64,000 nucleotides of DNA from Rhodococcus wratislaviensis (GTDB lineage: Bacteria > Actinomycetota > Actinomycetes > Mycobacteriales > Mycobacteriaceae), in assembly GCF_900455735.1 (NCBI RefSeq), contig NZ_UAUI01000021.1, positions 62,001 to 126,000 on the forward strand, in the 5' to 3' direction. Of the stretch, positions 1-64,000 are shown in pieces (the first letter of the stretch is position 1; every line of letters starts with the position of its first letter). A model generated the notes under the pieces. It was not told the DNA's origin and searched no databases. It worked only from the letters and a program-made list of their open reading frames with translations. Both the position numbers and the translations under genes were made by a program.

Positions 1-280
1 GTCGCTGCGACGGGCTCAGGGCATGAGCAAGGCACACCGTGCGGCGAGCCGCGCGTGCATCGCGATCGCGTCGAACCTGATCGTCTCCAGCATGATCAAT
101 CCCGCCGTCTACGCGGCAGCCGGGCTGGACACCGAACGCGCGTTGCGCGAGGCGAAGAACAACCGGTTCCGGGCCGAGAAGATCCGTGAGAGTTCGCAGC
201 CGCTCATGCGGTTCCTGGACGATGCCGATCTGCTCGGCGGTCCGTCCCGCCATCTCTACAAGCGCGTGAACATGCTCTGA
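1..280 (+). CDS. C-terminal part of a probable AurF-type diiron oxygenase (partial)
   Basis: The reading frame is open from base 2, so the gene begins upstream of the window and only its last 92 or so codons are visible. The tail has a helix-rich region, a 'NPAVYAAAGLD' stretch, an Asn-rich segment near 'AKNNRFRAE', and ends in 'LYKRVNML'. This is like the end of p-aminobenzoate N-oxygenase (AurF) family proteins, which usually finish with a Leu-Leu after a basic aromatic segment. The iron ligands lie upstream and cannot be checked, so the family call rests on memory of C-terminal motifs only. A hairpin follows the stop codon, and fgd converges on this gene from the right. The ATG at 23 is internal and is not the true start. 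Confidence 0.45.
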   Translation, partial: SLRRAQGMSKAHRAASRACIAIASNLIVSSMINPAVYAAAGLDTERALREAKNNRFRAEKIRESSQPLMRFLDDADLLGGPSRHLYKRVNML

Positions 281-291
281 GGCGCTCCGCG

Positions 292-337
292 CCCGTGAGT
301 GGTTGACGAGTCACTGCACTCGCTAACCACGCACGGG
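292..337. terminator. Bidirectional terminator-like hairpin between convergent genes
   Basis: Arms at 292-310 and 319-337 pair over about 16 of 19 positions around an 8-base loop. A second small hairpin (ggcggc/gccgcc) follows at 336-350. It lies between the stop of the diiron oxygenase tail and the stop of fgd. Its flanks match the hairpin near 56391, suggesting a recurring terminator form in this genome. Confidence 0.6.
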
Positions 338-349
338 CGGCGAAGCCGC

Positions 350-1357
350 CTATCCCCGCAACCGCGGCGCGAGATCCCGCTCGAAGAGTTCCAGGAACCG
401 CTTCTGATCGTGGCCGGGAGCGTGGAACACCAGGTGGTTCAACCCCGCATCGAGATACGGGCGGATCTGCGCCACCGCCTCATCCGGATCCGACGCCACG
501 ATCCACCGCTTCGCCACCTGCTCGATCGGCAACGCATCGGCCGCCTTCTCCATCTCGATCGGATCGTCGATCGAGTGCTTCTGCTCCGGCGTCAACGACA
601 ACGGCGCCCAGAACCTCGTGTTCTCCAGCGCCAACTCCGGATCCGTGTCGTACGAAATCTTGATCTCGATCATCTTGTCGATCTCCGCCACATCACGGTC
701 CGCCTTCTCCGCCCCCTCCGCGACGGCAGGCATCAACTTCTCCGTGTACAGCTCCATGCCCTTACCGGACGTGCAGATGAACCCGTCACCGCTACGACCG
801 GCGTACCGGGCCACCACCGGACCACCGGCGGCGATGTACACCGGAATCCCTCCCTCGGGCACGTCGTAGATCGACGCCCCCTTCGTGGTGAAGTACTCCC
901 CCTCGAAATCGACCCGGTCGCCGAGCCACAGTTCGCGCATCAACCGGACCGCCTCCCGCAGCCGCGCGAACCGCTCCTTGAACTCCGGCCATTCCCCCGC
1001 GAAGCCTGTCGCGATCTCGTTGAGCGCCTCTCCGGTGCCCACCCCGAGCATGATCCGCCCCGGATACAGACACCCCATCGTCGCGAACGCCTGCGCCACC
1101 ACCGCCGGGTTGTATCGGAACGTCGGCGTCATCACCGATGTCCCCAACTGCAACCGCTCCGTCCGCTCCCCGACCGCCGTCATCCACGCCAACGAGAACG
1201 GCGCATGACCACCCTCGTGCCGCCACGGCTGGAAATGATCCGACACCGTCGCCGAATCCATACCGTGTGCCTCCGCCAGAACACCCAGCTCCACCAACTC
1301 CCGCGGACCGAACTGCTCCGCGGACGCCTTGTAACCGAGCTTGAGTTCGTGGGCCAC
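350..1357 (-). CDS. fgd: F420-dependent glucose-6-phosphate dehydrogenase
   Basis: The enzyme oxidises glucose-6-phosphate to 6-phosphogluconolactone and reduces cofactor F420, supplying F420H2 in the cytoplasm. The roughly 335-residue luciferase-like TIM barrel follows M. tuberculosis FGD1 nearly residue for residue: '[12 protein letters not shown]' at the N terminus, '[17 protein letters not shown]', '[15 protein letters not shown]', 'FICTSGKG' and '[11 protein letters not shown]' near the end. The GTG at 1357 is preferred to the GTG at 1378 because an AAGGAG (1364-1369) sits 6 nt before it and the protein then begins like the mycobacterial enzyme. It converges on the upstream partial gene. 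A DUF202 gene on the same strand ends 55 nt upstream. Confidence 0.95.
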
Positions 1358-1412
1358 CGTGTACTCCTTCGTCTTCACGTCCGGTTCGCGAGATGCAAAC
1401 CTCTTCTGCAGG

Positions 1413-1754
1413 TTAGAGCGCGGCCACCAGGCTGGCGAGCGCCGCTCCCAGTGCCACCACCGTCAGTGTCACCGCGAACAGCCACAACTCGTGGGGCGGC
1501 GGCATCGGTGATCCGTCGCGCAGGGCCTTCTCGACCTGCGACCACCGCCGCATGCCGACGAGGGCCGCGGCTGCGGCGAGACCGATCAGGATCAGGCCGA
1601 GGGTAGTCCGCACCCACCCGGTGCTGAATTCGGGGACCAGGTGGATCATCGCGATGCCACCGGCCAGAAGTGCGAGCGAACTTCGCATCCAGGCGAGGAA
1701 CGTCCGCTCGCTTGCGAGGGTGAAACGCTCGTCGGGCCGGTCGTTGTCGGTCAC
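1413..1754 (-). CDS. DUF202 (YidH-like) small membrane protein
   Basis: A 113-residue protein with three predicted transmembrane helices: about residues 19-39 after '[18 protein letters not shown]', about 48-66, and about 89-112. The '[14 protein letters not shown]' type opening followed by a Gly/Ala-rich helix is the DUF202 signature. The function of the family is unknown; members are inner-membrane proteins. It starts with GTG and is transcribed toward fgd. The start is 92 nt from a divergent mycolyltransferase gene, so both promoters must share that gap. Confidence 0.8.
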
Positions 1755-1770
1755 CGAATCATCTTTACAC

Positions 1771-1786
1771 CGGTTCGCTGGAACCG
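1771..1786. promoter_or_regulatory. Inverted repeat in the divergent DUF202/mycolyltransferase promoter region
   Basis: A perfect 6-4-6 inverted repeat (cggttc-gctg-gaaccg) lies in the 92-nt gap between two divergent genes. A TAGATT that could be a -10 box for the rightward gene follows at about 1811. The repeat could be an operator; no known regulator is recognised. Confidence 0.3.
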
Positions 1787-1846
1787 CACCAAGCAGGTAC
1801 CCCGCAGTCCTAGATTGGAAGGGCAGGCCACAGCCAGGGGGCGTCC

Positions 1847-2806
1847 ATGCGACCGTTCGAAGCTCTGCGATCCGCGTTCTCTCTGCGTGTAGTGGCGGTG
1901 ATGCTGCTGGTCGTATCCGGGTGGGCGGTGCTCGGTCCGCCGGCGGCGTCGGCGGAGCCCCGCATCACCAGGGTGGACGTGTATTCGGAGTCGATGGGCC
2001 GGTGGGTGGCCAACGACGTCATCTCTCCCGCATCGGGCGCTCCGGCGCCCACCTTCTACCTGCTCACCGGGATCGGCGGCGGGTCGGACGGGATCTCCTG
2101 GTTCAACAACACCGGTGTGCGGGACTTCTTCGCCGACAAGCACGTCAACGTGGTAATGCCGATCGGCGGCCAGTACAGCATGTACACCGACTGGGATGCC
2201 GACGATCCGGTCCTCGGCCGGAACAAGTGGCAGACGTACCTGACGAGCGAACTCCCCGCAGCCATCGACGGCCGGTTCGCGACCACCGGGGCGAACGCGA
2301 TCGGCGGGGTGTCGATGGCGGGCGGCGCGGTACTCGATCTCGCCATTCAGGCTCCGGGTTTCTATCGTGCCGTCGGCTCGTACAGCGGGTGTGCCGCGAC
2401 GAGTGGGCTGCTAGGCCAGGCGATGGTGCGGTCGATGGTGGAACTGCGGGGCGGCGGCAATGCGGCCAACATGTGGGGCTCTGCCGTGGACCCGCGGTGG
2501 CGGGTGCACGACCCGATGCTGAATGCCGAACGTCTGCGCGGCACAGAAGTGTTCGTCTCGAGCGGCAACGGACTTCCCGGCAGCATCGACAACCACGACC
2601 CCGTGCTGGTGGTGCCCCAGACGATCGGCGGCAGCGTCGTCGAGATGGTGACCAACGCGTGTGCGGCCGCGTTCCAGTCGCGGCTGCACTCGCTGGGGAT
2701 TCCCGCCACGTTCACGTATCTCTCGCAGGGCACGCATTCGTGGGGGCTGTTCGAGACCGAGTTACGGGAGTCCTGGCCCGTCATCGGCGGTGCGATCGGG
2801 GCGTGA
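1847..2806 (+). CDS. Secreted antigen-85-like mycolyltransferase/esterase
   Basis: A 319-residue exported alpha/beta hydrolase of the antigen 85 family, which transfers mycolic acids to trehalose or arabinogalactan at the cell envelope. The first 36 or so residues are a signal peptide: basic start, hydrophobic core, cleavage probably after 'AASA'. The nucleophile Ser lies in 'GGVSMAGG' near residue 155, and the His in 'GTHSWG' near residue 300; both match Ag85 positions. The '[17 protein letters not shown]' loop also fits the family. AGGGGG sits 5 nt before the ATG. Its 3' end overlaps the convergent NRPS thioesterase by 45 nt. Its specific substrate cannot be told from sequence. Confidence 0.85.
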
Positions 2807-5800
2807 CGCCAGAGCCCCCTCCAGGATCGGCCCGATGACCGCGAGGGCTTCCGGTGTGGTCATCCGCAGGTGGTCACACTCCACCTTGTGCTCGACGATC
2901 ACGCCGGTGACCGCGGGCTGCCAGACGCTCGGCGACGGCCGTTCGCCTTCCTCGCCGGCGGCGGACTGCCCGGCGCTGAAGAACAACAGGTCGCCGTCGA
3001 ACACCCGCGGCCTGTATCCGGTGGAGATCAGCTTCGAGTTCTCCAGGCCGGTGCTGATGCGCCCGAGGAGGGTCGACGCGAACGCGGGGTCGCGCCCGAA
3101 GGACCGTCCGAGCATCTCGACCAATTGCTCGCGGTACGACGTGCCGGTGTCGCCCTCGCCCTCGAACTCGACACCCAGCCCGTGCAGCCACTCCTCGGCG
3201 TTCACCTCGAGGTCACCGAAGTTTTCGCCCTCCGCGACGTAGCTGTCCATCATCGCGAGGGTGCCGACCTCGGCGCCGGACTCACGGAGTTCGACGGCTA
3301 TGGCCTGGGCGATGACACCGCCGAGGGACCAGCCCAGCAGGTGGTAGGGACCCTGGGGCTGCACCGCACGCATCTCGACGACGTACCGGTGGGCGAGTTG
3401 CGCCATCGACTCGAACGTCGTTCCGCCGCTGAGGATCGGCAGTTGCAGTCCGTACACCGGACGGTCGGGCGAGACGTACTTCATCAGTCCGGCGTATCCC
3501 AGCGCGAGTCCGCCTGCCGGGTGCACGCAGAACAGCGCGGGTTGTGCGCCGGACGCCCGGAACGGCACGACGACGTTCAGCACGTCGTCGGCCGGCATGC
3601 TTCCGAGCACCGACGGGTCGACGATGCGGCGAGCCAGGCCCTCCGGGGTGGGGTTGCGGAAGATCCACTGCAGGACGACGTCGGTGCCGAGCCGGTCGCG
3701 GAGCGCGGACGCCACCCGGGTCGCGACGAGAGAGTTCCCGCCCAGCTCGAAGAAGTCGTCGTCGGCCCCGACGCGGTCGATTCCCAGGATGTCGGCGAAG
3801 ACTTCCGCCACCGCCTCCTCGATTGCGGTGGCGGGCGCCCGGAACTCTCGTGGCGCGAGAATCGGTGCGGGTAGCGCTCGCCGGTCCAGCTTGCCGGTGC
3901 GGCCGACGGGCAGCCGGTCGAGCACCACCAGCTGGGCGGGCACCATGTAGGGCGCGAGGTGGGATCCGGCGTACCGGAGTACCTCGGCGGTGTCGATGCT
4001 CGCACCGGCTTCGGCCGTCACGTATCCCACCAGCCGGTCGCCGGTGCCGCTGTGCACGGTGACCGCCGCGCGGCCGACGCCGTCGCAGCGGGCCAGCACC
4101 GACTCGATCTCGCCGAGTTCCACCCGCTGGCCACGGATCTTCACCTGGAAGTCGTTGCGTCCCACATACTCCAACCTGCCGATCTCACTCCACCGGACGA
4201 GGTCGCCGGTCCGGTACATGCGGGAGCCGGGTTCGCCGAACGGGTTCGCCACGAAGGACGCCGCCGTCAGCGCCGACCGCCGGTGGTAGCCGCGCGCCAG
4301 GCCCGGCCCGGCGACGTACAGTTCCCCGATCACGCCCACCGGAACGGGCTGCAACCACGCGTTCACCACGATCACGTCGACGCCCCGCCCCGGGCCTCCG
4401 ACGTTCACCGGTTCGTCGGGCGAGAGCACCTCGCTGACCGTGGTCTGCACCGTCGCCTCGGTGGGTCCGTATCCGTTGAAAACGAATCGTCCCGGGGTCC
4501 AGCGGTCGGCCAGTTCGGGTGGGAACCGCTCGCCCGCGACGGCGAGAATCCGCAGGGACGGAACGTCCTCGGGGCGGAGGGTGTCCAGGATCGTGGGTGT
4601 GAAGAATGCGTGCGAGACGTGTTCGCTGGTGAGGAGTTCGGCCAGTTCCCGCCCCCCGAGGACCGTCGGTGGCACGACGACCAGTGTCGCGCCGACGGCG
4701 AACGCCATCAGCAGTTCGAACAACGACGCGTCGAAGCTCGGTGACGCCAGGTGCGACACCCGCGCACCGTGCATGGATGCGAACCGTTCCCGTTCCTCGA
4801 CTGCGAGATTCGCGAGTCCGCCGTGCGTGAGCACGACCCCCTTCGGTGTTCCCGTCGATCCCGACGTATAGAGCAGGAACGCGGCGTGGTCGACTCTCAG
4901 CGGACGCAGCCGGTCGGCGTCGGTCACCGCGTCGCCGGAGTATTCGCTCGCCACCGCGGGATCGTCGAGCAACAACCACGGGACCACCCCCGGTAGCCGG
5001 TCACGGTGCGCCGTCACCGTCAACCCGAGCACCGCACCCGAATCCTCGAGCATGCCGCCGGTGCGCGCGGGCGGCAGGGCGGGATCGACCGGCACGTACG
5101 CCGCCCCCGATTTCGCGACCGCCCACACCGACAGCACCCATTCGATCGATCGCGGCACGCCGATCGCGACGAAGGCGTCCGGGCCGGCACCCCGACGGAT
5201 CAGCGCCCTGGCCAGTCGGTTCGACCGCTCGTCGAGTTCCCGGTACGACACGGTGACGCCTTCGCACGACACTGCGGTCGCCCCCGGTGCGAGCGCGGCG
5301 CCCGCGGTGAGGACGTCCGGGAGTGTGCGCTCCGCGGCCGCGGGAAAGCCGCGCATGGGCACGAGTTCGTCCCGTTCGAGGGCGTCGAGGATCTCGAGGT
5401 CGCCGACCCTGATCGACGGGTCGGTGACGGCGGTGTCGAGCATCCGGACGAACCGGTCGGCCAGGCCTGCGACGGTTTCGGCGTCGAAAAGGTCGGTGGC
5501 GTAGGTGAAACCGGCCGTGATGCCTGCCGGTGTTCCGTCGTCCGTGTACTCCTCGGACAACGTCAGCTGCAGGTCGAACCTGGCGATCGTCGCACCGAGA
5601 TCGATACCGCCCACCTCGACGCCGGGCAGCGAGAGGTCGGGGCGCTCCACGTTCTGGAACTCGAGCAGCACCTGGAACAGCGGTGAATGTGCCGTCGAGC
5701 GGGGCGGATCCAGCGCTTCCACGACCTTCTCGAATGGCACCTCCGCGTGGGCGTACGCACCGAGATCGACGTCGCGCACCTGCTCGAGCAGTTCGGAGAA

Positions 5801-7099
5801 CCGGCTCGCGTCGGCGACGACGGTCCGCAGCACCACGGTGTTGACGAACATCCCGACGACGTCGTCGAGGGCGGCCTCGCCGCGACCGGCGACCGGGGTG
5901 CCGACGGCGATGTCCTCGGTACCGGACATCCTCGCGAGGAATGCGGCCAGGGCGGCGTGCGCGACCATGAACACGGTCGACTGGTGCGTGGACGCCGTCG
6001 CCAGCAGCCGGCGGTGCAGACCGGCGTCGATCTCGAATCCGACCCTGCTCCCGTCGGGCGTGCGTTGCATCGACCGCGGGCGGTCGGCGGGCAGGTCCAG
6101 GGCGGCGGGCAGACCGGCCAGCGTGGTGCGCCAGTAGTCCAGTTGCTGCGACACCATCGACTGCGGATCGTCTTCCGACCCGAGGAGTTGGCGCTGCCAG
6201 AGCGTGAAATCGGCGTACTGGACCGTCGGCGGGCGCCACTCCGGGGCGTGCCCCGCCGCCCGCGCGGTGTATGCCACCATCATGTCGCGCGCGAGCGGGA
6301 CCATCGACACGCCGTCCGCGACGATGTGGTGGACCACCACCAGCAGCACGCGGTCGGTGTCGGAGGTCTCGAACACGGCTGCCCGCACCGGGATCTGCGC
6401 TGTGACGTCGAACCCCTCCGCGACCGCCTCCGACAGCCGTTCCCGCAACTCCGCTTCGCTCGACACGGACGTGACGGGCAGGTCCGGCACCGAATCAGCG
6501 ACCGAGAGGATCACCTGCACCGGTTCTTCGCCGGCCATCGGGAATCGGGTGCGGAGCGATTCGTGGCGCTCCACCACATCGGACACCGCAGCCCGCAGCG
6601 CACCGAGGTCGAGTGCGCCGGTGAGCCGGAACGCCATGGCGATGTTGTAGGCGGGCGACGAGGTGTCGAACTGGTTGAGGAACCACATGCGGGTCTGGGC
6701 GAGGGACAGGGGAATACGCTCGGGGCGCGGCGCTGCCCGCAACTCCGGCCGATGCGTCAGCACACCCGCTTTCGCCGCGCGCTCGGCGAAAGCCGTCACG
6801 GTCGGTGCCTCGAACAGGGCGTGCACGCCGACGTCGACGCCGAGAGCGGCATCGACCCGTGCGACGACCCGGGTGGCCGACAGCGAGTCTCCGCCCAACC
6901 GGAAGAAGTCGTCGTCGGCACCGACGCGATCGACACCGAGGACGTCGCCGTACACCTCGGCGACGACGGCCTCGAACGGGGTTGCCGGAGCCCGGAATCG
7001 GCGCACCGGAGCGTCCGGTGCGGGGAGTGCGGCACGATCCACCTTCCCACTCGCCGTCACCGGCAACTCCCCCAACACCACCACCACCGACGGCACCAC
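2762..7099 (-). CDS. Terminal NRPS, C-terminal half: (A2 tail)-T-C-A-T-TE
   Basis: This half of the terminal NRPS is separated from the upstream half by a one-base frame change at 7101-7105. Residues 1-25 are the A10 end of the preceding adenylation domain ('TASGKVDRA'). A carrier domain follows (GGDSL, about 70), then a condensation domain with intact HHIVADG (about 256). Next come an adenylation domain with '[11 protein letters not shown]' (about 745), a carrier domain (GGNSL, about 1120) and a type I thioesterase with GWSLGG (about 1256), 'MMDSY' Asp and 'CDHLRM' His. The specificity residues read by eye are D-A-F-F-A-A-G-V-Q-K, which I cannot assign to an amino acid. The thioesterase is the only release domain in the operon, so this is the end of the line. 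If the frame change is an assembly error, this and the next feature are one protein of about 3,845 residues. Confidence 0.85.
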
Positions 7100-8580
7100 A
7101 CCCCCGGCAACACCGACCCCGCAAACTCCACCACCACACCCGGATCCACCCGCACCCCCACCTCCGGCACCACATACCCCACCAACCGACCACCCTCACC
7201 CACCACCACCACAGCCGCCCCCACCCCCGGACACGACACCAACACCGACTCCACCTCCCCCAACTCCACCCGCTGACCCCGCACCTTCACCTGAAAATCA
7301 GCACGCCCCACAAACACCAACGACCCCAACCCATCCCACCGCACCAAATCCCCCGTCCGATACAACCGCGACCCCACCACCCCAAACGGATTCGCCACAA
7401 ACGACCCCGCCGTCAACCCCGCCCGCCCCAGATACCCCCGCGCCAACCCCGCACCCCCCACATACAACTCCCCCACCACACCCACCGGCACCGGACGCAA
7501 CCACCCATCCAGCACCACCACCTCCACACCCACCGCCGGACCACCCACCGTCACCACACCCCCCGCCACCAACGCATCACTGACCGTCGCCTGCACCGTC
7601 ACCTCCGTCGGCCCATACGCATCGAAAAACTCCCGCCCCGGCGCCCACCGCGCCACCAACTCCGGCCCACACACCTCCCCCGCCACCACCAACACCCGCA
7701 CCGACCCCAAACCCCCCGACTCCACCGTCGCCAACACCGACGGCGTCACAAAACAATGCGTCACCCCCTCCACCGACAACCACTCCCCCAACGCCGCACC
7801 CCCGAACACCCCCGGCGGCGCCACCACCAACCGCGCCCCCACCGAAAACGCCATCAACCACTCGTACACCGACGCATCAAAACTCGGCGACGCCACATGC
7901 GACACCACACACCCCGACCACAACCCGAACCGAACCCGCACCTCCTCAACCAAATTCGCCAACCCCCCATGCGTCACCACCACCCCCTTCGGACGCCCCG
8001 TCGACCCCGACGTATACATCACATACGCCGCATCCCCCACCACCAACCGCCGCACCCGATCCCCATCCGACACCCCCGCACCCGACACCCCCTCCACCAC
8101 CACCACATCATCAACCCGCAACCACTCCACCACCGACGGCAACACCACCCCCGACACCGACAACCCCACCACCGCACCCGAATCCACCAACAACTCCCGC
8201 ACCCGCACCACCGGCAACCCCGGATCCACCGGCACAAACGCCGCCCCCGACTTCACCACCGCCCACACCGCCACCAACAACTCCACCGACCGCGGCACCG
8301 CCACCCCCACCACCAACCCCGGACCCACACCCCGCCCGATCAACACCCGCGCCCACCGATTCGACCACTCATCCAACTCCCCATACGACAACTCCACACC
8401 CCCACACGAGACCGCCACACCACCCCGATTCGCCGCAACACCCCCCGCCACAATCTCCGGCAACAACCGCACCCCCACACCCACCCCACCCCGCACCGGC
8501 ACCAACAACCCACGCTCCACCACACCCAACACATCCACACCAGCCAACGGCGTATCCGGTGCCGCGACCGCGGCGTCGAG
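7012..8580 (-). repeat. Adenylation-domain cassette, copy 2 (downstream)
   Basis: This 1,569-nt segment matches 11613-13182 apparently base for base, apart from one C missing at 7101-7105. It runs from the linker after a condensation domain, through the whole adenylation domain, to the linker before the carrier domain. Identity stops abruptly at both ends. On the coding strand nearly all codons end in G or T (TTG Leu, GTG Val, GGG Gly, GAT Asp), whereas neighbouring domains prefer C or G. Confidence 0.95.
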
Positions 8581-11500
8581 CACCCGGGTCACCCGGCCTG
8601 CGATCGCGTCGACGGTGGCCCGGTCTACCAGGTCGGGTCGGTAGTGAAACGTCATGCGCAGCTGCGTGTCCACCGAGAAGGCGACGCTCAGCGGATAATG
8701 CGTGGCGTCGACGCCACGCACGTCGACCACCCGGATCCCGGCGAGGTCGGTGTCCTCGGTCAGGCCTCCCCGATCGATCGGGTACGACTCGAAGACGGTC
8801 GCCGTGTCGAAACCGATGTCGGGGCCGGCTGCTCGCTGGATGTCGGCGAGCCCGAGGTGATGGTGGTCGAGGAGGGCTGCCTGTTCCGCTTGTGTCCGGT
8901 CGAGCAGCCGGCCCAGCGTTTCCCGGGGGTTCAGAGTGATGCGGGTGGGCACGGTGTTGACGAACAACCCGATCATCGATTCGACACCGGACAGGTGCGG
9001 CGACCGGCCGGACACGGTGCTCCCGAACGTCACGTCGTGGCGGGAGGTTGCTGCGCCGAGCACGATGCCCCACGCCACCTGCGTCACCGTGTTCAGTGTC
9101 GTGTCGCGGGTGCGCGCGAGCGTCGTGAGGTCGGCGGTCAGTTCCTCGGACACGGTGAACCGGGCACTCTCGGGAGGAGCCGACAGCGGCCGTCCCTGTG
9201 CGTCGGGCACGAGCAGCGTCGGACCGTCGACGCCGGCGAGCGCGGTCGCCCACGCCGCTCGCGAGTCCGCCGGGTCTCGGCGATGCAGCCACGACAGGAA
9301 GTCTCGGTAGGGCCGGGGGCGTGGCAGCGCCGACACGTCCTCGTCTCCGGCCACATAGAGCGCGAGCAGCTCGCGGATCGCCGGCGGCATCGACCATCCG
9401 TCGAGAAGGGTGTGATGATTGGTCCACACGAGCCGCGATTCGCGGCTGCCGGTCGTCACGAGCAGGAACCGCACCAGAGGGGCCCGGGACGTGTCGAACG
9501 GCTCGGCGCGGTCGGCGGTGAGGACCCGGTCCAGTTCGGCGGTGCGCACGGCCTCGGGTAGATCCGTGAGGTCGATCTCGCGGAACGGTACGTCGACCGC
9601 CGCGGGAACCACCTGGACGAATGTTCCGTCTCGGGTGGGAACGAACGCCACCCGCAGATTCGCGTGCCTCTCCAGCAATGCCTCTGCGGCGCGGCGCATC
9701 CGGTCCGGGTCGACGGCGCCTTTCAGGTGCAGTTCCACCTGCACCGTGTATGCGTCGATCGACGGTTTCGCCAGCAGCGCGTGGAACAGCAACCCGGCCT
9801 GCAATGGTGCGGGCGGCCACACGTCGGTGAGCGCGCCGAAGCGCCGCTCCCATGTGTCGAGGTCGCTCTGGGTGACGTCGACGAGGGGAACGTCCGACGG
9901 TGTGAGTCCGCCTGCGTCCCCACTGCGAGCGTGGGACACCAAGGCGAACAACGTTTCCCGCCATCGCGCTGCCAGCCGCTCCACGTCGGCGTGCGCGAGC
10001 AGGGTGTCCGGGAAACCGAACCCGACCCGGAGTCGTCCACCGATCACGATCGCGTTGACCTCGATGGCGGCAGACGCCGGCATGTCGCGGTCCGGGACGT
10101 ACCGCAGGTCGCCGAACCCGTCGGCGGGACTCCAGCCGACCGCGGAGTTGCCGTCCGCCGAATCCGGCACCTGACCGAGATAGTTGAAGCTGATCTGCCC
10201 CGGTTCCGTTCTCGGCAGGCTGCCTGCGGTGTCCGCGTTCAGGTACCGGAGCAGACCGTAGCCGATGCCCATGTCGGGCACTGCCCTGAGTTGTTCTTTC
10301 ACGCGTTTCACGGCGCTGCCCATGTCGTGGCCGCCGGCCAGTGCGTTGTCGAGGTCGATGCCCCGGAGATCGACGCGGACGGGGAAGACCGTCGTGAACC
10401 AGCCGACGGTGCGGGACAGGTCGGCACCGGGCACCACCTGCTGCTCCCGGCCGTGGCCTTCCAACCGGATCAGAGTCGACGTTCCCGGTATTCCCCGCTC
10501 CGCTCGCCACCTCGACGACGCCACCACCAGCGCCGTCAGCAGGACGTCGAGGACGCCCCCGTGATACAGCTCCGGCAGGCGTGTGAGCAGAGCGGACGTG
10601 TCGTCGCGGGACGTCTCGACACTCACGTCCTGCAGCGCGGTCGCGAGGTCCAGCCCCGGATCGAGGGGGCGGTCGGTGATCGGAGGATCCGGTCCTTCGA
10701 CGACGTCTTGCCACCACAGCAGCTCTGCGGCTCGCTCGCTGCGGGCAGCTTCCTCGGCCAGCGCGTGCGCCCAGCGGCGCATCGACGTCGCCGGTTCCGG
10801 GAGGTCCGGCGCGGCCCCCGTGCTGATCTGGGACCAGGCAGTTGCGAAGTCGGGCAGCAGAATCCGCCACGACACCCCGTCGACCGCGAGGTGGTGGGCC
10901 ACCACGATCAATCGGCCTGCCCGGGCCGGGGGTGTGGCGGCAGGCTCCGGGTCGAGCCACACGAACTGGACGACCACCCCGTCGGACGGCCGCAATCTGT
11001 TCACGGCCGCTTGGTGCTCGGCGGCGATCAGGTCTGCCACCGTGCCGGGATCGGTCGCCGGGTCGAAGGCGATCCGCCGGACCAATGCGTCGGTGTCGAT
11101 CTCTGTCGCGGCACGAGTCTCCATCTGCCACTGCCCGTTCGCGCCCTGATAGAGCCGCGACCGCAGCATGTCGTGTCGTGCGAGCACCGCGGTGATGGTC
11201 TCGAGGAGCCGGTCCGAGTCGATGCCGCCCGGGAGGTCGAGCAGCACGCTCTGGCTGAACCGCTCGAAGTGTCCGCCGCGCTCGATCAGGTACCGGACCA
11301 CCGGCGTGGGCGGGAACGTGCCGATTCCGCCGCCCGCGAGTTCGGCGAGCGCAACCGTGGTCTCACCATCCGTGATCTCCGACTCCGCGGCCAGCGCGGC
11401 CACCGTCCGGTGCTCGAACACCTGCTGTGGCGTGAACACGAGACCTCGTGCCTTGGCACGGGATACGAGCCGGATCGACAGAATGCTGTCGCCGCCCAGC

Positions 11501-14298
11501 GCGAAGAACGACTCGTCCAAGCCGACCTGGTCGACGCCGAGCACTTCGGCGAACACCGACGCCAGCGTTTCTTCCGTCGCTGTCCGCGGCGCGCGGTGTG
11601 GTCCGCGCGCCACGTCCGGTGCGGGGAGTGCGGCACGATCCACCTTCCCACTCGCCGTCACCGGCAACTCCCCCAACACCACCACCACCGACGGCACCAC
11701 ACCCCCCGGCAACACCGACCCCGCAAACTCCACCACCACACCCGGATCCACCCGCACCCCCACCTCCGGCACCACATACCCCACCAACCGACCACCCTCA
11801 CCCACCACCACCACAGCCGCCCCCACCCCCGGACACGACACCAACACCGACTCCACCTCCCCCAACTCCACCCGCTGACCCCGCACCTTCACCTGAAAAT
11901 CAGCACGCCCCACAAACACCAACGACCCCAACCCATCCCACCGCACCAAATCCCCCGTCCGATACAACCGCGACCCCACCACCCCAAACGGATTCGCCAC
12001 AAACGACCCCGCCGTCAACCCCGCCCGCCCCAGATACCCCCGCGCCAACCCCGCACCCCCCACATACAACTCCCCCACCACACCCACCGGCACCGGACGC
12101 AACCACCCATCCAGCACCACCACCTCCACACCCACCGCCGGACCACCCACCGTCACCACACCCCCCGCCACCAACGCATCACTGACCGTCGCCTGCACCG
12201 TCACCTCCGTCGGCCCATACGCATCGAAAAACTCCCGCCCCGGCGCCCACCGCGCCACCAACTCCGGCCCACACACCTCCCCCGCCACCACCAACACCCG
12301 CACCGACCCCAAACCCCCCGACTCCACCGTCGCCAACACCGACGGCGTCACAAAACAATGCGTCACCCCCTCCACCGACAACCACTCCCCCAACGCCGCA
12401 CCCCCGAACACCCCCGGCGGCGCCACCACCAACCGCGCCCCCACCGAAAACGCCATCAACCACTCGTACACCGACGCATCAAAACTCGGCGACGCCACAT
12501 GCGACACCACACACCCCGACCACAACCCGAACCGAACCCGCACCTCCTCAACCAAATTCGCCAACCCCCCATGCGTCACCACCACCCCCTTCGGACGCCC
12601 CGTCGACCCCGACGTATACATCACATACGCCGCATCCCCCACCACCAACCGCCGCACCCGATCCCCATCCGACACCCCCGCACCCGACACCCCCTCCACC
12701 ACCACCACATCATCAACCCGCAACCACTCCACCACCGACGGCAACACCACCCCCGACACCGACAACCCCACCACCGCACCCGAATCCACCAACAACTCCC
12801 GCACCCGCACCACCGGCAACCCCGGATCCACCGGCACAAACGCCGCCCCCGACTTCACCACCGCCCACACCGCCACCAACAACTCCACCGACCGCGGCAC
12901 CGCCACCCCCACCACCAACCCCGGACCCACACCCCGCCCGATCAACACCCGCGCCCACCGATTCGACCACTCATCCAACTCCCCATACGACAACTCCACA
13001 CCCCCACACGAGACCGCCACACCACCCCGATTCGCCGCAACACCCCCCGCCACAATCTCCGGCAACAACCGCACCCCCACACCCACCCCACCCCGCACCG
13101 GCACCAACAACCCACGCTCCACCACACCCAACACATCCACACCAGCCAACGGCGTATCCGGTGCCGCGACCGCGGCGTCGAGAATGTGGGCGAGGCGCTG
13201 GGCGTCGCCGGGGCCGTGCACGTCGACGGTCCAGGAACCGTCTCGGTCGTCGACTTCCACGAACACCCCGCCGCCGGTGGAGTCCCACCGCTTCACGACG
13301 GCGACGGCACCCTCACCGATGCGCTCGACGCCGAGGTGTTCGCGCATTCCGCCTGCCACCGGCCACGATTCCACCGGACCATCTGCGGACGCGAGGAACC
13401 GGTGTCTCCGGGATCTCCGGAGTTGCAATCCCACGTTCCGTGTCAGCGCGTCGAACGTGAGTTGCGGTGCGAGGGACAGCCTCACGGGCGTGGTGGACCC
13501 GTGCGACCGGTGCCCGACCAGCACGTCCTCGACGCCGGTGCGGCTGTGCCGGTACACCGCCAGCGCCGCGAGCAGGACGGCGGCGGAACCACCACCACTG
13601 CGGCGCGCGAGCCGCACGAGCGCGCCGTCGGCGGGAATGGTGAACGGGCCGGGATTCCCCTCTTCGGAAGCCGGACCGGGCGGGGTCTCATGGCGCGGCG
13701 CTCCGGCGAGCAGGTGCTCCCAGTAGCGGCGATCGTCCGCCCAGGAGTCGCTCTCGCGGTATCGCGCATCGGAGGTCAGCGGGACGGAGGGCGGCACGAA
13801 CGGCCGGGACTCCGGCGGCGAGGTGGGAGCGGCTTCCCCCGTCTCGTAGGCCTCGGCGGTGCGGCGGACGATCGCCGTCATGCCCGGTTCGTCGTTCACC
13901 AGGCGGTGGTAGCGCTGGAACCACCCGTATCGGCCATGCGGAAGCCGGAACAGGACGTGCACGTACAGCGGTCCGGTTCCGGGGTCCATCGCCCGGTTCA
14001 GCTCGTGGTCGATCCACGTCGTCACGAGCCGGCCGGGATCGTCGGACGCGGCGGCGTCGAGGACGTCCGGGCCGGTCACCGCGGCGCCGGCGACCTGTGC
14101 GGGTTCCGGGCCGTCGAGCACGAAAGTGGTGTGCAGGCCGTGGCATTCGGCCAGCGTCTGCTGCAGTACCCGGCAGAACCGGTCTTCGTCGAGCGGCCCT
14201 TCGAGTTCGAGATACTGTCCGAAGGAGGCATCGGGCAGGTCGGCGCGGAGCACCGCGAGCTGATCGTAGGTGAGGGGCAGCACCTCACCGGTACTCAT
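7057..14298 (-). CDS. Terminal NRPS, N-terminal half: C*-A-T-E-C-A
   Basis: A 2,413-residue multidomain synthetase. An atypical, shortened condensation domain (about 1-375) has YHRLVND where HHxxxDG is expected. It is followed by an adenylation domain (about 376-893, '[11 protein letters not shown]' near 564) and a carrier domain with GGDSI (about 935). An epimerization domain comes next, with [13 protein letters not shown] (about 1136) and 'FNYLGQ' (about 1370). A condensation domain with HHTLLDGWS (about 1630), expected to accept a D-configured donor, precedes a second adenylation domain. The two adenylation domains are the same cassette, with specificity residues D-A-Y-F-V-A-A-V-Q-K, so both modules should use the same, unassigned amino acid, the first as the D form. 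The last 13 codons read out of frame after the C5 tract. The ATG overlaps the preceding dehydrogenase by 14 nt. Confidence 0.85.
11613..13182 (-). repeat. Adenylation-domain cassette, copy 1 (upstream)
   Basis: A 1,570-nt partner of 7012-8580 at a constant offset of 4,602 nt (4,601 left of the indel). It carries six C at 11702-11707 where the other copy has five, and its frame is open into the following carrier domain. It has the same unusual G/T-ending codon use. Confidence 0.95.
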
Positions 14299-15145
14299 GG
14301 AATCCTCGCCCGGTCTTACGTCCGAGATGACCGGCCTCGACCAGGGCGACGAGCGACTCGGGCGGGCGGTAGTGGTCGTCGCCGGTCAACTCGCGCAACG
14401 CGGTCATCGTGTCGTGGACGTTGTCCAGGCCGATCAGGTCCGCGGTCCGCAGTGGTCCCATCGGGTGGCCGAGGCAGCCTTCGAACAACGCGTCGGTGGT
14501 GTCCGCGTCGGCGATACCGTCGCCGAGCGCGGTTGCCGCCTCGGCGATACACAGCATGAGGACACGGTTCAGCAGGAATCCGGGACCGTCGCCGACGACG
14601 ATGCCGGTCTTGTTCAGTGAGTCGAGGAGCGCCAGCGCACGGTCCAGCGACTGCGGCGACGTCCGCGGCCCCCGCACCACCTCGACGGTGTCCTTGAGCG
14701 GCGCGGGGTTCATGAAATGCAGTCCGACCACCTGCTCCGGTCTCGTCGTACTGTCCGCGAGACGGTCGACGGGGATGCCGGAGGTGCACGACGCGAGTAG
14801 CGCGGCGGGTGCGCACACACGGTCCAGTTCGGCGAAGACCTTCTCCTTGAGATCGATTCGCTCGGGGACGCATTCGATGACGACGGCGGCGTCCCGCAGA
14901 TCGGTCATCTGCCCGGTCCAGTGCACCCGCGCGGCGACCTCGGCGGGTTTCGGACCACCGGCCCGGCCGAGGAGTATCGCGAGCCGCAGCGAGTCGCGCA
15001 TCCGAGACCGGGCCCGCTCGACAGCCTGTGGGTCGGGGTCGACGACGATCACGTCGTGGCCGGCCTGCGCGAGACATTCGGCCACCCCGGCGCCCATGGT
15101 CCCCGCCCCCACCACACCGACGCTCATCGCACTGCCTTCACTCAT
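14285..15145 (-). CDS. FkbK-type 3-hydroxyacyl-CoA dehydrogenase (hydroxymalonyl-ACP pathway)
   Basis: A 286-residue NAD-dependent dehydrogenase with the Rossmann motif GAGTMG near the N terminus, '[15 protein letters not shown]' in the middle and '[11 protein letters not shown]' leading into the C-terminal helical domain, as in 3-hydroxybutyryl-CoA dehydrogenases. In FK506 and zwittermicin clusters the homologue oxidises glyceryl-ACP to tartronate semialdehyde-ACP. That role is inferred here because FkbH-, FkbI- and FkbJ-type genes lie in the same operon. The ATG at 15145 overlaps the KS gene stop by 4 nt (ATGA), which decides it over the internal ATG at 15127. Its end overlaps the next NRPS start by 14 nt. 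Generic fatty-acid metabolism is an alternative but unlikely in this context. Confidence 0.8.
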
Positions 15146-18100
15146 CGCGCCGCCTCCGTCGAAAAGCCTGTGTCGTCCTGATGCACGTACTCCATCGCCA
15201 CCTCCTGGGTGGGCAGGTCGGGATGAGCCTCGAGTCCGGCGAGCAGCCGCTGGAGGTCGGTGAGCATCGCGGTAGCCGTGCTCCGGTCGAAGAGGTCGGT
15301 GGCGTAGTCGAGTTCGAGGGTGTGTCCCGTGGGACCGCGGGTCCACGACAGTCCGAGTTCGGCGGGCGACGGGCCGGCCCGATCGTCACCGCCGTCGCGC
15401 TCCCCGTCGCAGCGCACCGGGAAGTGCTGCACCGCCGAGTCGGCCGCGCGAGGGTCCGCGGACAGCTCCCCGCGTACGGTCTCCACCAGCTCCGGGTAGG
15501 TGGGTTCTCCGGACAGGTCCACGGCGACGAGTCGCGGCGGTGTCCCCGGCCCCGCGACGGTGCCCACCGCCACCTCGTCCTGCGCCGTGTACCAGGCGAG
15601 GAGCGTGAGCCAGGCGGCGAGCAGTTCCGGGTGATCCGGCTGCCCGTCGAGCGTCGCCGTCACCCGTGCGGTCGAGTAGCTCGGCGGTTCCGCGCCGGTC
15701 GAGGGCTGCCGGGGCCGGTCGGCCGGGACCAGGGGCGGTGCCACCAGTCGCGCCGTCGGCGTTGGGGCCGCGTCGGTCAGGAACACGGAAATGGATTGTG
15801 TGCGAGGCGCTTCCGCGACCCCTTCGAGGATGCGGACGTACTCGGCGCACAGCGCGGCGGCAGTCCGCTCGGTGAACAGTTCCGTGCTGAACTCGAGCCC
15901 CGCCGCCATGCCGTCCTCGCCGCCCCGCTCCGTGGTGACGAGGGTGAGATCGAACTTGGCCGTGCCGGACGGCACCCCGCCGAACGCGATGGCCGCGGGG
16001 TCCTCCTGGTCGAACAGCGTCTCCGTGAGCCCTTGCTGCGACTGCAGCGCCGGCAGTTCCTGGTGGACGTGGCAGACGTCGAACAGGGGTGTCCGGCTCA
16101 GGTCCCGGTCGCCGGTGAGTGCGGTGACGACGCGGTCGAACGGGATCTCCTGGTGCTCGAGGGCGCCCAGCACGACATCACGCACGCGGGCGCACAGCTC
16201 GGTGATGCTCGGGTTCCCGGACAGGTCGGCGCGCAGTGCCACCGTGCTGTTGAAGTACCCGATCATTCCGGACAGTTCCGGCCGGTTACGCCCGGTCGTC
16301 GGTGTCCCGACCACGAGGTCGCGCTGGCGGCTGCGGCTCGCCATGAGGAGGTAGAACGCGGAGAGCAGCACCACGAACAGCGACACGGACTCCCTCCGCG
16401 CCACGGCCCGCAGGCTCCGTGTCAGGTCCTCGGAGACGGTGAACGTGTGGAACGCGCCGGTGAAGTTCTTCCGTTCCGGGCGCGGGTGGTCGGTGGGCAG
16501 CCGGAGCACCGGCACATCCTCCAGAACGGTTCTCCAGTATTCGAGTTCGGAGTCGAGCGCGGCACTCGCGATCAGTTCCCGCTGCCACAGGGCGTAGTCC
16601 CAGTACTCGACGGGGAGCGGGGCGAGGTCGGCGCGGCGACCGGCTCGGCGTGCCGCGTACAGGGCGGGCAGTTCCTGTTCGAAGATCCTCGGCGAACCCC
16701 CGTCGTTGACGGAATGGTGGGTGGTGACCTGCAGGACGTGCTCGTCGGTGCCGATCCTGATGAGCAGTGCCCGCACAAGCGGGTCGGTGGCCAGGTCGAA
16801 CGGTGCCACGGCGGCCTCGTGGACGAGGGCCCGGGCCGCGGCCACCGGATCCGGTTCGCCCGACACGTCGGCGGTGCGGAAGAAGTCGCCGAGGGATTCG
16901 CGGATCCGCAGTTCCGGCTCCCCGTCGACCTCGACGTAGTTGGACAGCAGCACCCGATGCCGCGCGGCGAGGTCGTCCCACATTCCCCGGACGGCGGATT
17001 CGTCGATCGGCCCGTGCAATTCGCTGACCATCGGGAGGTTGTAGATGGTCGTGACGGCGTCGAGTTGATGATGGAACCACATGCGTACCTGACCGAACGA
17101 CATCACGTGCCGCCCCCGCGGCACGATCGGGGGTAGCCCACCGGACGCGGACGTGCCGTCCGCGAGGAGTGCGGCGAAGTCTGCGACCTTCGGCCGCTCG
17201 TAGAGGTCGATGAGTTTGGGCCGGACCCCGTACCGGTCGGACACCCGGTCGACGAGTTGCATGCCGATGAGCGAGTTTCCGCCGAGGTCGAAATAGTCGT
17301 CGTCGGCGCCGACGTCCCTCTCGCTGTGGAGCAACTCGCGCAGTGTCGTCTGCAACCAGTCGAGGCTGTCTTCCGGCGCGGCCGTCACCGCTCGGGTGCT
17401 CGGTTCCGCCGAGGGATTGTCCGGCGCGTCGGCCCAGTCGGGTTGGCCCGGGAGGTCGAACCAGCACCGCGAGCCGCGCATCGGGTGGCCGGGAAGTCGC
17501 ACTCGCCAGGCGGAGTCGTCACCACGGTCGACGGCCGCCCAGTCGAGGTCGATTCCCCGCTCGTACAGCCCGGCGAGGAGGTGTGTGACCGCGTCGGACG
17601 TGTCCGGCGCGCGGAGTATTTCGGCGTCCGGCGTGTCGCGGAGAGCGTCGGCGAGCAGCGCGCCGAGGCGTCCCTCCGGGCTCGGCTCCACGAAGACGAC
17701 GGGGCCGTCCGCGAGCATTCCCTTCGCGACGGCGACGAGCCGGTCGGTGTCGATCGAGGGGTCCACGGCCACGGCGGCGATGTCTGCAGCCTCCACCGCC
17801 GACATCGTGTCCCGCAGATACCGGGCCGCGTACCGGGACACGCCACCGCTGAGGACGGCGTCGACGGTGACTCCCGCTGCCCGGAGTTCGCGGTGGACGG
17901 CGATCTGGCCGGCGAGGAGGTCCGCCTCGGCGCCGGTGGCGGGAAGCTCCGACGGCAGGGTGCGGCCGCGCAGTGCGGGCGGCATCCGATCGGGCGACAG
18001 CAGCAACGCCACGGCGGGGCGTTGCCGGGTGAGCGGTGCGGACTCCTCGCGGCGGGCGTGGAGTTCGGCGGCGCACGCAGCGAGCGACTGCGCGAGTTCG

Positions 18101-19566
18101 GCAATGCTGCGTGCGTGCACCGCCACCCGGTGGTCGTGGTGCGGGCGGCCGCGGTTGAGGGTGAAGACCACATCGTCGAGGTCGTGCCCGCGGATGGCAG
18201 TCGCCAGTTCGGCACACAGCGTCGCGAGGGCGCCCACGCTCTTCGCCGACACCCCGACCAATCGAGTCGTAGTGCCGGCGCGGGATCCGACGGCACGCTC
18301 CGGCGGTTGTTCCACCACGCAGTGTGCGTTGATGCCGCCTAGGCTGAACGAACTCACCCCCGCCCGCCGGGGTCCGGTCTCGTCGCTCCACGTCCGGGCC
18401 TCGGTGACCACCTCGATTCCGTTGTCCGCGAGGTCGACTCCACCGGTGGGTCGTTCGAAGTGCAGCGACGGGTACAACTCGCCGTGCTCGACGGCCAGGA
18501 TCGCCTTCACGAGGCCGGACACCCCGGCGGCGTGGTCGAGGTGACCGATGTTGGTCTTCACCGAACCGATCGGCAGTACGCCGGGACGGCCCCGGAACGC
18601 GGTCGTGATCCCTTCGAGTTCGACCGCGTCGCCCAGTGGGGTTCCCGATCCGTGGGCCTCGAGGTACCCGGCATCGTCCGGGGTGAGGCCCGCCTTCTGC
18701 CAGGCCCGGGAGATGACGGCCACCTGCGCCCGGGCGCTCGGGGAGCTGATCGTCGCGGACGAATGCCCGCTGGACACCGTTGCGGTGCCACGGATCACGG
18801 CGTGGACCGGGACGCGATCGGCGCGGGCGCGGGCCATCGTGGTGAGGAGGAGCGCCGCCCCGCCCTCCCCGACCGCGGTGCCGTCCGCGTCCGCGTCGAA
18901 CGCGCGGCAGCGCCCGCCGGGTGACATCAGTTCCGCGGATCCTTCGGCCATGTCCGCGCGGAGGCCGTTCACCCGGAGACTGACTCCGCCCGCGAGGGCG
19001 AAGTCGGCGTCACCCGACCGCAGCTCCCGGCAGGCGTGGTGCACCGCGATGAGCGACCCGTTGCACCCCGAATCGACGGCATAGCAGGGTCCGGTGAGGC
19101 CGAGCTGGTACGCGATCCGGGCCGGTACGGCGAACGGAACGTTGCCCAGGGTGCTCAGCACTCCCGGTTCCGCCCACATCGCCGGATACGTCGAGGTGGC
19201 GGCGCTGAACACCACTGCCGTCGCGCTGTCGCGGAACTCCGCCACCGAGTAGCCGGCGTCCTCGACCGCCTGATACGCGAGGACGAGTGCCAGACGCTGC
19301 TGCGGGTCGATCAGCGACGCTTCCCGTTTCGACAGGGTGAAGAAGGCGTAGTCGAACGTGGAGATGTCCTCGACGAAACCCATCGCGTGGTAGTGGGAGG
19401 GAGGCCCCAGCCCGGTCTCCTTCGCCCGTGACCGCGACAGCGGACGTACCGAATCCCGGCCCGCCGCGAGGTTGGCGCGGAACTCCGCCAGGTCCGCGGC
19501 CTCGGGGTAGCGCGCGGCGATGCCGACCACGGCGATGTCGTCGTCGCCCGGCGTGGGATGTCGCAT
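15142..19566 (-). CDS. Hybrid PKS-NRPS protein: KS-(remnant AT)-T-C-(half C)
   Basis: A 1,474-residue protein. Residues 1-425 are a ketosynthase with the nucleophile Cys in 'VDSGCNGSL' (about 166, usually TACSSS), the first His in 'EAHGSGT' and the second in 'NIGHLDHAAG'. Residues 430-700 look like a shrunken acyltransferase: 'LRAAGVTVDAVLSGGVSRYAA' aligns to the GHSxGE region but has no nucleophile Ser. A carrier domain (GGNSL, about 765), a condensation domain with HHSVNDGGS (about 950) and a C-terminal fragment resembling only the second lobe of a condensation domain (about 1300-1455) follow. No KR, DH or TE is present. The ATG at 19566 has GGAGGAGG 7 nt upstream and lies 22 nt after the NRPS stop. 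It probably adds one two-carbon unit, likely hydroxymalonyl-derived, supplied in trans, then passes the chain to the terminal NRPS. Confidence 0.85.
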   Translation of the reverse strand: MRHPTPGDDDIAVVGIAARYPEAADLAEFRANLAAGRDSVRPLSRSRAKETGLGPPSHYHAMGFVEDISTFDYAFFTLSKREASLIDPQQRLALVLAYQAVEDAGYSVAEFRDSATAVVFSAATSTYPAMWAEPGVLSTLGNVPFAVPARIAYQLGLTGPCYAVDSGCNGSLIAVHHACRELRSGDADFALAGGVSLRVNGLRADMAEGSAELMSPGGRCRAFDADADGTAVGEGGAALLLTTMARARADRVPVHAVIRGTATVSSGHSSATISSPSARAQVAVISRAWQKAGLTPDDAGYLEAHGSGTPLGDAVELEGITTAFRGRPGVLPIGSVKTNIGHLDHAAGVSGLVKAILAVEHGELYPSLHFERPTGGVDLADNGIEVVTEARTWSDETGPRRAGVSSFSLGGINAHCVVEQPPERAVGSRAGTTTRLVGVSAKSVGALATLCAELATAIRGHDLDDVVFTLNRGRPHHDHRVAVHARSIAELAQSLAACAAELHARREESAPLTRQRPAVALLLSPDRMPPALRGRTLPSELPATGAEADLLAGQIAVHRELRAAGVTVDAVLSGGVSRYAARYLRDTMSAVEAADIAAVAVDPSIDTDRLVAVAKGMLADGPVVFVEPSPEGRLGALLADALRDTPDAEILRAPDTSDAVTHLLAGLYERGIDLDWAAVDRGDDSAWRVRLPGHPMRGSRCWFDLPGQPDWADAPDNPSAEPSTRAVTAAPEDSLDWLQTTLRELLHSERDVGADDDYFDLGGNSLIGMQLVDRVSDRYGVRPKLIDLYERPKVADFAALLADGTSASGGLPPIVPRGRHVMSFGQVRMWFHHQLDAVTTIYNLPMVSELHGPIDESAVRGMWDDLAARHRVLLSNYVEVDGEPELRIRESLGDFFRTADVSGEPDPVAAARALVHEAAVAPFDLATDPLVRALLIRIGTDEHVLQVTTHHSVNDGGSPRIFEQELPALYAARRAGRRADLAPLPVEYWDYALWQRELIASAALDSELEYWRTVLEDVPVLRLPTDHPRPERKNFTGAFHTFTVSEDLTRSLRAVARRESVSLFVVLLSAFYLLMASRSRQRDLVVGTPTTGRNRPELSGMIGYFNSTVALRADLSGNPSITELCARVRDVVLGALEHQEIPFDRVVTALTGDRDLSRTPLFDVCHVHQELPALQSQQGLTETLFDQEDPAAIAFGGVPSGTAKFDLTLVTTERGGEDGMAAGLEFSTELFTERTAAALCAEYVRILEGVAEAPRTQSISVFLTDAAPTPTARLVAPPLVPADRPRQPSTGAEPPSYSTARVTATLDGQPDHPELLAAWLTLLAWYTAQDEVAVGTVAGPGTPPRLVAVDLSGEPTYPELVETVRGELSADPRAADSAVQHFPVRCDGERDGGDDRAGPSPAELGLSWTRGPTGHTLELDYATDLFDRSTATAMLTDLQRLLAGLEAHPDLPTQEVAMEYVHQDDTGFSTEAAR

Positions 19567-19588
19567 GGTAATGCCTCCTCCCGGCTGC

Positions 19589-22500
19589 TCAGAACTCGTA
19601 GGTGGCGGGCGCGGACGCCTCGCCCGTGTCGGTGGACTGCGAAATCGCCTCGGCCTGCGCCGCCACGGTGACGAGGTCGAACAGCTGGCCCACCCGCAGC
19701 GCTCCGGGCCACCGCTCGTCGAGACGACGCTGCAGTTCCACGACGCGATGCGAGTTGCCGCCGACGTCGAAGAACCCGTCTTCGGGACCGAAGTCGTCGT
19801 GCCCCAGCACCGCCGCCCAGTACTCGGCGACCGACCGTTGCAGCGCGGTCCAGCGTTGCCGCGACTCGCCGGGCGCAGGCTCCGCCTCGGAGACGAGTGC
19901 GCGCAGCGCGTTCTCGTCCACCTCGCCGTCCGCCGTTCGCGGGACCGCACCGAGTGCGACGAACCGCGTCGGAACCGATCGGGCGTCGAGCCGCCCGGCG
20001 CTGAACGCCCGCAGGTCCTCCGCCATCGGTAGCACGGCTGCCGCGGCCGCCGGGACCCAGAAGGCGGTGACGCCGGCCGCGGTCGTGAGGACCACCGCCT
20101 CGCGGACTGCCGGGTGGCTCTCCACGACGTCCGTGACCGAACGCGCCGGAGACCCGGTGGCGCCGACGCTCAGCAGTCGTCCGGACCGGTTCCACCGCGC
20201 GAGCGTTCCCGTCCGGACCATCCGGGAGCCCGGGGCGCCGAACGGATTCGCCACGAACGTCGTGGCCGCCGCCCGCGCCGAGGTGTGGTGCTCCCGCGTA
20301 TCGGCCACGTACACGGCGCCGGTCACGCCTTCGGGGATGAGCTGCAACCGGGGATCGAGCACGACGGTCTCGGCCGCGGCACTCCATTCGCGAATCCGGG
20401 TGCGCTCGTCCGGGGCCAGCACGTCGACGTCTCCGACGGCGACACCCGGATCCGCGACGAATGCCGCGAGGATCCTGGTGAAACGATCGGCCAGGGACTG
20501 CACGGTCGCCGCATCGAAGAGGTCGGTGGCGTAGGTGAATCCTGCCGTCATCCCTTCCGGTGTTCCGGAGTCGTCGTACTTCTCGCGCACCGTCAGCTGC
20601 AGGTCGAAGAGCGACACCTCGACGTCGGGTTCGAGGACTTCGGCCTCCAGGTGTGGGAGCGCGAGATCGGGGTGCTCGGTGTTCCGGAACTCGAGCAACA
20701 CCTGGAACAGGGGTGAATGCGACTGGGACCGAGGCGGGTTCAGCGCCTCGACGACCCGCTCGAACGGCACGTCCGAGTGGGCGTAGGCCGCGAGGTCGGT
20801 CTCGCGGACCCGTGCGAGCAGATCCTCGAAAGTCCCCGACACGTCGGTCCGCAGGACGAGCGTGTTGACGAACATCCCCACCACGTCGTCGAGGACGGCC
20901 TCGCCGCGGCCGGCGACCGGCGACCCGATCACCACGTCGCCGGTACCGCCCGAGCGGACCAGCAACACGGCGAGGGCCGCGTGCACGACCATGAACACGG
21001 TGCACCGCCGGGTCCGCGCCAACGCCACCGCGTCCCGGTGCACGTCGGCTCCGATCGCGAACGTCACCCGGTCGCCGGACGCAGAGCGCCGCGGCGGGCG
21101 GTCACGGTCCGTGGGCAACGCGGTCACGGCCGGCGCGTCGGAAAGGGTGGATCGCCAGTAGTCCAGTTGGCGCGACAGCAGGGAGTCCGCATCGTCCGCC
21201 GAGCCGAGGAGTTCCCGCTGCCACACTGTGTAGTCGGGGTATTGCACCGGCAGCGGCTCCCATCCCGGCGTGCAGCCCTCGGTCCGCGCGGTGTAGGCCG
21301 TCATCACGTCGCGGGCGAGCGGAACCATCGAGAACCCGTCGGCCGCGATGTGGTGCACCACCACGACGAGGACGTGCTCCCGGTCGCCGAGTGGGAACAG
21401 CCTGGCCCGCATCGGGACTTCGGTGGCGACGTCGAAGCCCGCGGACACGAGTTCCGAGATCTGTTCGCGTACCGCATCGTCGGACGTCGACACGGTGAGC
21501 TGCGCGACGTGGCCCGCACCGACGATCACCTGAGTGGGTCCCGAATCGCCGTACGGGTACCGGGTGCGGAGCGATTCGTGCCGCTCCACCACGTCGGCGA
21601 GCGCGGCGGTCAGTGCGTCGACGTCGAGGTCACCCGACAACCGGACGATCATCGCGACGTTATACGCGGGCGAGGACGGGTCGAACTGATTGAGGAGCCA
21701 CATCCGGTGCTGCGCCCACGACAGCGGCACCGGGTCGGGGCGCCGGGGCACCGCCACGGCGGGCCGGGCCTCTCCGCCCGCGGTCTCGCGCGCGATCCGC
21801 GCCGCGAGCGCCCGCACGGTCGGGGTCTCGAACACGTCCCGCACACCGACATCCGTGTCGAGCGCGGAGTTGATCCGCGCGACCACCTGCGTCGCAGTCA
21901 GCGAGTTGCCACCGGACGCGAAGAAGTCGTCGTCGGCACCGACGACACCGCCCCCGAGAACCTCGGCGAACACGTCGGCCACCGCGGACTCGAACGGTGT
22001 GCCGGGTGCACGGAAGATGCGGGGCGCGAATTCGGGGTCCGGCAGCGCGTGCCGGTCGACCTTGCCGTTGGCCCCCAGCGGCAGCCGGTCGAGGACCGTC
22101 ACCGAGGCCGGCACCATGAAGGGTGCGAGCACGGACCCGGCGAACCGCAGCACCTCGGTCGTGTCGAGGTCCGCGCCGTCCTCCGCCGTGACGTATCCGG
22201 CGAGGACCGCCTCCGCAGCGGGCGTGCGGCGGACGACGACCACCGCCTGCGCGACACCGGGGCAGCGGGTGAGCGCCGCCTCCACCTCCCCCGGCTCGAC
22301 CCGCTGGCCGCGCAACTTGACCTGGAAATCGTTGCGGCCCAGATATTCCAGCCGTCCTTCCTTCGTCCATCGCATCAGGTCGCCGGTGCGGTACATGCGG
22401 GAGCCGGGGTGGTCGAACGGGTTCGCCACGAACGAGGCGGCGGTCGCTCCTGCCCGCCGGTGGTAGCCGCGCGCCAGCCCCTCCCCCAGCACGTACAGCT

Positions 22501-25500
22501 CACCGACCACACCGACCGGCACCGGACGCAGCCACTCGTCGAGGACGAGTTCGCGGACACCGCGCATCGGGTGGCCGATCCGCACGGGGTCGCCGGGTGT
22601 CATCGGGTCGCCGATGTTCGACATCACCGTCGTCTCCGTCGGACCGTAACCGACGAGCAGGGTGCGCCCGGACGCCCAGCGAGCCAGCAACTCCGGCGGG
22701 CAGCGTTCGCCGCCGACGACGAGCGTGCGGAGCAGGCGCAGTCCTCGCGGGTCGATCGTGGCCAGGACCGCCGGGGTGGTGAACGCGTGCGTGATCCGCT
22801 CTGCCGCCAGCAGCTCCGTCAGGGCGGCGCCGCCGTACACCTGGGGCGCCGCGATCACCAGTCGCGCACCGGCGCCGAACGCCATCAGGTATTCGAGCAT
22901 CGTCGCGTCGAACCCGGGTGAGGCGAGATTCAGGACGCGCGAGGCGTTCGTCGTCGCGTACCGGGCGCGCTGATCGATCGTGAAGTTCTGCAACCCCGCA
23001 TGGGGGATCACGACGCCCTTCGGTGCCCCCGTCGACCCGGACGTGTACATCAGATACGCCGGATGGCCCGGTCGCAGCGGCACGACCCGGTCGTCGTCGG
23101 CGATCGGACGGGACTCCCAACGCCGCGTCGGACCGGGATAGTCGAGGAGCAGCCATTCCACGCCGTCCGGCATCCGGTCACGCTGTTCGGCGACGGTGAG
23201 TCCGGCGACCGCCCCGCAGTCGGCGAGGATGTCGGCGATCCTCCCCGGCGGCAGACTCGGATCCACCGGCACGAACGACGCACCCGACTTCGCCACCGCC
23301 CACACCGACACCACCAGTTCCACGGACCGGACGAGCCCGATCGCCACGTGGTCCTCCGGTCCGATTCCGCGCCGGATCAACACCCAGGCCAGGCGGTTCG
23401 ACCAGTCGTCGAGTTCGCGATACGACATCACCGCGTTGCCGTACGACAGCGCGACGGCGTGCGGGTCCCGGGCGGCCGCGGCGGAGAGGATCTCCGGCAG
23501 CAGCCGGGTCGTGCCGGTGGGCCGCCCGCGCACCGGGACGAGTGCCTCGCGTTCGCCGGGGGACAGCAGATCGAAGTGGGCCAGCGGAACGTCGGGGTCG
23601 GCGACCATCGCGTCGAGGAGCCGCACGTATCGTTCGGCGAACTTGCGGACGGTCGCGGTGTCGAAGATGTCGGTGGCATAGGTGAATCCCGCGCTGATCC
23701 CGGCGGGTTCCCCGTCCTCCCCGAATCGTTCGGCCAGGGTCAGCTGCAGGTCGAACGTGGAGACGGAGACACCGAGGTCGATTTCCTCCACGTCCAGTTC
23801 CGGCAGGCTCGGGGTGGGCCGCACGACGTCCTGGAATTCGAACAGCACCTGGAACAACGGCGCGTGGGCCGTGGTGCGCGGCAGAGCGAGTGCCTCGACC
23901 ACCCGCTCGAACGGCACCTCCGCATGCGCGAACGCCTCCAGATCGCGGTCCCGCACGGCGGCGAGCAGCGCGGCGAACGAGTCGGCGCCGTGCACGGGGG
24001 TGCGCAGTGCCAGGGTGTTGACGAACATCCCCACCAGGTCGTCGAGCACGGCCTCACCGCGGCCCGCCACCGCGGATCCGATCACCACGTCGGTGGTGCT
24101 TCCCAAGCGGGACATCAGTACCGCGAACACCGCGTGCGTCACCATGAACACGGTCGCATCGTGTTCTCGCGCAAGGGCTACCACCTTCCGGTGGAGGCGC
24201 TCCCCGATGTCGAACGACTCCCGCGCGCCGGCGAGCGACCGGTGTTCGGGACGTGCGCGATCCATCGGCAGGTCCGTCACGACCGGCGCATCGGCGAGCG
24301 CGGAACGCCAGTACCCGAGCTGGCGGGACATCAGGGAGCCGGGATCGTCCTCCGATCCGAGCAGTGCCCGCTGCCAGATGCTGTAGTCGGCGTACTGCAC
24401 CGGAAGCGGCACCCAGTCCGGCGCGTGTCCCCGCGCCCGGGCGGTGTACGCGGACGTGATGTCCCGGGCGAGCGGGCCCAGCGACAGCGCGTCCGCCGCG
24501 ATGTGATGGACCACCAGGGCCAGGGCGTGATCGTGTGGTCCGGCCTCGAACAGGTGCGCCCGCAACGGAACCTGCGCGGTCACCTCGAAGCCCGCCGACA
24601 GCGCCGCCGCGAGCCGGTCCCGCAGGTCGCTCTCCCCCGACACCGTGACCGCGCGGAGACCGGGTACCGCGTCCGCCGCCGGGATCACCGACTGCACGGG
24701 CGTGTCGCCCCGCATGGGGAAGATCGTCCGCAACGCCTCGTGCCGGTCCACGACGTCGGTCAGCGCCGTGTGCAGCGCCGCGACGTCGAGGGGGCCGCGC
24801 AACCGGAAGGCCGCCGCGATGTTGTAGGCGGGTGACGTCGTGTCGAACTGGTCGAGGAACCACATCCGCGTCTGGGCAAGGGACACCGGCGCCGCCGCGG
24901 ATCGGTCCGTCGCCACGAGCGGCGGCCGGTCGGCCGAGTCCGCCCGGCTCACCCGAGTCGCCAGCGACCGCACCGTCCGCGCTTCGAAGACGTCGCGCAC
25001 TCCCACGCCCGCACCGAGCACACCCTGGATCCGCGCCACGACCTTCGCCGCGATCAGCGAGTTGCCGCCGAGCGCGAAGAAGTCGTCGTCGACGCCGACC
25101 GCGGGCACGCCGAGCAGCGCGGCGAAGATGACGGTGAGCGACTCCTCGACGGGAGTGCCCGGTGCCACGAATTCGGCGCGAGAATCCGTGACGGGCGCCG
25201 GAAGTGCCGCCCGGTCCACCTTCCCGTTGACGGTCAGCGGCAGCCGCTCGAGGACCGTCACCGAGGCCGGGACCATGTACGACGGCAGCGCGCCTCCGGC
25301 GAATTCCAGCACGGCCTCCGGGTCGACGATCGCACCCGCCTCGGGCACCACGTACGCCGCGGGCGCCGGGCCCGTCACCGGATCTTCGTGCAGGGTCACC
25401 ACTGCCTGCGCGACCCCGGCACACCGGCCCAGCACCCATTCCAGTTCGCCGAGTTCCACCCGGAACCCGCGGATCTCGACCTGGAAGTCGTCGCGTCCGA

Positions 25501-28500
25501 GGTAGTCGAGACCCCCGTCGCGTCGCCACCGCACGACGTCCCCGGTCCGGTACATCCGGGCACCCGACGCATCCGCGACGAAGCGGGACGCCGTGAGCCC
25601 GGCGCGGCCCAGGTAGCCGCGCGCGACCTGCGGTCCCGCCACGTACAGTTCGCCCGCCACACCGACCGGCACCGGATGCAGCCGCGCGTCCAGCACCGAC
25701 ACCCGGAATCCGGGAATCGGCCGCCCGACCTTGCTCGTCCACGCGGCCGCGGCGAGCCCGCGACCGAGCGGGAGGTGCGTGACGTGCACCGTCGTCTCGG
25801 TGATGCCGTACATGTTCACGAGCACGGGCGCACCCTCGTCGCGGCGGGAGTACCAGCGTTCGAGTTGCCCGAAGTCGAGCGCTTCGCCACCGAGTACGAC
25901 GTACCGCAGCGGCGGTGTGCCCGCGCCGTCCTCCGCATCGGCGACGTCGATCAACTGCGAGAACGCCGTCGGGGTCTGGCTCAGCACCGTCACCCGCTCG
26001 CGGCGCAGCAGCGCGAGGAACGCGACGGGCGACCGGGTGGTGTCGAAGTCGACGACGACGAGCGTCCCGCCGTGCAGAAGGGCACCCCACAGCTCCCAGA
26101 CCGAGAAGTCGAATGCCGGGGAGTGGAACATCGTCCACACGTCGGTGTCCCCGAAGCGGAACAGATCCCGGGTGCTCGTGAAGAGCGAGACCACGTTGCG
26201 GTGTGACACCGCAACGCCTTTCGGCCGGCCCGTCGATCCCGACGTGTAGACGACGTAGGCCACCGAGTCCGGATCGATCGGTGCCCGTTCCGCGTCGGTC
26301 AGCGGGTCGGCGGAGCCGCCGCCGAGATCCGTGTCCGTCGGATCGAGGAGCAGAACGGGGACGTCCGATGTCGGCAGCGCGGTCGCGGTGTCGCGGGTGG
26401 CCAGAATGCACATCGGGTGGGCGTCGTCGAGGACGAGCCCCGAGCGCTCACCGGGATGGTCCGCGTCGATGGGGAGGTACGCGGCCCCGGCCTTGACGAC
26501 CGCCAGGAGCGCGACGACGAGCGCCGCCGACCGCGGCATCGCGACCGCGACCGACGACTCCGGACCCACCCCCAGCGAGAGCAGGCGCCGCGCAAGGCGG
26601 TTCGAGCGGGCATCGAGGTCGCCGTAACTCATGCGCTCGCCACCCGACACGACTGCCGCGGCGTCGGGGCTCCGCGCTGCCCGGGCGGCGAACAGCGCAC
26701 CGAGTGTCGTCTCGTCGGCGGCATCCGCGGGCCGGGACGACCAGTCCCGCAGCAGGGCACGTTCGGCCGGTTCGACCAGGTCGATGTCCCCGATCACGTC
26801 CGACGGATCCGCGGCGGCCTCGGCGGTCCGCACGAACCGCCGAGCGATTCCCTCCACGGTGGCGGCGTCGAACAGGTCTGTCGCGTAGGTGAATCGGGCC
26901 GTCGTGTCCGAAACCCGCACCCGCAGATCGAGGTCGCCGAGTTCCCCGCCCTGATCCGAGAATTCGAGTAGCACCTGGAAGAGCGGTGCGTGCGACCCGG
27001 ACCGCAGCCGGTCGAGCGCGTCTGCGATTCGGAGGGCGGGCACACCGCGGTGTGCGAACGCCTCCGCGGCCGCGACCCGCACCGTGTCGACGTACTCGCC
27101 GAAGCGGTCCGAACCGCGCACGTGGGTCCGCACCACCACCGGGTCGGTGTCCGTCCGCCTGCCGATGACGACGTCGTCGGTCCGGGCCGATCGTGCCAGC
27201 ACCAGCGCCAGCACCGCATGGATCACGGTGGCGGCGTCCGTGCGGTGTGCGGCCGCCCACGCTTCCAGGCTGCGCCGCAGATCCGGGTCGAGTGCGACGT
27301 CGACGGCGGCGCTGCGATGGGACGGCCGTGCGGGCCGCGGACGGTCGGTAGGCAGGTCCAGCACCGGGGGCGCGTCCGCCAGTGTGCGCGTCCAGAAGTC
27401 GAGCCGGGCCGTCTCCTCGTGGACGGTGCTGAGCGCGGTGTCCGCGTCGGCTGCGACGAAATCGCCCAGCAGTCCCAGGAATTGCCGGTGATGCGCGTCG
27501 ACCTCGTCGGCGTCGTACCGGTTGGGGTTGGCCAGGAAGTGAACGAAGGTCCGGACCGGCGTGCCGCTCCGGTACACGTTGACGAGCAGGTCCTCGACCG
27601 GCCCGGACGTGACGATGTGGTATTCGCCGACGAGCGACCCGAGAGCGAGTTCCTGGTGGAAGAGCATGACGTTGACCATCGGACCCGACAGTGTCTCCGC
27701 CGCACCGGCGCCCGCGTCGCGCCGGATGTCGCCGAGCCCGAAACGCTGGTGTCGCAGCGCGCCCATCAGGTCGAGTTGCACCCGCTCCACCAGCTGCCCC
27801 ACCGTGTCCTCGGGGCGGATCTGCACGGGAAGCGGCACGACACCCGCCACCATTCCGCCGGACCGTCGCAGCGTCGCGGTGGTGCGCGCCGACACCGGGA
27901 TCTTCACGAGCACGTCCCGGCGTCCGGTCGTCCTCGACAGGTAGCAGGCGAACGCGGCGATGATCTTCGCGGTCCCGTGGGCGCCGGCGTCGCCGAGCGC
28001 ACGCTCCGCCGAGTCCGGCAGGGGTGCGGTGACGTCGGTGCTCGTGGCAACCGCGGGCCCGGTCCGCCGGGCCAGGGTCGACCCGGGTCCGAGGCCGCCG
28101 ACCCGTTCGGCCCAGAACTGCCGGTCCGCGGCGAAGCGGCTCGACGACCGGTACTGCTGGTCGGCGTCGTACAGATGCCGGGGGTCCACGGCCTCGTTGG
28201 GCGGCAGTTCCCGGTCGAGCACCTCCGCGGTGTAGCGGGACGCGATGCGGTTGAGCATCGTCATCGCACCGTAGCCGTCCAGGGCGACATGATGAATCTT
28301 GCTGTACCACAAGTAGTGCGCGTCGCCGACGCGAAGAATCGACGATTCGACGAGGCGGTCGCGAGTCGGATCCAGTGGGATCTCGCAGTCGGCGCGGATC
28401 CATCGACGGGCGGCCTCCACCGGTTCGGCGTCCCCGCGGAAGTCCATCAGGCCGATCGACCGGTCCGCCGACGGATCGACCAGTTGGAACGGCTGACCGC

Positions 28501-28726
28501 CCCTGTCGATCAACCGGAGAAAGGGCGACCCGAATTCGTCGGCGGTCGCGACGGTGGCCTCGCGCAGGAGGTCGACGTCCAGGTCGCCGTGCACCTCGAC
28601 GTACTGGGCGATGCACAACGGCACGTCGGGGGCCAGTTGCTGGGCCAGCCACGCCTCATATTGGGCCGAAGACAGCGGGAACGGTGCGTCCGCGCGGCCT
28701 GCGGCCTCGGTATGGTGCTCACGCAA
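19589..28726 (-). CDS. NRPS: C-(half C)-A(Thr)-T-C-A-T-C-(remnant A)-T
   Basis: A 3,045-residue synthetase. C1 (about 1-430) has HHVALDG near 145. Residues 440-640 are a second-lobe condensation fragment. Adenylation domain 1 has specificity residues D-F-W-S-V-G-M-V-H-K, close to the threonine code DFWNIGMVHK. After a carrier domain (GGNSL, about 1220) comes C2 with HHIAADA (about 1405; last Gly replaced by Ala). Adenylation domain 2 reads D-A-L-F-V-G-G-V-M-K, unassigned, followed by a carrier domain (about 2272). C3 has HHIAADG (about 2460). Module 3 keeps only about 165 residues of its adenylation domain, without the ATP-binding and substrate cores and with Glu for the A10 Lys, then a carrier domain (GGNSH, about 2990). 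The TTG at 28726 is preferred because GGAGG lies 8 nt upstream; it overlaps the upstream ligase by 8 nt. GTGs at 28735 and 28732 are too close to that site. Confidence 0.85.
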
Positions 28727-30290
28727 CGCCACCACCTCCGCTGGGCAGCAGCCGGCGCAACGCCGCCTCGTCCACCTTGCTGCTCGGTGCGAGCGGAAGG
28801 GCACCGAGCGCGAGGAAGCGGTCGGGCACCGCCTGCGCGACGAGCCGCTCGGCGCAGTGCGCGATCAGGTCGCGCGGTGTGGGCAGTACGGTCGCCGCGG
28901 CCGCGGGCACCCAGAACGCGGTCAATACCGTCTCCCCGTGTTCGTCGGCGGTCGCGAGAACCACGGCCTGGTGTATCGCGGGGTGACTCTCCAGGACCGC
29001 CTCCACCGCGTGTCTCTCGACCCGGGCGCCGCGCACTTTCACCTGTCCGTCGAATCGGCCCCGGAATTCGATGTCGCCGTGCGGATCGACGCGCGCGAGG
29101 TCACCCGTGTGATACATCCGGGCACCCGGCCGCGCCGCGAAGGGGTCGGCGACGAAGCGGGCCGCGGTGGCGGCCGGGCGGGACGCGTACCCCTCGGAGA
29201 TCTGCGGACCGCCGATGTACAGGTCCCCGACCGTTCCGTACGGCACCTCGACCAGTTTCGCGTCGAGGACGTACGCCGTGCTCGCCCCGAGTGGTCTGCC
29301 GATCGGCGCGATCGAGGCGGGCACGTCGCGCACTGGATGAGCCAGGCAGCTGACGGTCGTCTCGGTCGGACCGTACTCGTTGCTCAGCGGGACCCCGGAC
29401 AGCACCGCTCGATGCTGTTCGACGAGCGTGCCCGGAAGGGCTTCTCCCGCAAGCGTCACCAACCGCAGACGTTCGCGCAGCGGGGTGAGATGCGGCAGCA
29501 GCAGCCGGTAGAAGGAGGGGGTCGCGACCAGGTGGGTGGTCCGCCACGTCCGGGCGAGCGCGGCGACGGCCTCGGCGTCCATCAGTTCGCGGGCGTCCGG
29601 GAGCACACTGGTGCCGCCGGTGCACAACGCCCACAGGGTTTTCAGCAGGGAGCCGTCCCACGTGAGGCGGAACGCGGAGAACGTGACGAGGTCGCCGTCG
29701 TCGAAGTCGTAGTTGCGACCGTCGACCATGCTCGCGAGGTTGGCGCGGCTCGCGACGACGGCCTTGGGGACGCCGGTCGACCCGGACGTGGTGATCACGT
29801 AGGCGGCGGCGCCCGCGGGCACGTCCTCGGGAAGATCGGCCCGTTCGGCGACGGGCGGGTGGTCGGCGTCCCGGTCGTGCAGTGCGGGAACACGTCCGCC
29901 CGCACTCCGGGCGAGTTCCCGGACCGACTCCGGCGACGTCTTCGGATCCGCGGACCCGAAGACGATGGCACCGCAGTCGATGTCGCCGAGGAGCGCGCGG
30001 AGTTGACCCACCGGATGGCCGGGCTCGATGACGCACCACGCCGCACCCAGCCGCAGCGCGGCGATCATCCCCACCACCGTCTCGACGCTCTGCCGCTGGT
30101 GGATCAGCACCACCCGGCCCGGCCGCACGCCCAGGGCCGCGAGTTGCCGCGCCAGTGCCTCGCTCACCGAATCGAGTTCGCGATACGTCAGCGTCCGGTC
30201 GCCCACCACGATCGCGATCCGGTCGGGAACCCGCGCGCACTGGCGGAGGATCCCGGACATCACCCCACCGTTCGCGACCACGTCCGTCAT
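28719..30290 (-). CDS. Stand-alone NRPS adenylation enzyme
   Basis: A 523-residue AMP-forming enzyme with no carrier domain. '[13 protein letters not shown]' is the P-loop core, '[10 protein letters not shown]' the A5 core, '[10 protein letters not shown]' the A7/A8 region, and the A10 Lys is in 'SSKVDE'. The usual FDAS at the substrate Asp is WDGS here. Specificity residues read D-G-L-V-T-A-E-V-S-K, which I cannot assign; the conserved Asp suggests an alpha-amino acid. It overlaps the FkbH-type gene by 4 nt and the NRPS by 8 nt. Its last 100 or so residues, including '[10 protein letters not shown]', are strikingly like the remnant adenylation domain in module 3 of the next protein. It is therefore a candidate to load that module in trans. 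Confidence 0.85.
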
Positions 30291-31330
30291 GGCGCCACGT
30301 CTCCCGAGAGGACCGCGACGTGATCGGCGTTCGGTGCGCCGGCACTGCGAACGTCACTGCACAGCAGCAGCATCCGATCGGGGGTTGGGTCGACCACGTC
30401 GAAGCCCGCGAATCGCAGGGTCACCAGCATCACCCGGTTGACGTCCGTCGGCACGAACTCGGCGAGCGCCCGCCTGCCGTGGGTGCGTGCCCGCTCGACG
30501 ACGTGCCGGATCAGCGCGGTCCCGACCCCTCGGGACATCACCCGGCACGACATCAGCAGCAGTTGCAGGACGGAATCGTCGCCGCGGATCTCCGAGACCG
30601 CGAGACCGATCGTGCCGTACCCGCCGAATCGGTCGCCGAGCGACGCGACGAGCACCTCGTGGTCGTCCGAGGCGCACAGCCGGCGCAGTTCGTCGATGCC
30701 GAAAGTCCGGCCCGTCGTGTTGAGTTGATGAGACCGCACGGTCAGTTCGTGGGCGCGTTCGAGGTCGTCCTCGGTCGCCCGGCGGACCGTCATGACCAGT
30801 TCGAGCGACGCCAGGAATTCGGAGTTGGACCCGCGGAACTCCTGTTCGCTCACCTGACGGATCCGTTCGGCGCGATACAGCGACCTCCGCTGCCTCGCCT
30901 CCTCGGTGACGGCGGGCGGCGTCAACTCGGGAAGGTCGGGGAACGACGCGATCTGCTCGGCCGGATAGCAACGCACCGGGGGAAGCGCCTCGGACACCTC
31001 GGCCCGCTCGACGGGATCGTTGTCGACGAACGCGATGGTGTCCAGACCCAGATTCAGTGTCTCCGCGATGCGGCGCACGGCCTCCGACTTCGGGCCCCAG
31101 CCGACGTCGACGGCGCAGAACAGTTCCTCGATGCCGTGCATGCGCAGGTGCGCGGCGGCGGGTTCGTATTCGCCGCGGCTCGCCACGGCGTGCAGGATGC
31201 CGCGGCGGTCGAGCACGTCCAGGGCGCGGAGGGCGTCCGCTTTCGGCACCGGGGCATCCTGTTCGAGGACGACGCCGTCCCAGATGGTGTCGTCGAGATC
31301 CCAGACCATGCACTTGACCGTCTGCGCCAT
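30287..31330 (-). CDS. FkbH-type glyceryl-ACP synthase (HAD phosphatase/acyltransferase)
   Basis: A 347-residue FkbH-like protein. The N-terminal HAD domain has the nucleophile motif DLDDT in 'MVWDLDDTIWDG' near residue 10 and 'FVDNDPVERAEV' as the acidic loop. The C-terminal part is GNAT-like, with 'SRGVGTALIRHVV'. Characterised FkbH proteins take 1,3-bisphosphoglycerate, remove the phosphate and load a glyceryl group on a discrete ACP. The ATG at 31330 lies 5 nt after the KAS III-like gene, and the 3' end overlaps the adenylation gene by 4 nt. The nearby ACP, acyl-CoA dehydrogenase and hydroxyacyl-CoA dehydrogenase fit hydroxymalonyl-ACP formation. Tetronate clusters also pair FkbH with an ACP and a KAS III, but they lack the two dehydrogenases. 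Confidence 0.85.
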   Translation of the reverse strand: MAQTVKCMVWDLDDTIWDGVVLEQDAPVPKADALRALDVLDRRGILHAVASRGEYEPAAAHLRMHGIEELFCAVDVGWGPKSEAVRRIAETLNLGLDTIAFVDNDPVERAEVSEALPPVRCYPAEQIASFPDLPELTPPAVTEEARQRRSLYRAERIRQVSEQEFRGSNSEFLASLELVMTVRRATEDDLERAHELTVRSHQLNTTGRTFGIDELRRLCASDDHEVLVASLGDRFGGYGTIGLAVSEIRGDDSVLQLLLMSCRVMSRGVGTALIRHVVERARTHGRRALAEFVPTDVNRVMLVTLRFAGFDVVDPTPDRMLLLCSDVRSAGAPNADHVAVLSGDVAP

Positions 31331-31335
31331 CGCGA

Positions 31336-32346
31336 TCACTTCCCGTGCCCGGGTCGATCCGGCAGGCGCCGGAGCAGTGCGCTGCTCCACGCCGCGACCG
31401 GGCTGCTGTTCATGATCACGCAGTAGTCGCCGGGCGCCTGTGCGGACGCCGCGCGCTCGAGGTTCGCCGCGACGTCGACCGATCCGAGGTGGCCGAACCG
31501 GGCCAGGTTGTCGCGGCAGACGGGATCGATGGTGACATCGAGCGCCTCCTGCCAGAACGCGAACGCACCGAGCGACAGGTTCTGCATGAGAAATACGCCG
31601 ATCGCGTCCTGCTGCAGCCCGTTCCGGGCCAGCAGGTCCGCGTTGATCTCCGTGAACCTCTTCCGGCTCTCGACCGCGAGGCGGAACGAGTACGTGGGTT
31701 CGTCGGCGCATTCCTCGACCCAGTCGGCTTCGCGGACGTCGCGGTAGTCGATGTGGAACAGGTCGGCGTATTTTCCGTCGCTGCGGATCATCTGGTCGAC
31801 GAGTTCGTAACGCCCGGTCCCCGACGTCGTCAGCAGGACCGCGGCGGCGCCGTCGCCCAGGAGCGTCATCGGCGACCGGTACCGTGACCGGGTCGGTGTC
31901 TTCGCCGCAGCGACGACGAGGACGTTCTGGCAACGGGGGTCGCCGCGGAGCAACGCCGACGCGAGCGCGAACGCCGCCGAGACGGACACGCACCCGAGGT
32001 CCCCCACACCGGTGGTGAACGCCTGGGTCGCGCCGAGCCGGTGCTGCAGCCGGGTCGTCTCGGATGCGAGCAGATACTGCGGAACCCGGCCCTGGACGAG
32101 CAGCAACGCATCGAGCTGGGTGGCGTCGAGGCCCGCCGTCCGGAGCACCTCGTCGGCCGCGGCGTGCGCCAGATCCACCTCGGAGAGCCCGATTCCGATC
32201 CGCACCGTGTCGATGCCCAGAGACAAGGCGTGCTCGCGCTGAGCGATCGGCAGTTCGTCGAGCTCGGGCAGGCCTGCCACGGTCACCTCGTCGTCCGGGA
32301 ACCAGAGCGCTACCGAATCGATCGTGACCGGTCTGTCAGCGGTCAT
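31336..32346 (-). CDS. KAS III-like (FabH family) protein with altered active site
   Basis: A 336-residue thiolase-fold protein. The nucleophile Cys is kept in 'GDLGCVSVSAA', and 'MTLLGDGAAAVLL' is the usual GDGAGA region. By eye the FabH His of 'PHQAN' aligns to Met in 'FLMQNLSLG', and the FabH Asn aligns to His in 'RFGHLGSVD'. An ordinary decarboxylating Cys-His-Asn triad is therefore not evident. KAS III relatives with changed triads (CerJ, ChlB) act as acyltransferases between carrier proteins and acceptors. In this operon it could move the hydroxymalonyl unit or supply a starter acyl group; both are inference. It overlaps the acyl-CoA dehydrogenase gene by 4 nt. Confidence 0.75.
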   Translation of the reverse strand: MTADRPVTIDSVALWFPDDEVTVAGLPELDELPIAQREHALSLGIDTVRIGIGLSEVDLAHAAADEVLRTAGLDATQLDALLLVQGRVPQYLLASETTRLQHRLGATQAFTTGVGDLGCVSVSAAFALASALLRGDPRCQNVLVVAAAKTPTRSRYRSPMTLLGDGAAAVLLTTSGTGRYELVDQMIRSDGKYADLFHIDYRDVREADWVEECADEPTYSFRLAVESRKRFTEINADLLARNGLQQDAIGVFLMQNLSLGAFAFWQEALDVTIDPVCRDNLARFGHLGSVDVAANLERAASAQAPGDYCVIMNSSPVAAWSSALLRRLPDRPGHGK

Positions 32347-33440
32347 CGCGCACCTCCCCCCAGCACGTACTCACCGATCTGGAGTTCGGCGACCTCCGTC
32401 GCGCCCTCGATGATCTGCATGACCTTGGCGTCGCGGAAGAAGCGACCCACCCTGCTGCCGGGGGCGCATCCCGCGGCCCCGAGCACCTGGACCGCCTGCT
32501 GGCTCACCGACGCGGCGACCCGGGCCGCGGCGTACTTCGCGGCGATCGTCGTGAACAGCGCGCTCGGCTCGTGGGCATCGCGTTGTTCGGCGGCCCGTTC
32601 GCACAGCGCGCGGGCGCCGGCGGCATCGACCCAGCTGCGACCGACGATCGCGCGGACCGAGTCGTGCTCGGACAACACGGCGCTGCCCTGCACCCGGGTG
32701 GAGGCGTGCGCGACGGCGTCGGCGATACACCCGCGCGCCATCCCGGCGCACCCCCAGGCGATGGTGTACCGGCCGTGGTCCAGGGCGGTGCCGACGACGT
32801 GGGACAGTCCGAATCCGGGCGGTGCGATCAGGTGGTCCGCGGGGACGACGACGCCGTCCAACGCGACGTGTGCGATCCGGGCGCCGCGCATACCCAGCTG
32901 TCCGTGGACCGGTTCGACGGACACTCCGGGTGAGTCTGTTTCGACCAGCGCGGTCGTCAGCCCGGCCTGCGACCGGCCGAGGACGAGCAGTACGTCCGCG
33001 ACCTCGCCGAACGTGACCCACAGTTTCCGTCCGGAGATCCGGTGATCCGAGCCGTGCGCCTCGAAACTGGTAGTCACAGAGGAGAGGTCGCTGCCGGCGC
33101 CGGATTCGGTGGCGGCGAATCCGGCGAGGAGTTCGCCGGTCGCCAGGGCCGGCACCCACTGCGCCCGCTGTTCGGCGGTGCCCCACCGATCGAGGGCGGC
33201 GTTCACCATCCCCTGCACGGTCAGCAGCGAGCGCAACGACGTGCAGACCGCCCCGAGTCTTTCTGCGACCGAGCCGAGTTCGGCCGCGTTCAGGCCGAGT
33301 CCCCGGCAGTCCGTCGTCCGATCCAGCCCGAGGACTCCCGCCCGCGCGGCGGCCTCGATGACGTCGACCGGCAGTCCGGTCTCGTCCCAGCTGCCGGCGT
33401 CGGTCTCGGCGGAGGCGACAAGTGTGTCGATTCCGATCAC
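32343..33440 (-). CDS. FkbI-type acyl-CoA (acyl-ACP) dehydrogenase
   Basis: A 365-residue flavoprotein of the acyl-CoA dehydrogenase family. It has 'GFAATESGAGSDLSS' at the FAD/substrate loop, 'ISGRKLWVTFGEVADVLLV', and a 'QIIEGATEV' motif near the C terminus where the family carries its catalytic base Glu. In hydroxymalonyl- and methoxymalonyl-ACP pathways FkbI/ZmaI homologues oxidise tartronate semialdehyde-ACP to hydroxymalonyl-ACP. The GTG at 33440 overlaps the ACP stop by 4 nt and its stop overlaps the KAS III-like ATG by 4 nt, so the three should be translationally coupled. The pathway role is inferred from the gene set. Confidence 0.8.
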   Translation of the reverse strand: MIGIDTLVASAETDAGSWDETGLPVDVIEAAARAGVLGLDRTTDCRGLGLNAAELGSVAERLGAVCTSLRSLLTVQGMVNAALDRWGTAEQRAQWVPALATGELLAGFAATESGAGSDLSSVTTSFEAHGSDHRISGRKLWVTFGEVADVLLVLGRSQAGLTTALVETDSPGVSVEPVHGQLGMRGARIAHVALDGVVVPADHLIAPPGFGLSHVVGTALDHGRYTIAWGCAGMARGCIADAVAHASTRVQGSAVLSEHDSVRAIVGRSWVDAAGARALCERAAEQRDAHEPSALFTTIAAKYAAARVAASVSQQAVQVLGAAGCAPGSRVGRFFRDAKVMQIIEGATEVAELQIGEYVLGGGAR

Positions 33441-33736
33441 GGCGACGCCCCGTCCGTCGCACGAAGCTGCTCGCCCCGCTTTCTCCGAATGAAGCCCGCC
33501 ACCCGCGTTGCGGTACGGAAGTTGTCGAGATCGAGATCCTCCACCTCGACCACGACGTCGTGGGAGCCCTCGATGTACGTGACGATCTCCAGGGCCCGCA
33601 ACGAACTCACCAATCCCAGGGTGAAGTAGTCGTCGTCGGGACCGAGTTCCGTCGACGTGATCGAGCTCAGGTACTTCCGTAACTGCTCGACCAGCTCGTC
33701 ATGGGACCCGGGCACAGGGGCATTTGCTGTGTCCAT
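33437..33736 (-). CDS. Discrete acyl carrier protein, FkbJ/ZmaD type
   Basis: An ACP of 99 residues. The phosphopantetheine Ser lies in 'LGLVSSLRALEIVTYIE', where the usual Asp-Ser-Leu is Ser-Ser-Leu; I recall the glyceryl/hydroxymalonyl ACPs having this same Val-(Ser/Asn)-Ser-Leu form. It would carry glyceryl, then hydroxymalonyl, between the FkbH-type enzyme, the two dehydrogenases and the PKS. The ATG at 33736 is chosen over a TTG at 33769, but neither has a clear ribosome binding site. It is the first gene of the biosynthetic operon and lies 44 nt after the last sulfur-operon gene. Confidence 0.8.
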   Translation of the reverse strand: MDTANAPVPGSHDELVEQLRKYLSSITSTELGPDDDYFTLGLVSSLRALEIVTYIEGSHDVVVEVEDLDLDNFRTATRVAGFIRRKRGEQLRATDGASP

Positions 33737-33780
33737 GCGCCTGGGATTCCCATTTGGACCAGCGTTCAATCATCGTGCTC

Positions 33781-34923
33781 TCAGGCGGCCAGCAGACCCG
33801 GCAGTCCCCACTCCGCCGCGAGCAGCTCGTAGGAGCGCAACCGGTCGCCGTGATCGTGGGTGACGCTGGTGATCACCAGTTCGTCGGCGTCGGTGAGCCT
33901 TCGCAGACTGTCGAGTCGGTCCGCAACGGTGGCTGGTGCCCCCACGAACTGGGTGATCAGCCGGTCCTCGACCGCCGCGCGTTCCGTCTCGCCGATCGGT
34001 GCCGTGTGCGCCGGGTCGGGATACGGGATCGCACCGTGCCCGCTGCGGATGCTGTGCGTCCAGTGTGCGAACGTCGACGCCAGTTCCTTCGCGGTCGCGT
34101 CGTCCTCCGCCACGACCGCGTCGGCGGAGACGACGACGTACGGCTTCTGCAGGTTCGACGACGGGCGGAACGCGGCACGGTAGGCCTCGACCGCCGCGAG
34201 GGTCGTCGACGGGCTCACGTGGTAGTTCGCCCCGAAGGGCAACCCCAGCCGGCCGGCCAGTTCGGCGCTGGGCCCCGCACTGCTGCCGAACACCCACACC
34301 TCGACGTCGGCGCCTTCGCCGGGGCTGGCGTGGAGCTCGATCCCGTCCGGGGTGCGGTACGTGCCGCCGAGCAGTGCCAGGATGTCGTCGACCTGCTGGT
34401 CGAATGCGGGCGACAGCGCGCCCGGTTGCTGGAGTACCGACTGGGCCGCCGAGAGCCGCGGAGACAGCAGGAGCCCGGACGGATCGAACGGTGCCGGGAT
34501 CACGACGCCGTCGCGGATCTCCGTCTCCCGGCGGGGCGGGGCCGGCTGGTTGTTGCGCTCCGCAACCGCTTTCAGCGCCTCGGCCCGCCGCTGACCCGAC
34601 CTCCCGAGTCCGAGGTCCAGGCGACCCGGATACAGCGCGTCGACGGTGCCGAACGCCTCGACCACGGCCGCCGCGGTGGTGTGGCCCAACTGCACCGCGG
34701 CGGCGCCGACCCGGAGCGTGCTGGTCGCCGCGGCCAGGATCCCGACGAGCACGGCCGGCGACGAACTGGCGACGCCCACGAAGTGGTGTTCGGCAACCCA
34801 GTACCGCTTGTATCCCCACGCTTCGGCGTGCCGGGCCAGGTCGACGGTGTTCCGCAGCGCGGTGCGGGCGGTGGCGCCCTCGCTGACGGGCGACAGATCG
34901 AGGACGGACAACGGAGTGGTCAT
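33781..34923 (-). CDS. Luciferase-like flavin monooxygenase (LLM), about 380 aa
   Basis: A 380-residue luciferase-like protein starting 'LSVLDLSPVSEG', with 'RYWVAEHHFVGVASSSPAVL', 'LGHTTAAAVVEAFGTVDALYPGRLDLGLGR' and 'GSSAGPSAELAGRLGLPF', typical of the group of alkanal-monooxygenase-like LLM proteins. It should use FMNH2 from a separate reductase, or F420; no reductase gene is in the window. The ATG overlaps the upstream monooxygenase stop by 4 nt, making it the last gene of operon B. The substrate is not predictable, but an organosulfur compound is likely given the importer and riboswitch control of the operon. AAGG sits 8-10 nt before the start. Confidence 0.8.
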   Translation of the reverse strand: MTTPLSVLDLSPVSEGATARTALRNTVDLARHAEAWGYKRYWVAEHHFVGVASSSPAVLVGILAAATSTLRVGAAAVQLGHTTAAAVVEAFGTVDALYPGRLDLGLGRSGQRRAEALKAVAERNNQPAPPRRETEIRDGVVIPAPFDPSGLLLSPRLSAAQSVLQQPGALSPAFDQQVDDILALLGGTYRTPDGIELHASPGEGADVEVWVFGSSAGPSAELAGRLGLPFGANYHVSPSTTLAAVEAYRAAFRPSSNLQKPYVVVSADAVVAEDDATAKELASTFAHWTHSIRSGHGAIPYPDPAHTAPIGETERAAVEDRLITQFVGAPATVADRLDSLRRLTDADELVITSVTHDHGDRLRSYELLAAEWGLPGLLAA

Positions 34924-35834
34924 GAGGGCACCTTCTGGAGAGAGCGGGGATTGACAGCGCGATGGTTGCGCGGGGCACCGAGTCCGAGGTGCTGCCGCAG
35001 CGTGGCGGTGGTGTATTCGGTGCGCAGAACGCCGCGGTCCCGGAGCAACGGCACCACCGTGTCGACGAACAGGTCGAGTTCGCCCGGGGTGAGGTGGGAG
35101 GGCAGGACGAACCCATCCGCTGCGTCCCCGCGGACCCACCGGACGATCCGGTCCGCGACGGACGCGGCGGTGCCTGCGAACGTCGCGGCGGACAGAACCT
35201 TCACCGCACCGGCGGGCCTGCCGGCTTCGACCGTGCGGCGCGCGAGGTCGTCGTAGAACGCGCGACCGGCCTCGAACGTGCCGAGCGGCGCGAGGATCAC
35301 GTCGCCGTGCCGGGCGGCGAGATCCCGGGCCTGCGGGCCGTCGCCCGACACGATCACCACCGGTTGCGCCTGCGGGCTCCGCGGGACGGTGAAGCGTCCA
35401 CCGATGTCGAAGTGCCTGCCCCGGTGGTAGAACGCCCCGGCGGTGGGGTCCGAGACGAATCGCCCCGCGCCGCGGTCGACCGTCACGACCCCCTCGGCCC
35501 AGGAATCCCACAGCGTGCGAGCGGTGTCGACGAACTCCGCGGCCCGCTCGTCGCCGGGAGCCGGCGTGTTCCACGCCGCACGGCCGCCGGACAGGTGATC
35601 GAGTGAGGCCAGCCGGCGGGCCACGTCGTACGGTTCGGCGGAGGTCGTGTCCAGCGTCGCCGCGAGCCCGATCGCGTCGGTGAACCCGGCCAGCGCGTTC
35701 GCCGCGGTGACACCGTCGGCGAGGAAGAAGTCGAATCTCCCCCGCTCCGCGGTGCGGGCGGCATGCGCGAGGACGGCGAAGTCCGTCCGGCCCGCGGGTG
35801 CCGCCGCCCCGAGCACGACCTGCTTCTCGGCCAT
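34920..35834 (-). CDS. Short NtaA/DszA-family flavin monooxygenase (304 aa)
   Basis: The sequence follows the NtaA/SnaA/DszA pattern: 'TAERGRFDFFLADGV', 'SLDHLSGGRAAWN', 'GRFTVPRSPQAQPV', 'SHLTPGELDLFVDTVVPLL', and a 'TTATLRQHLGL' end. It is only 304 residues long, whereas the two clear NtaA-type paralogues in this island are near 450-465. The missing segments appear internal, mainly before residue 60 and in the middle third, while both ends align. It may be a compact active form or a decaying copy. It lies between the DUF1684 gene and the last LLM gene, overlapping the latter by 4 nt, and starts 3 nt before the end of the upstream gene. Confidence 0.75.
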   Translation of the reverse strand: MAEKQVVLGAAAPAGRTDFAVLAHAARTAERGRFDFFLADGVTAANALAGFTDAIGLAATLDTTSAEPYDVARRLASLDHLSGGRAAWNTPAPGDERAAEFVDTARTLWDSWAEGVVTVDRGAGRFVSDPTAGAFYHRGRHFDIGGRFTVPRSPQAQPVVIVSGDGPQARDLAARHGDVILAPLGTFEAGRAFYDDLARRTVEAGRPAGAVKVLSAATFAGTAASVADRIVRWVRGDAADGFVLPSHLTPGELDLFVDTVVPLLRDRGVLRTEYTTATLRQHLGLGAPRNHRAVNPRSLQKVPS

Positions 35835-35836
35835 GC

Positions 35837-36634
35837 CTACCGCGGGTTCTTCTCGCCGGCCTCGACCGCGAGCGTCAGCCGGTTCTCGGCGGGCGCGACC
35901 GGGCAGGTGGCGTAGTCGGTGAATGCGCACGGCAGGTTGGCCGCCCGGTTGAAATCGAGGACCACCCGGCCGTCGGCGGCGGGGGCGACCACGGCCAGTG
36001 ACCGCGCCGCGGGGTACGTGCTGACCCCGCTGGTGGCATCGGTGAACAAAACGTGCAGGCCACCGTCCTTGCCGGCGAACGCGACGAGTTCGTGTGCGGC
36101 GCCGTCGTAGTCGAATGCCAGCGTCCCCAGCGCCGTGTGGTGGTGCTCGAGTCCCTCGACGACCGCACCCGTCGTCACGACGCGGGACTGGGGGAACGGG
36201 GTGAACGTTCCCGGCACGGCCCACTGCCGCGCAGGCAGGAACGTCGGGATTCCGGTGAACGCGGCGAGGGTGCCTGCCTCGGGGTCGTGGATCCGCAGGG
36301 CGACGTCACCGGTTCTGCGGATCACCTCGATGTTGCGGCTCCCGTGCCGGACGAGCAGACCGGGTGCACCCTCCAGAGGTGCGAGGGTCGCCGTGCCGTC
36401 GACCGCGTCGCCATCGACCTCGAGACCGGCGTCGGCGGTGGCCGTGATCACCACCCCGTCCGCATCGGCACGCCACTTCCCGGGCAGGTCGGGGAACGTC
36501 GTGTCGGTCTCGACGAGCCAGTGCAGGGCCGTGAGACTCAGCCATCCCAGCGGGTCGCGGAACGACTCCTCCCGCGCCGAATGCCAGTCCTGCCAGTCCT
36601 GCTCGAATGTCGCGCCTGCGGTGACTGCGGTCAT
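35837..36634 (-). CDS. DUF1684 protein
   Basis: A 265-residue soluble protein of the DUF1684 family, recognised from the N-terminal 'WHSAREESFRDPLGWLSLTALHWL', a central 'VALRIHDPEAGTLAAFTGI' and the C-terminal 'RVVLDFNRAANLPCAFTDYATCPVAP', which is the most conserved part of the family. No catalytic function is established. No signal peptide or membrane segment is seen. The ATG overlaps the upstream monooxygenase stop by 4 nt, with AAGGAG about 10 nt before it. Its place inside a monooxygenase operon suggests a role in handling oxidised organosulfur or cofactor, but this is only context. Confidence 0.8.
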   Translation of the reverse strand: MTAVTAGATFEQDWQDWHSAREESFRDPLGWLSLTALHWLVETDTTFPDLPGKWRADADGVVITATADAGLEVDGDAVDGTATLAPLEGAPGLLVRHGSRNIEVIRRTGDVALRIHDPEAGTLAAFTGIPTFLPARQWAVPGTFTPFPQSRVVTTGAVVEGLEHHHTALGTLAFDYDGAAHELVAFAGKDGGLHVLFTDATSGVSTYPAARSLAVVAPAADGRVVLDFNRAANLPCAFTDYATCPVAPAENRLTLAVEAGEKNPR

Positions 36635-37995
36635 GATGCCCGAACTCCTTCTGTCTGGTGATGCGGATGGCGCAGTCCGAGATGGCTGCGCAGGGTCGTC
36701 CCCGAGTACTCGGAGCGGAAACTGCCGCGGTTCTGCAACTCCGGGACCACCGTCTCGACGAACTCGTCGAGCCCGGCCGGAGTGAGGTGCGGTACCAGGA
36801 TGAAGCCGTCGCACGCGTCCGCCTGCACGTAGCGGTCGATCTCCTCGGCCACCTGCGCGGCGGTGCCGACGAACTGCTGGCGGGTGGTGACCGCGATGAT
36901 CAGTTCACGGATGCTGAGCTTCTCGGCTTCCGCCTTCGCCCGCCACGCGGCGGCGATCTCGCGTGGGTCCTTCGCGTGCCGGACCCGGCCGCGGGTGATG
37001 TTCGTGTCGTCGGTGGGTTCGACGTCCGGTAGCGGACCGTCCGGGTCGTACGCGGAAAGGTCACGACCCCACACCTGTTCGAGGAACGCGATCGCCGTCT
37101 GTGGGCCCACCTGCTGGTGCCGGATGTGATCGGCGCGCTCGGCCGCGTCCGCCGCGGAGTCGCCCAGCACGAAGGTCGCCGCGGGCAGCACCTTGAGGTC
37201 GCCGTGGCTGCGCCCGTACTTCGCCAGCCTGCCCTTGACGTCCGTATAGAACTTCTGGCCGTCCTCGAGCGATCCGTGAATGGTGAAGATCGCATCCGCT
37301 TGGGCCGCGCCGAATTCGCGGCCCTCATCGGAGTCACCGGCCTGCAGCAGCACCGGATGCCCCTGCGGGCTCCGGGGAATCGTGAACCGTCCCCGGATGT
37401 CGAACTGGGAGCCGGAGTGGGTGACGTCGCGAATCGCGTTGTCCGCGGCGAACACTCCCCGGGCGCGGTCGATCTGCAGCGCATCCTGATCCCAGCTGTC
37501 CCAGAACTTGCGGGCGCCTTCGATCAGTTCGCCTGCGCGGACGTACCGGTCGGCCTTGTCGAGGTATCCCCCGCGCCGGAAGTTCTCCCCCGTGAACGCG
37601 TCCGAGGACGTCACCATGTTCCATGCGGCCCGGCCGTCGGACAGGTGGTCGAGCGAGGCGAATTGCCGTGCCAGCTCGTACGGTTCGTTGAACGTGGTGT
37701 TGATCGTCCCCGCCAGGCCCAGATGTGTGGTGACTCCGGCGAGCGCGCCGAGCACCGTCAACGTGTCGGGCCGGCCCACCACGTCGAGGTCGTGGATCTG
37801 TCCCCGGTGCTCACGCAGGCGCAGGCCCTCGGCGAGGAAGAAGAAGTCGAACAATCCGCGTTCGGCGGTCTCCGCGAGGTGCACGAACGAGTCGAAGTCG
37901 ATCTGACTCTTCGACTCGGGGTCGCTCCACACGGTGGTGTTGTTGACGCCGGGAAAGTGCGCGGCGAGATGAATCTGCTTGCGCTGGTTGCTCAT
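36631..37995 (-). CDS. NtaA/SnaA/DszA-family FMNH2-dependent monooxygenase
   Basis: A 454-residue protein with the family's opening 'AHFPGVNNTTVWSDPESKSQIDF', the 'FFFLAEGLRLREHRGQI' segment, 'SLDHLSDGRAAWN', 'FRRGGYLDKADRY', 'FTIPRSPQGHPVLLQAGDS' and 'TTLRSHLGLRHP' near the end. Members oxidise nitrilotriacetate, dibenzothiophene sulfone or S-alkylcysteine derivatives with FMNH2 supplied by a reductase. The full family length is kept. The ATG is 4 nt after the upstream LLM stop, and the stop overlaps the DUF1684 ATG. It is the counterpart of the gene at 44726 in operon A. Organosulfur cleavage is inferred from riboswitch control and importer genes. Confidence 0.85.
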   Translation of the reverse strand: MSNQRKQIHLAAHFPGVNNTTVWSDPESKSQIDFDSFVHLAETAERGLFDFFFLAEGLRLREHRGQIHDLDVVGRPDTLTVLGALAGVTTHLGLAGTINTTFNEPYELARQFASLDHLSDGRAAWNMVTSSDAFTGENFRRGGYLDKADRYVRAGELIEGARKFWDSWDQDALQIDRARGVFAADNAIRDVTHSGSQFDIRGRFTIPRSPQGHPVLLQAGDSDEGREFGAAQADAIFTIHGSLEDGQKFYTDVKGRLAKYGRSHGDLKVLPAATFVLGDSAADAAERADHIRHQQVGPQTAIAFLEQVWGRDLSAYDPDGPLPDVEPTDDTNITRGRVRHAKDPREIAAAWRAKAEAEKLSIRELIIAVTTRQQFVGTAAQVAEEIDRYVQADACDGFILVPHLTPAGLDEFVETVVPELQNRGSFRSEYSGTTLRSHLGLRHPHHQTEGVRAS

Positions 37996-37999
37996 GATG

Positions 38000-39136
38000 T
38001 CAGTCCTGCCCGGCGAAGTGATTGACGGGACGGGTGAAGCCGAGCCGCTCCCGGAGCACTCCGCTGTCGGGCGCTCGGTCGCCCGGGCGCAGCAGCGGCA
38101 GGACGCGCTCGGTGATCTCGTTCAGGCCGGACGTCAGCGCCAGCGGCCGGAGGGTCACGCCGTCGACGCCCCCGGCGCCCACCACGTCGGTGATCAGGCG
38201 GGAGAGTACCGGCGCGTCGCCGCGGTGGAGAATCGACGCCGGCTCGTACCGGCTGCCGGACCAGTTCTCGAGCTGCGCGAGGTCGCGTTCCGCCGCGTCG
38301 GCGGTCTCGGCGATCACCACCTCGACGTCCAGCAGGATCCGCAGCGAGGCGGAGTCCCGGCCCGCCTCGGCGGCGGCACGTCGCACCCGGTCCGCGGCGT
38401 CACGTGCTGCGTCCACGGTGGGCGCGCCGATGCGGATCACGTCGGCGCGCGCCGCGGCGACCCGGGTGGAGTGCTCGTCCCGCGCACCGATCACGATCAG
38501 CGACTGCCCCTGCGGCGATCGCGGCGTGATCGAGGGACCCTTCACGGAGAAGTGCGTGCCCTCGAAATCGATGTAGTGCAGCTTGTCCCGGTCGATGAAG
38601 CGGCCGGTGCGCACGTCGCGGATCTCGGCGTCGTCCTCCCAGCTGTCCCACAGCAGGCTGACGACCTCGATCGCGTCGGCCGCCTCCGCCCACAGGCTCT
38701 CGGCATCCTGTGCGTCCTTGCGCCCGAACAGATTCGCCTGCGCCTGACCGGCCGACACGTCCACCTGCCATCCGGCGCGGCCGAGCGACGCGTGGTCGAG
38801 GCTCGCGATGGCCTTGGACACGTGGAACGGTTCGGTGTGGGTGACGGTCACCGTCGGAACCAGACCGATCCGCTCGGTGGACGCGACGGCCCGTGCGGCG
38901 ATCGCCACGGCGTCCAGTTGTCCACGCTGATCGGAGTGTCCCGTCGTGGCGATCGCGAAGGTATCGCCGACGAACGCGAGGTCCACTCCGGCGGAGTCGG
39001 CCTGCCCGAGCAGGCCGGTCCAGTAGCCGGCGGTGAAGAGGTCCTCGGCGCGCGAGTCCTGACGACGCCAGGACTGCGGATGGATCCCCGTGCCGTACAG
39101 ATCGACGGCGACGAGCGGGTCGTGTGGCTCAGGCAT
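38000..39136 (-). CDS. Luciferase-like flavin monooxygenase paired with the NtaA-type enzyme
   Basis: A 378-residue luciferase-like protein opening with '[15 protein letters not shown]', then '[36 protein letters not shown]', '[24 protein letters not shown]', '[12 protein letters not shown]' and a '[14 protein letters not shown]' end. It is clearly paralogous to the gene at 46136 (same opening, same '[18 protein letters not shown]' block). In each operon it stands directly before a larger NtaA-type enzyme, suggesting the two act in sequence. The ATG overlaps the ABC ATPase stop by 8 nt, with GGAGG 9 nt upstream. Substrate unknown; organosulfur likely from context. Confidence 0.8.
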
Positions 39137-40808
39137 GAATCGATTCCTCCAGCTGTGCAGAACGTGAACGCACGACGGATCGTCCCGGGATGGCGTCGAG
39201 CAACTGCCGGGTGTAGTCGTGGCGGGGATTGTCGAATATTTCTGCCGCGGTGCCCGATTCGACGATGCGGCCGGACCGCATCACCGCGACCGTGTCGCTG
39301 ATCTGCCGGACCACGGCGAGGTCGTGTGAGATGAACAGGTAGCTGAGCCCGAGGTCCCGCTGCAGGCGCTCGAGCAACCCGAGGATCTGCGACTGCACCG
39401 AGACGTCCAGCGCCGACACCGGTTCGTCGAGCACGACGAGTTCGGGGTGCAGCGCGAGCGCCCGGGCGATGGCGACCCGCTGCCGTTGGCCGCCGGACAG
39501 CTCGGCCGGTCGGCGTTCGAGGTAGGTGCGCGGCAACGCGACCTGCTCGAGCAGTTCGGCGACTCGTGCCTCCCGTTCCGCCCGGGTGCCGACACCGAAC
39601 GCACCGAGCGGTTCCGCCACGATATCCGCAACGGCCAGCTTCGGATCGAGGGACGCATAGGGGTTCTGGTACACGATCTGCACTCGGCGGCGCAGGGCGC
39701 GCAGCGCGCCGCCGCGCAGGGTGGTGATGTCCCGGCCGTCGAACTCGACGCGGCCTCCGGTGGGAGACTCCAACCGGATCGCGATCCGGGCCACCGTGGA
39801 CTTGCCGGACCCCGACTCCCCCACCAGCGACAGGGTGCGCCCGCGGGGGACCTCGAACGACACGTCCTGGACGGCGTCGATGGCCGTGCGCCGATCGATC
39901 CGGAACGTCTTGGACACCCCGGACACCCGCAGCAGGACATCGGGTTCGGCTCCGCCCGCCTCCGCGGCGCGGCTGGGCCCCCGCCCCACCGAGAGACTCG
40001 GCGCCGCGGCCAGCAGGGTGCGGGTGTACTCGTGCTGGGGGTTCTCGAGGATCTCGCGGGTGGGACCCGCTTCCACCACCTCACCCTGGCTCATCACCAC
40101 GATCCGGTCGGCGCGGTCGGCTGCGACACCCAGATCGTGCGTGATCAGCAGGACCGCGGTGCCGGATTCGGCGATCCGCGCGTCGAGGTGATCGAGAATC
40201 CGGCGCTGCACCGTGACGTCGAGTGCGCTGGTCGGCTCGTCCGCGATCACGAGTTCGGGGCTGCACGCCAGCGCGATCCCGATCAGGACGCGCTGCCGTT
40301 GCCCGCCCGAGAGGTCCTGCGGGTACTGTCTCGCCCGCACCTCGGGCTTGTCGATCCCGGCTTCGGCGAGAATGCGCACCGCCTCGACGGCGGCCGTCCG
40401 CCGGTCGGCGAGACCGTGGATCCGGAGCACCTCGGCCACCTGGGCGCCGACCCGCAGGACGGGGTTGAGCGACGTCGTCGGGTCCTGGGGAACCAGGCCG
40501 ATCCGGGCGCCGCGGACCCGTCCGAGTGCGCGCTCCGACTTGGTGTCGAGACGCTCACCGTCGAACGTGACGGTGCCGGCGACGGCCCGCCCGGATCCGC
40601 TGAGCAGCCCGAGGATGGCGTGCGCGGTGGTGGATTTTCCGGAGCCGGACTCGCCGACCACGGCCACCACTTCGCCGCGCGAGACCGTGAGGTCGACGCC
40701 CTTCACGGCCACGACGGGATCGCTCACGCTCCCGTACGCCACCCGCAGTCCGGAGACCTGGAGGAGCGGCGCCGTGGTGCCTGCCGCAGCAGTAGTAGTC
40801 GAACTCAT
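39129..40808 (-). CDS. Fused dual-ATPase subunit of an oligopeptide/nickel-type ABC importer
   Basis: A 559-residue protein with two ABC ATPase domains in tandem, as in OppD-OppF fusions (DdpD/DdpF or GsiA type). Each half has a Walker A (GESGSGKST at about 50 and 330), an LSGGQRQR signature and a Walker B ('VIADEP', 'VVLDEP'). Each half ends with the extension typical of the peptide/nickel family ('[11 protein letters not shown]', '[11 protein letters not shown]'). It energises uptake through the two permeases just upstream. The ATG at 40808 overlaps the permease stop by 4 nt, and its own stop overlaps the next LLM gene by 8 nt. Cargo is probably a sulfur compound, from operon context. Confidence 0.9.
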
Positions 40809-41725
40809 CGCACTTCCCTCTGTTCGAGTGCATGTCCGAGTCGGTGCGCCGACAGCACGACGGCCACGATCACCAGTCCGGGCAGGGTGGTCATCCACCA
40901 CGCGGTGGCGAGGTAGTTCCGGCCCTCGGAGATCAGCGAGCCCCACTCCGGGGTGGGCGGCACCGCGCCGAACCCGAGGAAGCTCAGCGACGACACCGCG
41001 AGGACCGCCATCCCGAACTCGACGGCGGCGAGTGCCACGACGGGCGCGTACGAATTCCGCAGAACGTGGCGGCGCAGCACCGTGTGCCAGCGGACACCCG
41101 ACGCGAACGCCGCCTCGACGTACAGCGACCGGCGCACGCGCAGCACCTCCGAACGCATCACGCGGGCGAAGTTCGCGATCAGCGACACGCCCACCGCGAT
41201 GGCCACGTTGACCGTGCCGAACCCCAGCGCGGTCACCAGAGCGAGCGAGAGCAGCAGGGCGGGGATCGACAGGAGGACGTCGACGACGCGCATCAGGACG
41301 GCGTCCAGCGCGCCTCCGACGGCACCGGACAGCAGGCCGATCAGCGAACCGACGACCAGTGCGATGCCCACGGCCAACAACGTTGCGGTCAGCGACAATC
41401 CGGCGCCGTGGACCACGCGGGTATACACGTCGCGGCCGATGTTGTCGGTGCCGAACCAGTGCGCGGCACTCGGCGCCTGCAGTTTCTGGGCGGGCACCCC
41501 GACCAGCGGGTCGCCGCTCGCGAACACCGACGGCGCCACCGCGAATCCGACCGCGACGAGGAGCACGGCGGCCGAGGCCACGAGCACGAGATTACGACGC
41601 AACCACGTCACCACGCGGCGTCCGCGGCTGTCCGACTCGGACGCGATCACGGGCGGCGGTTCGACCGGCGGAGTGCCGAAACCCTCGGCCTCGTCGATCA
41701 GTTCCCTGGTGAGGATGTCAGACAT
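40805..41725 (-). CDS. ABC importer permease (DppC/OppC type)
   Basis: A 306-residue inner-membrane protein with six predicted transmembrane helices after a soluble N-terminal stretch of about 45 residues. It shows the DppC-type features '[19 protein letters not shown]' before the core and the EAA-type coupling loop '[26 protein letters not shown]'. It forms the transmembrane pore with the gene upstream. The ATG at 41725 has AGGAG upstream and overlaps the first permease by 8 nt, while its stop overlaps the ATPase start by 4 nt. Confidence 0.88.
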
Positions 41726-42707
41726 GAACCTTCTCCTCCACATCCGCGCTGCCGCTGCGGTCCGAACTGCGCCTGCCCTCGACGATCCGGGGATCGATCA
41801 GCGGGTAGAGCAGATCGACGGCGAGATTGACGAGTACGTAGACGACGGAGCTCAGCACCACGATTCCCTGGACCACCGGAATGTCCTGCGCCATCACGGA
41901 CGTCTGGGTGAGCCGCCCGACTCCGGCGCGCGAGAACACCGTCTCGACGACGACCGATCCGGCCAGCAGATTCCCCACGAGCACACCGGCGATGGTGAAC
42001 GCGGGAATGCTCGACAGGCGCAGCGCGTGCCGGGTCTGGATCTGCCAGCGGGACGCGCCCTTCGCCCGCGCGGCTTCGATGAACGGCTGCCGCCACGTGG
42101 TCTGCAGACTCGCCGCGAGCACCTGGGCGATCACCGCGCCGGTCGGCAGCGCGAGCGTCACCGCGGGGAGCACCAGCGTCGCGATCCCCTGGTCGCCGAA
42201 CGCCGGAAAGGCCTTCAGCCGGAACGAGAACAGCTGCAGCAGAATCAGTCCCACCCAGAACGTCGGCACCGCGACACCGAGCGGAGGCAGCGAGAACAGC
42301 AGATTCCGCACCCAGTGGACCCTGGTGTAGGTGGCGAGGAACGCGACCGCTGCCCCGAACACGACCGCGAGGAGCAGCGCCGCGGACGCCAGCGCGAGCG
42401 TGCTGGGGACCGCGTTCCCGATCGCCTCGGTCACCGATTGCCCGGTGGCGATCGAGTACCCGAAGTCACCGCGGACGGCGTGGCTCAGCGAATTCCAGTA
42501 CTGCACCCACACCGGCTGGTCGAGGCCGTACCGCGCCTGCAGCTCCGCGACGGCGGCCGCGTCGACCGTCGTTCCGGCGGTCGCCGAGTCGACGGCGATG
42601 CTCACCGGGTCGGACGGCAACAGGAACAGCACGGCGAACGACACGGTGAACGTCGCCCACAGGACGGCGATCGCCTGCAGCACGCGTAGTCCGAGGTAGC
42701 GAATCAT
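41718..42707 (-). CDS. ABC importer permease (DppB/OppB type)
   Basis: A 329-residue permease with the DppB pattern: first helix at about 9-30 ('VLWATFTVSFAVLFLLPSDP'), a periplasmic loop with 'YGLDQPVWVQYWNSL', then five more helices. The EAA loop is 'TTWRQPFIEAARAKGASRWQIQTRHALR', and 'FSRAGVGRL' follows. It starts 3 nt after the binding-protein gene. Together with the following permease and the fused ATPase it completes an oligopeptide/nickel-type importer. Confidence 0.88.
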   Translation of the reverse strand: MIRYLGLRVLQAIAVLWATFTVSFAVLFLLPSDPVSIAVDSATAGTTVDAAAVAELQARYGLDQPVWVQYWNSLSHAVRGDFGYSIATGQSVTEAIGNAVPSTLALASAALLLAVVFGAAVAFLATYTRVHWVRNLLFSLPPLGVAVPTFWVGLILLQLFSFRLKAFPAFGDQGIATLVLPAVTLALPTGAVIAQVLAASLQTTWRQPFIEAARAKGASRWQIQTRHALRLSSIPAFTIAGVLVGNLLAGSVVVETVFSRAGVGRLTQTSVMAQDIPVVQGIVVLSSVVYVLVNLAVDLLYPLIDPRIVEGRRSSDRSGSADVEEKVHV

Positions 42708-42710
42708 GGC

Positions 42711-44354
42711 TCAGCGTCCGCTGATCCAGGTGTCGAAGAACTGGAGCCGGGCCGAGGCCTCGAACTTCAGGTCCTGCACGTTCGGGCCGGCGCCGATCGC
42801 CTGCGACAACTCCACCGTGGGGATCCACAGGCCGTTGTCGAGCACCTGCTGCTGGGCGTCGGCGACGAGCGCGCTCCGCTCGGTGGTGTCGGTGGTGGCG
42901 AGCTGCTTCGCGAGCACGGCGTCGAGCGCGGGAATCGGTCCGCGGTTGTTCAGGTTGCGGCCCTCGAGTCCGAACTGGGTGCGGAGGATGTCACCGTCGG
43001 CGCGGGTGCTGTTGTAATAGGTGGCGTCGAAGTCCTTGGCATTCTGGCGAGCGGTGGCCTCCGGGGTGGACACGAGATTCAGCTGCAGATCCACTCCCAC
43101 CTCTTTGAGCTGCTGCTGCACCAGTTCGAGGATGGCCTGGTTGCCGGCGAACACGGAGCTGAACAGAACGGGGAAGCTCAGCTTCTGACCGCCCTTCTCC
43201 CGGATGCCGTCGGCACCGGGAACCCAGCCCGCCTGGTCGAGGATCGACTTCGCCTTCTCCGGGTCGAATGTCACGTCCGGCAGCGCCACGTAGCCGGGGG
43301 TGCGGCTGGCCAGCGTGCTGGTGGCGGGCTTGAAGTTGGGCCCGAGCACGGTGTCGACCAGTTCCTGCCGGTTGATCGCCGGGACCAGCGCACTGCGCAC
43401 GACCGGATCGACGAGCGGTCCGCGAGTCACGTTGGGCTGGAAACCGAACGGCGTCCCGGGGTTCGACGTGGTGAGCACCTGCCCGCCTGCGCCTTCGATC
43501 TGCGGGGCATCCTGCGGCAACGCGTCACTGATCGCATCCAGCTGTCCCGAGGACAGGCTGCCCGTGCGGACACCGGATTCGGGCACGACACTGAACTCGA
43601 TGGTGTCGAGGTAGGCCTCGCCGTCGTGGCCGAACACGTCCGAACCCCAGTTGTATCCGGCGCGCTTGGCGAGGGTCACCGACTTGTCCTGTTGGTAGTC
43701 GGCGTACGTGAACGGTCCGGTGCCCGAGATGTTGCCGGTGCACCGCTCTTCGGCGGACTTCGCGACGGACGCATCGGACAGGATGCCCAGCTGCGGGGTG
43801 GACGACGCCTGCAGGAACTGCGCGTTGGGTGCGGCGAAGTCGACCTGCGCGGTCAGCGGGTCGATCACGGTGGTTCCGGTGTACCCGGCGAGGTAGCTGG
43901 CACCGAGCGGGGCCTTGGCGCCGGAGAGGGTGTTCACGATGGCGTCGAGATTCTTCTTCACCGACTCCGCGGTGAAAGGCGTTCCGTCACTGAACGTCAC
44001 CCCCTCCTTCAGGTGGAACGTGAAGGAGGATGCGTCGGCGTCGGTTTCCCAGCTCTCGGCGAGCCACGGCTTCAGTTCGCCCGTCTCCGGGTCCTGGTCG
44101 GTGAGCGAGTCCACCACCTGACGAGCCACGTAGATCGTCTGATTCGTGCCCGACTGCGCGGGGTCGGCGCACGTGGGTGCCTGGGAGAGGCCGTAGCGGA
44201 GTGTGCCGCCCGGCTGTGCGGGGCCCGCATCCGCGGAGGAACTGCTGGAACCGCCACCGCAGGCGGTGAGCGCCGTGGCCAGCACGGCGGCGGCGCCGAT
44301 ACCTGCTGCGATGCGGGCACCGCGGTGGGGCGAGGACAAAAGCACTGATGGCAC
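42711..44354 (-). CDS. Extracytoplasmic solute-binding lipoprotein (SBP family 5)
   Basis: A 547-residue binding protein of the oligopeptide/dipeptide class. The signal peptide ends in a lipobox (LTAC, about residue 32) followed by a Gly/Ser linker. The mature part has 'LAESWETDADASSFTFHLKEGVTFSDGTPF', the hallmark of SBP family 5. It captures the substrate at the outer face of the membrane for the permeases downstream. The GTG at 44354 has CGGAG 6 nt upstream. It is the first gene of operon B, about 145 nt downstream of a leader peptide and SAM riboswitch. The ligand is not predictable from sequence. Confidence 0.88.
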   Translation of the reverse strand: MPSVLLSSPHRGARIAAGIGAAAVLATALTACGGGSSSSSADAGPAQPGGTLRYGLSQAPTCADPAQSGTNQTIYVARQVVDSLTDQDPETGELKPWLAESWETDADASSFTFHLKEGVTFSDGTPFTAESVKKNLDAIVNTLSGAKAPLGASYLAGYTGTTVIDPLTAQVDFAAPNAQFLQASSTPQLGILSDASVAKSAEERCTGNISGTGPFTYADYQQDKSVTLAKRAGYNWGSDVFGHDGEAYLDTIEFSVVPESGVRTGSLSSGQLDAISDALPQDAPQIEGAGGQVLTTSNPGTPFGFQPNVTRGPLVDPVVRSALVPAINRQELVDTVLGPNFKPATSTLASRTPGYVALPDVTFDPEKAKSILDQAGWVPGADGIREKGGQKLSFPVLFSSVFAGNQAILELVQQQLKEVGVDLQLNLVSTPEATARQNAKDFDATYYNSTRADGDILRTQFGLEGRNLNNRGPIPALDAVLAKQLATTDTTERSALVADAQQQVLDNGLWIPTVELSQAIGAGPNVQDLKFEASARLQFFDTWISGR

Positions 44355-44435
44355 CGAGAACTCCGTGATCTCGAAGAAGTGCCGTGCGCGCTGCCCGTCG
44401 TATCGGCAGCGCTCACGCGCACAGGAAGGTGAGGG

Positions 44436-44462
44436 ACACCGGATCCGACGCGGATGCGGTGT
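44436..44462 (-). terminator. Attenuator-like hairpin upstream of operon B
   Basis: Two nested arms (acaccg/cggtgt and atccg/cggat, broken by one C-C mismatch) form an 11-bp stem around a 3-base loop. A second hairpin (ccccga/tcgggg) lies at about 44476-44491. Both sit between the leader peptide stop and the first gene, where a terminator or antiterminator would act. No U-run follows, as is common in actinobacteria. Confidence 0.5.
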
Positions 44463-44497
44463 GAAGAGCCGGAACCCCGAGGGATCGGGGTATCAGG

Positions 44498-44581
44498 TCA
44501 GCTGTGACAGATCGAGGTGGACAGCCGACAGAGATCGACGTGCAGGCGCCCCCAGGCGCTCACGAAACCTTCGGTCAACAT
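44498..44581 (-). CDS. Cys-containing leader peptide of operon B (27 aa)
   Basis: A 27-residue ORF starting with ATG just after a GGAGGA, directly downstream of the SAM riboswitch. It contains 'HVDLCRLSTSICHS' at its end, matching 'HIDLCRTTSCHC' in the leader at 51717. Two Cys codons near the stop and the downstream hairpins suggest ribosome-mediated attenuation by cysteine supply. It is too short for ordinary gene finding; its conservation between two operons that otherwise differ supports it. Confidence 0.65.
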   Translation of the reverse strand: MLTEGFVSAWGRLHVDLCRLSTSICHS

Positions 44582-44588
44582 CGTTCCT

Positions 44589-44676
44589 CCATCGATCCCG
44601 GCGGTAGCACCCGCACCCGCAGGGCGGGGGGTTGCTGCGACGTCAACGAGCCAGGTCTCTCGGTCGCTCTGGATGG
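44589..44676 (-). ncRNA. SAM riboswitch (S-box type) upstream of operon B
   Basis: The minus strand reads as an S-box core: P1 arms ccatc/gatgg, 'cagag' junction, 'cgaccgagagacctggctcg' in P2, 'cgcagcaacc' before P3 and 'gggtgcta' after it. S-adenosylmethionine binding would shut expression when sulfur amino acids are plentiful. It is nearly the same as the element at 51802-51892 except in the P3 loop. A -10 box (TACACT, 44686-44691) lies about 10 nt upstream of P1, so the RNA probably starts at about 44679. Confidence 0.78.
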
Positions 44677-44685
44677 TCGTTACCG

Positions 44686-44691
44686 AGTGTA
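44686..44691 (-). promoter_or_regulatory. Probable -10 box of operon B
   Basis: TACACT on the minus strand, placed so that transcription would begin just before the riboswitch P1 stem. The -35 region 17 nt upstream (44709-44714) is poor, reading tggcgc. Confidence 0.5.
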
Positions 44692-44725
44692 AGAGATCGC
44701 CGGTCGCGGCGCCACACGGACCCCG

Positions 44726-46120
44726 CTACCCGACCGCCTGCTGGGACTCGACCTCCCGCCGCGACAGGGCGGGCCGGAGCCCGAGGTGCTCACGCAGGGT
44801 GGAGCCTTCGTATTCCGTTCGGTACGAACCTCGCTCCTGCAATTCGGGCACCAGCAGGTCGACGATCTCGTCGAGTCCGGTGGGCACCAGATACGGCGAG
44901 ATGTTGAATCCGTCCGTCGCCCCACTGCGAACCCACCGGGTGAGTTCGTCGGCGACCTGCCCGGGGGTGCCCGCGAAACCGGAGCGCTGGGTGGTCGCGA
45001 TCGCCACCTGACGCAGCGACAGGTTCTGCGCCTCCGCCAGTGCCCGCCATTCCCGGGCGATGGCGAGCGGATCCTTTCCGTCACGCGCCGCCCCGCGGGT
45101 GACGGAGATCGGCGCGGGCACCGGATCGAATTCGGGCAGTGGACCGTCCGGGTCGCGATCGGACAGATCGCGGCCCCACACCTGACCGACCAGAGACAAC
45201 GCCGTCTGCCCGGTGTACTGGCCCTCGAGAACCCAGCGCACCTTCTCCTCCACCTCGGACGCGTTCTCCGCGAGCACGATCTGCGTGCCCGGCAGAATCT
45301 TGACGTCGTCCTCGGGGCGCCCCGCACGACGCACTCTCGCCCTGATGTCCTCGGCGAAGGCGAGCGCCGCGTCGAAATGCGTTCCGTGCCGGGAGAAGAT
45401 CACGTCGGTGTGCGCGGCCGCGAAGTCCCGGCCCGCCGGTGAGTCACCGGCCTGGAAGATGACGGGGTGTCCCTGGGCGCTGCGCGGCAGCGTGGGGGTG
45501 ATCGTGACGTCGAACTGCGACGTGCGCCGGGACACCTCCCGCACCCCGTCCGGGGTTGCCCACGACGGCGCGTCGGTCCTCGTCGCGACCGCGCCGTCGG
45601 CCCACGCATCCCAGATCGCCCGGGCGGTGTCGAGGAACTGCCCGGCCCGCTCGTACCTGTCCGCGTGATCGAGGAAGCCGCCGCGCCGGAAGTTCTCACC
45701 GGTCCAGGCATTGTCCGTGGTGACCGCGTTCCAGCCGGCACGGCCACCGGACAGCAGGTCCAGCCCGGACAGCCGCCTGGCGAGGTCGGCGGGCTCGTTG
45801 TAGGTGGTGTTCTGGGTGGCCACCAACCCGATGTGCCGGGTGATGCCGGCGAGCGCCGCGAGCTGGGTGATCGCGTCCGGGCGGCCCACGATGTCGAGAT
45901 CGAGAATCTTGCCCTCCTGTTCCCGCAGGCGCAGGCCCTCACCGAGGAAGAAGGCGTCGAACAGGCCGCGCTCGGCGGTCAGTGCCACCCGCCGGAACGT
46001 CTCGAAGTCGATCTGCGATCCGCTCGATGGATCCGACCAGATCGTCGTGTGGTTGACGCCCTGGAAGAAGACACCGAAGTGCACCTGGGCGCCGGGTCGG
46101 GCGTACGAGTTGTCGGTCAT
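44726..46120 (-). CDS. NtaA/SnaA/DszA-family FMNH2-dependent monooxygenase (operon A)
   Basis: A protein of about 464 residues opening 'VHFGVFFQGVNHTTIWSDPSSGSQIDF', with 'FFLGEGLRLREQEGKILDLD', 'LLSGGRAGWNAVTTDNAWTGENFRRGGFLDHADRY', 'TLPRSAQGHPVIFQAGDS' and an end 'STLREHLGLRPALS'. It is the full-length paralogue of 36631. The family includes Bacillus CmoJ/YtnJ, which cleaves N-acetyl-S-alkylcysteine. The GNAT and cystine-type importer genes of the same operon make that reaction the best guess. The ATG at 46120 has GGAGA just upstream and is preferred to a GTG at 46129. It is the last gene of operon A, 15 nt after the preceding LLM gene. Confidence 0.85.
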   Translation of the reverse strand: MTDNSYARPGAQVHFGVFFQGVNHTTIWSDPSSGSQIDFETFRRVALTAERGLFDAFFLGEGLRLREQEGKILDLDIVGRPDAITQLAALAGITRHIGLVATQNTTYNEPADLARRLSGLDLLSGGRAGWNAVTTDNAWTGENFRRGGFLDHADRYERAGQFLDTARAIWDAWADGAVATRTDAPSWATPDGVREVSRRTSQFDVTITPTLPRSAQGHPVIFQAGDSPAGRDFAAAHTDVIFSRHGTHFDAALAFAEDIRARVRRAGRPEDDVKILPGTQIVLAENASEVEEKVRWVLEGQYTGQTALSLVGQVWGRDLSDRDPDGPLPEFDPVPAPISVTRGAARDGKDPLAIAREWRALAEAQNLSLRQVAIATTQRSGFAGTPGQVADELTRWVRSGATDGFNISPYLVPTGLDEIVDLLVPELQERGSYRTEYEGSTLREHLGLRPALSRREVESQQAVG

Positions 46121-46135
46121 GTTCTCCACAACCTT

Positions 46136-47194
46136 TCAGCGAGAGGAGTGTTCGAGGCACTCGGCCTGGAATCGGGTGACGGGACGGTCGAGGCCCAGCG
46201 TGCCGCGCAGGGTCGAACCGGGAACGGGACGGTGGGCGATGCCGGCACGGAGAAGCGCCGGAACCACGAACCGGGCCAGCACCGGAAGGTCCTCGTCGAC
46301 GACGGCGGGATGCAGGCGCACGCCGTCGACGTGCGCATCCAGGGTCCGCAACAGGTCCACCAGCCCGGTGGCATCGCCGGCGAACGACACCCGTCCGCTC
46401 GGCGGGGCAGGCGTGGACGCGCCCAGCGCGACGTCCAGTTCCGCGAACACCAGCACCGCCCCGCCTGCCTTTGCGCGCACGGCGGCCTCGACGGTGTCCT
46501 CGACGGTCGGTCCGGACACCAGCACCACGTCGACCAGCGACGGATCGGTGTCCCCCGCGCGGCCGAACACCACCAGTTGCCCCTGCGGTGGTCGCGGCAC
46601 GATGGCCGGACCCTTCACCGAGTACGTCTCGCCCTGGAAGTCGAGGTAGTGCACTCGGTCGCGGTCGAGGAAACGCCCGGTCGCATAGTCGCGGATCACC
46701 GCGTCGTCCTCCCACGAATCCCACAGGTCCCGGACCACGGTGATCGCGTCCCGTTCCTCCTGCGCAAGGTCGGCGGGTGCGGTGACCTCGGCCCGGCCCA
46801 GTGCGCTCGCGACCCGCGGGTCGGTGTCGCGTGCTGCGATCCAGCCACCGCGACCGCGCGACGCGTAGTCGAGCGTCGCGAGCTGGGAGGACGTGTGAAA
46901 CGGCTCGGCATACGTGGTGCCGACGACCGGTACGAGTCCGATCGTGCTGGTGGTCGCGGCGACGAACGCCGCGCGGTTCACCGCGTCGATCCGGCCGACG
47001 GGTCCCCCGCCGGCGCCGGGAGGCAGGAGCGAATCATCGAAGGAGGCGAACGTGAAACCCGCGTTCTCGGCCGCCGCGACCCGGTCCGCCACCGTTCGCC
47101 CGGTCAGCAACCGGTCGGGTGTGTGCGCGGCTCGGCGCCAGGCTTCGGGATGCGCACCCTCGCCGTCGAGTTCGATGCCCAGAACCAGGCTCAT
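46136..47194 (-). CDS. Luciferase-like flavin monooxygenase paired with the NtaA-type enzyme (operon A)
   Basis: A 352-residue luciferase-like protein opening 'LGIELDGEGAHPEAWRRAAH', then 'GLVPVVGTTYAEPFHTSSQLATLDYASRGRGGW', '[23 protein letters not shown]' and 'GPAIVPRPPQGQ'. It is paralogous to 38000-39136 and holds the same position ahead of an NtaA-type gene. ATG at 47194 overlaps the upstream stop by 4 nt, with GAGGAGG 7 nt before it. A flavin-dependent step in organosulfur breakdown is inferred. Confidence 0.8.
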   Translation of the reverse strand: MSLVLGIELDGEGAHPEAWRRAAHTPDRLLTGRTVADRVAAAENAGFTFASFDDSLLPPGAGGGPVGRIDAVNRAAFVAATTSTIGLVPVVGTTYAEPFHTSSQLATLDYASRGRGGWIAARDTDPRVASALGRAEVTAPADLAQEERDAITVVRDLWDSWEDDAVIRDYATGRFLDRDRVHYLDFQGETYSVKGPAIVPRPPQGQLVVFGRAGDTDPSLVDVVLVSGPTVEDTVEAAVRAKAGGAVLVFAELDVALGASTPAPPSGRVSFAGDATGLVDLLRTLDAHVDGVRLHPAVVDEDLPVLARFVVPALLRAGIAHRPVPGSTLRGTLGLDRPVTRFQAECLEHSSR

Positions 47195-48252
47195 GCGTCT
47201 TCCTCCTCGGTGCGGGCCGCGAGGGGGCGGCTCGGAATGGTCTCGCGCAGCGCGGGTGCCACCTCGGCCTGGAACAGCTCCAGGCTCTCGCGGTGCTGCT
47301 TGTCGGTGCCGACGCGGTCGGCGCTCAGGTGGATCACCTCGTGGCCGAACTGCTCGTGGTAGCGCTGCACCTTGTCGATCACCTGCTGCGGGCTGCCGAT
47401 CAGTGCGGAACTGCGTTCGACGAAGTCCTCGACGGTCTCGAACACGACCGGAAGTCCTGCCCTGCGGGCGAAGTCGAGGCGAGCGGCGTGAATGGGACGC
47501 CACACGTCGAGCGCGTCCTGCGAGTTCGGAGTCACGTAGAACCCGGCGGTTCCGGCGCCGACGAGGGCGTCGGCGGGATCGTGACCGTAGTGCGTCCACC
47601 GTTCGCGGTAGTGCCGGACGAGTTCGGCGTACGAGTCGATGGGATACGTGACGTTCGCCGAGAAGATCGGATCACCGTAGCGGGCCGCGAGATCCACCGA
47701 TTCCTTGCTCGTCGCGCTGCCGTGCCAGATCCGGATCCGTCGCTGCAGCGGGCGCGGCAGTGCGACAGCGTGCGCGAGCGACGGCCGGAACGCGCCCTCC
47801 CAGGTGACGTCCTCACTTTCCCACAACTGCCGGAACAGTTCGTAGCCTTCGCGGTTGCGATCCCACTGGTCGTCCGGGGTGACGTGGAACAGCTCCGCTT
47901 GCGCGGTGCCGTTGCCCTTCCCGATGATGAGCTGCAGCCGGCCGCCCGACAGGTTGTCCAGCGTCGAGTAGTCCTCGAACGCGCGGACCGGGTCGAGCAG
48001 GCTCAGCGTGGTCACCGCGGTCCACAACTGCAGCGTGCCGGTGCGCGCCGCGATGGCGCTGAGCACCACGGGTGGGGACGAGGACAGGAAAGGATGCTCG
48101 TGGCGCTCGCCCACGGCGAACCCGTCGTACCCCAGTTGCTCGGCGAGGACGGCGGACTCCACGACCTCCTGCAGCCTGGCCGCAGTGCTGATCCTCTCCC
48201 CGGTCACCGGATCCGGTTGGTGAGTGATCAGGCTCATCAGCAGAAACTTCAT
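47191..48252 (-). CDS. Luciferase-like monooxygenase (LLM, about 353 aa)
   Basis: A 353-residue luciferase-like protein of another subgroup from its two downstream neighbours: 'EQLGYDGFAVGERHEHPFLSSSPPVVLSAIAARTG', 'LSLLDPVRAFEDYSTLDNLSGGRLQLIIGKGN', 'ALPRPLQRRIRIWHGSATSKESVDLAARYGDPIF', as in bacterial luciferase alpha-like enzymes. It overlaps the GNAT gene by 4 nt and the next LLM gene by 4 nt. In the Bacillus S-alkylcysteine operons an LLM protein of this size (YtmO/CmoO) sits beside the importer and acetyltransferase, so a matching role is plausible. Confidence 0.8.
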   Translation of the reverse strand: MKFLLMSLITHQPDPVTGERISTAARLQEVVESAVLAEQLGYDGFAVGERHEHPFLSSSPPVVLSAIAARTGTLQLWTAVTTLSLLDPVRAFEDYSTLDNLSGGRLQLIIGKGNGTAQAELFHVTPDDQWDRNREGYELFRQLWESEDVTWEGAFRPSLAHAVALPRPLQRRIRIWHGSATSKESVDLAARYGDPIFSANVTYPIDSYAELVRHYRERWTHYGHDPADALVGAGTAGFYVTPNSQDALDVWRPIHAARLDFARRAGLPVVFETVEDFVERSSALIGSPQQVIDKVQRYHEQFGHEVIHLSADRVGTDKQHRESLELFQAEVAPALRETIPSRPLAARTEEEDA

Positions 48253-48791
48253 ACGGACTCGTACTCCTTTGCGGCCCAGGCGGAAGGCAGAGCGTTAGGG
48301 GTGTGCAGGACCTTCTCGAATCCGTGGATTCCGACGTCCTGCGGCGGGAGTGAGCGATCGAACAGCGCCGTGTACCCCGCGGCCAGGTACAGGGCCACCG
48401 CCTCGGGCTGCCGCGGGCCCGTGGTGAGGAAGATGCGGGAATAGCCGGCCCGGACGATCTCGGCCTCGAGCTCCCGCAGCACGATTCGTCCGAGGCCGCG
48501 GCGGCGGTGCGCCGACGAGGTCCAGATCCGTTTGAGTTCGGCCGTCGTGTCGTCGTAGCGGCGGAAGGCTCCGCCCGCCACCGATGTCCCGCCCTCGACG
48601 ACGACGAGCAACGCGCCACCCGGCGCGGCGAACTCCTCCGCCGGATACGTGCTGAGATCGTCGTAGATCTCGTCGCGGGTGCGCCCGTACCGGGTGCTGT
48701 ATTCGATCGCCAATTCTTCGAGCAGCGGCGCGGCGAGTGGATCTGCCTGGTCGACGAACACGGTCTGCACGGATTCGGTCCTCTCGGTCAC
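48249..48791 (-). CDS. GNAT N-acetyltransferase, probably acting on an S-alkylcysteine
   Basis: A 180-residue GNAT-fold protein. The acetyl-CoA loop is 'SSAHRRRGLGRIVLRELE' (R/Q-x-x-G-x-G/A motif), preceded by the beta-strand 'GGAFRRYDDTTAELKRIWT' and followed by 'FLTTGPRQPEAVALYLAAGY'. It lies between the importer binding-protein gene and three monooxygenase genes, as SnaA does in Bacillus sulfur operons, where S-methyl- or S-succinocysteine is N-acetylated before oxidation. The GTG start has AGGAGG 4 nt upstream. The substrate is inferred from context; the fold call is firm. Confidence 0.83.
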   Translation of the reverse strand: MTERTESVQTVFVDQADPLAAPLLEELAIEYSTRYGRTRDEIYDDLSTYPAEEFAAPGGALLVVVEGGTSVAGGAFRRYDDTTAELKRIWTSSAHRRRGLGRIVLRELEAEIVRAGYSRIFLTTGPRQPEAVALYLAAGYTALFDRSLPPQDVGIHGFEKVLHTPNALPSAWAAKEYESV

Positions 48792-48802
48792 TGGTCCTCC
48801 TG

Positions 48803-49774
48803 TCAGCTGGTCTTCGGGAGTCCGGGCGGGTTGACGACCGACGTGCCGACTGCCTCGCTCGCGATGTTCCAGCGGTCGAGAACCTGTGCGTACGTGCCGT
48901 TCTCGATGATGTGGTTGATTGCCTCGTTGACGGCGGTCACCAGGCCGTTGTCCTTCTTGGTGAGCACGGCGATCTCACCCTGGAGGGCGTCGCCCGCCCC
49001 CGAGAACGTTCCGGCGATCTCACTCTCCCCCGCCTGCGCCACGTGGAACGACGACGACGGGTTGGGCCCGAAGTAGGCGTCGATCCGGCCCGACGCGAGT
49101 GGCAGGTAGTAGTCGGTGACGTTCTGGTAGTAGGTGATGTCGGTGGGTTCGAGCCCCGCCGCGACGTTCTGCTCACTCCACTTCACCAGCAGCGCTTCCT
49201 GATTGGTGCCGGAGGAGACCGCGATCTTCAGGCCCGCGACGTCCTTGGGCTCCTTGATCTGGATGCCGCTGTCCTTCTTCGTCTCGAACGCGACCGTGTC
49301 GAGGCGGTAGGTCGAGAAGTCGTACTTCTCCTTCCGCTCCTCGGTGACGGTGACGTTGGAAATGAACGCGTCGGCCTCCCCCGAATCGATGCGGACGAAG
49401 TTCTGCGCCCAGTCCGCGGCCTGGAGATCGACCTTCAACCCGAGAACGTCGCCGATCAGGTACGCGAAGTCGGTCTCCGAGCCGATGAGTGTCTTGTCGT
49501 CGTCGGCGTAGAAGCGCAGGGGCGGGGCGGAACCGGCGCTGCCCGTCACGATGAGCGTGCCGCGGTCGCGGATCTGCTGGGGAACCTTCGCGGCGATCGA
49601 CTCGACCTCGTCGGTGGTGATGCGGTTCTGGTCTGCGGTGAGGTTGTATCCGGCGGCCGAGGTCGGCCCCGATCCCTCGTCCTCGACGTCGCCGCCCCCG
49701 CACGCGGCGGCGAGCAGCGCGACGGTGGTGAGGGCCGAGGCCAGAATCTTCGTACGGAACCGTGCGGTGGACAT
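48803..49774 (-). CDS. Amino-acid/cystine-type ABC solute-binding lipoprotein (SBP family 3)
   Basis: A 323-residue lipoprotein: signal peptide with lipobox ending in 'LLAAAC' near residue 24, then an SBP family 3 domain with 'LIGSETDFAYLIGDVLGLKVDLQAADWAQNFVRIDSGEADAFISNVTVTEERKEKYDFS', the hallmark of polar amino-acid binders, and 'IAVSSGTNQEALL'. It binds ligand outside the cell for the permease and ATPase encoded upstream. ATG at 49774 is chosen over an upstream in-frame codon because a signal peptide follows directly. Context favours cystine or an S-substituted cysteine as ligand. Confidence 0.85.
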   Translation of the reverse strand: MSTARFRTKILASALTTVALLAAACGGGDVEDEGSGPTSAAGYNLTADQNRITTDEVESIAAKVPQQIRDRGTLIVTGSAGSAPPLRFYADDDKTLIGSETDFAYLIGDVLGLKVDLQAADWAQNFVRIDSGEADAFISNVTVTEERKEKYDFSTYRLDTVAFETKKDSGIQIKEPKDVAGLKIAVSSGTNQEALLVKWSEQNVAAGLEPTDITYYQNVTDYYLPLASGRIDAYFGPNPSSSFHVAQAGESEIAGTFSGAGDALQGEIAVLTKKDNGLVTAVNEAINHIIENGTYAQVLDRWNIASEAVGTSVVNPPGLPKTS

Positions 49775-49811
49775 GTGTGCCTTTCGGGGATCCACACCGA
49801 GGTGTGGGAAA

Positions 49812-50594
49812 TCAGAGAACTCGGGAGAGGAATGCTGCGGTGCGGTCGTGCTGCGGGTTGTCGATGACCTGCGAGGGTGGGCCCTGTTCCACGACGACGC
49901 CGGCGTCCATGAAGACCGCCGTGTCGGCGACCTCCCGCGCGAAGCCCACCTCGTGGGTGACGATCACGAGGGTCGCGCCGTCTCGTGCCAGTTGCTTGAT
50001 CACGGCGAGGACCTCGCCGACCAGTTCCGGGTCGAGGGCCGACGTGGGCTCGTCGAACAGGATCACCGCCGGGCGCAGTGCGAGGGCCCGGGCGATCGCG
50101 ACCCGCTGCTGCTGGCCGCCGGACAGCTGCCGCGGGTACTCGTGGGCCTTCTCGCCCACGCCGACCCGTTCCAGCAGCGCAATCGCCTCGGCCTCGACCT
50201 CTGCCCGGTCGCGGCCCTGCGCCGACACCGGCGCCTCGATCACGTTCTCCAGCACCGTGAGGTGGGGGAACAGATTGAAATTCTGGAACACGAATCCGAT
50301 CCGGGACCGCTGCTTCAGGATCTCGCGTTCACGCAGTTCGTGCAGTTTGTTGCCTTTGCGCCGGTAACCGATGAGGTCGCCGTCGATGCGAATGGTGCCG
50401 CGGTCGACCTTCTCCAGGTGGTTGAGCGTGCGCAGCAGCGTGGACTTGCCGGAACCCGACGGCCCCAGGATCACCGTCACCTCGCCCTTGCGGACCAGCA
50501 GGTCCACACCCTGGAGGACTTCGAGTGCGCCGAAGGACTTGTGGACTCCGCGAACTTCCACTGCGTACTCCGCCGGATGGGCTTCGGTTGTCAT
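49812..50594 (-). CDS. ATPase of a polar amino-acid/cystine ABC importer
   Basis: A 260-residue single ABC ATPase with Walker [10 protein letters not shown] (about residue 45), '[16 protein letters not shown]' after the Q-loop, signature LSGGQQQR, Walker B '[14 protein letters not shown]' and the switch His in '[13 protein letters not shown]'. These are typical of the GlnQ/TcyC/HisP class. The ATG overlaps the permease stop by 4 nt, and the binding-protein gene follows 37 nt on. It drives import through the upstream permease. Cystine-type cargo is inferred from the riboswitch and neighbours. Confidence 0.9.
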
Positions 50595-51571
50595 TTCGTG
50601 GCACCTCTCGGTACGGAGACACCGGCGTCACGGATCTCGGCGAACTTCCGGGTGAGCTTCTGCCACGGAGTCGGCGGCAGTGCCCGAGCCGATCCGCGCG
50701 CGTAGTGCCGCTCGACGTAGTACTGGCCGATCGACAACAGCGTGGTCAGGATGATGTACCAGATCGTCGCGACCATCAGCAGTGGCACGACGCGGCCGTT
50801 GCGGCCGAAGATCACCTGAACCTGATAGAACAGCTCGGCGATCGCCATCGTCGACACGATCGAGGTGCCCTTGAACAGGCTGATCACCTCGTTCGCGGCG
50901 TTCGGCAGGATGCCGCGCATCGCCTGGGGCAGAACGATCTTGAAGAACTGGCGACGGCGCGGGATGCCCAGCGACTGCGCCGCCTCGATCTGCCCGTGGT
51001 CCACCGAGATGATGCCGGACCGGATGATCTCGGCGGAGTACGCGGCCTGGTGCAGGGCCAGACCGATGACGGCGGCGGTGAAGCCGCTGATGACGCCGTT
51101 GACCTCGAACGTGAAGAAGCCCGGGCCGAACGGAATGCCCAGCGACAGAGTCTGATACAGGTACGTGATGTTGAACCAGAACAGGAGCTGCACGATCAGC
51201 GGAATCGATCGGAACGCCCAGATGTACACCCAGGCGATCACCTGCAGCACCGGGTTGTGCGACAAGCGGCTGACCGCCAGCACCACACCGAGTGCGAATC
51301 CGAGGATCGTCCCCCACAGCGTCAGCTTCACCGTCATCCACAGGGCCTGCAGCACGGAGCCGGCCGTGAAGTACTTGGCGAACGTGGCCCAGTCCCACCC
51401 CGGGTTGGTGGCGAGGCCGTGGACGAACTGGGCGAGTAGTACCAGCACGACGGCGCTGACGATCCACCGCCACGGATGCCACCTCCGCGCCACTTCCAGC
51501 GCGGCGTCCCCGTCGCCGGAGGGCACTGACTCGAGGGGCGCGGCCGAACGCGCCCGGACGGGGGCGCTCAC
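50591..51571 (-). CDS. Permease of a polar amino-acid/cystine ABC importer
   Basis: A 326-residue permease with a cytoplasmic N-terminal tail of about 35 residues, one extra helix (about 38-55) and a His/Glu/Gln-type permease domain. The domain carries the EAA loop '[38 protein letters not shown]', the class hallmark. A single permease gene implies a homodimeric pore. The start is GTG at 51571. It is the first gene of operon A, about 145 nt after a leader peptide and SAM riboswitch. Confidence 0.88.
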
Positions 51572-51672
51572 GCTCCCTCACCACTTACGACAGACATCAC
51601 TGAGGCGGCCTTTCACCTGGAACCGGGACGGGAGGAGGGCGCGTCTTCCGCGGGATGCGGGCGCGCGTCAGG

Positions 51673-51701
51673 CGCTCACCGGGCGAAATGCCCGGGGAGC
51701 G
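51673..51701 (-). terminator. Attenuator-like hairpin upstream of operon A
   Basis: Arms cgctc/gagcg and ccgggc/gcccgg, separated by single mismatched bases, form an 11-bp stem with a short A/T-rich loop. It follows the leader-peptide stop by 16 nt, matching the layout in front of operon B. Confidence 0.55.
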
Positions 51702-51716
51702 TGCTGTGAGACCCCG

Positions 51717-51791
51717 TCAACAGTGGCAGGAGGTGGTCCGGCACAGGTCGATGTGCCGTCTGCGCCACGCAGGGCGCGCGAGGTAGTTCAT
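51717..51791 (-). CDS. Cys-containing leader peptide of operon A (24 aa)
   Basis: A 24-residue ORF ending 'RRRHIDLCRTTSCHC', with three Cys codons among the last eight. ATG at 51791 follows GAAGG by about 7 nt and lies 11 nt after the riboswitch. It shares the H-(I/V)-D-L-C-R-x-x-T/S-S-x-C-H block with the leader of operon B. A stalled ribosome at the Cys codons could change folding of the following hairpin, giving cysteine-dependent attenuation; this is inference. Confidence 0.68.
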   Translation of the reverse strand: MNYLARPAWRRRHIDLCRTTSCHC

Positions 51792-51801
51792 GTGCTGCCT
51801 T

Positions 51802-51892
51802 CCATCGATCCCGGCGGTAGCACCCGCACCCGAAGAATTCGGAAGGGTTGCTGCGACGTCAACGAGCCAGGTCTCTCGGTCGCTCTGGATGG
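51802..51892 (-). ncRNA. SAM riboswitch (S-box type) upstream of operon A
   Basis: On the minus strand the element has P1 arms ccatc/gatgg, the 'gagagacctggctcg' P2 core, 'cgcagcaacc' and 'gggtgcta', as in S-box RNAs. It differs from the copy at 44589 mainly in P3, where both arms changed but pairing is kept. P4 is very short, so it is a compact variant. It begins 3 nt after the predicted transcription start. Confidence 0.8.
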
Positions 51893-51901
51893 TTGAAGCG
51901 A

Positions 51902-51930
51902 ACACTAGCCGCATTCCCGGGACCCGTCAA
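51902..51930 (-). promoter_or_regulatory. Housekeeping-type promoter of operon A
   Basis: On the minus strand TTGACG (51925-51930) and TAGTGT (51902-51907) are separated by exactly 17 nt. Transcription would start near 51895, right before the riboswitch P1 stem. Confidence 0.75.
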
Positions 51931-52107
51931 CACGGGGTATTTCCCTGCGACACAGGGGAAATGGTGACGATCGCCCGCAAGAATCACCGTGCGCAGAAGT
52001 ACTGACAGACGGAGATCCATGCGGTTGAATGGGGCTTGCAGCCCTGCATCTCCACGGTGGTGCGACCCGGCTGCCGGGCCTCCGGAGGCCCTTGTAACGT
52101 CGCCTCG

Positions 52108-52875
52108 GTGACACCACTCGAAGTCATCGCGATCCTGGTAGCCGGCGTAGGCGCGGGCGCGATCAACGCCATCGTCGGCAGCGGCACGCTCATCACCTTC
52201 CCCACCCTGGTGGCATTCGGGTTCCCTCCGGTGACCGCCACGATGTCGAATGCGATCGGCCTGGTCGCCGGTGGCGTGTCCGGGACGTGGGGGTACCGGC
52301 GGGAACTGGCCGGGCAGGGACCGCGGCTGCGGTGGCAGATCCCGGCGTCACTGTGCGGTGCGATTCTCGGCTCGTGGCTACTGCTGCACCTGCCCGAAAC
52401 TGTGTTCGAACTCGTCGTCCCGGTGCTGCTGATCCTCGCCCTGATCCTGGTGGTGCTGCAGCCGAAGATCCAGGCCTGGGCGAAGCAGCGCGGCAGCCAC
52501 GAGGCGGGCCTGAGCCCGGCGCGCCTCACCCTGCTGACCGTCGGCACGTTCGCGGTGGGCGTGTACGGCGGATACTTCACCGCTGCGCAAGGCATCCTGC
52601 TGATGGGCGTGATGGGCGCGATCCTGCCGGAGAGCCTGCAACGGATGAACGGCGCGAAGAACCTGCTCTCGCTCATCGTCAACGTCGTCGCCGCGACCGC
52701 GTACACGCTCGTGGCCTTCGACCGGATCAGCTGGGCGGCCGCCGGCCTCATCGCGGTGGGCTCGCTACTCGGAGGCGTCCTCGGCGCCCGCTACGGCCGC
52801 AGGCTGTCGCCCACCGCGTTGCGGGGAACCATCGTCGTCGTCGGCCTCATCGGTCTGTTCCGGCTGCTCGCATAG
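52108..52875 (+). CDS. TauE/SafE-family sulfite/anion exporter
   Basis: A 255-residue membrane protein with eight or so predicted helices: the N-terminal 'GVGAGAINAIVGSGTLITFPTLVAFGFPPVTATMSNA' is the family signature, and the C-terminal repeat has 'GGYFTAAQGILLMGVMGA' and 'NGAKNLLSLIVN'. Members export sulfite or organosulfonates. Flavin monooxygenase desulfurisation releases sulfite, so its position divergent from the sulfur operons makes sense. GTG at 52108 is used because upstream in-frame codons run into a non-hydrophobic, Cys-rich stretch; a TGTAAC at 52094-52099 suggests a leaderless mRNA starting at or next to this GTG. Confidence 0.85.
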   Translation: MTPLEVIAILVAGVGAGAINAIVGSGTLITFPTLVAFGFPPVTATMSNAIGLVAGGVSGTWGYRRELAGQGPRLRWQIPASLCGAILGSWLLLHLPETVFELVVPVLLILALILVVLQPKIQAWAKQRGSHEAGLSPARLTLLTVGTFAVGVYGGYFTAAQGILLMGVMGAILPESLQRMNGAKNLLSLIVNVVAATAYTLVAFDRISWAAAGLIAVGSLLGGVLGARYGRRLSPTALRGTIVVVGLIGLFRLLA

Positions 52876-52912
52876 TCGCGCATGCACCCTGCCACTCCCT
52901 CATACTGAGTCG

Positions 52913-53746
52913 GTGAGCAACGACGTAGAGCACCCGGGCTGGACCTACCTCATGGACATGGACGGCGTTCTCGTCCACGAAGAGCACCTGGTCCCCGGGG
53001 CCGACCTGTTCCTGGCCGAACTCCGGGAGTCGGGTACCCCGTTCATCGTGCTGACCAACAATTCGATCAGGACTCCGCGCGACCTCCGCGCCCGTCTGCT
53101 CCGCACCGGCCTGGACATCCCCGAGGAATCGATCTGGACGTCCGCCCTGGCCACCGCGACGTTCCTGGCGAGCCAGCGTCCGGGCGGCAGCGCGTACGTC
53201 GTCGGCGAATCCGGGCTCACCACCGCGCTGCACGACATCGGGTACGTCCTCACCGAGAACGATCCCGACTACGTGGTCCTCGGCGAGACCCGCACCTACT
53301 CCTTCGAGGCCATCACCACCGCAATTCGTCTGGTGGAGAGGGGCGCTCGCTTCATCGCCACCAACCCCGACCCCACCGGGCCGTCCCGGGAGGGTTCCCT
53401 TCCGGCCACGGGATCCGTTGCGGCACTGATCAGCAGGGCCACCGGTCGCGACCCGTACTACGTGGGCAAGCCGAATGCGCTGATGATGCGCTCGGCGCTG
53501 CGGGCCATCGGCGCGCACTCCGCGAACACATTGATGATCGGCGACCGCATGGACACCGACATCGTCTGCGGGCTCGAGGCCGGGTTGCAGACCATCCTCG
53601 TCCTCACCGGAATTTCGACGCGGGATTCGGTGGAACTGTTCCCCTACCGCCCCACCGCGGTGCTCAAATCGGTCGCCGATCTGGTCGGCCGCACGTCGGA
53701 TCCGTTCGGCGGCGATGCGGCTCCGCCGCCCGTGAGTACTTCTTAA
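52913..53746 (+). CDS. HAD-IIA (NagD-like) phosphatase
   Basis: A 277-residue cytoplasmic HAD-superfamily hydrolase. The nucleophile motif is 'YLMDMDGVLVHE' (DxDG, near residue 14), the Thr motif is 'FIVLTNNSIRT', the Lys motif is in 'YYVGKPNALMM', and 'IGDRMDTDI' is the acidic loop; this is the NagD/4-nitrophenylphosphatase class (HAD-IIA) with a C2 cap. Natural substrate unknown, probably a small phosphorylated metabolite. GTG at 52913 has no ribosome binding site, but a CATACT lies about 7-12 nt upstream, which suits a leaderless transcript. A long hairpin overlaps its stop codon. Confidence 0.85.
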   Translation: MSNDVEHPGWTYLMDMDGVLVHEEHLVPGADLFLAELRESGTPFIVLTNNSIRTPRDLRARLLRTGLDIPEESIWTSALATATFLASQRPGGSAYVVGESGLTTALHDIGYVLTENDPDYVVLGETRTYSFEAITTAIRLVERGARFIATNPDPTGPSREGSLPATGSVAALISRATGRDPYYVGKPNALMMRSALRAIGAHSANTLMIGDRMDTDIVCGLEAGLQTILVLTGISTRDSVELFPYRPTAVLKSVADLVGRTSDPFGGDAAPPPVSTS

Positions 53747-53773
53747 CCGCGGGACGTTAACAAGTACTCACGG
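53730..53773. terminator. Long bidirectional terminator-like palindrome
   Basis: Arms at 53730-53747 and 53756-53773 are complementary over 17 of 18 positions around an 8-base loop. The left arm contains the stop codon of the HAD gene and the right arm contains the stop of the convergent lipoprotein gene. The left arm begins ccgtgagta, like the hairpin at 292. Confidence 0.75.
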
Positions 53774-54283
53774 GTGGCGGCAGCCGGTGATGCCGCTGAT
53801 GGTCGCTGCCCGGTACGTCCCGAACGTGATCCGGTTCCCGTCCCCACCGGCGAACGTGACGTCGTGGCGTCCGGGTCGGTCGGCGTGCACGTCGAGCCGG
53901 TCCATTCCGGCGTCGGTGGCGATCGCACGGGCCGCGGTCAGCACGGCGGGCCAGTCGGCGTCGCCGATCGGGTTGTCGGACAGCAATACCTGCGTGGTGA
54001 CGGAAAGCCCCTCCGTGTACGCATACGGTCCCGGGCACCCGCCGCCCTGGCTGCGTTCGCGATGCCACCGCCACCGGACGTCCGGTGCTATCGCAGCGAC
54101 GGCCTCGCTCATCCGCACCAGCGCATCGGTGACGTGCCGCTCGGTGACCGCGAGTGTCGGCCGGCCGCTCAGGCTCTCCGCCGCCGCAGCGATCTCCTCG
54201 TCGCTGAAGTTGTACGGGTTGTCCGTCACGCCACCACATCCGTTCGTCAGGATCGCCGCGCCGATCACGGCGACCGCCTTCAT
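53768..54283 (-). CDS. LppA-like lipoprotein
   Basis: A 171-residue exported protein. A short hydrophobic N terminus ends at 'LTNGC', a weak lipobox; the mature part has 'NPYNFSDEEIAAAAESL', a central 'RWRWHRER...GGCPGPY' segment and ends 'ISGITGCRHP'. The two Cys could pair. The layout follows mycobacterial LppA/LppB lipoproteins, which also have a C-terminal 'ITGDC'. Their function is not established. ATG at 54283 is taken; a GTG overlapping the upstream stop would give a longer signal sequence. It is directly downstream of the DUF1023 hydrolase gene, probably co-transcribed. Confidence 0.7.
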   Translation of the reverse strand: MKAVAVIGAAILTNGCGGVTDNPYNFSDEEIAAAAESLSGRPTLAVTERHVTDALVRMSEAVAAIAPDVRWRWHRERSQGGGCPGPYAYTEGLSVTTQVLLSDNPIGDADWPAVLTAARAIATDAGMDRLDVHADRPGRHDVTFAGGDGNRITFGTYRAATISGITGCRHP

Positions 54284-54303
54284 TGCCCATTCGCCGCGGA
54301 CCG

Positions 54304-55965
54304 TCACCGGATCGCCAGTTCCGGCATGCCCGCGACGATCACCGCCATGTTGTAGCCGGACGTCCGTAACTCTCCGTTGCCGCTCGGCCGTGGATACTCG
54401 CTGTGCCCGTTGGCATCTTCCCGCTGCACGCCGTCGGGGGTCGACGCCTCGCGCACCGACAGTTGTTCGAGGTCCGTCTGCACCGGATCGGGGCCGAGCC
54501 TGCCGAACCCGTCTGCCACGGTGATGGGGTCGTCGTGTGCGCGCATCACGAACCCGTGCCGGGGTGTCAAACCGAGATCCGATTCGTCGTTCGAGTCGAA
54601 CCCGGGCGACCCGTAGAACACGGCGTCGTCGACCGGTTGCCGCGGTCCCGCGTCCTGCAGGGCCAGGCCCTGGGTGTACGAACCATACGAATGGCCGAGC
54701 GCGGTGATGTGCGGATCGGGCGTCTGCGAGGCGACGTCGAGGCCCTCGTAGAACGCGGCGAGCTTCGGTGCACCCGCGGTCGCGCGGCCGGACTGCCAGG
54801 AATCGACGAGCCATCCACGCCCGAGATTCTGGTCGATGAACGGCACATCGAAATTGCCCGGACCGGTGGTCGTCGGCGGTTGATACCCCAGCCACGCGAT
54901 CGTCGACACCGAATCGCTCGAGCGGCCGGCCAGGTCCAATTGCCGTTCGGTCTCGGCTTTCAGCGCCGCCGCCTCCTCGGTCATCCCGCGCAGCGAGGCG
55001 ACGGTCGTGTCGATGCCCGGTGTGGTGACGGAGATGTGGTCGGCGGTGTCCGGGTCGCCGAGTGCGAATGCGGTCATCGTCCGTTCACCCGACTGCAGGT
55101 CGAGCAGCATCAGCCTGCCGTCCGGGTGAGCGCGCACGAGTTCCTCGAGGTTGTCGAGGTCCCGCAACTTCTGCTCGGCGTACCACAGTTCGGCGTCGTC
55201 GTCGGTGAATGTTCCACCGAACATGGTGTGGTCCAGCCTGTCCCGGAGTCGGTCTCGTTCCGTCTCCCACCGCGACCGCTCGTCGTCGAACCGGGTCACA
55301 TTCGCCTCGTGCCGCACCACGGACGGGATGCCGTCGCGATTTCCCACCCATTCGGGATGCTGCTCGATCACCTCGCGGCGCTGGGCTGCCGGCAGGGCGT
55401 CCCAGTACGCGCGGTTGTCGAGCGGGGAGCCGTCCGGCGGGGGCGGCGGGGCGGACAGTCCGGTGCCCGGGCGATCCGCCTCACCGGGTTCGGTCGCGCC
55501 GTCCGCGGCCCGCGTGAGGACGGCGGCCGCGTCGGCGACGAGGTCCTCGGCGTGCAGAATCAGCGCGCGGGCGGCGGCACGGAGTTCTTCACGACGCGCT
55601 GCCACTGAGGCGTCGACGGGCGATCCATCGGTGACATCCCCATTGTCGGACAGGGCCATACCGTGGGCGGCAGCCGCTTCCCGGACGCCCTCGAGCTCGG
55701 TCTTCAGGTGCGTGACCGCGTCGACCAGGTCGCGGGCCAATTTCTCGACGACGGCGATCGCCGCGGCCTCGCCGCTCAGATCATCCGCGGCGCTCCGGAA
55801 CCGCCGACGTGCGGCGTCCGCAGCGTCGTCCTGCCACGCCGGCAACCGGCCGATGTCGGCGAGACGGTCCTGCACGAAACGGATCGTCGCCGCCCGCGCG
55901 GACAGCGACCGCTGCACGGCGTGCAGCGCGTGGGTGTCCCACTGGGCAATGTCCTTCAGATTCAC
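54304..55965 (-). CDS. DUF1023 alpha/beta hydrolase with N-terminal helical region
   Basis: A 553-residue protein. Residues 1-200 are Ala-rich and helical, like WXG100/ESX-type domains. A Pro-rich linker ('GLSAPPPPPDGSP') follows, then an alpha/beta hydrolase of the DUF1023 family with 'MLLDLQSGERTMTAFALGDPDTADHISVTTPG' and the nucleophile motif GHSYGSY near residue 420. No signal peptide is seen, consistent with type VII secretion or a cytosolic role. GTG at 55965 is preceded by a G-run. It is divergent from an EspC-like gene across 92 nt and is followed by an LppA-like lipoprotein gene. It may be a secreted lipase/esterase or toxin; activity is unknown. Confidence 0.75.
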   Translation of the reverse strand: MNLKDIAQWDTHALHAVQRSLSARAATIRFVQDRLADIGRLPAWQDDAADAARRRFRSAADDLSGEAAAIAVVEKLARDLVDAVTHLKTELEGVREAAAAHGMALSDNGDVTDGSPVDASVAARREELRAAARALILHAEDLVADAAAVLTRAADGATEPGEADRPGTGLSAPPPPPDGSPLDNRAYWDALPAAQRREVIEQHPEWVGNRDGIPSVVRHEANVTRFDDERSRWETERDRLRDRLDHTMFGGTFTDDDAELWYAEQKLRDLDNLEELVRAHPDGRLMLLDLQSGERTMTAFALGDPDTADHISVTTPGIDTTVASLRGMTEEAAALKAETERQLDLAGRSSDSVSTIAWLGYQPPTTTGPGNFDVPFIDQNLGRGWLVDSWQSGRATAGAPKLAAFYEGLDVASQTPDPHITALGHSYGSYTQGLALQDAGPRQPVDDAVFYGSPGFDSNDESDLGLTPRHGFVMRAHDDPITVADGFGRLGPDPVQTDLEQLSVREASTPDGVQREDANGHSEYPRPSGNGELRTSGYNMAVIVAGMPELAIR

Positions 55966-56057
55966 GATCCCCCCCAGGATGCATAATGCCCGTACCCTAA
56001 CGGATCGATCGCGTCCGCGGGAGTCCGATCTCGCTCGACCGACACGAAGGATCGATA

Positions 56058-56378
56058 ATGAGCGGTTCCATCCACGTCGACACCGCGGCCCTCCGCGCAG
56101 CGGCCGGTCAGCTCGACGTCCTGTTCGACGATGCGTCCTCACAGCTGAACACCACCGACGCGGCCCTCGCCGACTCGGGTGCGGCGTGGCCGGAGGCAGC
56201 CGGCGTCGCGTTCGGCCGGTTCACGTCCTACCTCGACGATCGGCGGGAATTGTTGCAGCGGACTGTGGCCGAGATGTCGGCGAGTCTCGCCGAGAGCGCG
56301 CGGCGGTACGACACTCAGGACGGGACCACAGCCGGGCACCTCGACGCGGTCGCGCAGGCGACGAGCCTCGACCTCTAG
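56058..56378 (+). CDS. EspC-like (WXG100-related) small protein
   Basis: A 106-residue, all-helical protein with 'VDTAALRAAAGQLDVLFDDASSQL', a central Trp turn at 'SGAAWPEAAG' in place of WxG, and a second long helix ending 'ESARRYDTQDGTTAGHLDAV'. This is the two-helix hairpin of ESX-secretion-associated proteins (EspC/DUF2580). The divergent DUF1023 hydrolase, whose N terminus is also helical, is a natural partner. No ESX ATPase or membrane genes lie in the window, so export would need a system elsewhere. A convergent hairpin follows the stop. Confidence 0.7.
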   Translation: MSGSIHVDTAALRAAAGQLDVLFDDASSQLNTTDAALADSGAAWPEAAGVAFGRFTSYLDDRRELLQRTVAEMSASLAESARRYDTQDGTTAGHLDAVAQATSLDL

Positions 56379-56390
56379 GCGCTTCGCACC

Positions 56391-56431
56391 CGTGCGCCTT
56401 TCTGATTGCTGGAACAACCAGAAGGCGCACG
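56391..56431. terminator. Bidirectional terminator-like hairpin
   Basis: Arms cgtgcgcctt(t)ctg at 56391-56404 and cagaaggcgcacg at 56419-56431 enclose a 14-base loop. It lies between the EspC-like gene and convergent metZ. The flanks (gcgcttcgcaccc before, gcggcgtagccgcctat after) resemble those of the hairpin at 292. Confidence 0.65.
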
Positions 56432-56445
56432 AGCGGCGTAGCCGC

Positions 56446-57669
56446 CTATGCCAGCGCCTGCTCCAGGTCCGTCAGCAGGTCCGCGGTGTCTTCGAGTCCC
56501 ACGGACAGGCGGACGACGCCGTCGGTGATGCCCACGGCTGCACGACCTTCCGGGCCCATCGCCCGGTGGGTGGTGGTGGCGGGGTGGGTGATGAGCGACT
56601 TGGAGTCGCCGAGGTTGTTGGAGATGTTGACCAGCCGCAGGGCATCGAGGAGTTCGAATGCCCGCTTCTTCGCTTCGCCCTCGGATGCGTTCAGCGCGAA
56701 CGTGACGACGGTGCCGCCGCCGCTCATCTGGCGCTTCGCGAGTTCGTACTGGGGGTGCGACTCGAGGAACGGGTACTTGACCCAGTCGACAGCGGAGTGA
56801 CCCTCGAGGAACTGTGCGATCTCCAGTGCGGACCCGACGGAGTGCCGCACCCGGATCGGCATCGTCTCGAGCCCCTTGAGGAGCGTCCACGCGTTGAACG
56901 GGCTCAGCGCCGGCCCGGTGTGGCGCATCAGGTTCTGGACGGGCCCCTCGATGTAGTCCTTCGGTCCGAGGATCGCCCCGCCGAGCACGCGGCCCTGGCC
57001 GTCGATGTGCTTGGTGCCGGAGTAGACGACGATGTCGGCACCCAACTCCAGGCTGTGCTGCAGCAGCGGCGTCGCGAACACGTTGTCCAGCACGACCTTT
57101 GCGCCGGCGGCGTGCGCGAGTTCCGTCACGCGGGGCACGTCGACGAGCGTCTGCATCGGGTTCGACGGTGTCTCGAAGAACACCGCGGTGGTCGGCTCGG
57201 ACAGAGCCTTCTCCCACTGGTCGAGGTCTTCACCGTCGACGAACACCGTCTCCACACCCCAGCGGGGCAGGATCTCGTTGCACACCACGAAGCAGGAGCC
57301 GAACAGGCTGCGTGCCGCAACCAGCCGGTCGCCGGCCTTCAGCAGCGCACCCAGCGCGGTGAACACCGCGGACATGCCGCTGGCGGTGCCGAAGCACGCT
57401 TCCGCGCCCTCGATGAGGCGCAGCCGCTCCTCGAACATCTTCACGGTCGGGTTGCCGTACCGGGAATAGACGAAGTGGTCGATCTCGCCGGTGAACGACG
57501 CCTCGGCCGCTCCCGCGCTCTCGAACACGAAACCGGAGTTCAGGAAGATCGCTTCGGACGTCTCTTCGAAACCGGAGCGGAGGGTTCCTCCGCGCACGCT
57601 GATCGTGCCCTGGCCGATGTCGTCCGGCAGCGCCTTCTGAAACGCGCCGCCCTGAGGAATTGCACTCAC
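56446..57669 (-). CDS. metZ: O-succinylhomoserine sulfhydrylase
   Basis: A 407-residue PLP enzyme making homocysteine from O-succinylhomoserine and sulfide, in methionine synthesis. It has 'YSRYGNPTVKMFEERLRLIEGAEACFGTASGMSA', the PLP Lys in 'VVYSGTKHIDGQGR', and 'SLITHPATTTHRAM' near the end, all standard for the Cys/Met metabolism PLP family and specifically like mycobacterial MetZ. GTG at 57669 overlaps the rhodanese stop by 4 nt, with GGAGG 5 nt upstream. The rhodanese-metZ pairing is the same as in M. tuberculosis. Confidence 0.93.
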   Translation of the reverse strand: MSAIPQGGAFQKALPDDIGQGTISVRGGTLRSGFEETSEAIFLNSGFVFESAGAAEASFTGEIDHFVYSRYGNPTVKMFEERLRLIEGAEACFGTASGMSAVFTALGALLKAGDRLVAARSLFGSCFVVCNEILPRWGVETVFVDGEDLDQWEKALSEPTTAVFFETPSNPMQTLVDVPRVTELAHAAGAKVVLDNVFATPLLQHSLELGADIVVYSGTKHIDGQGRVLGGAILGPKDYIEGPVQNLMRHTGPALSPFNAWTLLKGLETMPIRVRHSVGSALEIAQFLEGHSAVDWVKYPFLESHPQYELAKRQMSGGGTVVTFALNASEGEAKKRAFELLDALRLVNISNNLGDSKSLITHPATTTHRAMGPEGRAAVGITDGVVRLSVGLEDTADLLTDLEQALA

Positions 57670-58088
57670 CACTGCCTCCACGGCAGGCCCAAAGCCCGCC
57701 AGCCGACCGCCCCACGATGACCTTCGGCGTCCAGGCCGCCTTCGAAACCGTCGAGCACGTTGTACGACGGGCCGATGCCCGCCGCTGTCGCGGCCTCCGC
57801 CGCACCGATGGACCGCTGGCCGGAACGACACAGGAAGATCACCGGGGCATTCTCGCCACCCGCGATCCCCGCCTCCTTCAGCTGGTCCACGAAGTTGTCG
57901 TTACGAGTGCCCGTCGGGTAGCTGACCCATTCGATCAGCACGGTCTTCCGCCCGAGCGAGGTGGTGTCGGGCACGCCGACGTACTTCCACTCGGCGTCCG
58001 TCCGCACGTCCACGAGCACAGCGTCGGGATTCTCGCGGAGCAGCTCCCAGGCATGCTCCGGCGTTATGTCGCCTGCGTAACTCACCAT
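57666..58088 (-). CDS. Rhodanese-like sulfurtransferase
   Basis: A 140-residue single rhodanese domain. 'AVLVDVRTDAEWKYVGVPD' is the CH2A-type motif and the active-site loop is 'LCRSGQRS', with the Cys that carries a persulfide. It probably handles sulfane sulfur for the sulfhydrylase MetZ, whose start codon overlaps its stop. The same arrangement is found next to metZ in mycobacteria. Donor and acceptor are not known. Confidence 0.9.
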   Translation of the reverse strand: MVSYAGDITPEHAWELLRENPDAVLVDVRTDAEWKYVGVPDTTSLGRKTVLIEWVSYPTGTRNDNFVDQLKEAGIAGGENAPVIFLCRSGQRSIGAAEAATAAGIGPSYNVLDGFEGGLDAEGHRGAVGWRALGLPWRQW

Positions 58089-58133
58089 GTCAGCTTTTCA
58101 CAACCCTGTTCGGTGCGCCCTTCCGGGCAACGG

Positions 58134-58586
58134 TCAGTTGCAGACGACCCATGTCTCGCCGTCCCGCGTCAATTGCCATGTATCCGTCGTCTCGCCCTTG
58201 CCGTCGTCGGCGCTGACCCGGACCTCCGCGCGGGCACGGTCCCCGTTGACCTCCGACGACTCGACGCCCTTCAGCGTGACCTCGCCTTCCCGGTCCCGGA
58301 GCACCGACCGGTCGTCGGACCACGACGCGCAGACCAGCGTCTTCTGCAGATCGGCGTCGTCGTGGTTGTGGGCCTGGATGAAGTCGGCGACCGAACGGTT
58401 GATGCGGTCCGCTTCCGTGACGTTCTCGTCGGCGGGCGAGAGCCTGCTGGACACGACGATGGCGACCAGGATGACGACGATGACGGTGACGGCGGCGATG
58501 AACGGCACCGCCGTGGTGCGCCGCGGATCCACCGGATCTTCGGTGCCTTCCGCGTCGCGCTGGGGCGATTCGCTCGAACCGGACAT
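58134..58586 (-). CDS. Membrane-anchored protein with a small extracytoplasmic domain
   Basis: A 150-residue protein. A polar N terminus of about 27 residues rich in Ser, Glu and Asp precedes one transmembrane helix (about 28-48, 'VPFIAAVTVIVVILVAIVVSS'). A C-terminal domain of about 95 residues has 'INRSVADFIQAHNHDDADLQKTLVCASW' and ends 'TWQLTRDGETWVVCN', like NTF2-like or lumazine-binding-type small domains of actinobacterial membrane proteins. Two Cys (one near the middle, one at the second-last position) could form a disulfide. Function unknown. It lies between fprA (divergent) and the rhodanese gene. Confidence 0.7.
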   Translation of the reverse strand: MSGSSESPQRDAEGTEDPVDPRRTTAVPFIAAVTVIVVILVAIVVSSRLSPADENVTEADRINRSVADFIQAHNHDDADLQKTLVCASWSDDRSVLRDREGEVTLKGVESSEVNGDRARAEVRVSADDGKGETTDTWQLTRDGETWVVCN

Positions 58587-58736
58587 GACTTCCCTTCGAT
58601 CTCGGCGTGGCCACGAGTGTATAGAGCAGCCCCTACAAATCGTGTTTGTGACCCCCCAAGACGAAGGCGACTACCCTCTACAGGCGTGCGTCCCGAGAAT
58701 GGGCTCTGCCCTGTCTGCCGCACCTCGGCCACCCGA

Positions 58737-58758
58737 TTAGGCTGGGCTTAATTTAAGC
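58737..58758. promoter_or_regulatory. Possible IdeR-like operator/palindrome upstream of fprA
   Basis: The segment begins ttaggctgggctt, matching the mycobacterial iron-box consensus at about 13 of 19 positions, and contains a perfect 13-base palindrome (gcttaatttaagc, 58746-58758). It lies 43 nt before the fprA start. The match is partial. Confidence 0.3.
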
Positions 58759-58800
58759 TGAGGTTTCGTTGTCCGCCCATCAGAAGGTAGTTCGCTCCAG

Positions 58801-60192
58801 ATGACTGATCAGACACGTCCGTTGCGCGTTGCGATCGTGGGTGCCGGCCCCGCCGGTATCTACGCAGCCGACGCTCTCATGAAATCCGATGCCGCGTCTG
58901 ACGGCGGGATCAGCATCGACCTCTTCGAGCGGATGCCTGCCCCCTTCGGTCTGATCCGGTACGGCGTCGCACCCGACCACCCGCGCATCAAGGGCATCAT
59001 CACCGCCCTGCACAAGGTGCTCGACAAGCCGTCGGTGCGCCTGCTGGGCAACATCGACTACGGCAGCGACATCACCCTCGAAGATCTGCACAATTTCTAC
59101 GACGCGGTGATCTTCTCCACCGGCGCCAACGCCGACCGCGCCCTCAACATCCCGGGCATCGAACTGGACGGCAGCTACGGCGCCGCCGACTTCGTCTCCT
59201 GGTACGACGGCCACCCCGACGTCCCGCGCACCTGGCCTCTCGAGGCCGAGAAGGTCGCCGTCCTCGGTGTCGGCAACGTCGCCCTCGACATCGCCCGCGT
59301 CCTCGCCAAGACCGGCGACGAACTGCTGCCGACGGAGATCCCCGCCAACGTCTACGAGGGACTCAAGGGCAACAAGGCCGTCGAGGTCCACGTGTTCGGT
59401 CGCCGCGGACCCGCGCAGGCCAAGTTCACCCCCCTCGAGCTGCGTGAACTCGACCACTCGCCGACGATCGAGGTCATCGTCGACCCCGAGGACATCGACT
59501 ACGACGAGGGCTCCGAGCAGGCGCGCCGCAACTCCAAGCAGGTCGACATGGTCGCCAACACCCTGCAGGACTGGGCCATCCGCGACGTGGGCAACCGTCC
59601 GCACAAGCTGTTCCTGCACTTCTTCGAATCGCCTACCGAGGTGCTCGGCGAAGACGGCAAGGTGGTCGGTCTGCGCACCGAGCGCACCCAGCTCGACGGC
59701 ACCGGCAACGTCAAGGGCACCGGCAAGTTCAATGACTGGGACGTGCAGGCCGTGTACCGCGCGGTGGGTTACCTCTCGCAGAACATCGCCAAGCTCCCGT
59801 TCGACGAGCAGGCAGGCACCGTCCCGAACGAGGCCGGACGCGTCATCGCCGACGACTCCGCCGAGGGCAACGACCGGTTCATGCCCGCCACCTACGTCAC
59901 CGGCTGGATCAAGCGCGGCCCGGTCGGCCTGATCGGCCACACCAAGGGTGACGCCAACGAGACCGTCGCGAACCTGCTCGAGGACCGGTCCGGTTTCGCC
60001 GAGCCCGCCAACCCGTCCGAGGACGCGATCATCGACTTCCTCGAGGGCAAGCAGGTCCCGTACACCACCTGGCAGGGCTGGTACCGCCTCGACGCGCACG
60101 AGCGCAGCCTGGGCGAGCCCGAGGGCCGGGAGCGGATCAAGGTCGTCGAGCGCGAAGACATGCTCAAGGCCAGCGAGCCCGACAAGGCCTGA
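58801..60192 (+). CDS. fprA: NADPH-ferredoxin reductase FprA
   Basis: A 463-residue adrenodoxin-reductase-type flavoprotein transferring electrons from NADPH through FAD to ferredoxin. It has the N-terminal dinucleotide motif 'AIVGAGPAGIYAADAL', 'RMPAPFGLIRYGVAPDHP', the NADP motif 'VAVLGVGNVALDIARVL', and 'YVTGWIKRGPVGLIGHTKGDANET' near the C terminus, all as in mycobacterial FprA. In actinobacteria it supports cytochrome P450s and iron metabolism. A strong terminator hairpin follows the stop. Confidence 0.93.
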   Translation: MTDQTRPLRVAIVGAGPAGIYAADALMKSDAASDGGISIDLFERMPAPFGLIRYGVAPDHPRIKGIITALHKVLDKPSVRLLGNIDYGSDITLEDLHNFYDAVIFSTGANADRALNIPGIELDGSYGAADFVSWYDGHPDVPRTWPLEAEKVAVLGVGNVALDIARVLAKTGDELLPTEIPANVYEGLKGNKAVEVHVFGRRGPAQAKFTPLELRELDHSPTIEVIVDPEDIDYDEGSEQARRNSKQVDMVANTLQDWAIRDVGNRPHKLFLHFFESPTEVLGEDGKVVGLRTERTQLDGTGNVKGTGKFNDWDVQAVYRAVGYLSQNIAKLPFDEQAGTVPNEAGRVIADDSAEGNDRFMPATYVTGWIKRGPVGLIGHTKGDANETVANLLEDRSGFAEPANPSEDAIIDFLEGKQVPYTTWQGWYRLDAHERSLGEPEGRERIKVVEREDMLKASEPDKA

Positions 60193-60208
60193 TCTTCCGA
60201 ATCGGTGT

Positions 60209-60238
60209 GAAGGGAACCTCCTGCGGGAGGTTCCCTTC
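60209..60238. terminator. Bidirectional terminator hairpin after fprA
   Basis: A perfect 13-bp stem (60209-60221 with 60226-60238) with a tgcg loop lies between the stops of convergent fprA and the TetR gene. Confidence 0.85.
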
Positions 60239-60245
60239 CGTCGTC

Positions 60246-60815
60246 TCAGGCCAGGTGTGACGACAGCGCCCGCAACGCCGTGAGCAGTTCCTCGGCCGAC
60301 ATCGCGTGGTCGGGGTCGACCAGCCACTGCTCCGCGACGCCGAGCAGCAGCGCCTGGTACAGCGCGCCCAGCGTGTGCGCCCGGCCCGGCTCGATGCCCG
60401 CGTCACCGAAGAGCTCGACCAACCCGTCGCGGGCATCGGCGGTCGACGCCACCAGGTTCTTTCTCAATTCCGGCAGGGAGTCCAGGTGCCCGAGCAGTTC
60501 GAACTGCAGCATCCACAACCGACGATGGGCGGTGAACGACTCGATGACACCGGTCCAGATGGCCTCGAACCGTTCCGTGGGACTCATGCCGGGTTCGATC
60601 TTCTTCGCGGCGGCCGTCGCGAGGTCGTCACCCCAGCGTGCCATCTCCCGGTACAGCGCGGCGTGGAGCAGCGTCTCCTTGGTGCCGAAGTGGTAGCCGA
60701 TGGCCGCGAGGCTCACCCCGGATGCCGACGCGATGTCCCGGGCCGTCGTCCGCGAGTATCCCTTTTCGTACAGGCTGCGCGCGGCGCCGTCGATCAGGTC
60801 TTCGCGATTTCCCAT
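60246..60815 (-). CDS. TetR-family transcriptional regulator
   Basis: A 189-residue repressor-type protein. The helix-turn-helix is 'RTTARDIASASGVSLAAIGYHFGTKETLL' (about 22-50), the TetR signature. The rest is an all-helical ligand-binding/dimer domain with no recognised effector motif. It is divergent from an amidohydrolase gene over a 106-nt gap, so it may control that gene or itself; no clear palindrome was picked out there. Confidence 0.88.
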   Translation of the reverse strand: MGNREDLIDGAARSLYEKGYSRTTARDIASASGVSLAAIGYHFGTKETLLHAALYREMARWGDDLATAAAKKIEPGMSPTERFEAIWTGVIESFTAHRRLWMLQFELLGHLDSLPELRKNLVASTADARDGLVELFGDAGIEPGRAHTLGALYQALLLGVAEQWLVDPDHAMSAEELLTALRALSSHLA

Positions 60816-60921
60816 GACCTCACCCTAATGAGCCTGAGACGTAGGTGTAGGACGCTCGTACCAGCACTCGCGGACCGCTCCGCGACTCGGCGTGTCCCCC
60901 GCACAAGGCAGGATGTAAGTC

Positions 60922-61677
60922 GTGTTTGACGCCCACGTTCACATCATCGACCCCCGGTTCCCGGTGGTCGAGAACCACGGCTACCTCCCGGAGCCGTTCA
61001 CCATCGCCGACTACCGGGCGCGCACGGAAGGCTTCGGTGTGGACGGCGGCGCCGTCGTCACGGCCTCGTATCAGGGCACCGATCAGAACTACCTGAAGGC
61101 GGCGCTCGCGGAGCTCGGCCCCAGCTGGGTGGGCGTCACCCAGATGGAGCCCGACGCCACCGACGAGAGCATCCTCGAACTCGATCGCGCCGGGGTTCGC
61201 GCCGTCCGATTCAACCTCCGGCGCAGCGCGACCGACGTGAAACTCCTCACCAAGCAGGCCCTCCGTGCATACGAGCTGGCCGGCTGGCACGCCGAGTTCT
61301 ACGTGGACGCCACGCTGCTGCTGTCGCTCGAGCCCGTGTTCGCCAAGCTGCCCGCGGTGTGCATCGACCACCTGGGGATGTCGACACGGGGTCTGCCGTA
61401 CCTGCTCGACCTCGTCGACCGAGGAGTCCGGGTGAAGGCCACCGGGTTCGGGCGAACCACCATCGAGAACGTCGGCGACGTGCTGCGCAGGATCCACGCC
61501 GTCAACCCCGAGGCGCTGATGTTCGGTACCGACCTTCCGGGTAGCCGTTCCCGAAGAGTGTTCCAGGACAGCGATATCGACATCGTCGCGGACGCGGTGG
61601 GTGACGACTTCGACGCCGTCATGGGCGGCAACGCACGCGCCTGGTACCGCTGCGACACTCCCGGAGGAACCTGCTAG
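60922..61677 (+). CDS. Amidohydrolase-family (PF04909-type) metal hydrolase
   Basis: A 251-residue TIM-barrel hydrolase. Metal-ligand motifs are visible: 'FDAHVHIID' at the N terminus (HxH), 'VCIDHLGMS' (His) and 'LMFGTDLPGSR' (Asp). This pattern fits the amidohydrolase-2 group, which includes 2-pyrone-4,6-dicarboxylate lactonase and related decarboxylases. The substrate is unknown. The start is GTG at 60922. It is divergent from the TetR gene. Confidence 0.82.
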   Translation: MFDAHVHIIDPRFPVVENHGYLPEPFTIADYRARTEGFGVDGGAVVTASYQGTDQNYLKAALAELGPSWVGVTQMEPDATDESILELDRAGVRAVRFNLRRSATDVKLLTKQALRAYELAGWHAEFYVDATLLLSLEPVFAKLPAVCIDHLGMSTRGLPYLLDLVDRGVRVKATGFGRTTIENVGDVLRRIHAVNPEALMFGTDLPGSRSRRVFQDSDIDIVADAVGDDFDAVMGGNARAWYRCDTPGGTC

Positions 61678-61692
61678 CACGTAGGCCCCTTG

Positions 61693-62454
61693 TCAACAGC
61701 CTTCCATCTGCACACTGTTCATCGACACCATCTCGGCCACCGGCGGCGTCTGCGGTTGCGACACCAGCCACGTGTTGTAGTTGTTCATCTCGTCGCAGTC
61801 GAGCTGTTCGCGGCGTTCCTGCCGCCGCTCACGCTGCCGATCGTCCATCTGGTCGTCATTCCGGTCGACGGCGATGCCGCCTGCGGTCGAACCGTTGGCC
61901 TGCCGTTCGAGCCCCCGGACGCCGTCGGCGGTCATGATCCAGCCGAGAGTGTAGTCGGCGCCGTCGCGGTTGGTGGCTGCCCGGAACATGCCCTCGTCGG
62001 CGCCGGCCGGGTGGGCAACGAACGCCTTGTCGGGCATACCCGGCGCGCTGACCTGCCCCGTCACGGTGCCGTCACTCATCGACGCGGTGAGGGTCGCTCC
62101 GTCCGGCGAGGACAGCGACGCCTTGTCGCCGTCCATGGTGCCGGTCATCCATGTCCACATCTGGTCTCCGTCGCACAGGAAGGCGATCATCTCGTCGCCG
62201 GACCTGGCCAGCGCGACGTACGCGTCGGATCCGTCGACCGAACCGACGTAGGTCGGCTCCATCTGCGGGGTCATCACGAAAGGTGACGGAACCTTCTCCA
62301 TCATGTTCGACGCGGGCGCCGCTTCGCCGCTGCTCGTGGCGGCTGCGCTGGTCGTGCTCGGTGCCGCCGAGTCGGACGAGTCGTCGCCGCAGCCGCTCAG
62401 GGAGAGGGCCACGGCGGCGAGGGGCGCCAGGATCCAGGTCGTCTTCTTGTTCAC
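61693..62454 (-). CDS. Actinobacterial lipoprotein of unknown function
   Basis: A 253-residue lipoprotein: signal peptide 'WILAPLAAVALSLSGC' with lipobox LSGC at about residue 22, a Ser/Thr/Ala-rich linker (about 25-50), then a globular domain with 'YVGSVDGSDAYVALARSGDEMIAFLCDG' and 'MWTWMTGTMDGDKASL'. A highly charged Asp/Glu/Arg/Gln stretch (about 205-222) precedes a final segment ending in Cys. Similar proteins occur in mycobacteria and rhodococci without a known role. It ends 15 nt from the convergent amidohydrolase stop. Confidence 0.72.
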   Translation of the reverse strand: MNKKTTWILAPLAAVALSLSGCGDDSSDSAAPSTTSAAATSSGEAAPASNMMEKVPSPFVMTPQMEPTYVGSVDGSDAYVALARSGDEMIAFLCDGDQMWTWMTGTMDGDKASLSSPDGATLTASMSDGTVTGQVSAPGMPDKAFVAHPAGADEGMFRAATNRDGADYTLGWIMTADGVRGLERQANGSTAGGIAVDRNDDQMDDRQRERRQERREQLDCDEMNNYNTWLVSQPQTPPVAEMVSMNSVQMEGC

Positions 62455-62552
62455 GGCGTATTCCTCCGCTAGCCGGGAAGATCAACATCCGCATTTCATC
62501 ATCGCAGGTGGAGGACGCTTCTGGATACCCCTCGGCGACGATTTCGAACGAC

Positions 62553-63035
62553 CTACGTCGCGACCACCGCAGCCAGCCACACACCCGAGGCGATCAGGGC
62601 GCCGAGCAGTTCGATCAGCATCGACAGTCCGACGGCCTTGCAGGCGTGCCACGTCGACGCCCACGCCCGGTTGTGCGCACGCAACCGGTACAGCTCGGCC
62701 ACATACGTTCCCGCGATGAAGCCGAGGAACAATCCCACCACGGGAACGACGAAGAACCCCACGATCCCGGCCAGTCCGCCGACGATCAGCGACTTACCGG
62801 GAACCCCGGCCGTGCGCATCCGTTTACCGGGCCAGGTGTATTTGACGACGCCGCTGATCACGAGGAACACCGTTGCGACCGCGCACACCGTCCACGCCGT
62901 CGCGCCGCCGGTCATGATGGCCCACACCAGGATTGCGGCGAAGATGAGGATGGTTCCGGGCAGGATCGGGATGACGATTCCGACGAGCCCGATGATGACG
63001 GCCAGGCCGACGAGGAGTTCGGCGACCGGACTCAC
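62553..63035 (-). CDS. DUF456 membrane protein
   Basis: A 160-residue, mostly hydrophobic protein with four or five helices: '[34 protein letters not shown]' at the start is the DUF456 signature, and a Gly-rich repeat '[29 protein letters not shown]' follows. Function unknown. GTG at 63035 overlaps the purT stop by 4 nt (GTGA), which decides the start and suggests co-transcription with purT. Confidence 0.82.
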
Positions 63036-64000
63036 GCGACGGGCTCGACGCGGGATGCCGCCTCCCGCGCACGGCTGCGCGCGGTCTCGACGTCCGGTCC
63101 CGTGGACACGGCGACACCCATCCGTCTGCGCACGAAACTCTCGGGCTTGCCGAACAATCGCAGGTCCGTCTCGGGCACCGCCATCGCGTCGGCGACGCCC
63201 TCGAAGCTGATCCCCGTGGCGTCGACGCCGCCGTAGATCACCGCGGACGCACCGGGTGTCGTGAGGGTGGTGTCGACGGGCAGGCCGAGGATGGCGCGGG
63301 CGTGCAGTTCGAACTCCGAGAGTCGTTGCGTCCGAAGGGTGACCAGCCCCGTGTCGTGCGGGCGCGGACTGACCTCCGAGAAGTACACGTCGTCGCCCTT
63401 CACGAACAGTTCCACACCGAAGATCCCGCGGCCGCCCAGCGCCGTGGTCACCTTCTCGGCCACCTCCCGCGACCGGGCGAGTGCCGCGTCGCTCATCGGT
63501 TGCGGCTGCCACGACTCCACGTAGTCGCCCGAGTCCTGCAGGTGCCCGATGGGCTCGCAGAAGAAGGTGCCCACCTCGCCGTCGGAACCGATCGCCCGGA
63601 CGGTGAGCTGGGTGATCTCGTAGTCGAAGTCGACGAACCCTTCCACGATGACGCGGCCGTGATTGATGCGGCCGCCCGCGAGCGCGTACTCCCAGGCCGT
63701 CTCGACGTCGCCGGCGTCGCGCACCGTCGACTGTCCCTTGCCGGACGACGACATCACCGGCTTGATCACGCAGGGAAAGCCGATGCGTTCGGTGGCCGCC
63801 CGGACCTCCTCGAGCGATTCGGCGAACTCGTAGGGCGACGTCGGCAGCCCCAGTTCCTCCGCCGCGAGGCGCCGGATCCCCTCACGGTTCATGGTCAGCT
63901 GCGTCGCCCGGGCGGTGGGGATGACCACCGCGGTGCCGCGCTCCTCGACCGTGGCCAGCGCGTCGGTGGCGATCGCCTCGATCTCGGGGACCACGAAGTG
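63032..64000 (-). CDS. purT: Formate-dependent phosphoribosylglycinamide formyltransferase (5' end outside the window)
   Basis: An ATP-grasp enzyme that formylates glycinamide ribonucleotide using formate and ATP, in purine synthesis. The visible 322 residues align with E. coli PurT from '[11 protein letters not shown]' onward: '[21 protein letters not shown]', '[15 protein letters not shown]' (ATP-binding loop), '[14 protein letters not shown]', '[15 protein letters not shown]' and '[10 protein letters not shown]'. About 70 N-terminal residues lie beyond position 64000, so the gene is cut by the window edge. In M. tuberculosis purT is next to the rhodanese-metZ genes. Confidence 0.93.

What the first reader, a model, noticed from the sequence alone, without database searches (positions are those of the whole stretch)
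19890..30290. A module without its own adenylation core may be loaded in trans by the stand-alone adenylation enzyme
Seen: the third module of the 28726-19589 NRPS runs C, then about 165 residues of adenylation remnant (20395-19890), then a carrier domain. The ATP-binding and substrate-pocket cores are missing and the A10 Lys is Glu. The stand-alone enzyme at 28719-30290 has all cores and no carrier domain. The two share an unusual tail: ESHPA, then [26 protein letters not shown] and VDE-AL in the same order. Inference: the free enzyme and the remnant share origin, and the free enzyme now charges the module's carrier domain.
Basis: partly seen in the sequence, partly recalled or inferred. Interest (0 to 1): 0.8.

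Follow-up and report, generated by a model that had tools for sequence, protein, structure and literature searches.

The report
Split peptide-synthetase module with free loader
A peptide-building enzyme has one station without its own amino-acid loader, and the free-standing loader enzyme beside it is very probably that station's missing part, because in related bacteria the same loader and the same station's carrier are still one protein.

Summary
Module 3 of the NRPS (28726-19589, minus strand) is C - adenylation remnant (~157 residues) - T; the 523-residue free adenylation enzyme (30290-28719, also minus) has all cores and no T. The remnant's C-terminal half is uniquely close to the free enzyme: 61% identity, 75.6 bits, against 30.3 bits for the best of 101 further matches in the genome. 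Its N-terminal half is not; it resembles ordinary NRPS A domains, so the remnant is a chimera.

Main new evidence: in all 37 clusters found outside the genus, the free enzyme's ortholog is fused to a T domain. In the 9 put in a tree, that T groups with T3, apart from 53 other carrier domains. In the 14 clusters found in this genus, A is free and T3 sits at the end of the NRPS (in one, G019, across two contigs). The free enzyme and T3 thus look like two halves of one ancestral A-T protein, which supports trans loading. Loading was not shown; no structure could be run.

A-less modules loaded in trans are known (SyrE, CmnI, SidD). New here: the fused/split pair and the conserved chimeric scar.

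The parts
28719..30290 (-). stand-alone adenylation enzyme (SA), 523 aa, all cores, no carrier domain; ancestral partner of T3
   Evidence: fused to a T in 37/37 clusters found outside the genus
19589..28726 (-). NRPS: C(starter-like)-half C-A1-T1-C2-A2-T2-C3-[A remnant]-T3; start codon uncertain (open frame to 28804)
20399..21730 (-). C3 domain, HHIAADG intact
20141..20362 (-). remnant N-terminal half (A6-A7 region), ordinary NRPS A type; A8 hinge lost
19892..20140 (-). remnant C-terminal half: Asub of the SA family, A10 Lys replaced by Glu
19643..19831 (-). T3 carrier domain, GGNS intact; groups with the T fused to SA in outgroups
19592..19609 (-). C-terminal tail PATYEF, like the [YF]E[LV] tail of the fused A-T proteins; docking to the KS protein is inference
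15142..19512 (-). AT-less KS-T-C protein that follows T3 (gene start uncertain)
30287..31339 (-). FkbH-type glyceryl loader (start uncertain)
   Evidence: TIGR01686 250 bits
31336..32346 (-). KAS III-like protein, possible transacylase (inference)
32343..33440 (-). acyl-CoA dehydrogenase family protein
33437..33769 (-). discrete acyl carrier protein; rival target of SA
14285..15139 (-). 3-hydroxyacyl-CoA dehydrogenase family protein (start uncertain)
7057..14298 (-). downstream NRPS: half C-A-T-E-C-A (frame ends inside the second A)
2762..7099 (-). continuation of downstream NRPS: T-C-A-T-TE

Best explanation
The free enzyme and T3 are the two halves of one ancestral A-T protein. In the ancestor of the clusters found in this genus, an NRPS gene came to lie between A and T. 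The C domain of its last module was joined to the T by way of a chimeric A remnant: A6-A7 from an ordinary NRPS A domain, Asub from the SA family. A stayed behind as a free gene that overlaps the NRPS frame. SA activates an amino acid and charges T3 in trans; C3 condenses the upstream peptide onto it; T3 passes the chain to the AT-less KS protein, probably helped by its conserved C-terminal tail. Shown here: common origin of the Asub halves, grouping of T3 with the fused T, free A in 14 of 14, intact C3 and T3 motifs, low pN/pS. Inferred: the loading reaction, the amino acid, the docking role of the tail, and the order of events.
For: Remnant tail to SA 75.6 bits, next of 101 further matches 30.3. 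Tails: 37 rows in one group, 100/99. T3 (14) plus T of fused A-T (9) form one group 98/97, apart from 53 other T/ACP rows. A-core tree: fused and free SA rows together, 21 rows 100/100. Fused A-T in 37/37 clusters found outside the genus (5 of them, 32); free A in 14/14 inside. ACP, acyl-CoA dehydrogenase, KAS III and FkbH lie beside the fused A-T in 9 of 9 clusters (the four g23 loci and the five Streptomyces loci), the 3-hydroxyacyl dehydrogenase in 8 of 9, the ninth contig being short, and the KS protein follows A-T. C-terminal [YF]E[LV] tail in 36/37 fused proteins; YEF in 13/14 T3 proteins. SA code DGLATAEVSK in 13/14 of the genus, A10 Lys in 23/23 SA rows. Uncorrected pN/pS against 12 genomes: Asub remnant 0.08-0.37, T3 0.09-0.34, C3 0.19-0.32.
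Against: No biochemistry; no structure or complex could be run. Trees of about 98 columns with many open forks, bootstrap not settled, and in the T tree a warning that the T3/A-T branch meets the long ACP branch. The T profile was built partly from T3 and nine of the fused proteins. Co-occurrence in the same 14 genomes is weak, since the genes are neighbours. The A10 Lys survives in 3 of 14 remnants. The inserted NRPS is not shown to be the ortholog of the C-ending NRPS of the outgroups, so the path is open. No MbtH-like protein was seen in the window with one loose recalled motif, a weak test.
Confidence: 0.86

Rival explanations
1. SA charges the discrete ACP (33437-33769) to make an amino-acid-derived extender unit, as a stand-alone A enzyme does, by my recall, for aminomalonyl-ACP in zwittermicin; T3 is silent or served by something else.
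For: The cluster has a discrete ACP, an acyl-CoA dehydrogenase, FkbH and a 3-hydroxyacyl dehydrogenase, and SA lies next to them.
Against: The ACP, acyl-CoA dehydrogenase and FkbH are also present in 9 of 9 clusters in which SA carries its own T, so the ACP need not be SA's carrier. FkbH accounts for the ACP's load. T3, not the ACP, groups with SA's fused T.
Confidence: 0.05
2. T3 is charged by a neighbouring cis A domain (A2 or A1), as SidD A1 loads T2 and CmnA-A1 loads CmnI; SA has another role.
For: Published precedents for truncated-A or A-less modules loaded by an A of another module (PMC10192304, PMC12400406; passages).
Against: T3's nearest relatives sit on SA's own polypeptide. SA keeps all cores at low pN/pS and has no other obvious carrier.
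Confidence: 0.06
3. Module 3 is a dead relic that the line skips; the remnant and T3 are decaying.
For: The remnant lost A1-A5, A8 and mostly A10, and in G019 shrank to about 85 residues.
Against: C3 HHIAADG and T3 GGNS intact in 13 of 13 and in G019; pN/pS of C3 and T3 well under 1; T3 is the carrier placed to feed the KS protein.
Confidence: 0.03

Closest known systems
Syringomycin SyrE module 9 / SyrB1 (review PMC8949500, passages)
   Same: C-T module without an A domain; amino acid supplied by a separately encoded A enzyme.
   Different: SyrB1 is an A-T and needs the shuttle SyrC; here the free enzyme has no T and would load T3 directly.
SidD / Nps6 module 2 with truncated A, dA (PMC10192304, passages)
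   Same: Module keeps only the C-terminal part of an A domain (about 290 aa missing) and its T is charged by another A.
   Different: Fungal; loader is A1 of the same NRPS; nothing in the passages read about a loader once fused to that T.
Capreomycin CmnI loaded by CmnA-A1 (PMC12400406, abstract and passages)
   Same: Bacterial A-less module loaded in trans, shown by protein mass.
   Different: Loader belongs to another module and also serves its own T; here the loader is free-standing.
WS9326A trans A enzymes Cal22/Cal23 (PMC7539972, abstract and passages)
   Same: Trans A enzymes encoded apart from the modular NRPS, shown essential by knockout.
   Different: Encoded as A-PCP; no A scar in the receiving module is mentioned in the passages read.
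Foxicin FoxBI (A) and FoxBIII (PCP-TE) (PMC5318452, outline and passages)
   Same: A and its proposed PCP are on proteins separated by a PKS gene; FkbH present.
   Different: No A remnant beside the PCP is mentioned; origin by splitting not discussed in the passages read.
NRPS recombination rule: Asub-T interface kept (PMC8097286, abstract and passages)
   Same: Here too an SA-type Asub stays next to its T while Acore is lost.
   Different: The paper treats exchange of Acore inside working modules, not expulsion of A to a free gene.

Membership tests
A-less NRPS module served by a trans-acting free A enzyme | C and T present with intact active-site motifs, no complete A in cis | tested here: met
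A-less NRPS module served by a trans-acting free A enzyme | free A enzyme with all catalytic cores in the same cluster | tested here: met
A-less NRPS module served by a trans-acting free A enzyme | evolutionary link between that A and that T (not required elsewhere, but strong here) | tested here: met
A-less NRPS module served by a trans-acting free A enzyme | aminoacylation of the T by the free A | not testable with these tools
   needs purified proteins
SidD-type truncated A (dA) module | N-terminal Acore missing, C-terminal part retained before T | tested here: met
   the retained part is chimeric
SidD-type truncated A (dA) module | T charged by an A of the same NRPS | not tested
   judged less likely here
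SyrB1/Alb04-type free A-T didomain | free A carries its own T | tested here: not met
   SA ends 0-33 aa after its match in 13/13 other genomes of the genus and 8 aa after its tail here; met only in clusters outside the genus
FkbH-based hydroxymalonyl-ACP-type extender set | FkbH, ACP, acyl-ACP dehydrogenase and 3-hydroxyacyl dehydrogenase together | tested here: met
   presence only; that this set defines the pathway is recalled
FkbH-based hydroxymalonyl-ACP-type extender set | makes hydroxymalonyl-ACP | not testable with these tools
   needs enzymology

The most novel reading that the evidence does not exclude
Module 3 of this assembly-line family may always have been split between two proteins, but at a moving point: C | A-T in the relatives (11 of 13 clusters examined encode an NRPS that starts with a starter-like C and ends in a bare C domain) and A | C-T here. 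The retained chimeric Asub beside T3, without A8 and mostly without A10 Lys, would then be a selected docking piece that presents an embedded T to a free A enzyme: a natural way to turn cis loading into trans loading.
Probability: 0.3. Interest if true: 0.7.

Novelty: new variant of a known kind. Interest (0 to 1): 0.5.

Why it matters
It gives a matched natural fused/split pair (37 fused clusters, 14 split) for turning a cis A-T unit into a trans-loading pair inside an elongation module. That makes it possible to ask which surface lets a free A find one carrier among several, and what the Asub scar is for, which is useful for NRPS engineering. It also warns that a prediction by collinearity would miss this residue.

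Tried and rejected
Rejected: the whole remnant as a copy of SA (the N half is not); co-occurrence of SA and remnant in the same 14 of 28 genomes as independent support (neighbouring genes); the idea that the inserted NRPS is the moved ortholog of the outgroups' C-ending NRPS (a quick tree places its starter C with other starter C domains, 97 SH-aLRT; the A tree nears A1 to them only weakly and together with other NRPSs, 85/80). An earlier count said 12 of 13 C-ending NRPSs; the recount is 11 of 13, one cut by the fetched end (N417) and one without (N462). The 13 clusters are a choice of mine out of 37, by contig room. In the nine g23 clusters among them a second NRPS also ends in C and no TE was seen, so the C | A-T reading is clearest only in the four Streptomyces-type clusters, where a TE lies on another gene (TE profile from one window sequence).

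Mended on checking: my FkbH query was translated out of frame, so its rows there are void; one search repeats it in frame.

Led nowhere: substrate prediction. The pocket code DGLATAEVSK (positions from my recall of the GrsA PheA motifs) shares 7 of 10 letters with a Tyr code that I recall and no search confirmed (not in the main text of PMC12283262), and 5 of 10 with a His code printed there (DSALIAEVWK). The product was not identified. A survey of Rhodococcus clusters (PMC5550956, passages) counts 79 NRPS families and may include this one among its unnamed ones; its tables were not read. Searches that showed me no description of this cluster or of such a scar: in an open-access library only and mostly as listings.

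Rows dropped: two duplicate T3 rows; from the A tree six copies of SA, the other A rows of G007 and G015, and four close SA rows; the tool there reports three changes for the SA label because two unlabelled rows inside the group are themselves SA. G019 is not in the pN/pS table. One search compared the remnant with only 32 other tails; one search covers the genome.

Full report
The window is contig C15:62001-126000 of an unnamed 7.78 Mb genome. From genome size, NRPS number and family I take it to be a Rhodococcus; no tool named it. The two other main genera are likewise unnamed (g23, probably Nocardia; g52, probably Streptomyces). Only the loci carry names; those used as outgroups are L031, L032, L033, L035 and L036 (Streptomyces albidoflavus, sp. 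NP-1717, daqingensis, adelaidensis, fragilis).

Observation. All genes concerned are on the minus strand. NRPS 28726-19589 reads C-half C-A1-T1-C2-A2-T2-C3-remnant-T3. Between C3 and T3 Pfam sees only a sub-threshold AMP-binding_C. The free enzyme, 30290-28719, is a complete A domain ending 8 residues after its tail, and its stop overlaps the NRPS frame by at least 8 nt. The tail similarity is exceptional: in the own genome the remnant Asub scores 75.6 bits and 61% with SA, the next of 101 further matches 30.3 bits. The remnant is chimeric: its A6-A7 part fits ordinary NRPS A domains (N3A 168, A2 164) better than any of 23 SA-family rows (best 115, rank 30 of 57).

Distribution. SA orthologs occur in 14 of 28 genomes of the genus, own included, and the remnant-T3 unit in the same 14. 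Domain order is the same in 12 of the 13 other genomes, with G010 read in two overlapping frames; the NRPS of G019 is cut, its remnant and T3 lying on another contig. The remnant is kept in 14 of 14, shortened to its Asub half in G019. A10 is Glu in 7, Ala in 2, Thr in 1, Asp in 1 and Lys in 3.

Outgroups. A family sample of 351 genomes added four clusters in genus g23. A search of 150 genomes of g23 found 29, these four included. A class sample of 394 found three in g52 besides the own genome. In all 37 (29 + 3 + 5) the SA ortholog is followed in the same open frame by a T domain (5, 32); the T profile was built partly from T3 and nine of the fused proteins. In the genus the SA frame ends 0-33 residues after the match in 13 of 13 others.

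Orthology of the carrier. In a tree of 76 carrier domains, T3 of 14 genomes and the T of nine fused proteins form one group at 98/97, apart from 53 others; T3 alone is 98/80, and five of the nine fused T stand nearer to it than the other four. Tails: 37 remnant and SA rows group at 100/99 apart from 32 other tails; the remnants group at 97/79. A cores: 21 SA rows, fused and free, 100/100. Short alignments, an unsettled bootstrap and a long-branch warning limit. The fused proteins end in [YF]E[LV] in 36 of 37, the T3 proteins in YEF in 13 of 14, and both are followed by the same KS-T-C protein where the neighbourhood was read. So T3's downstream partner is probably unchanged.

Function kept. 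C3 HHIAADG and T3 GGNS are intact in 13 of 13 and in G019. Uncorrected pN/pS against 12 genomes: Asub remnant 0.08-0.37, T3 0.09-0.34, C3 0.19-0.32, SA core 0.16-0.34, remnant N half 0.18-0.55. The Asub half is thus constrained about as much as T3 although its A8 hinge is gone and its A10 Lys mostly lost, which points to a structural rather than catalytic role (inference). This fits the published rule that the Asub-T interface is kept in NRPS recombination (PMC8097286, abstract and passages).

Mechanism (inferred). SA activates its amino acid and charges T3 in trans, C3 joins the upstream peptide to it, T3 hands over to the AT-less KS protein, whose extender is probably made by the FkbH/ACP/dehydrogenase set (FkbH by TIGR01686). 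The discrete ACP is unlikely to be SA's partner: it is present, with FkbH, in 9 of 9 relatives in which SA has its own T. The amino acid is unknown.

History. The ancestral state is A-T, judged by the outgroups. In 11 of 13 outgroup clusters examined the stretch also encodes an NRPS with a starter-like C and a bare C at its end; in the four Streptomyces-type clusters a TE lies on another gene, so that NRPS plausibly feeds the A-T protein. If so, module 3 was already split, at another point. The NRPS now between A and T3 is not shown to be its ortholog: its starter C groups with other NRPSs, while C2, C3 and the cluster's own N3C group together (quick tree).

Known or new. Trans loading of A-less or truncated-A modules is established (PMC8949500, PMC10192304, PMC12400406, PMC7539972; abstracts or passages only). 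I saw no description of this cluster or of such a fused/split pair in the searches listed under Tried and rejected. Hence new variant of a known kind.

Noticed in passing
window 7057-14298 (-): The two A domains of this gene are identical over about 1480 nt (1435 + 45) of DNA, pointing to very recent gene conversion or an assembly artefact.
   Followed up: partly
window about 7057-7100 (-): A frameshift in the second identical copy splits the NRPS into 7057-14298 and 2762-7099; three of three relatives looked at (G005, G015, G025) have one uninterrupted ORF of 3875-3894 aa there, so it may be a sequencing error.
   Followed up: partly
window 15142-19512 and 30287-33769 (-): An AT-less KS-T-C protein with an FkbH/ACP/dehydrogenase set and a KAS III-like protein, which may be the missing transacylase (role is inference).
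   Followed up: no
window 7057-14298 and 19589-28726 (-): The downstream NRPS begins with a half C domain with [10 protein letters not shown] where HHxxxDG is expected, and the upstream NRPS has an extra C-terminal half of a C domain after its starter-like C.
   Followed up: no
L155/L191, L193-L195 and other outgroup stretches: NRPS genes that begin with a starter-like C and end in a bare C domain in 11 of 13 outgroup clusters; one cut, one without.
   Followed up: partly
window about 33781-48252 (-): A run of luciferase-like monooxygenase genes with ABC peptide-type transporter genes directly upstream of the cluster (named from reading the translations, not from a search).
   Followed up: no
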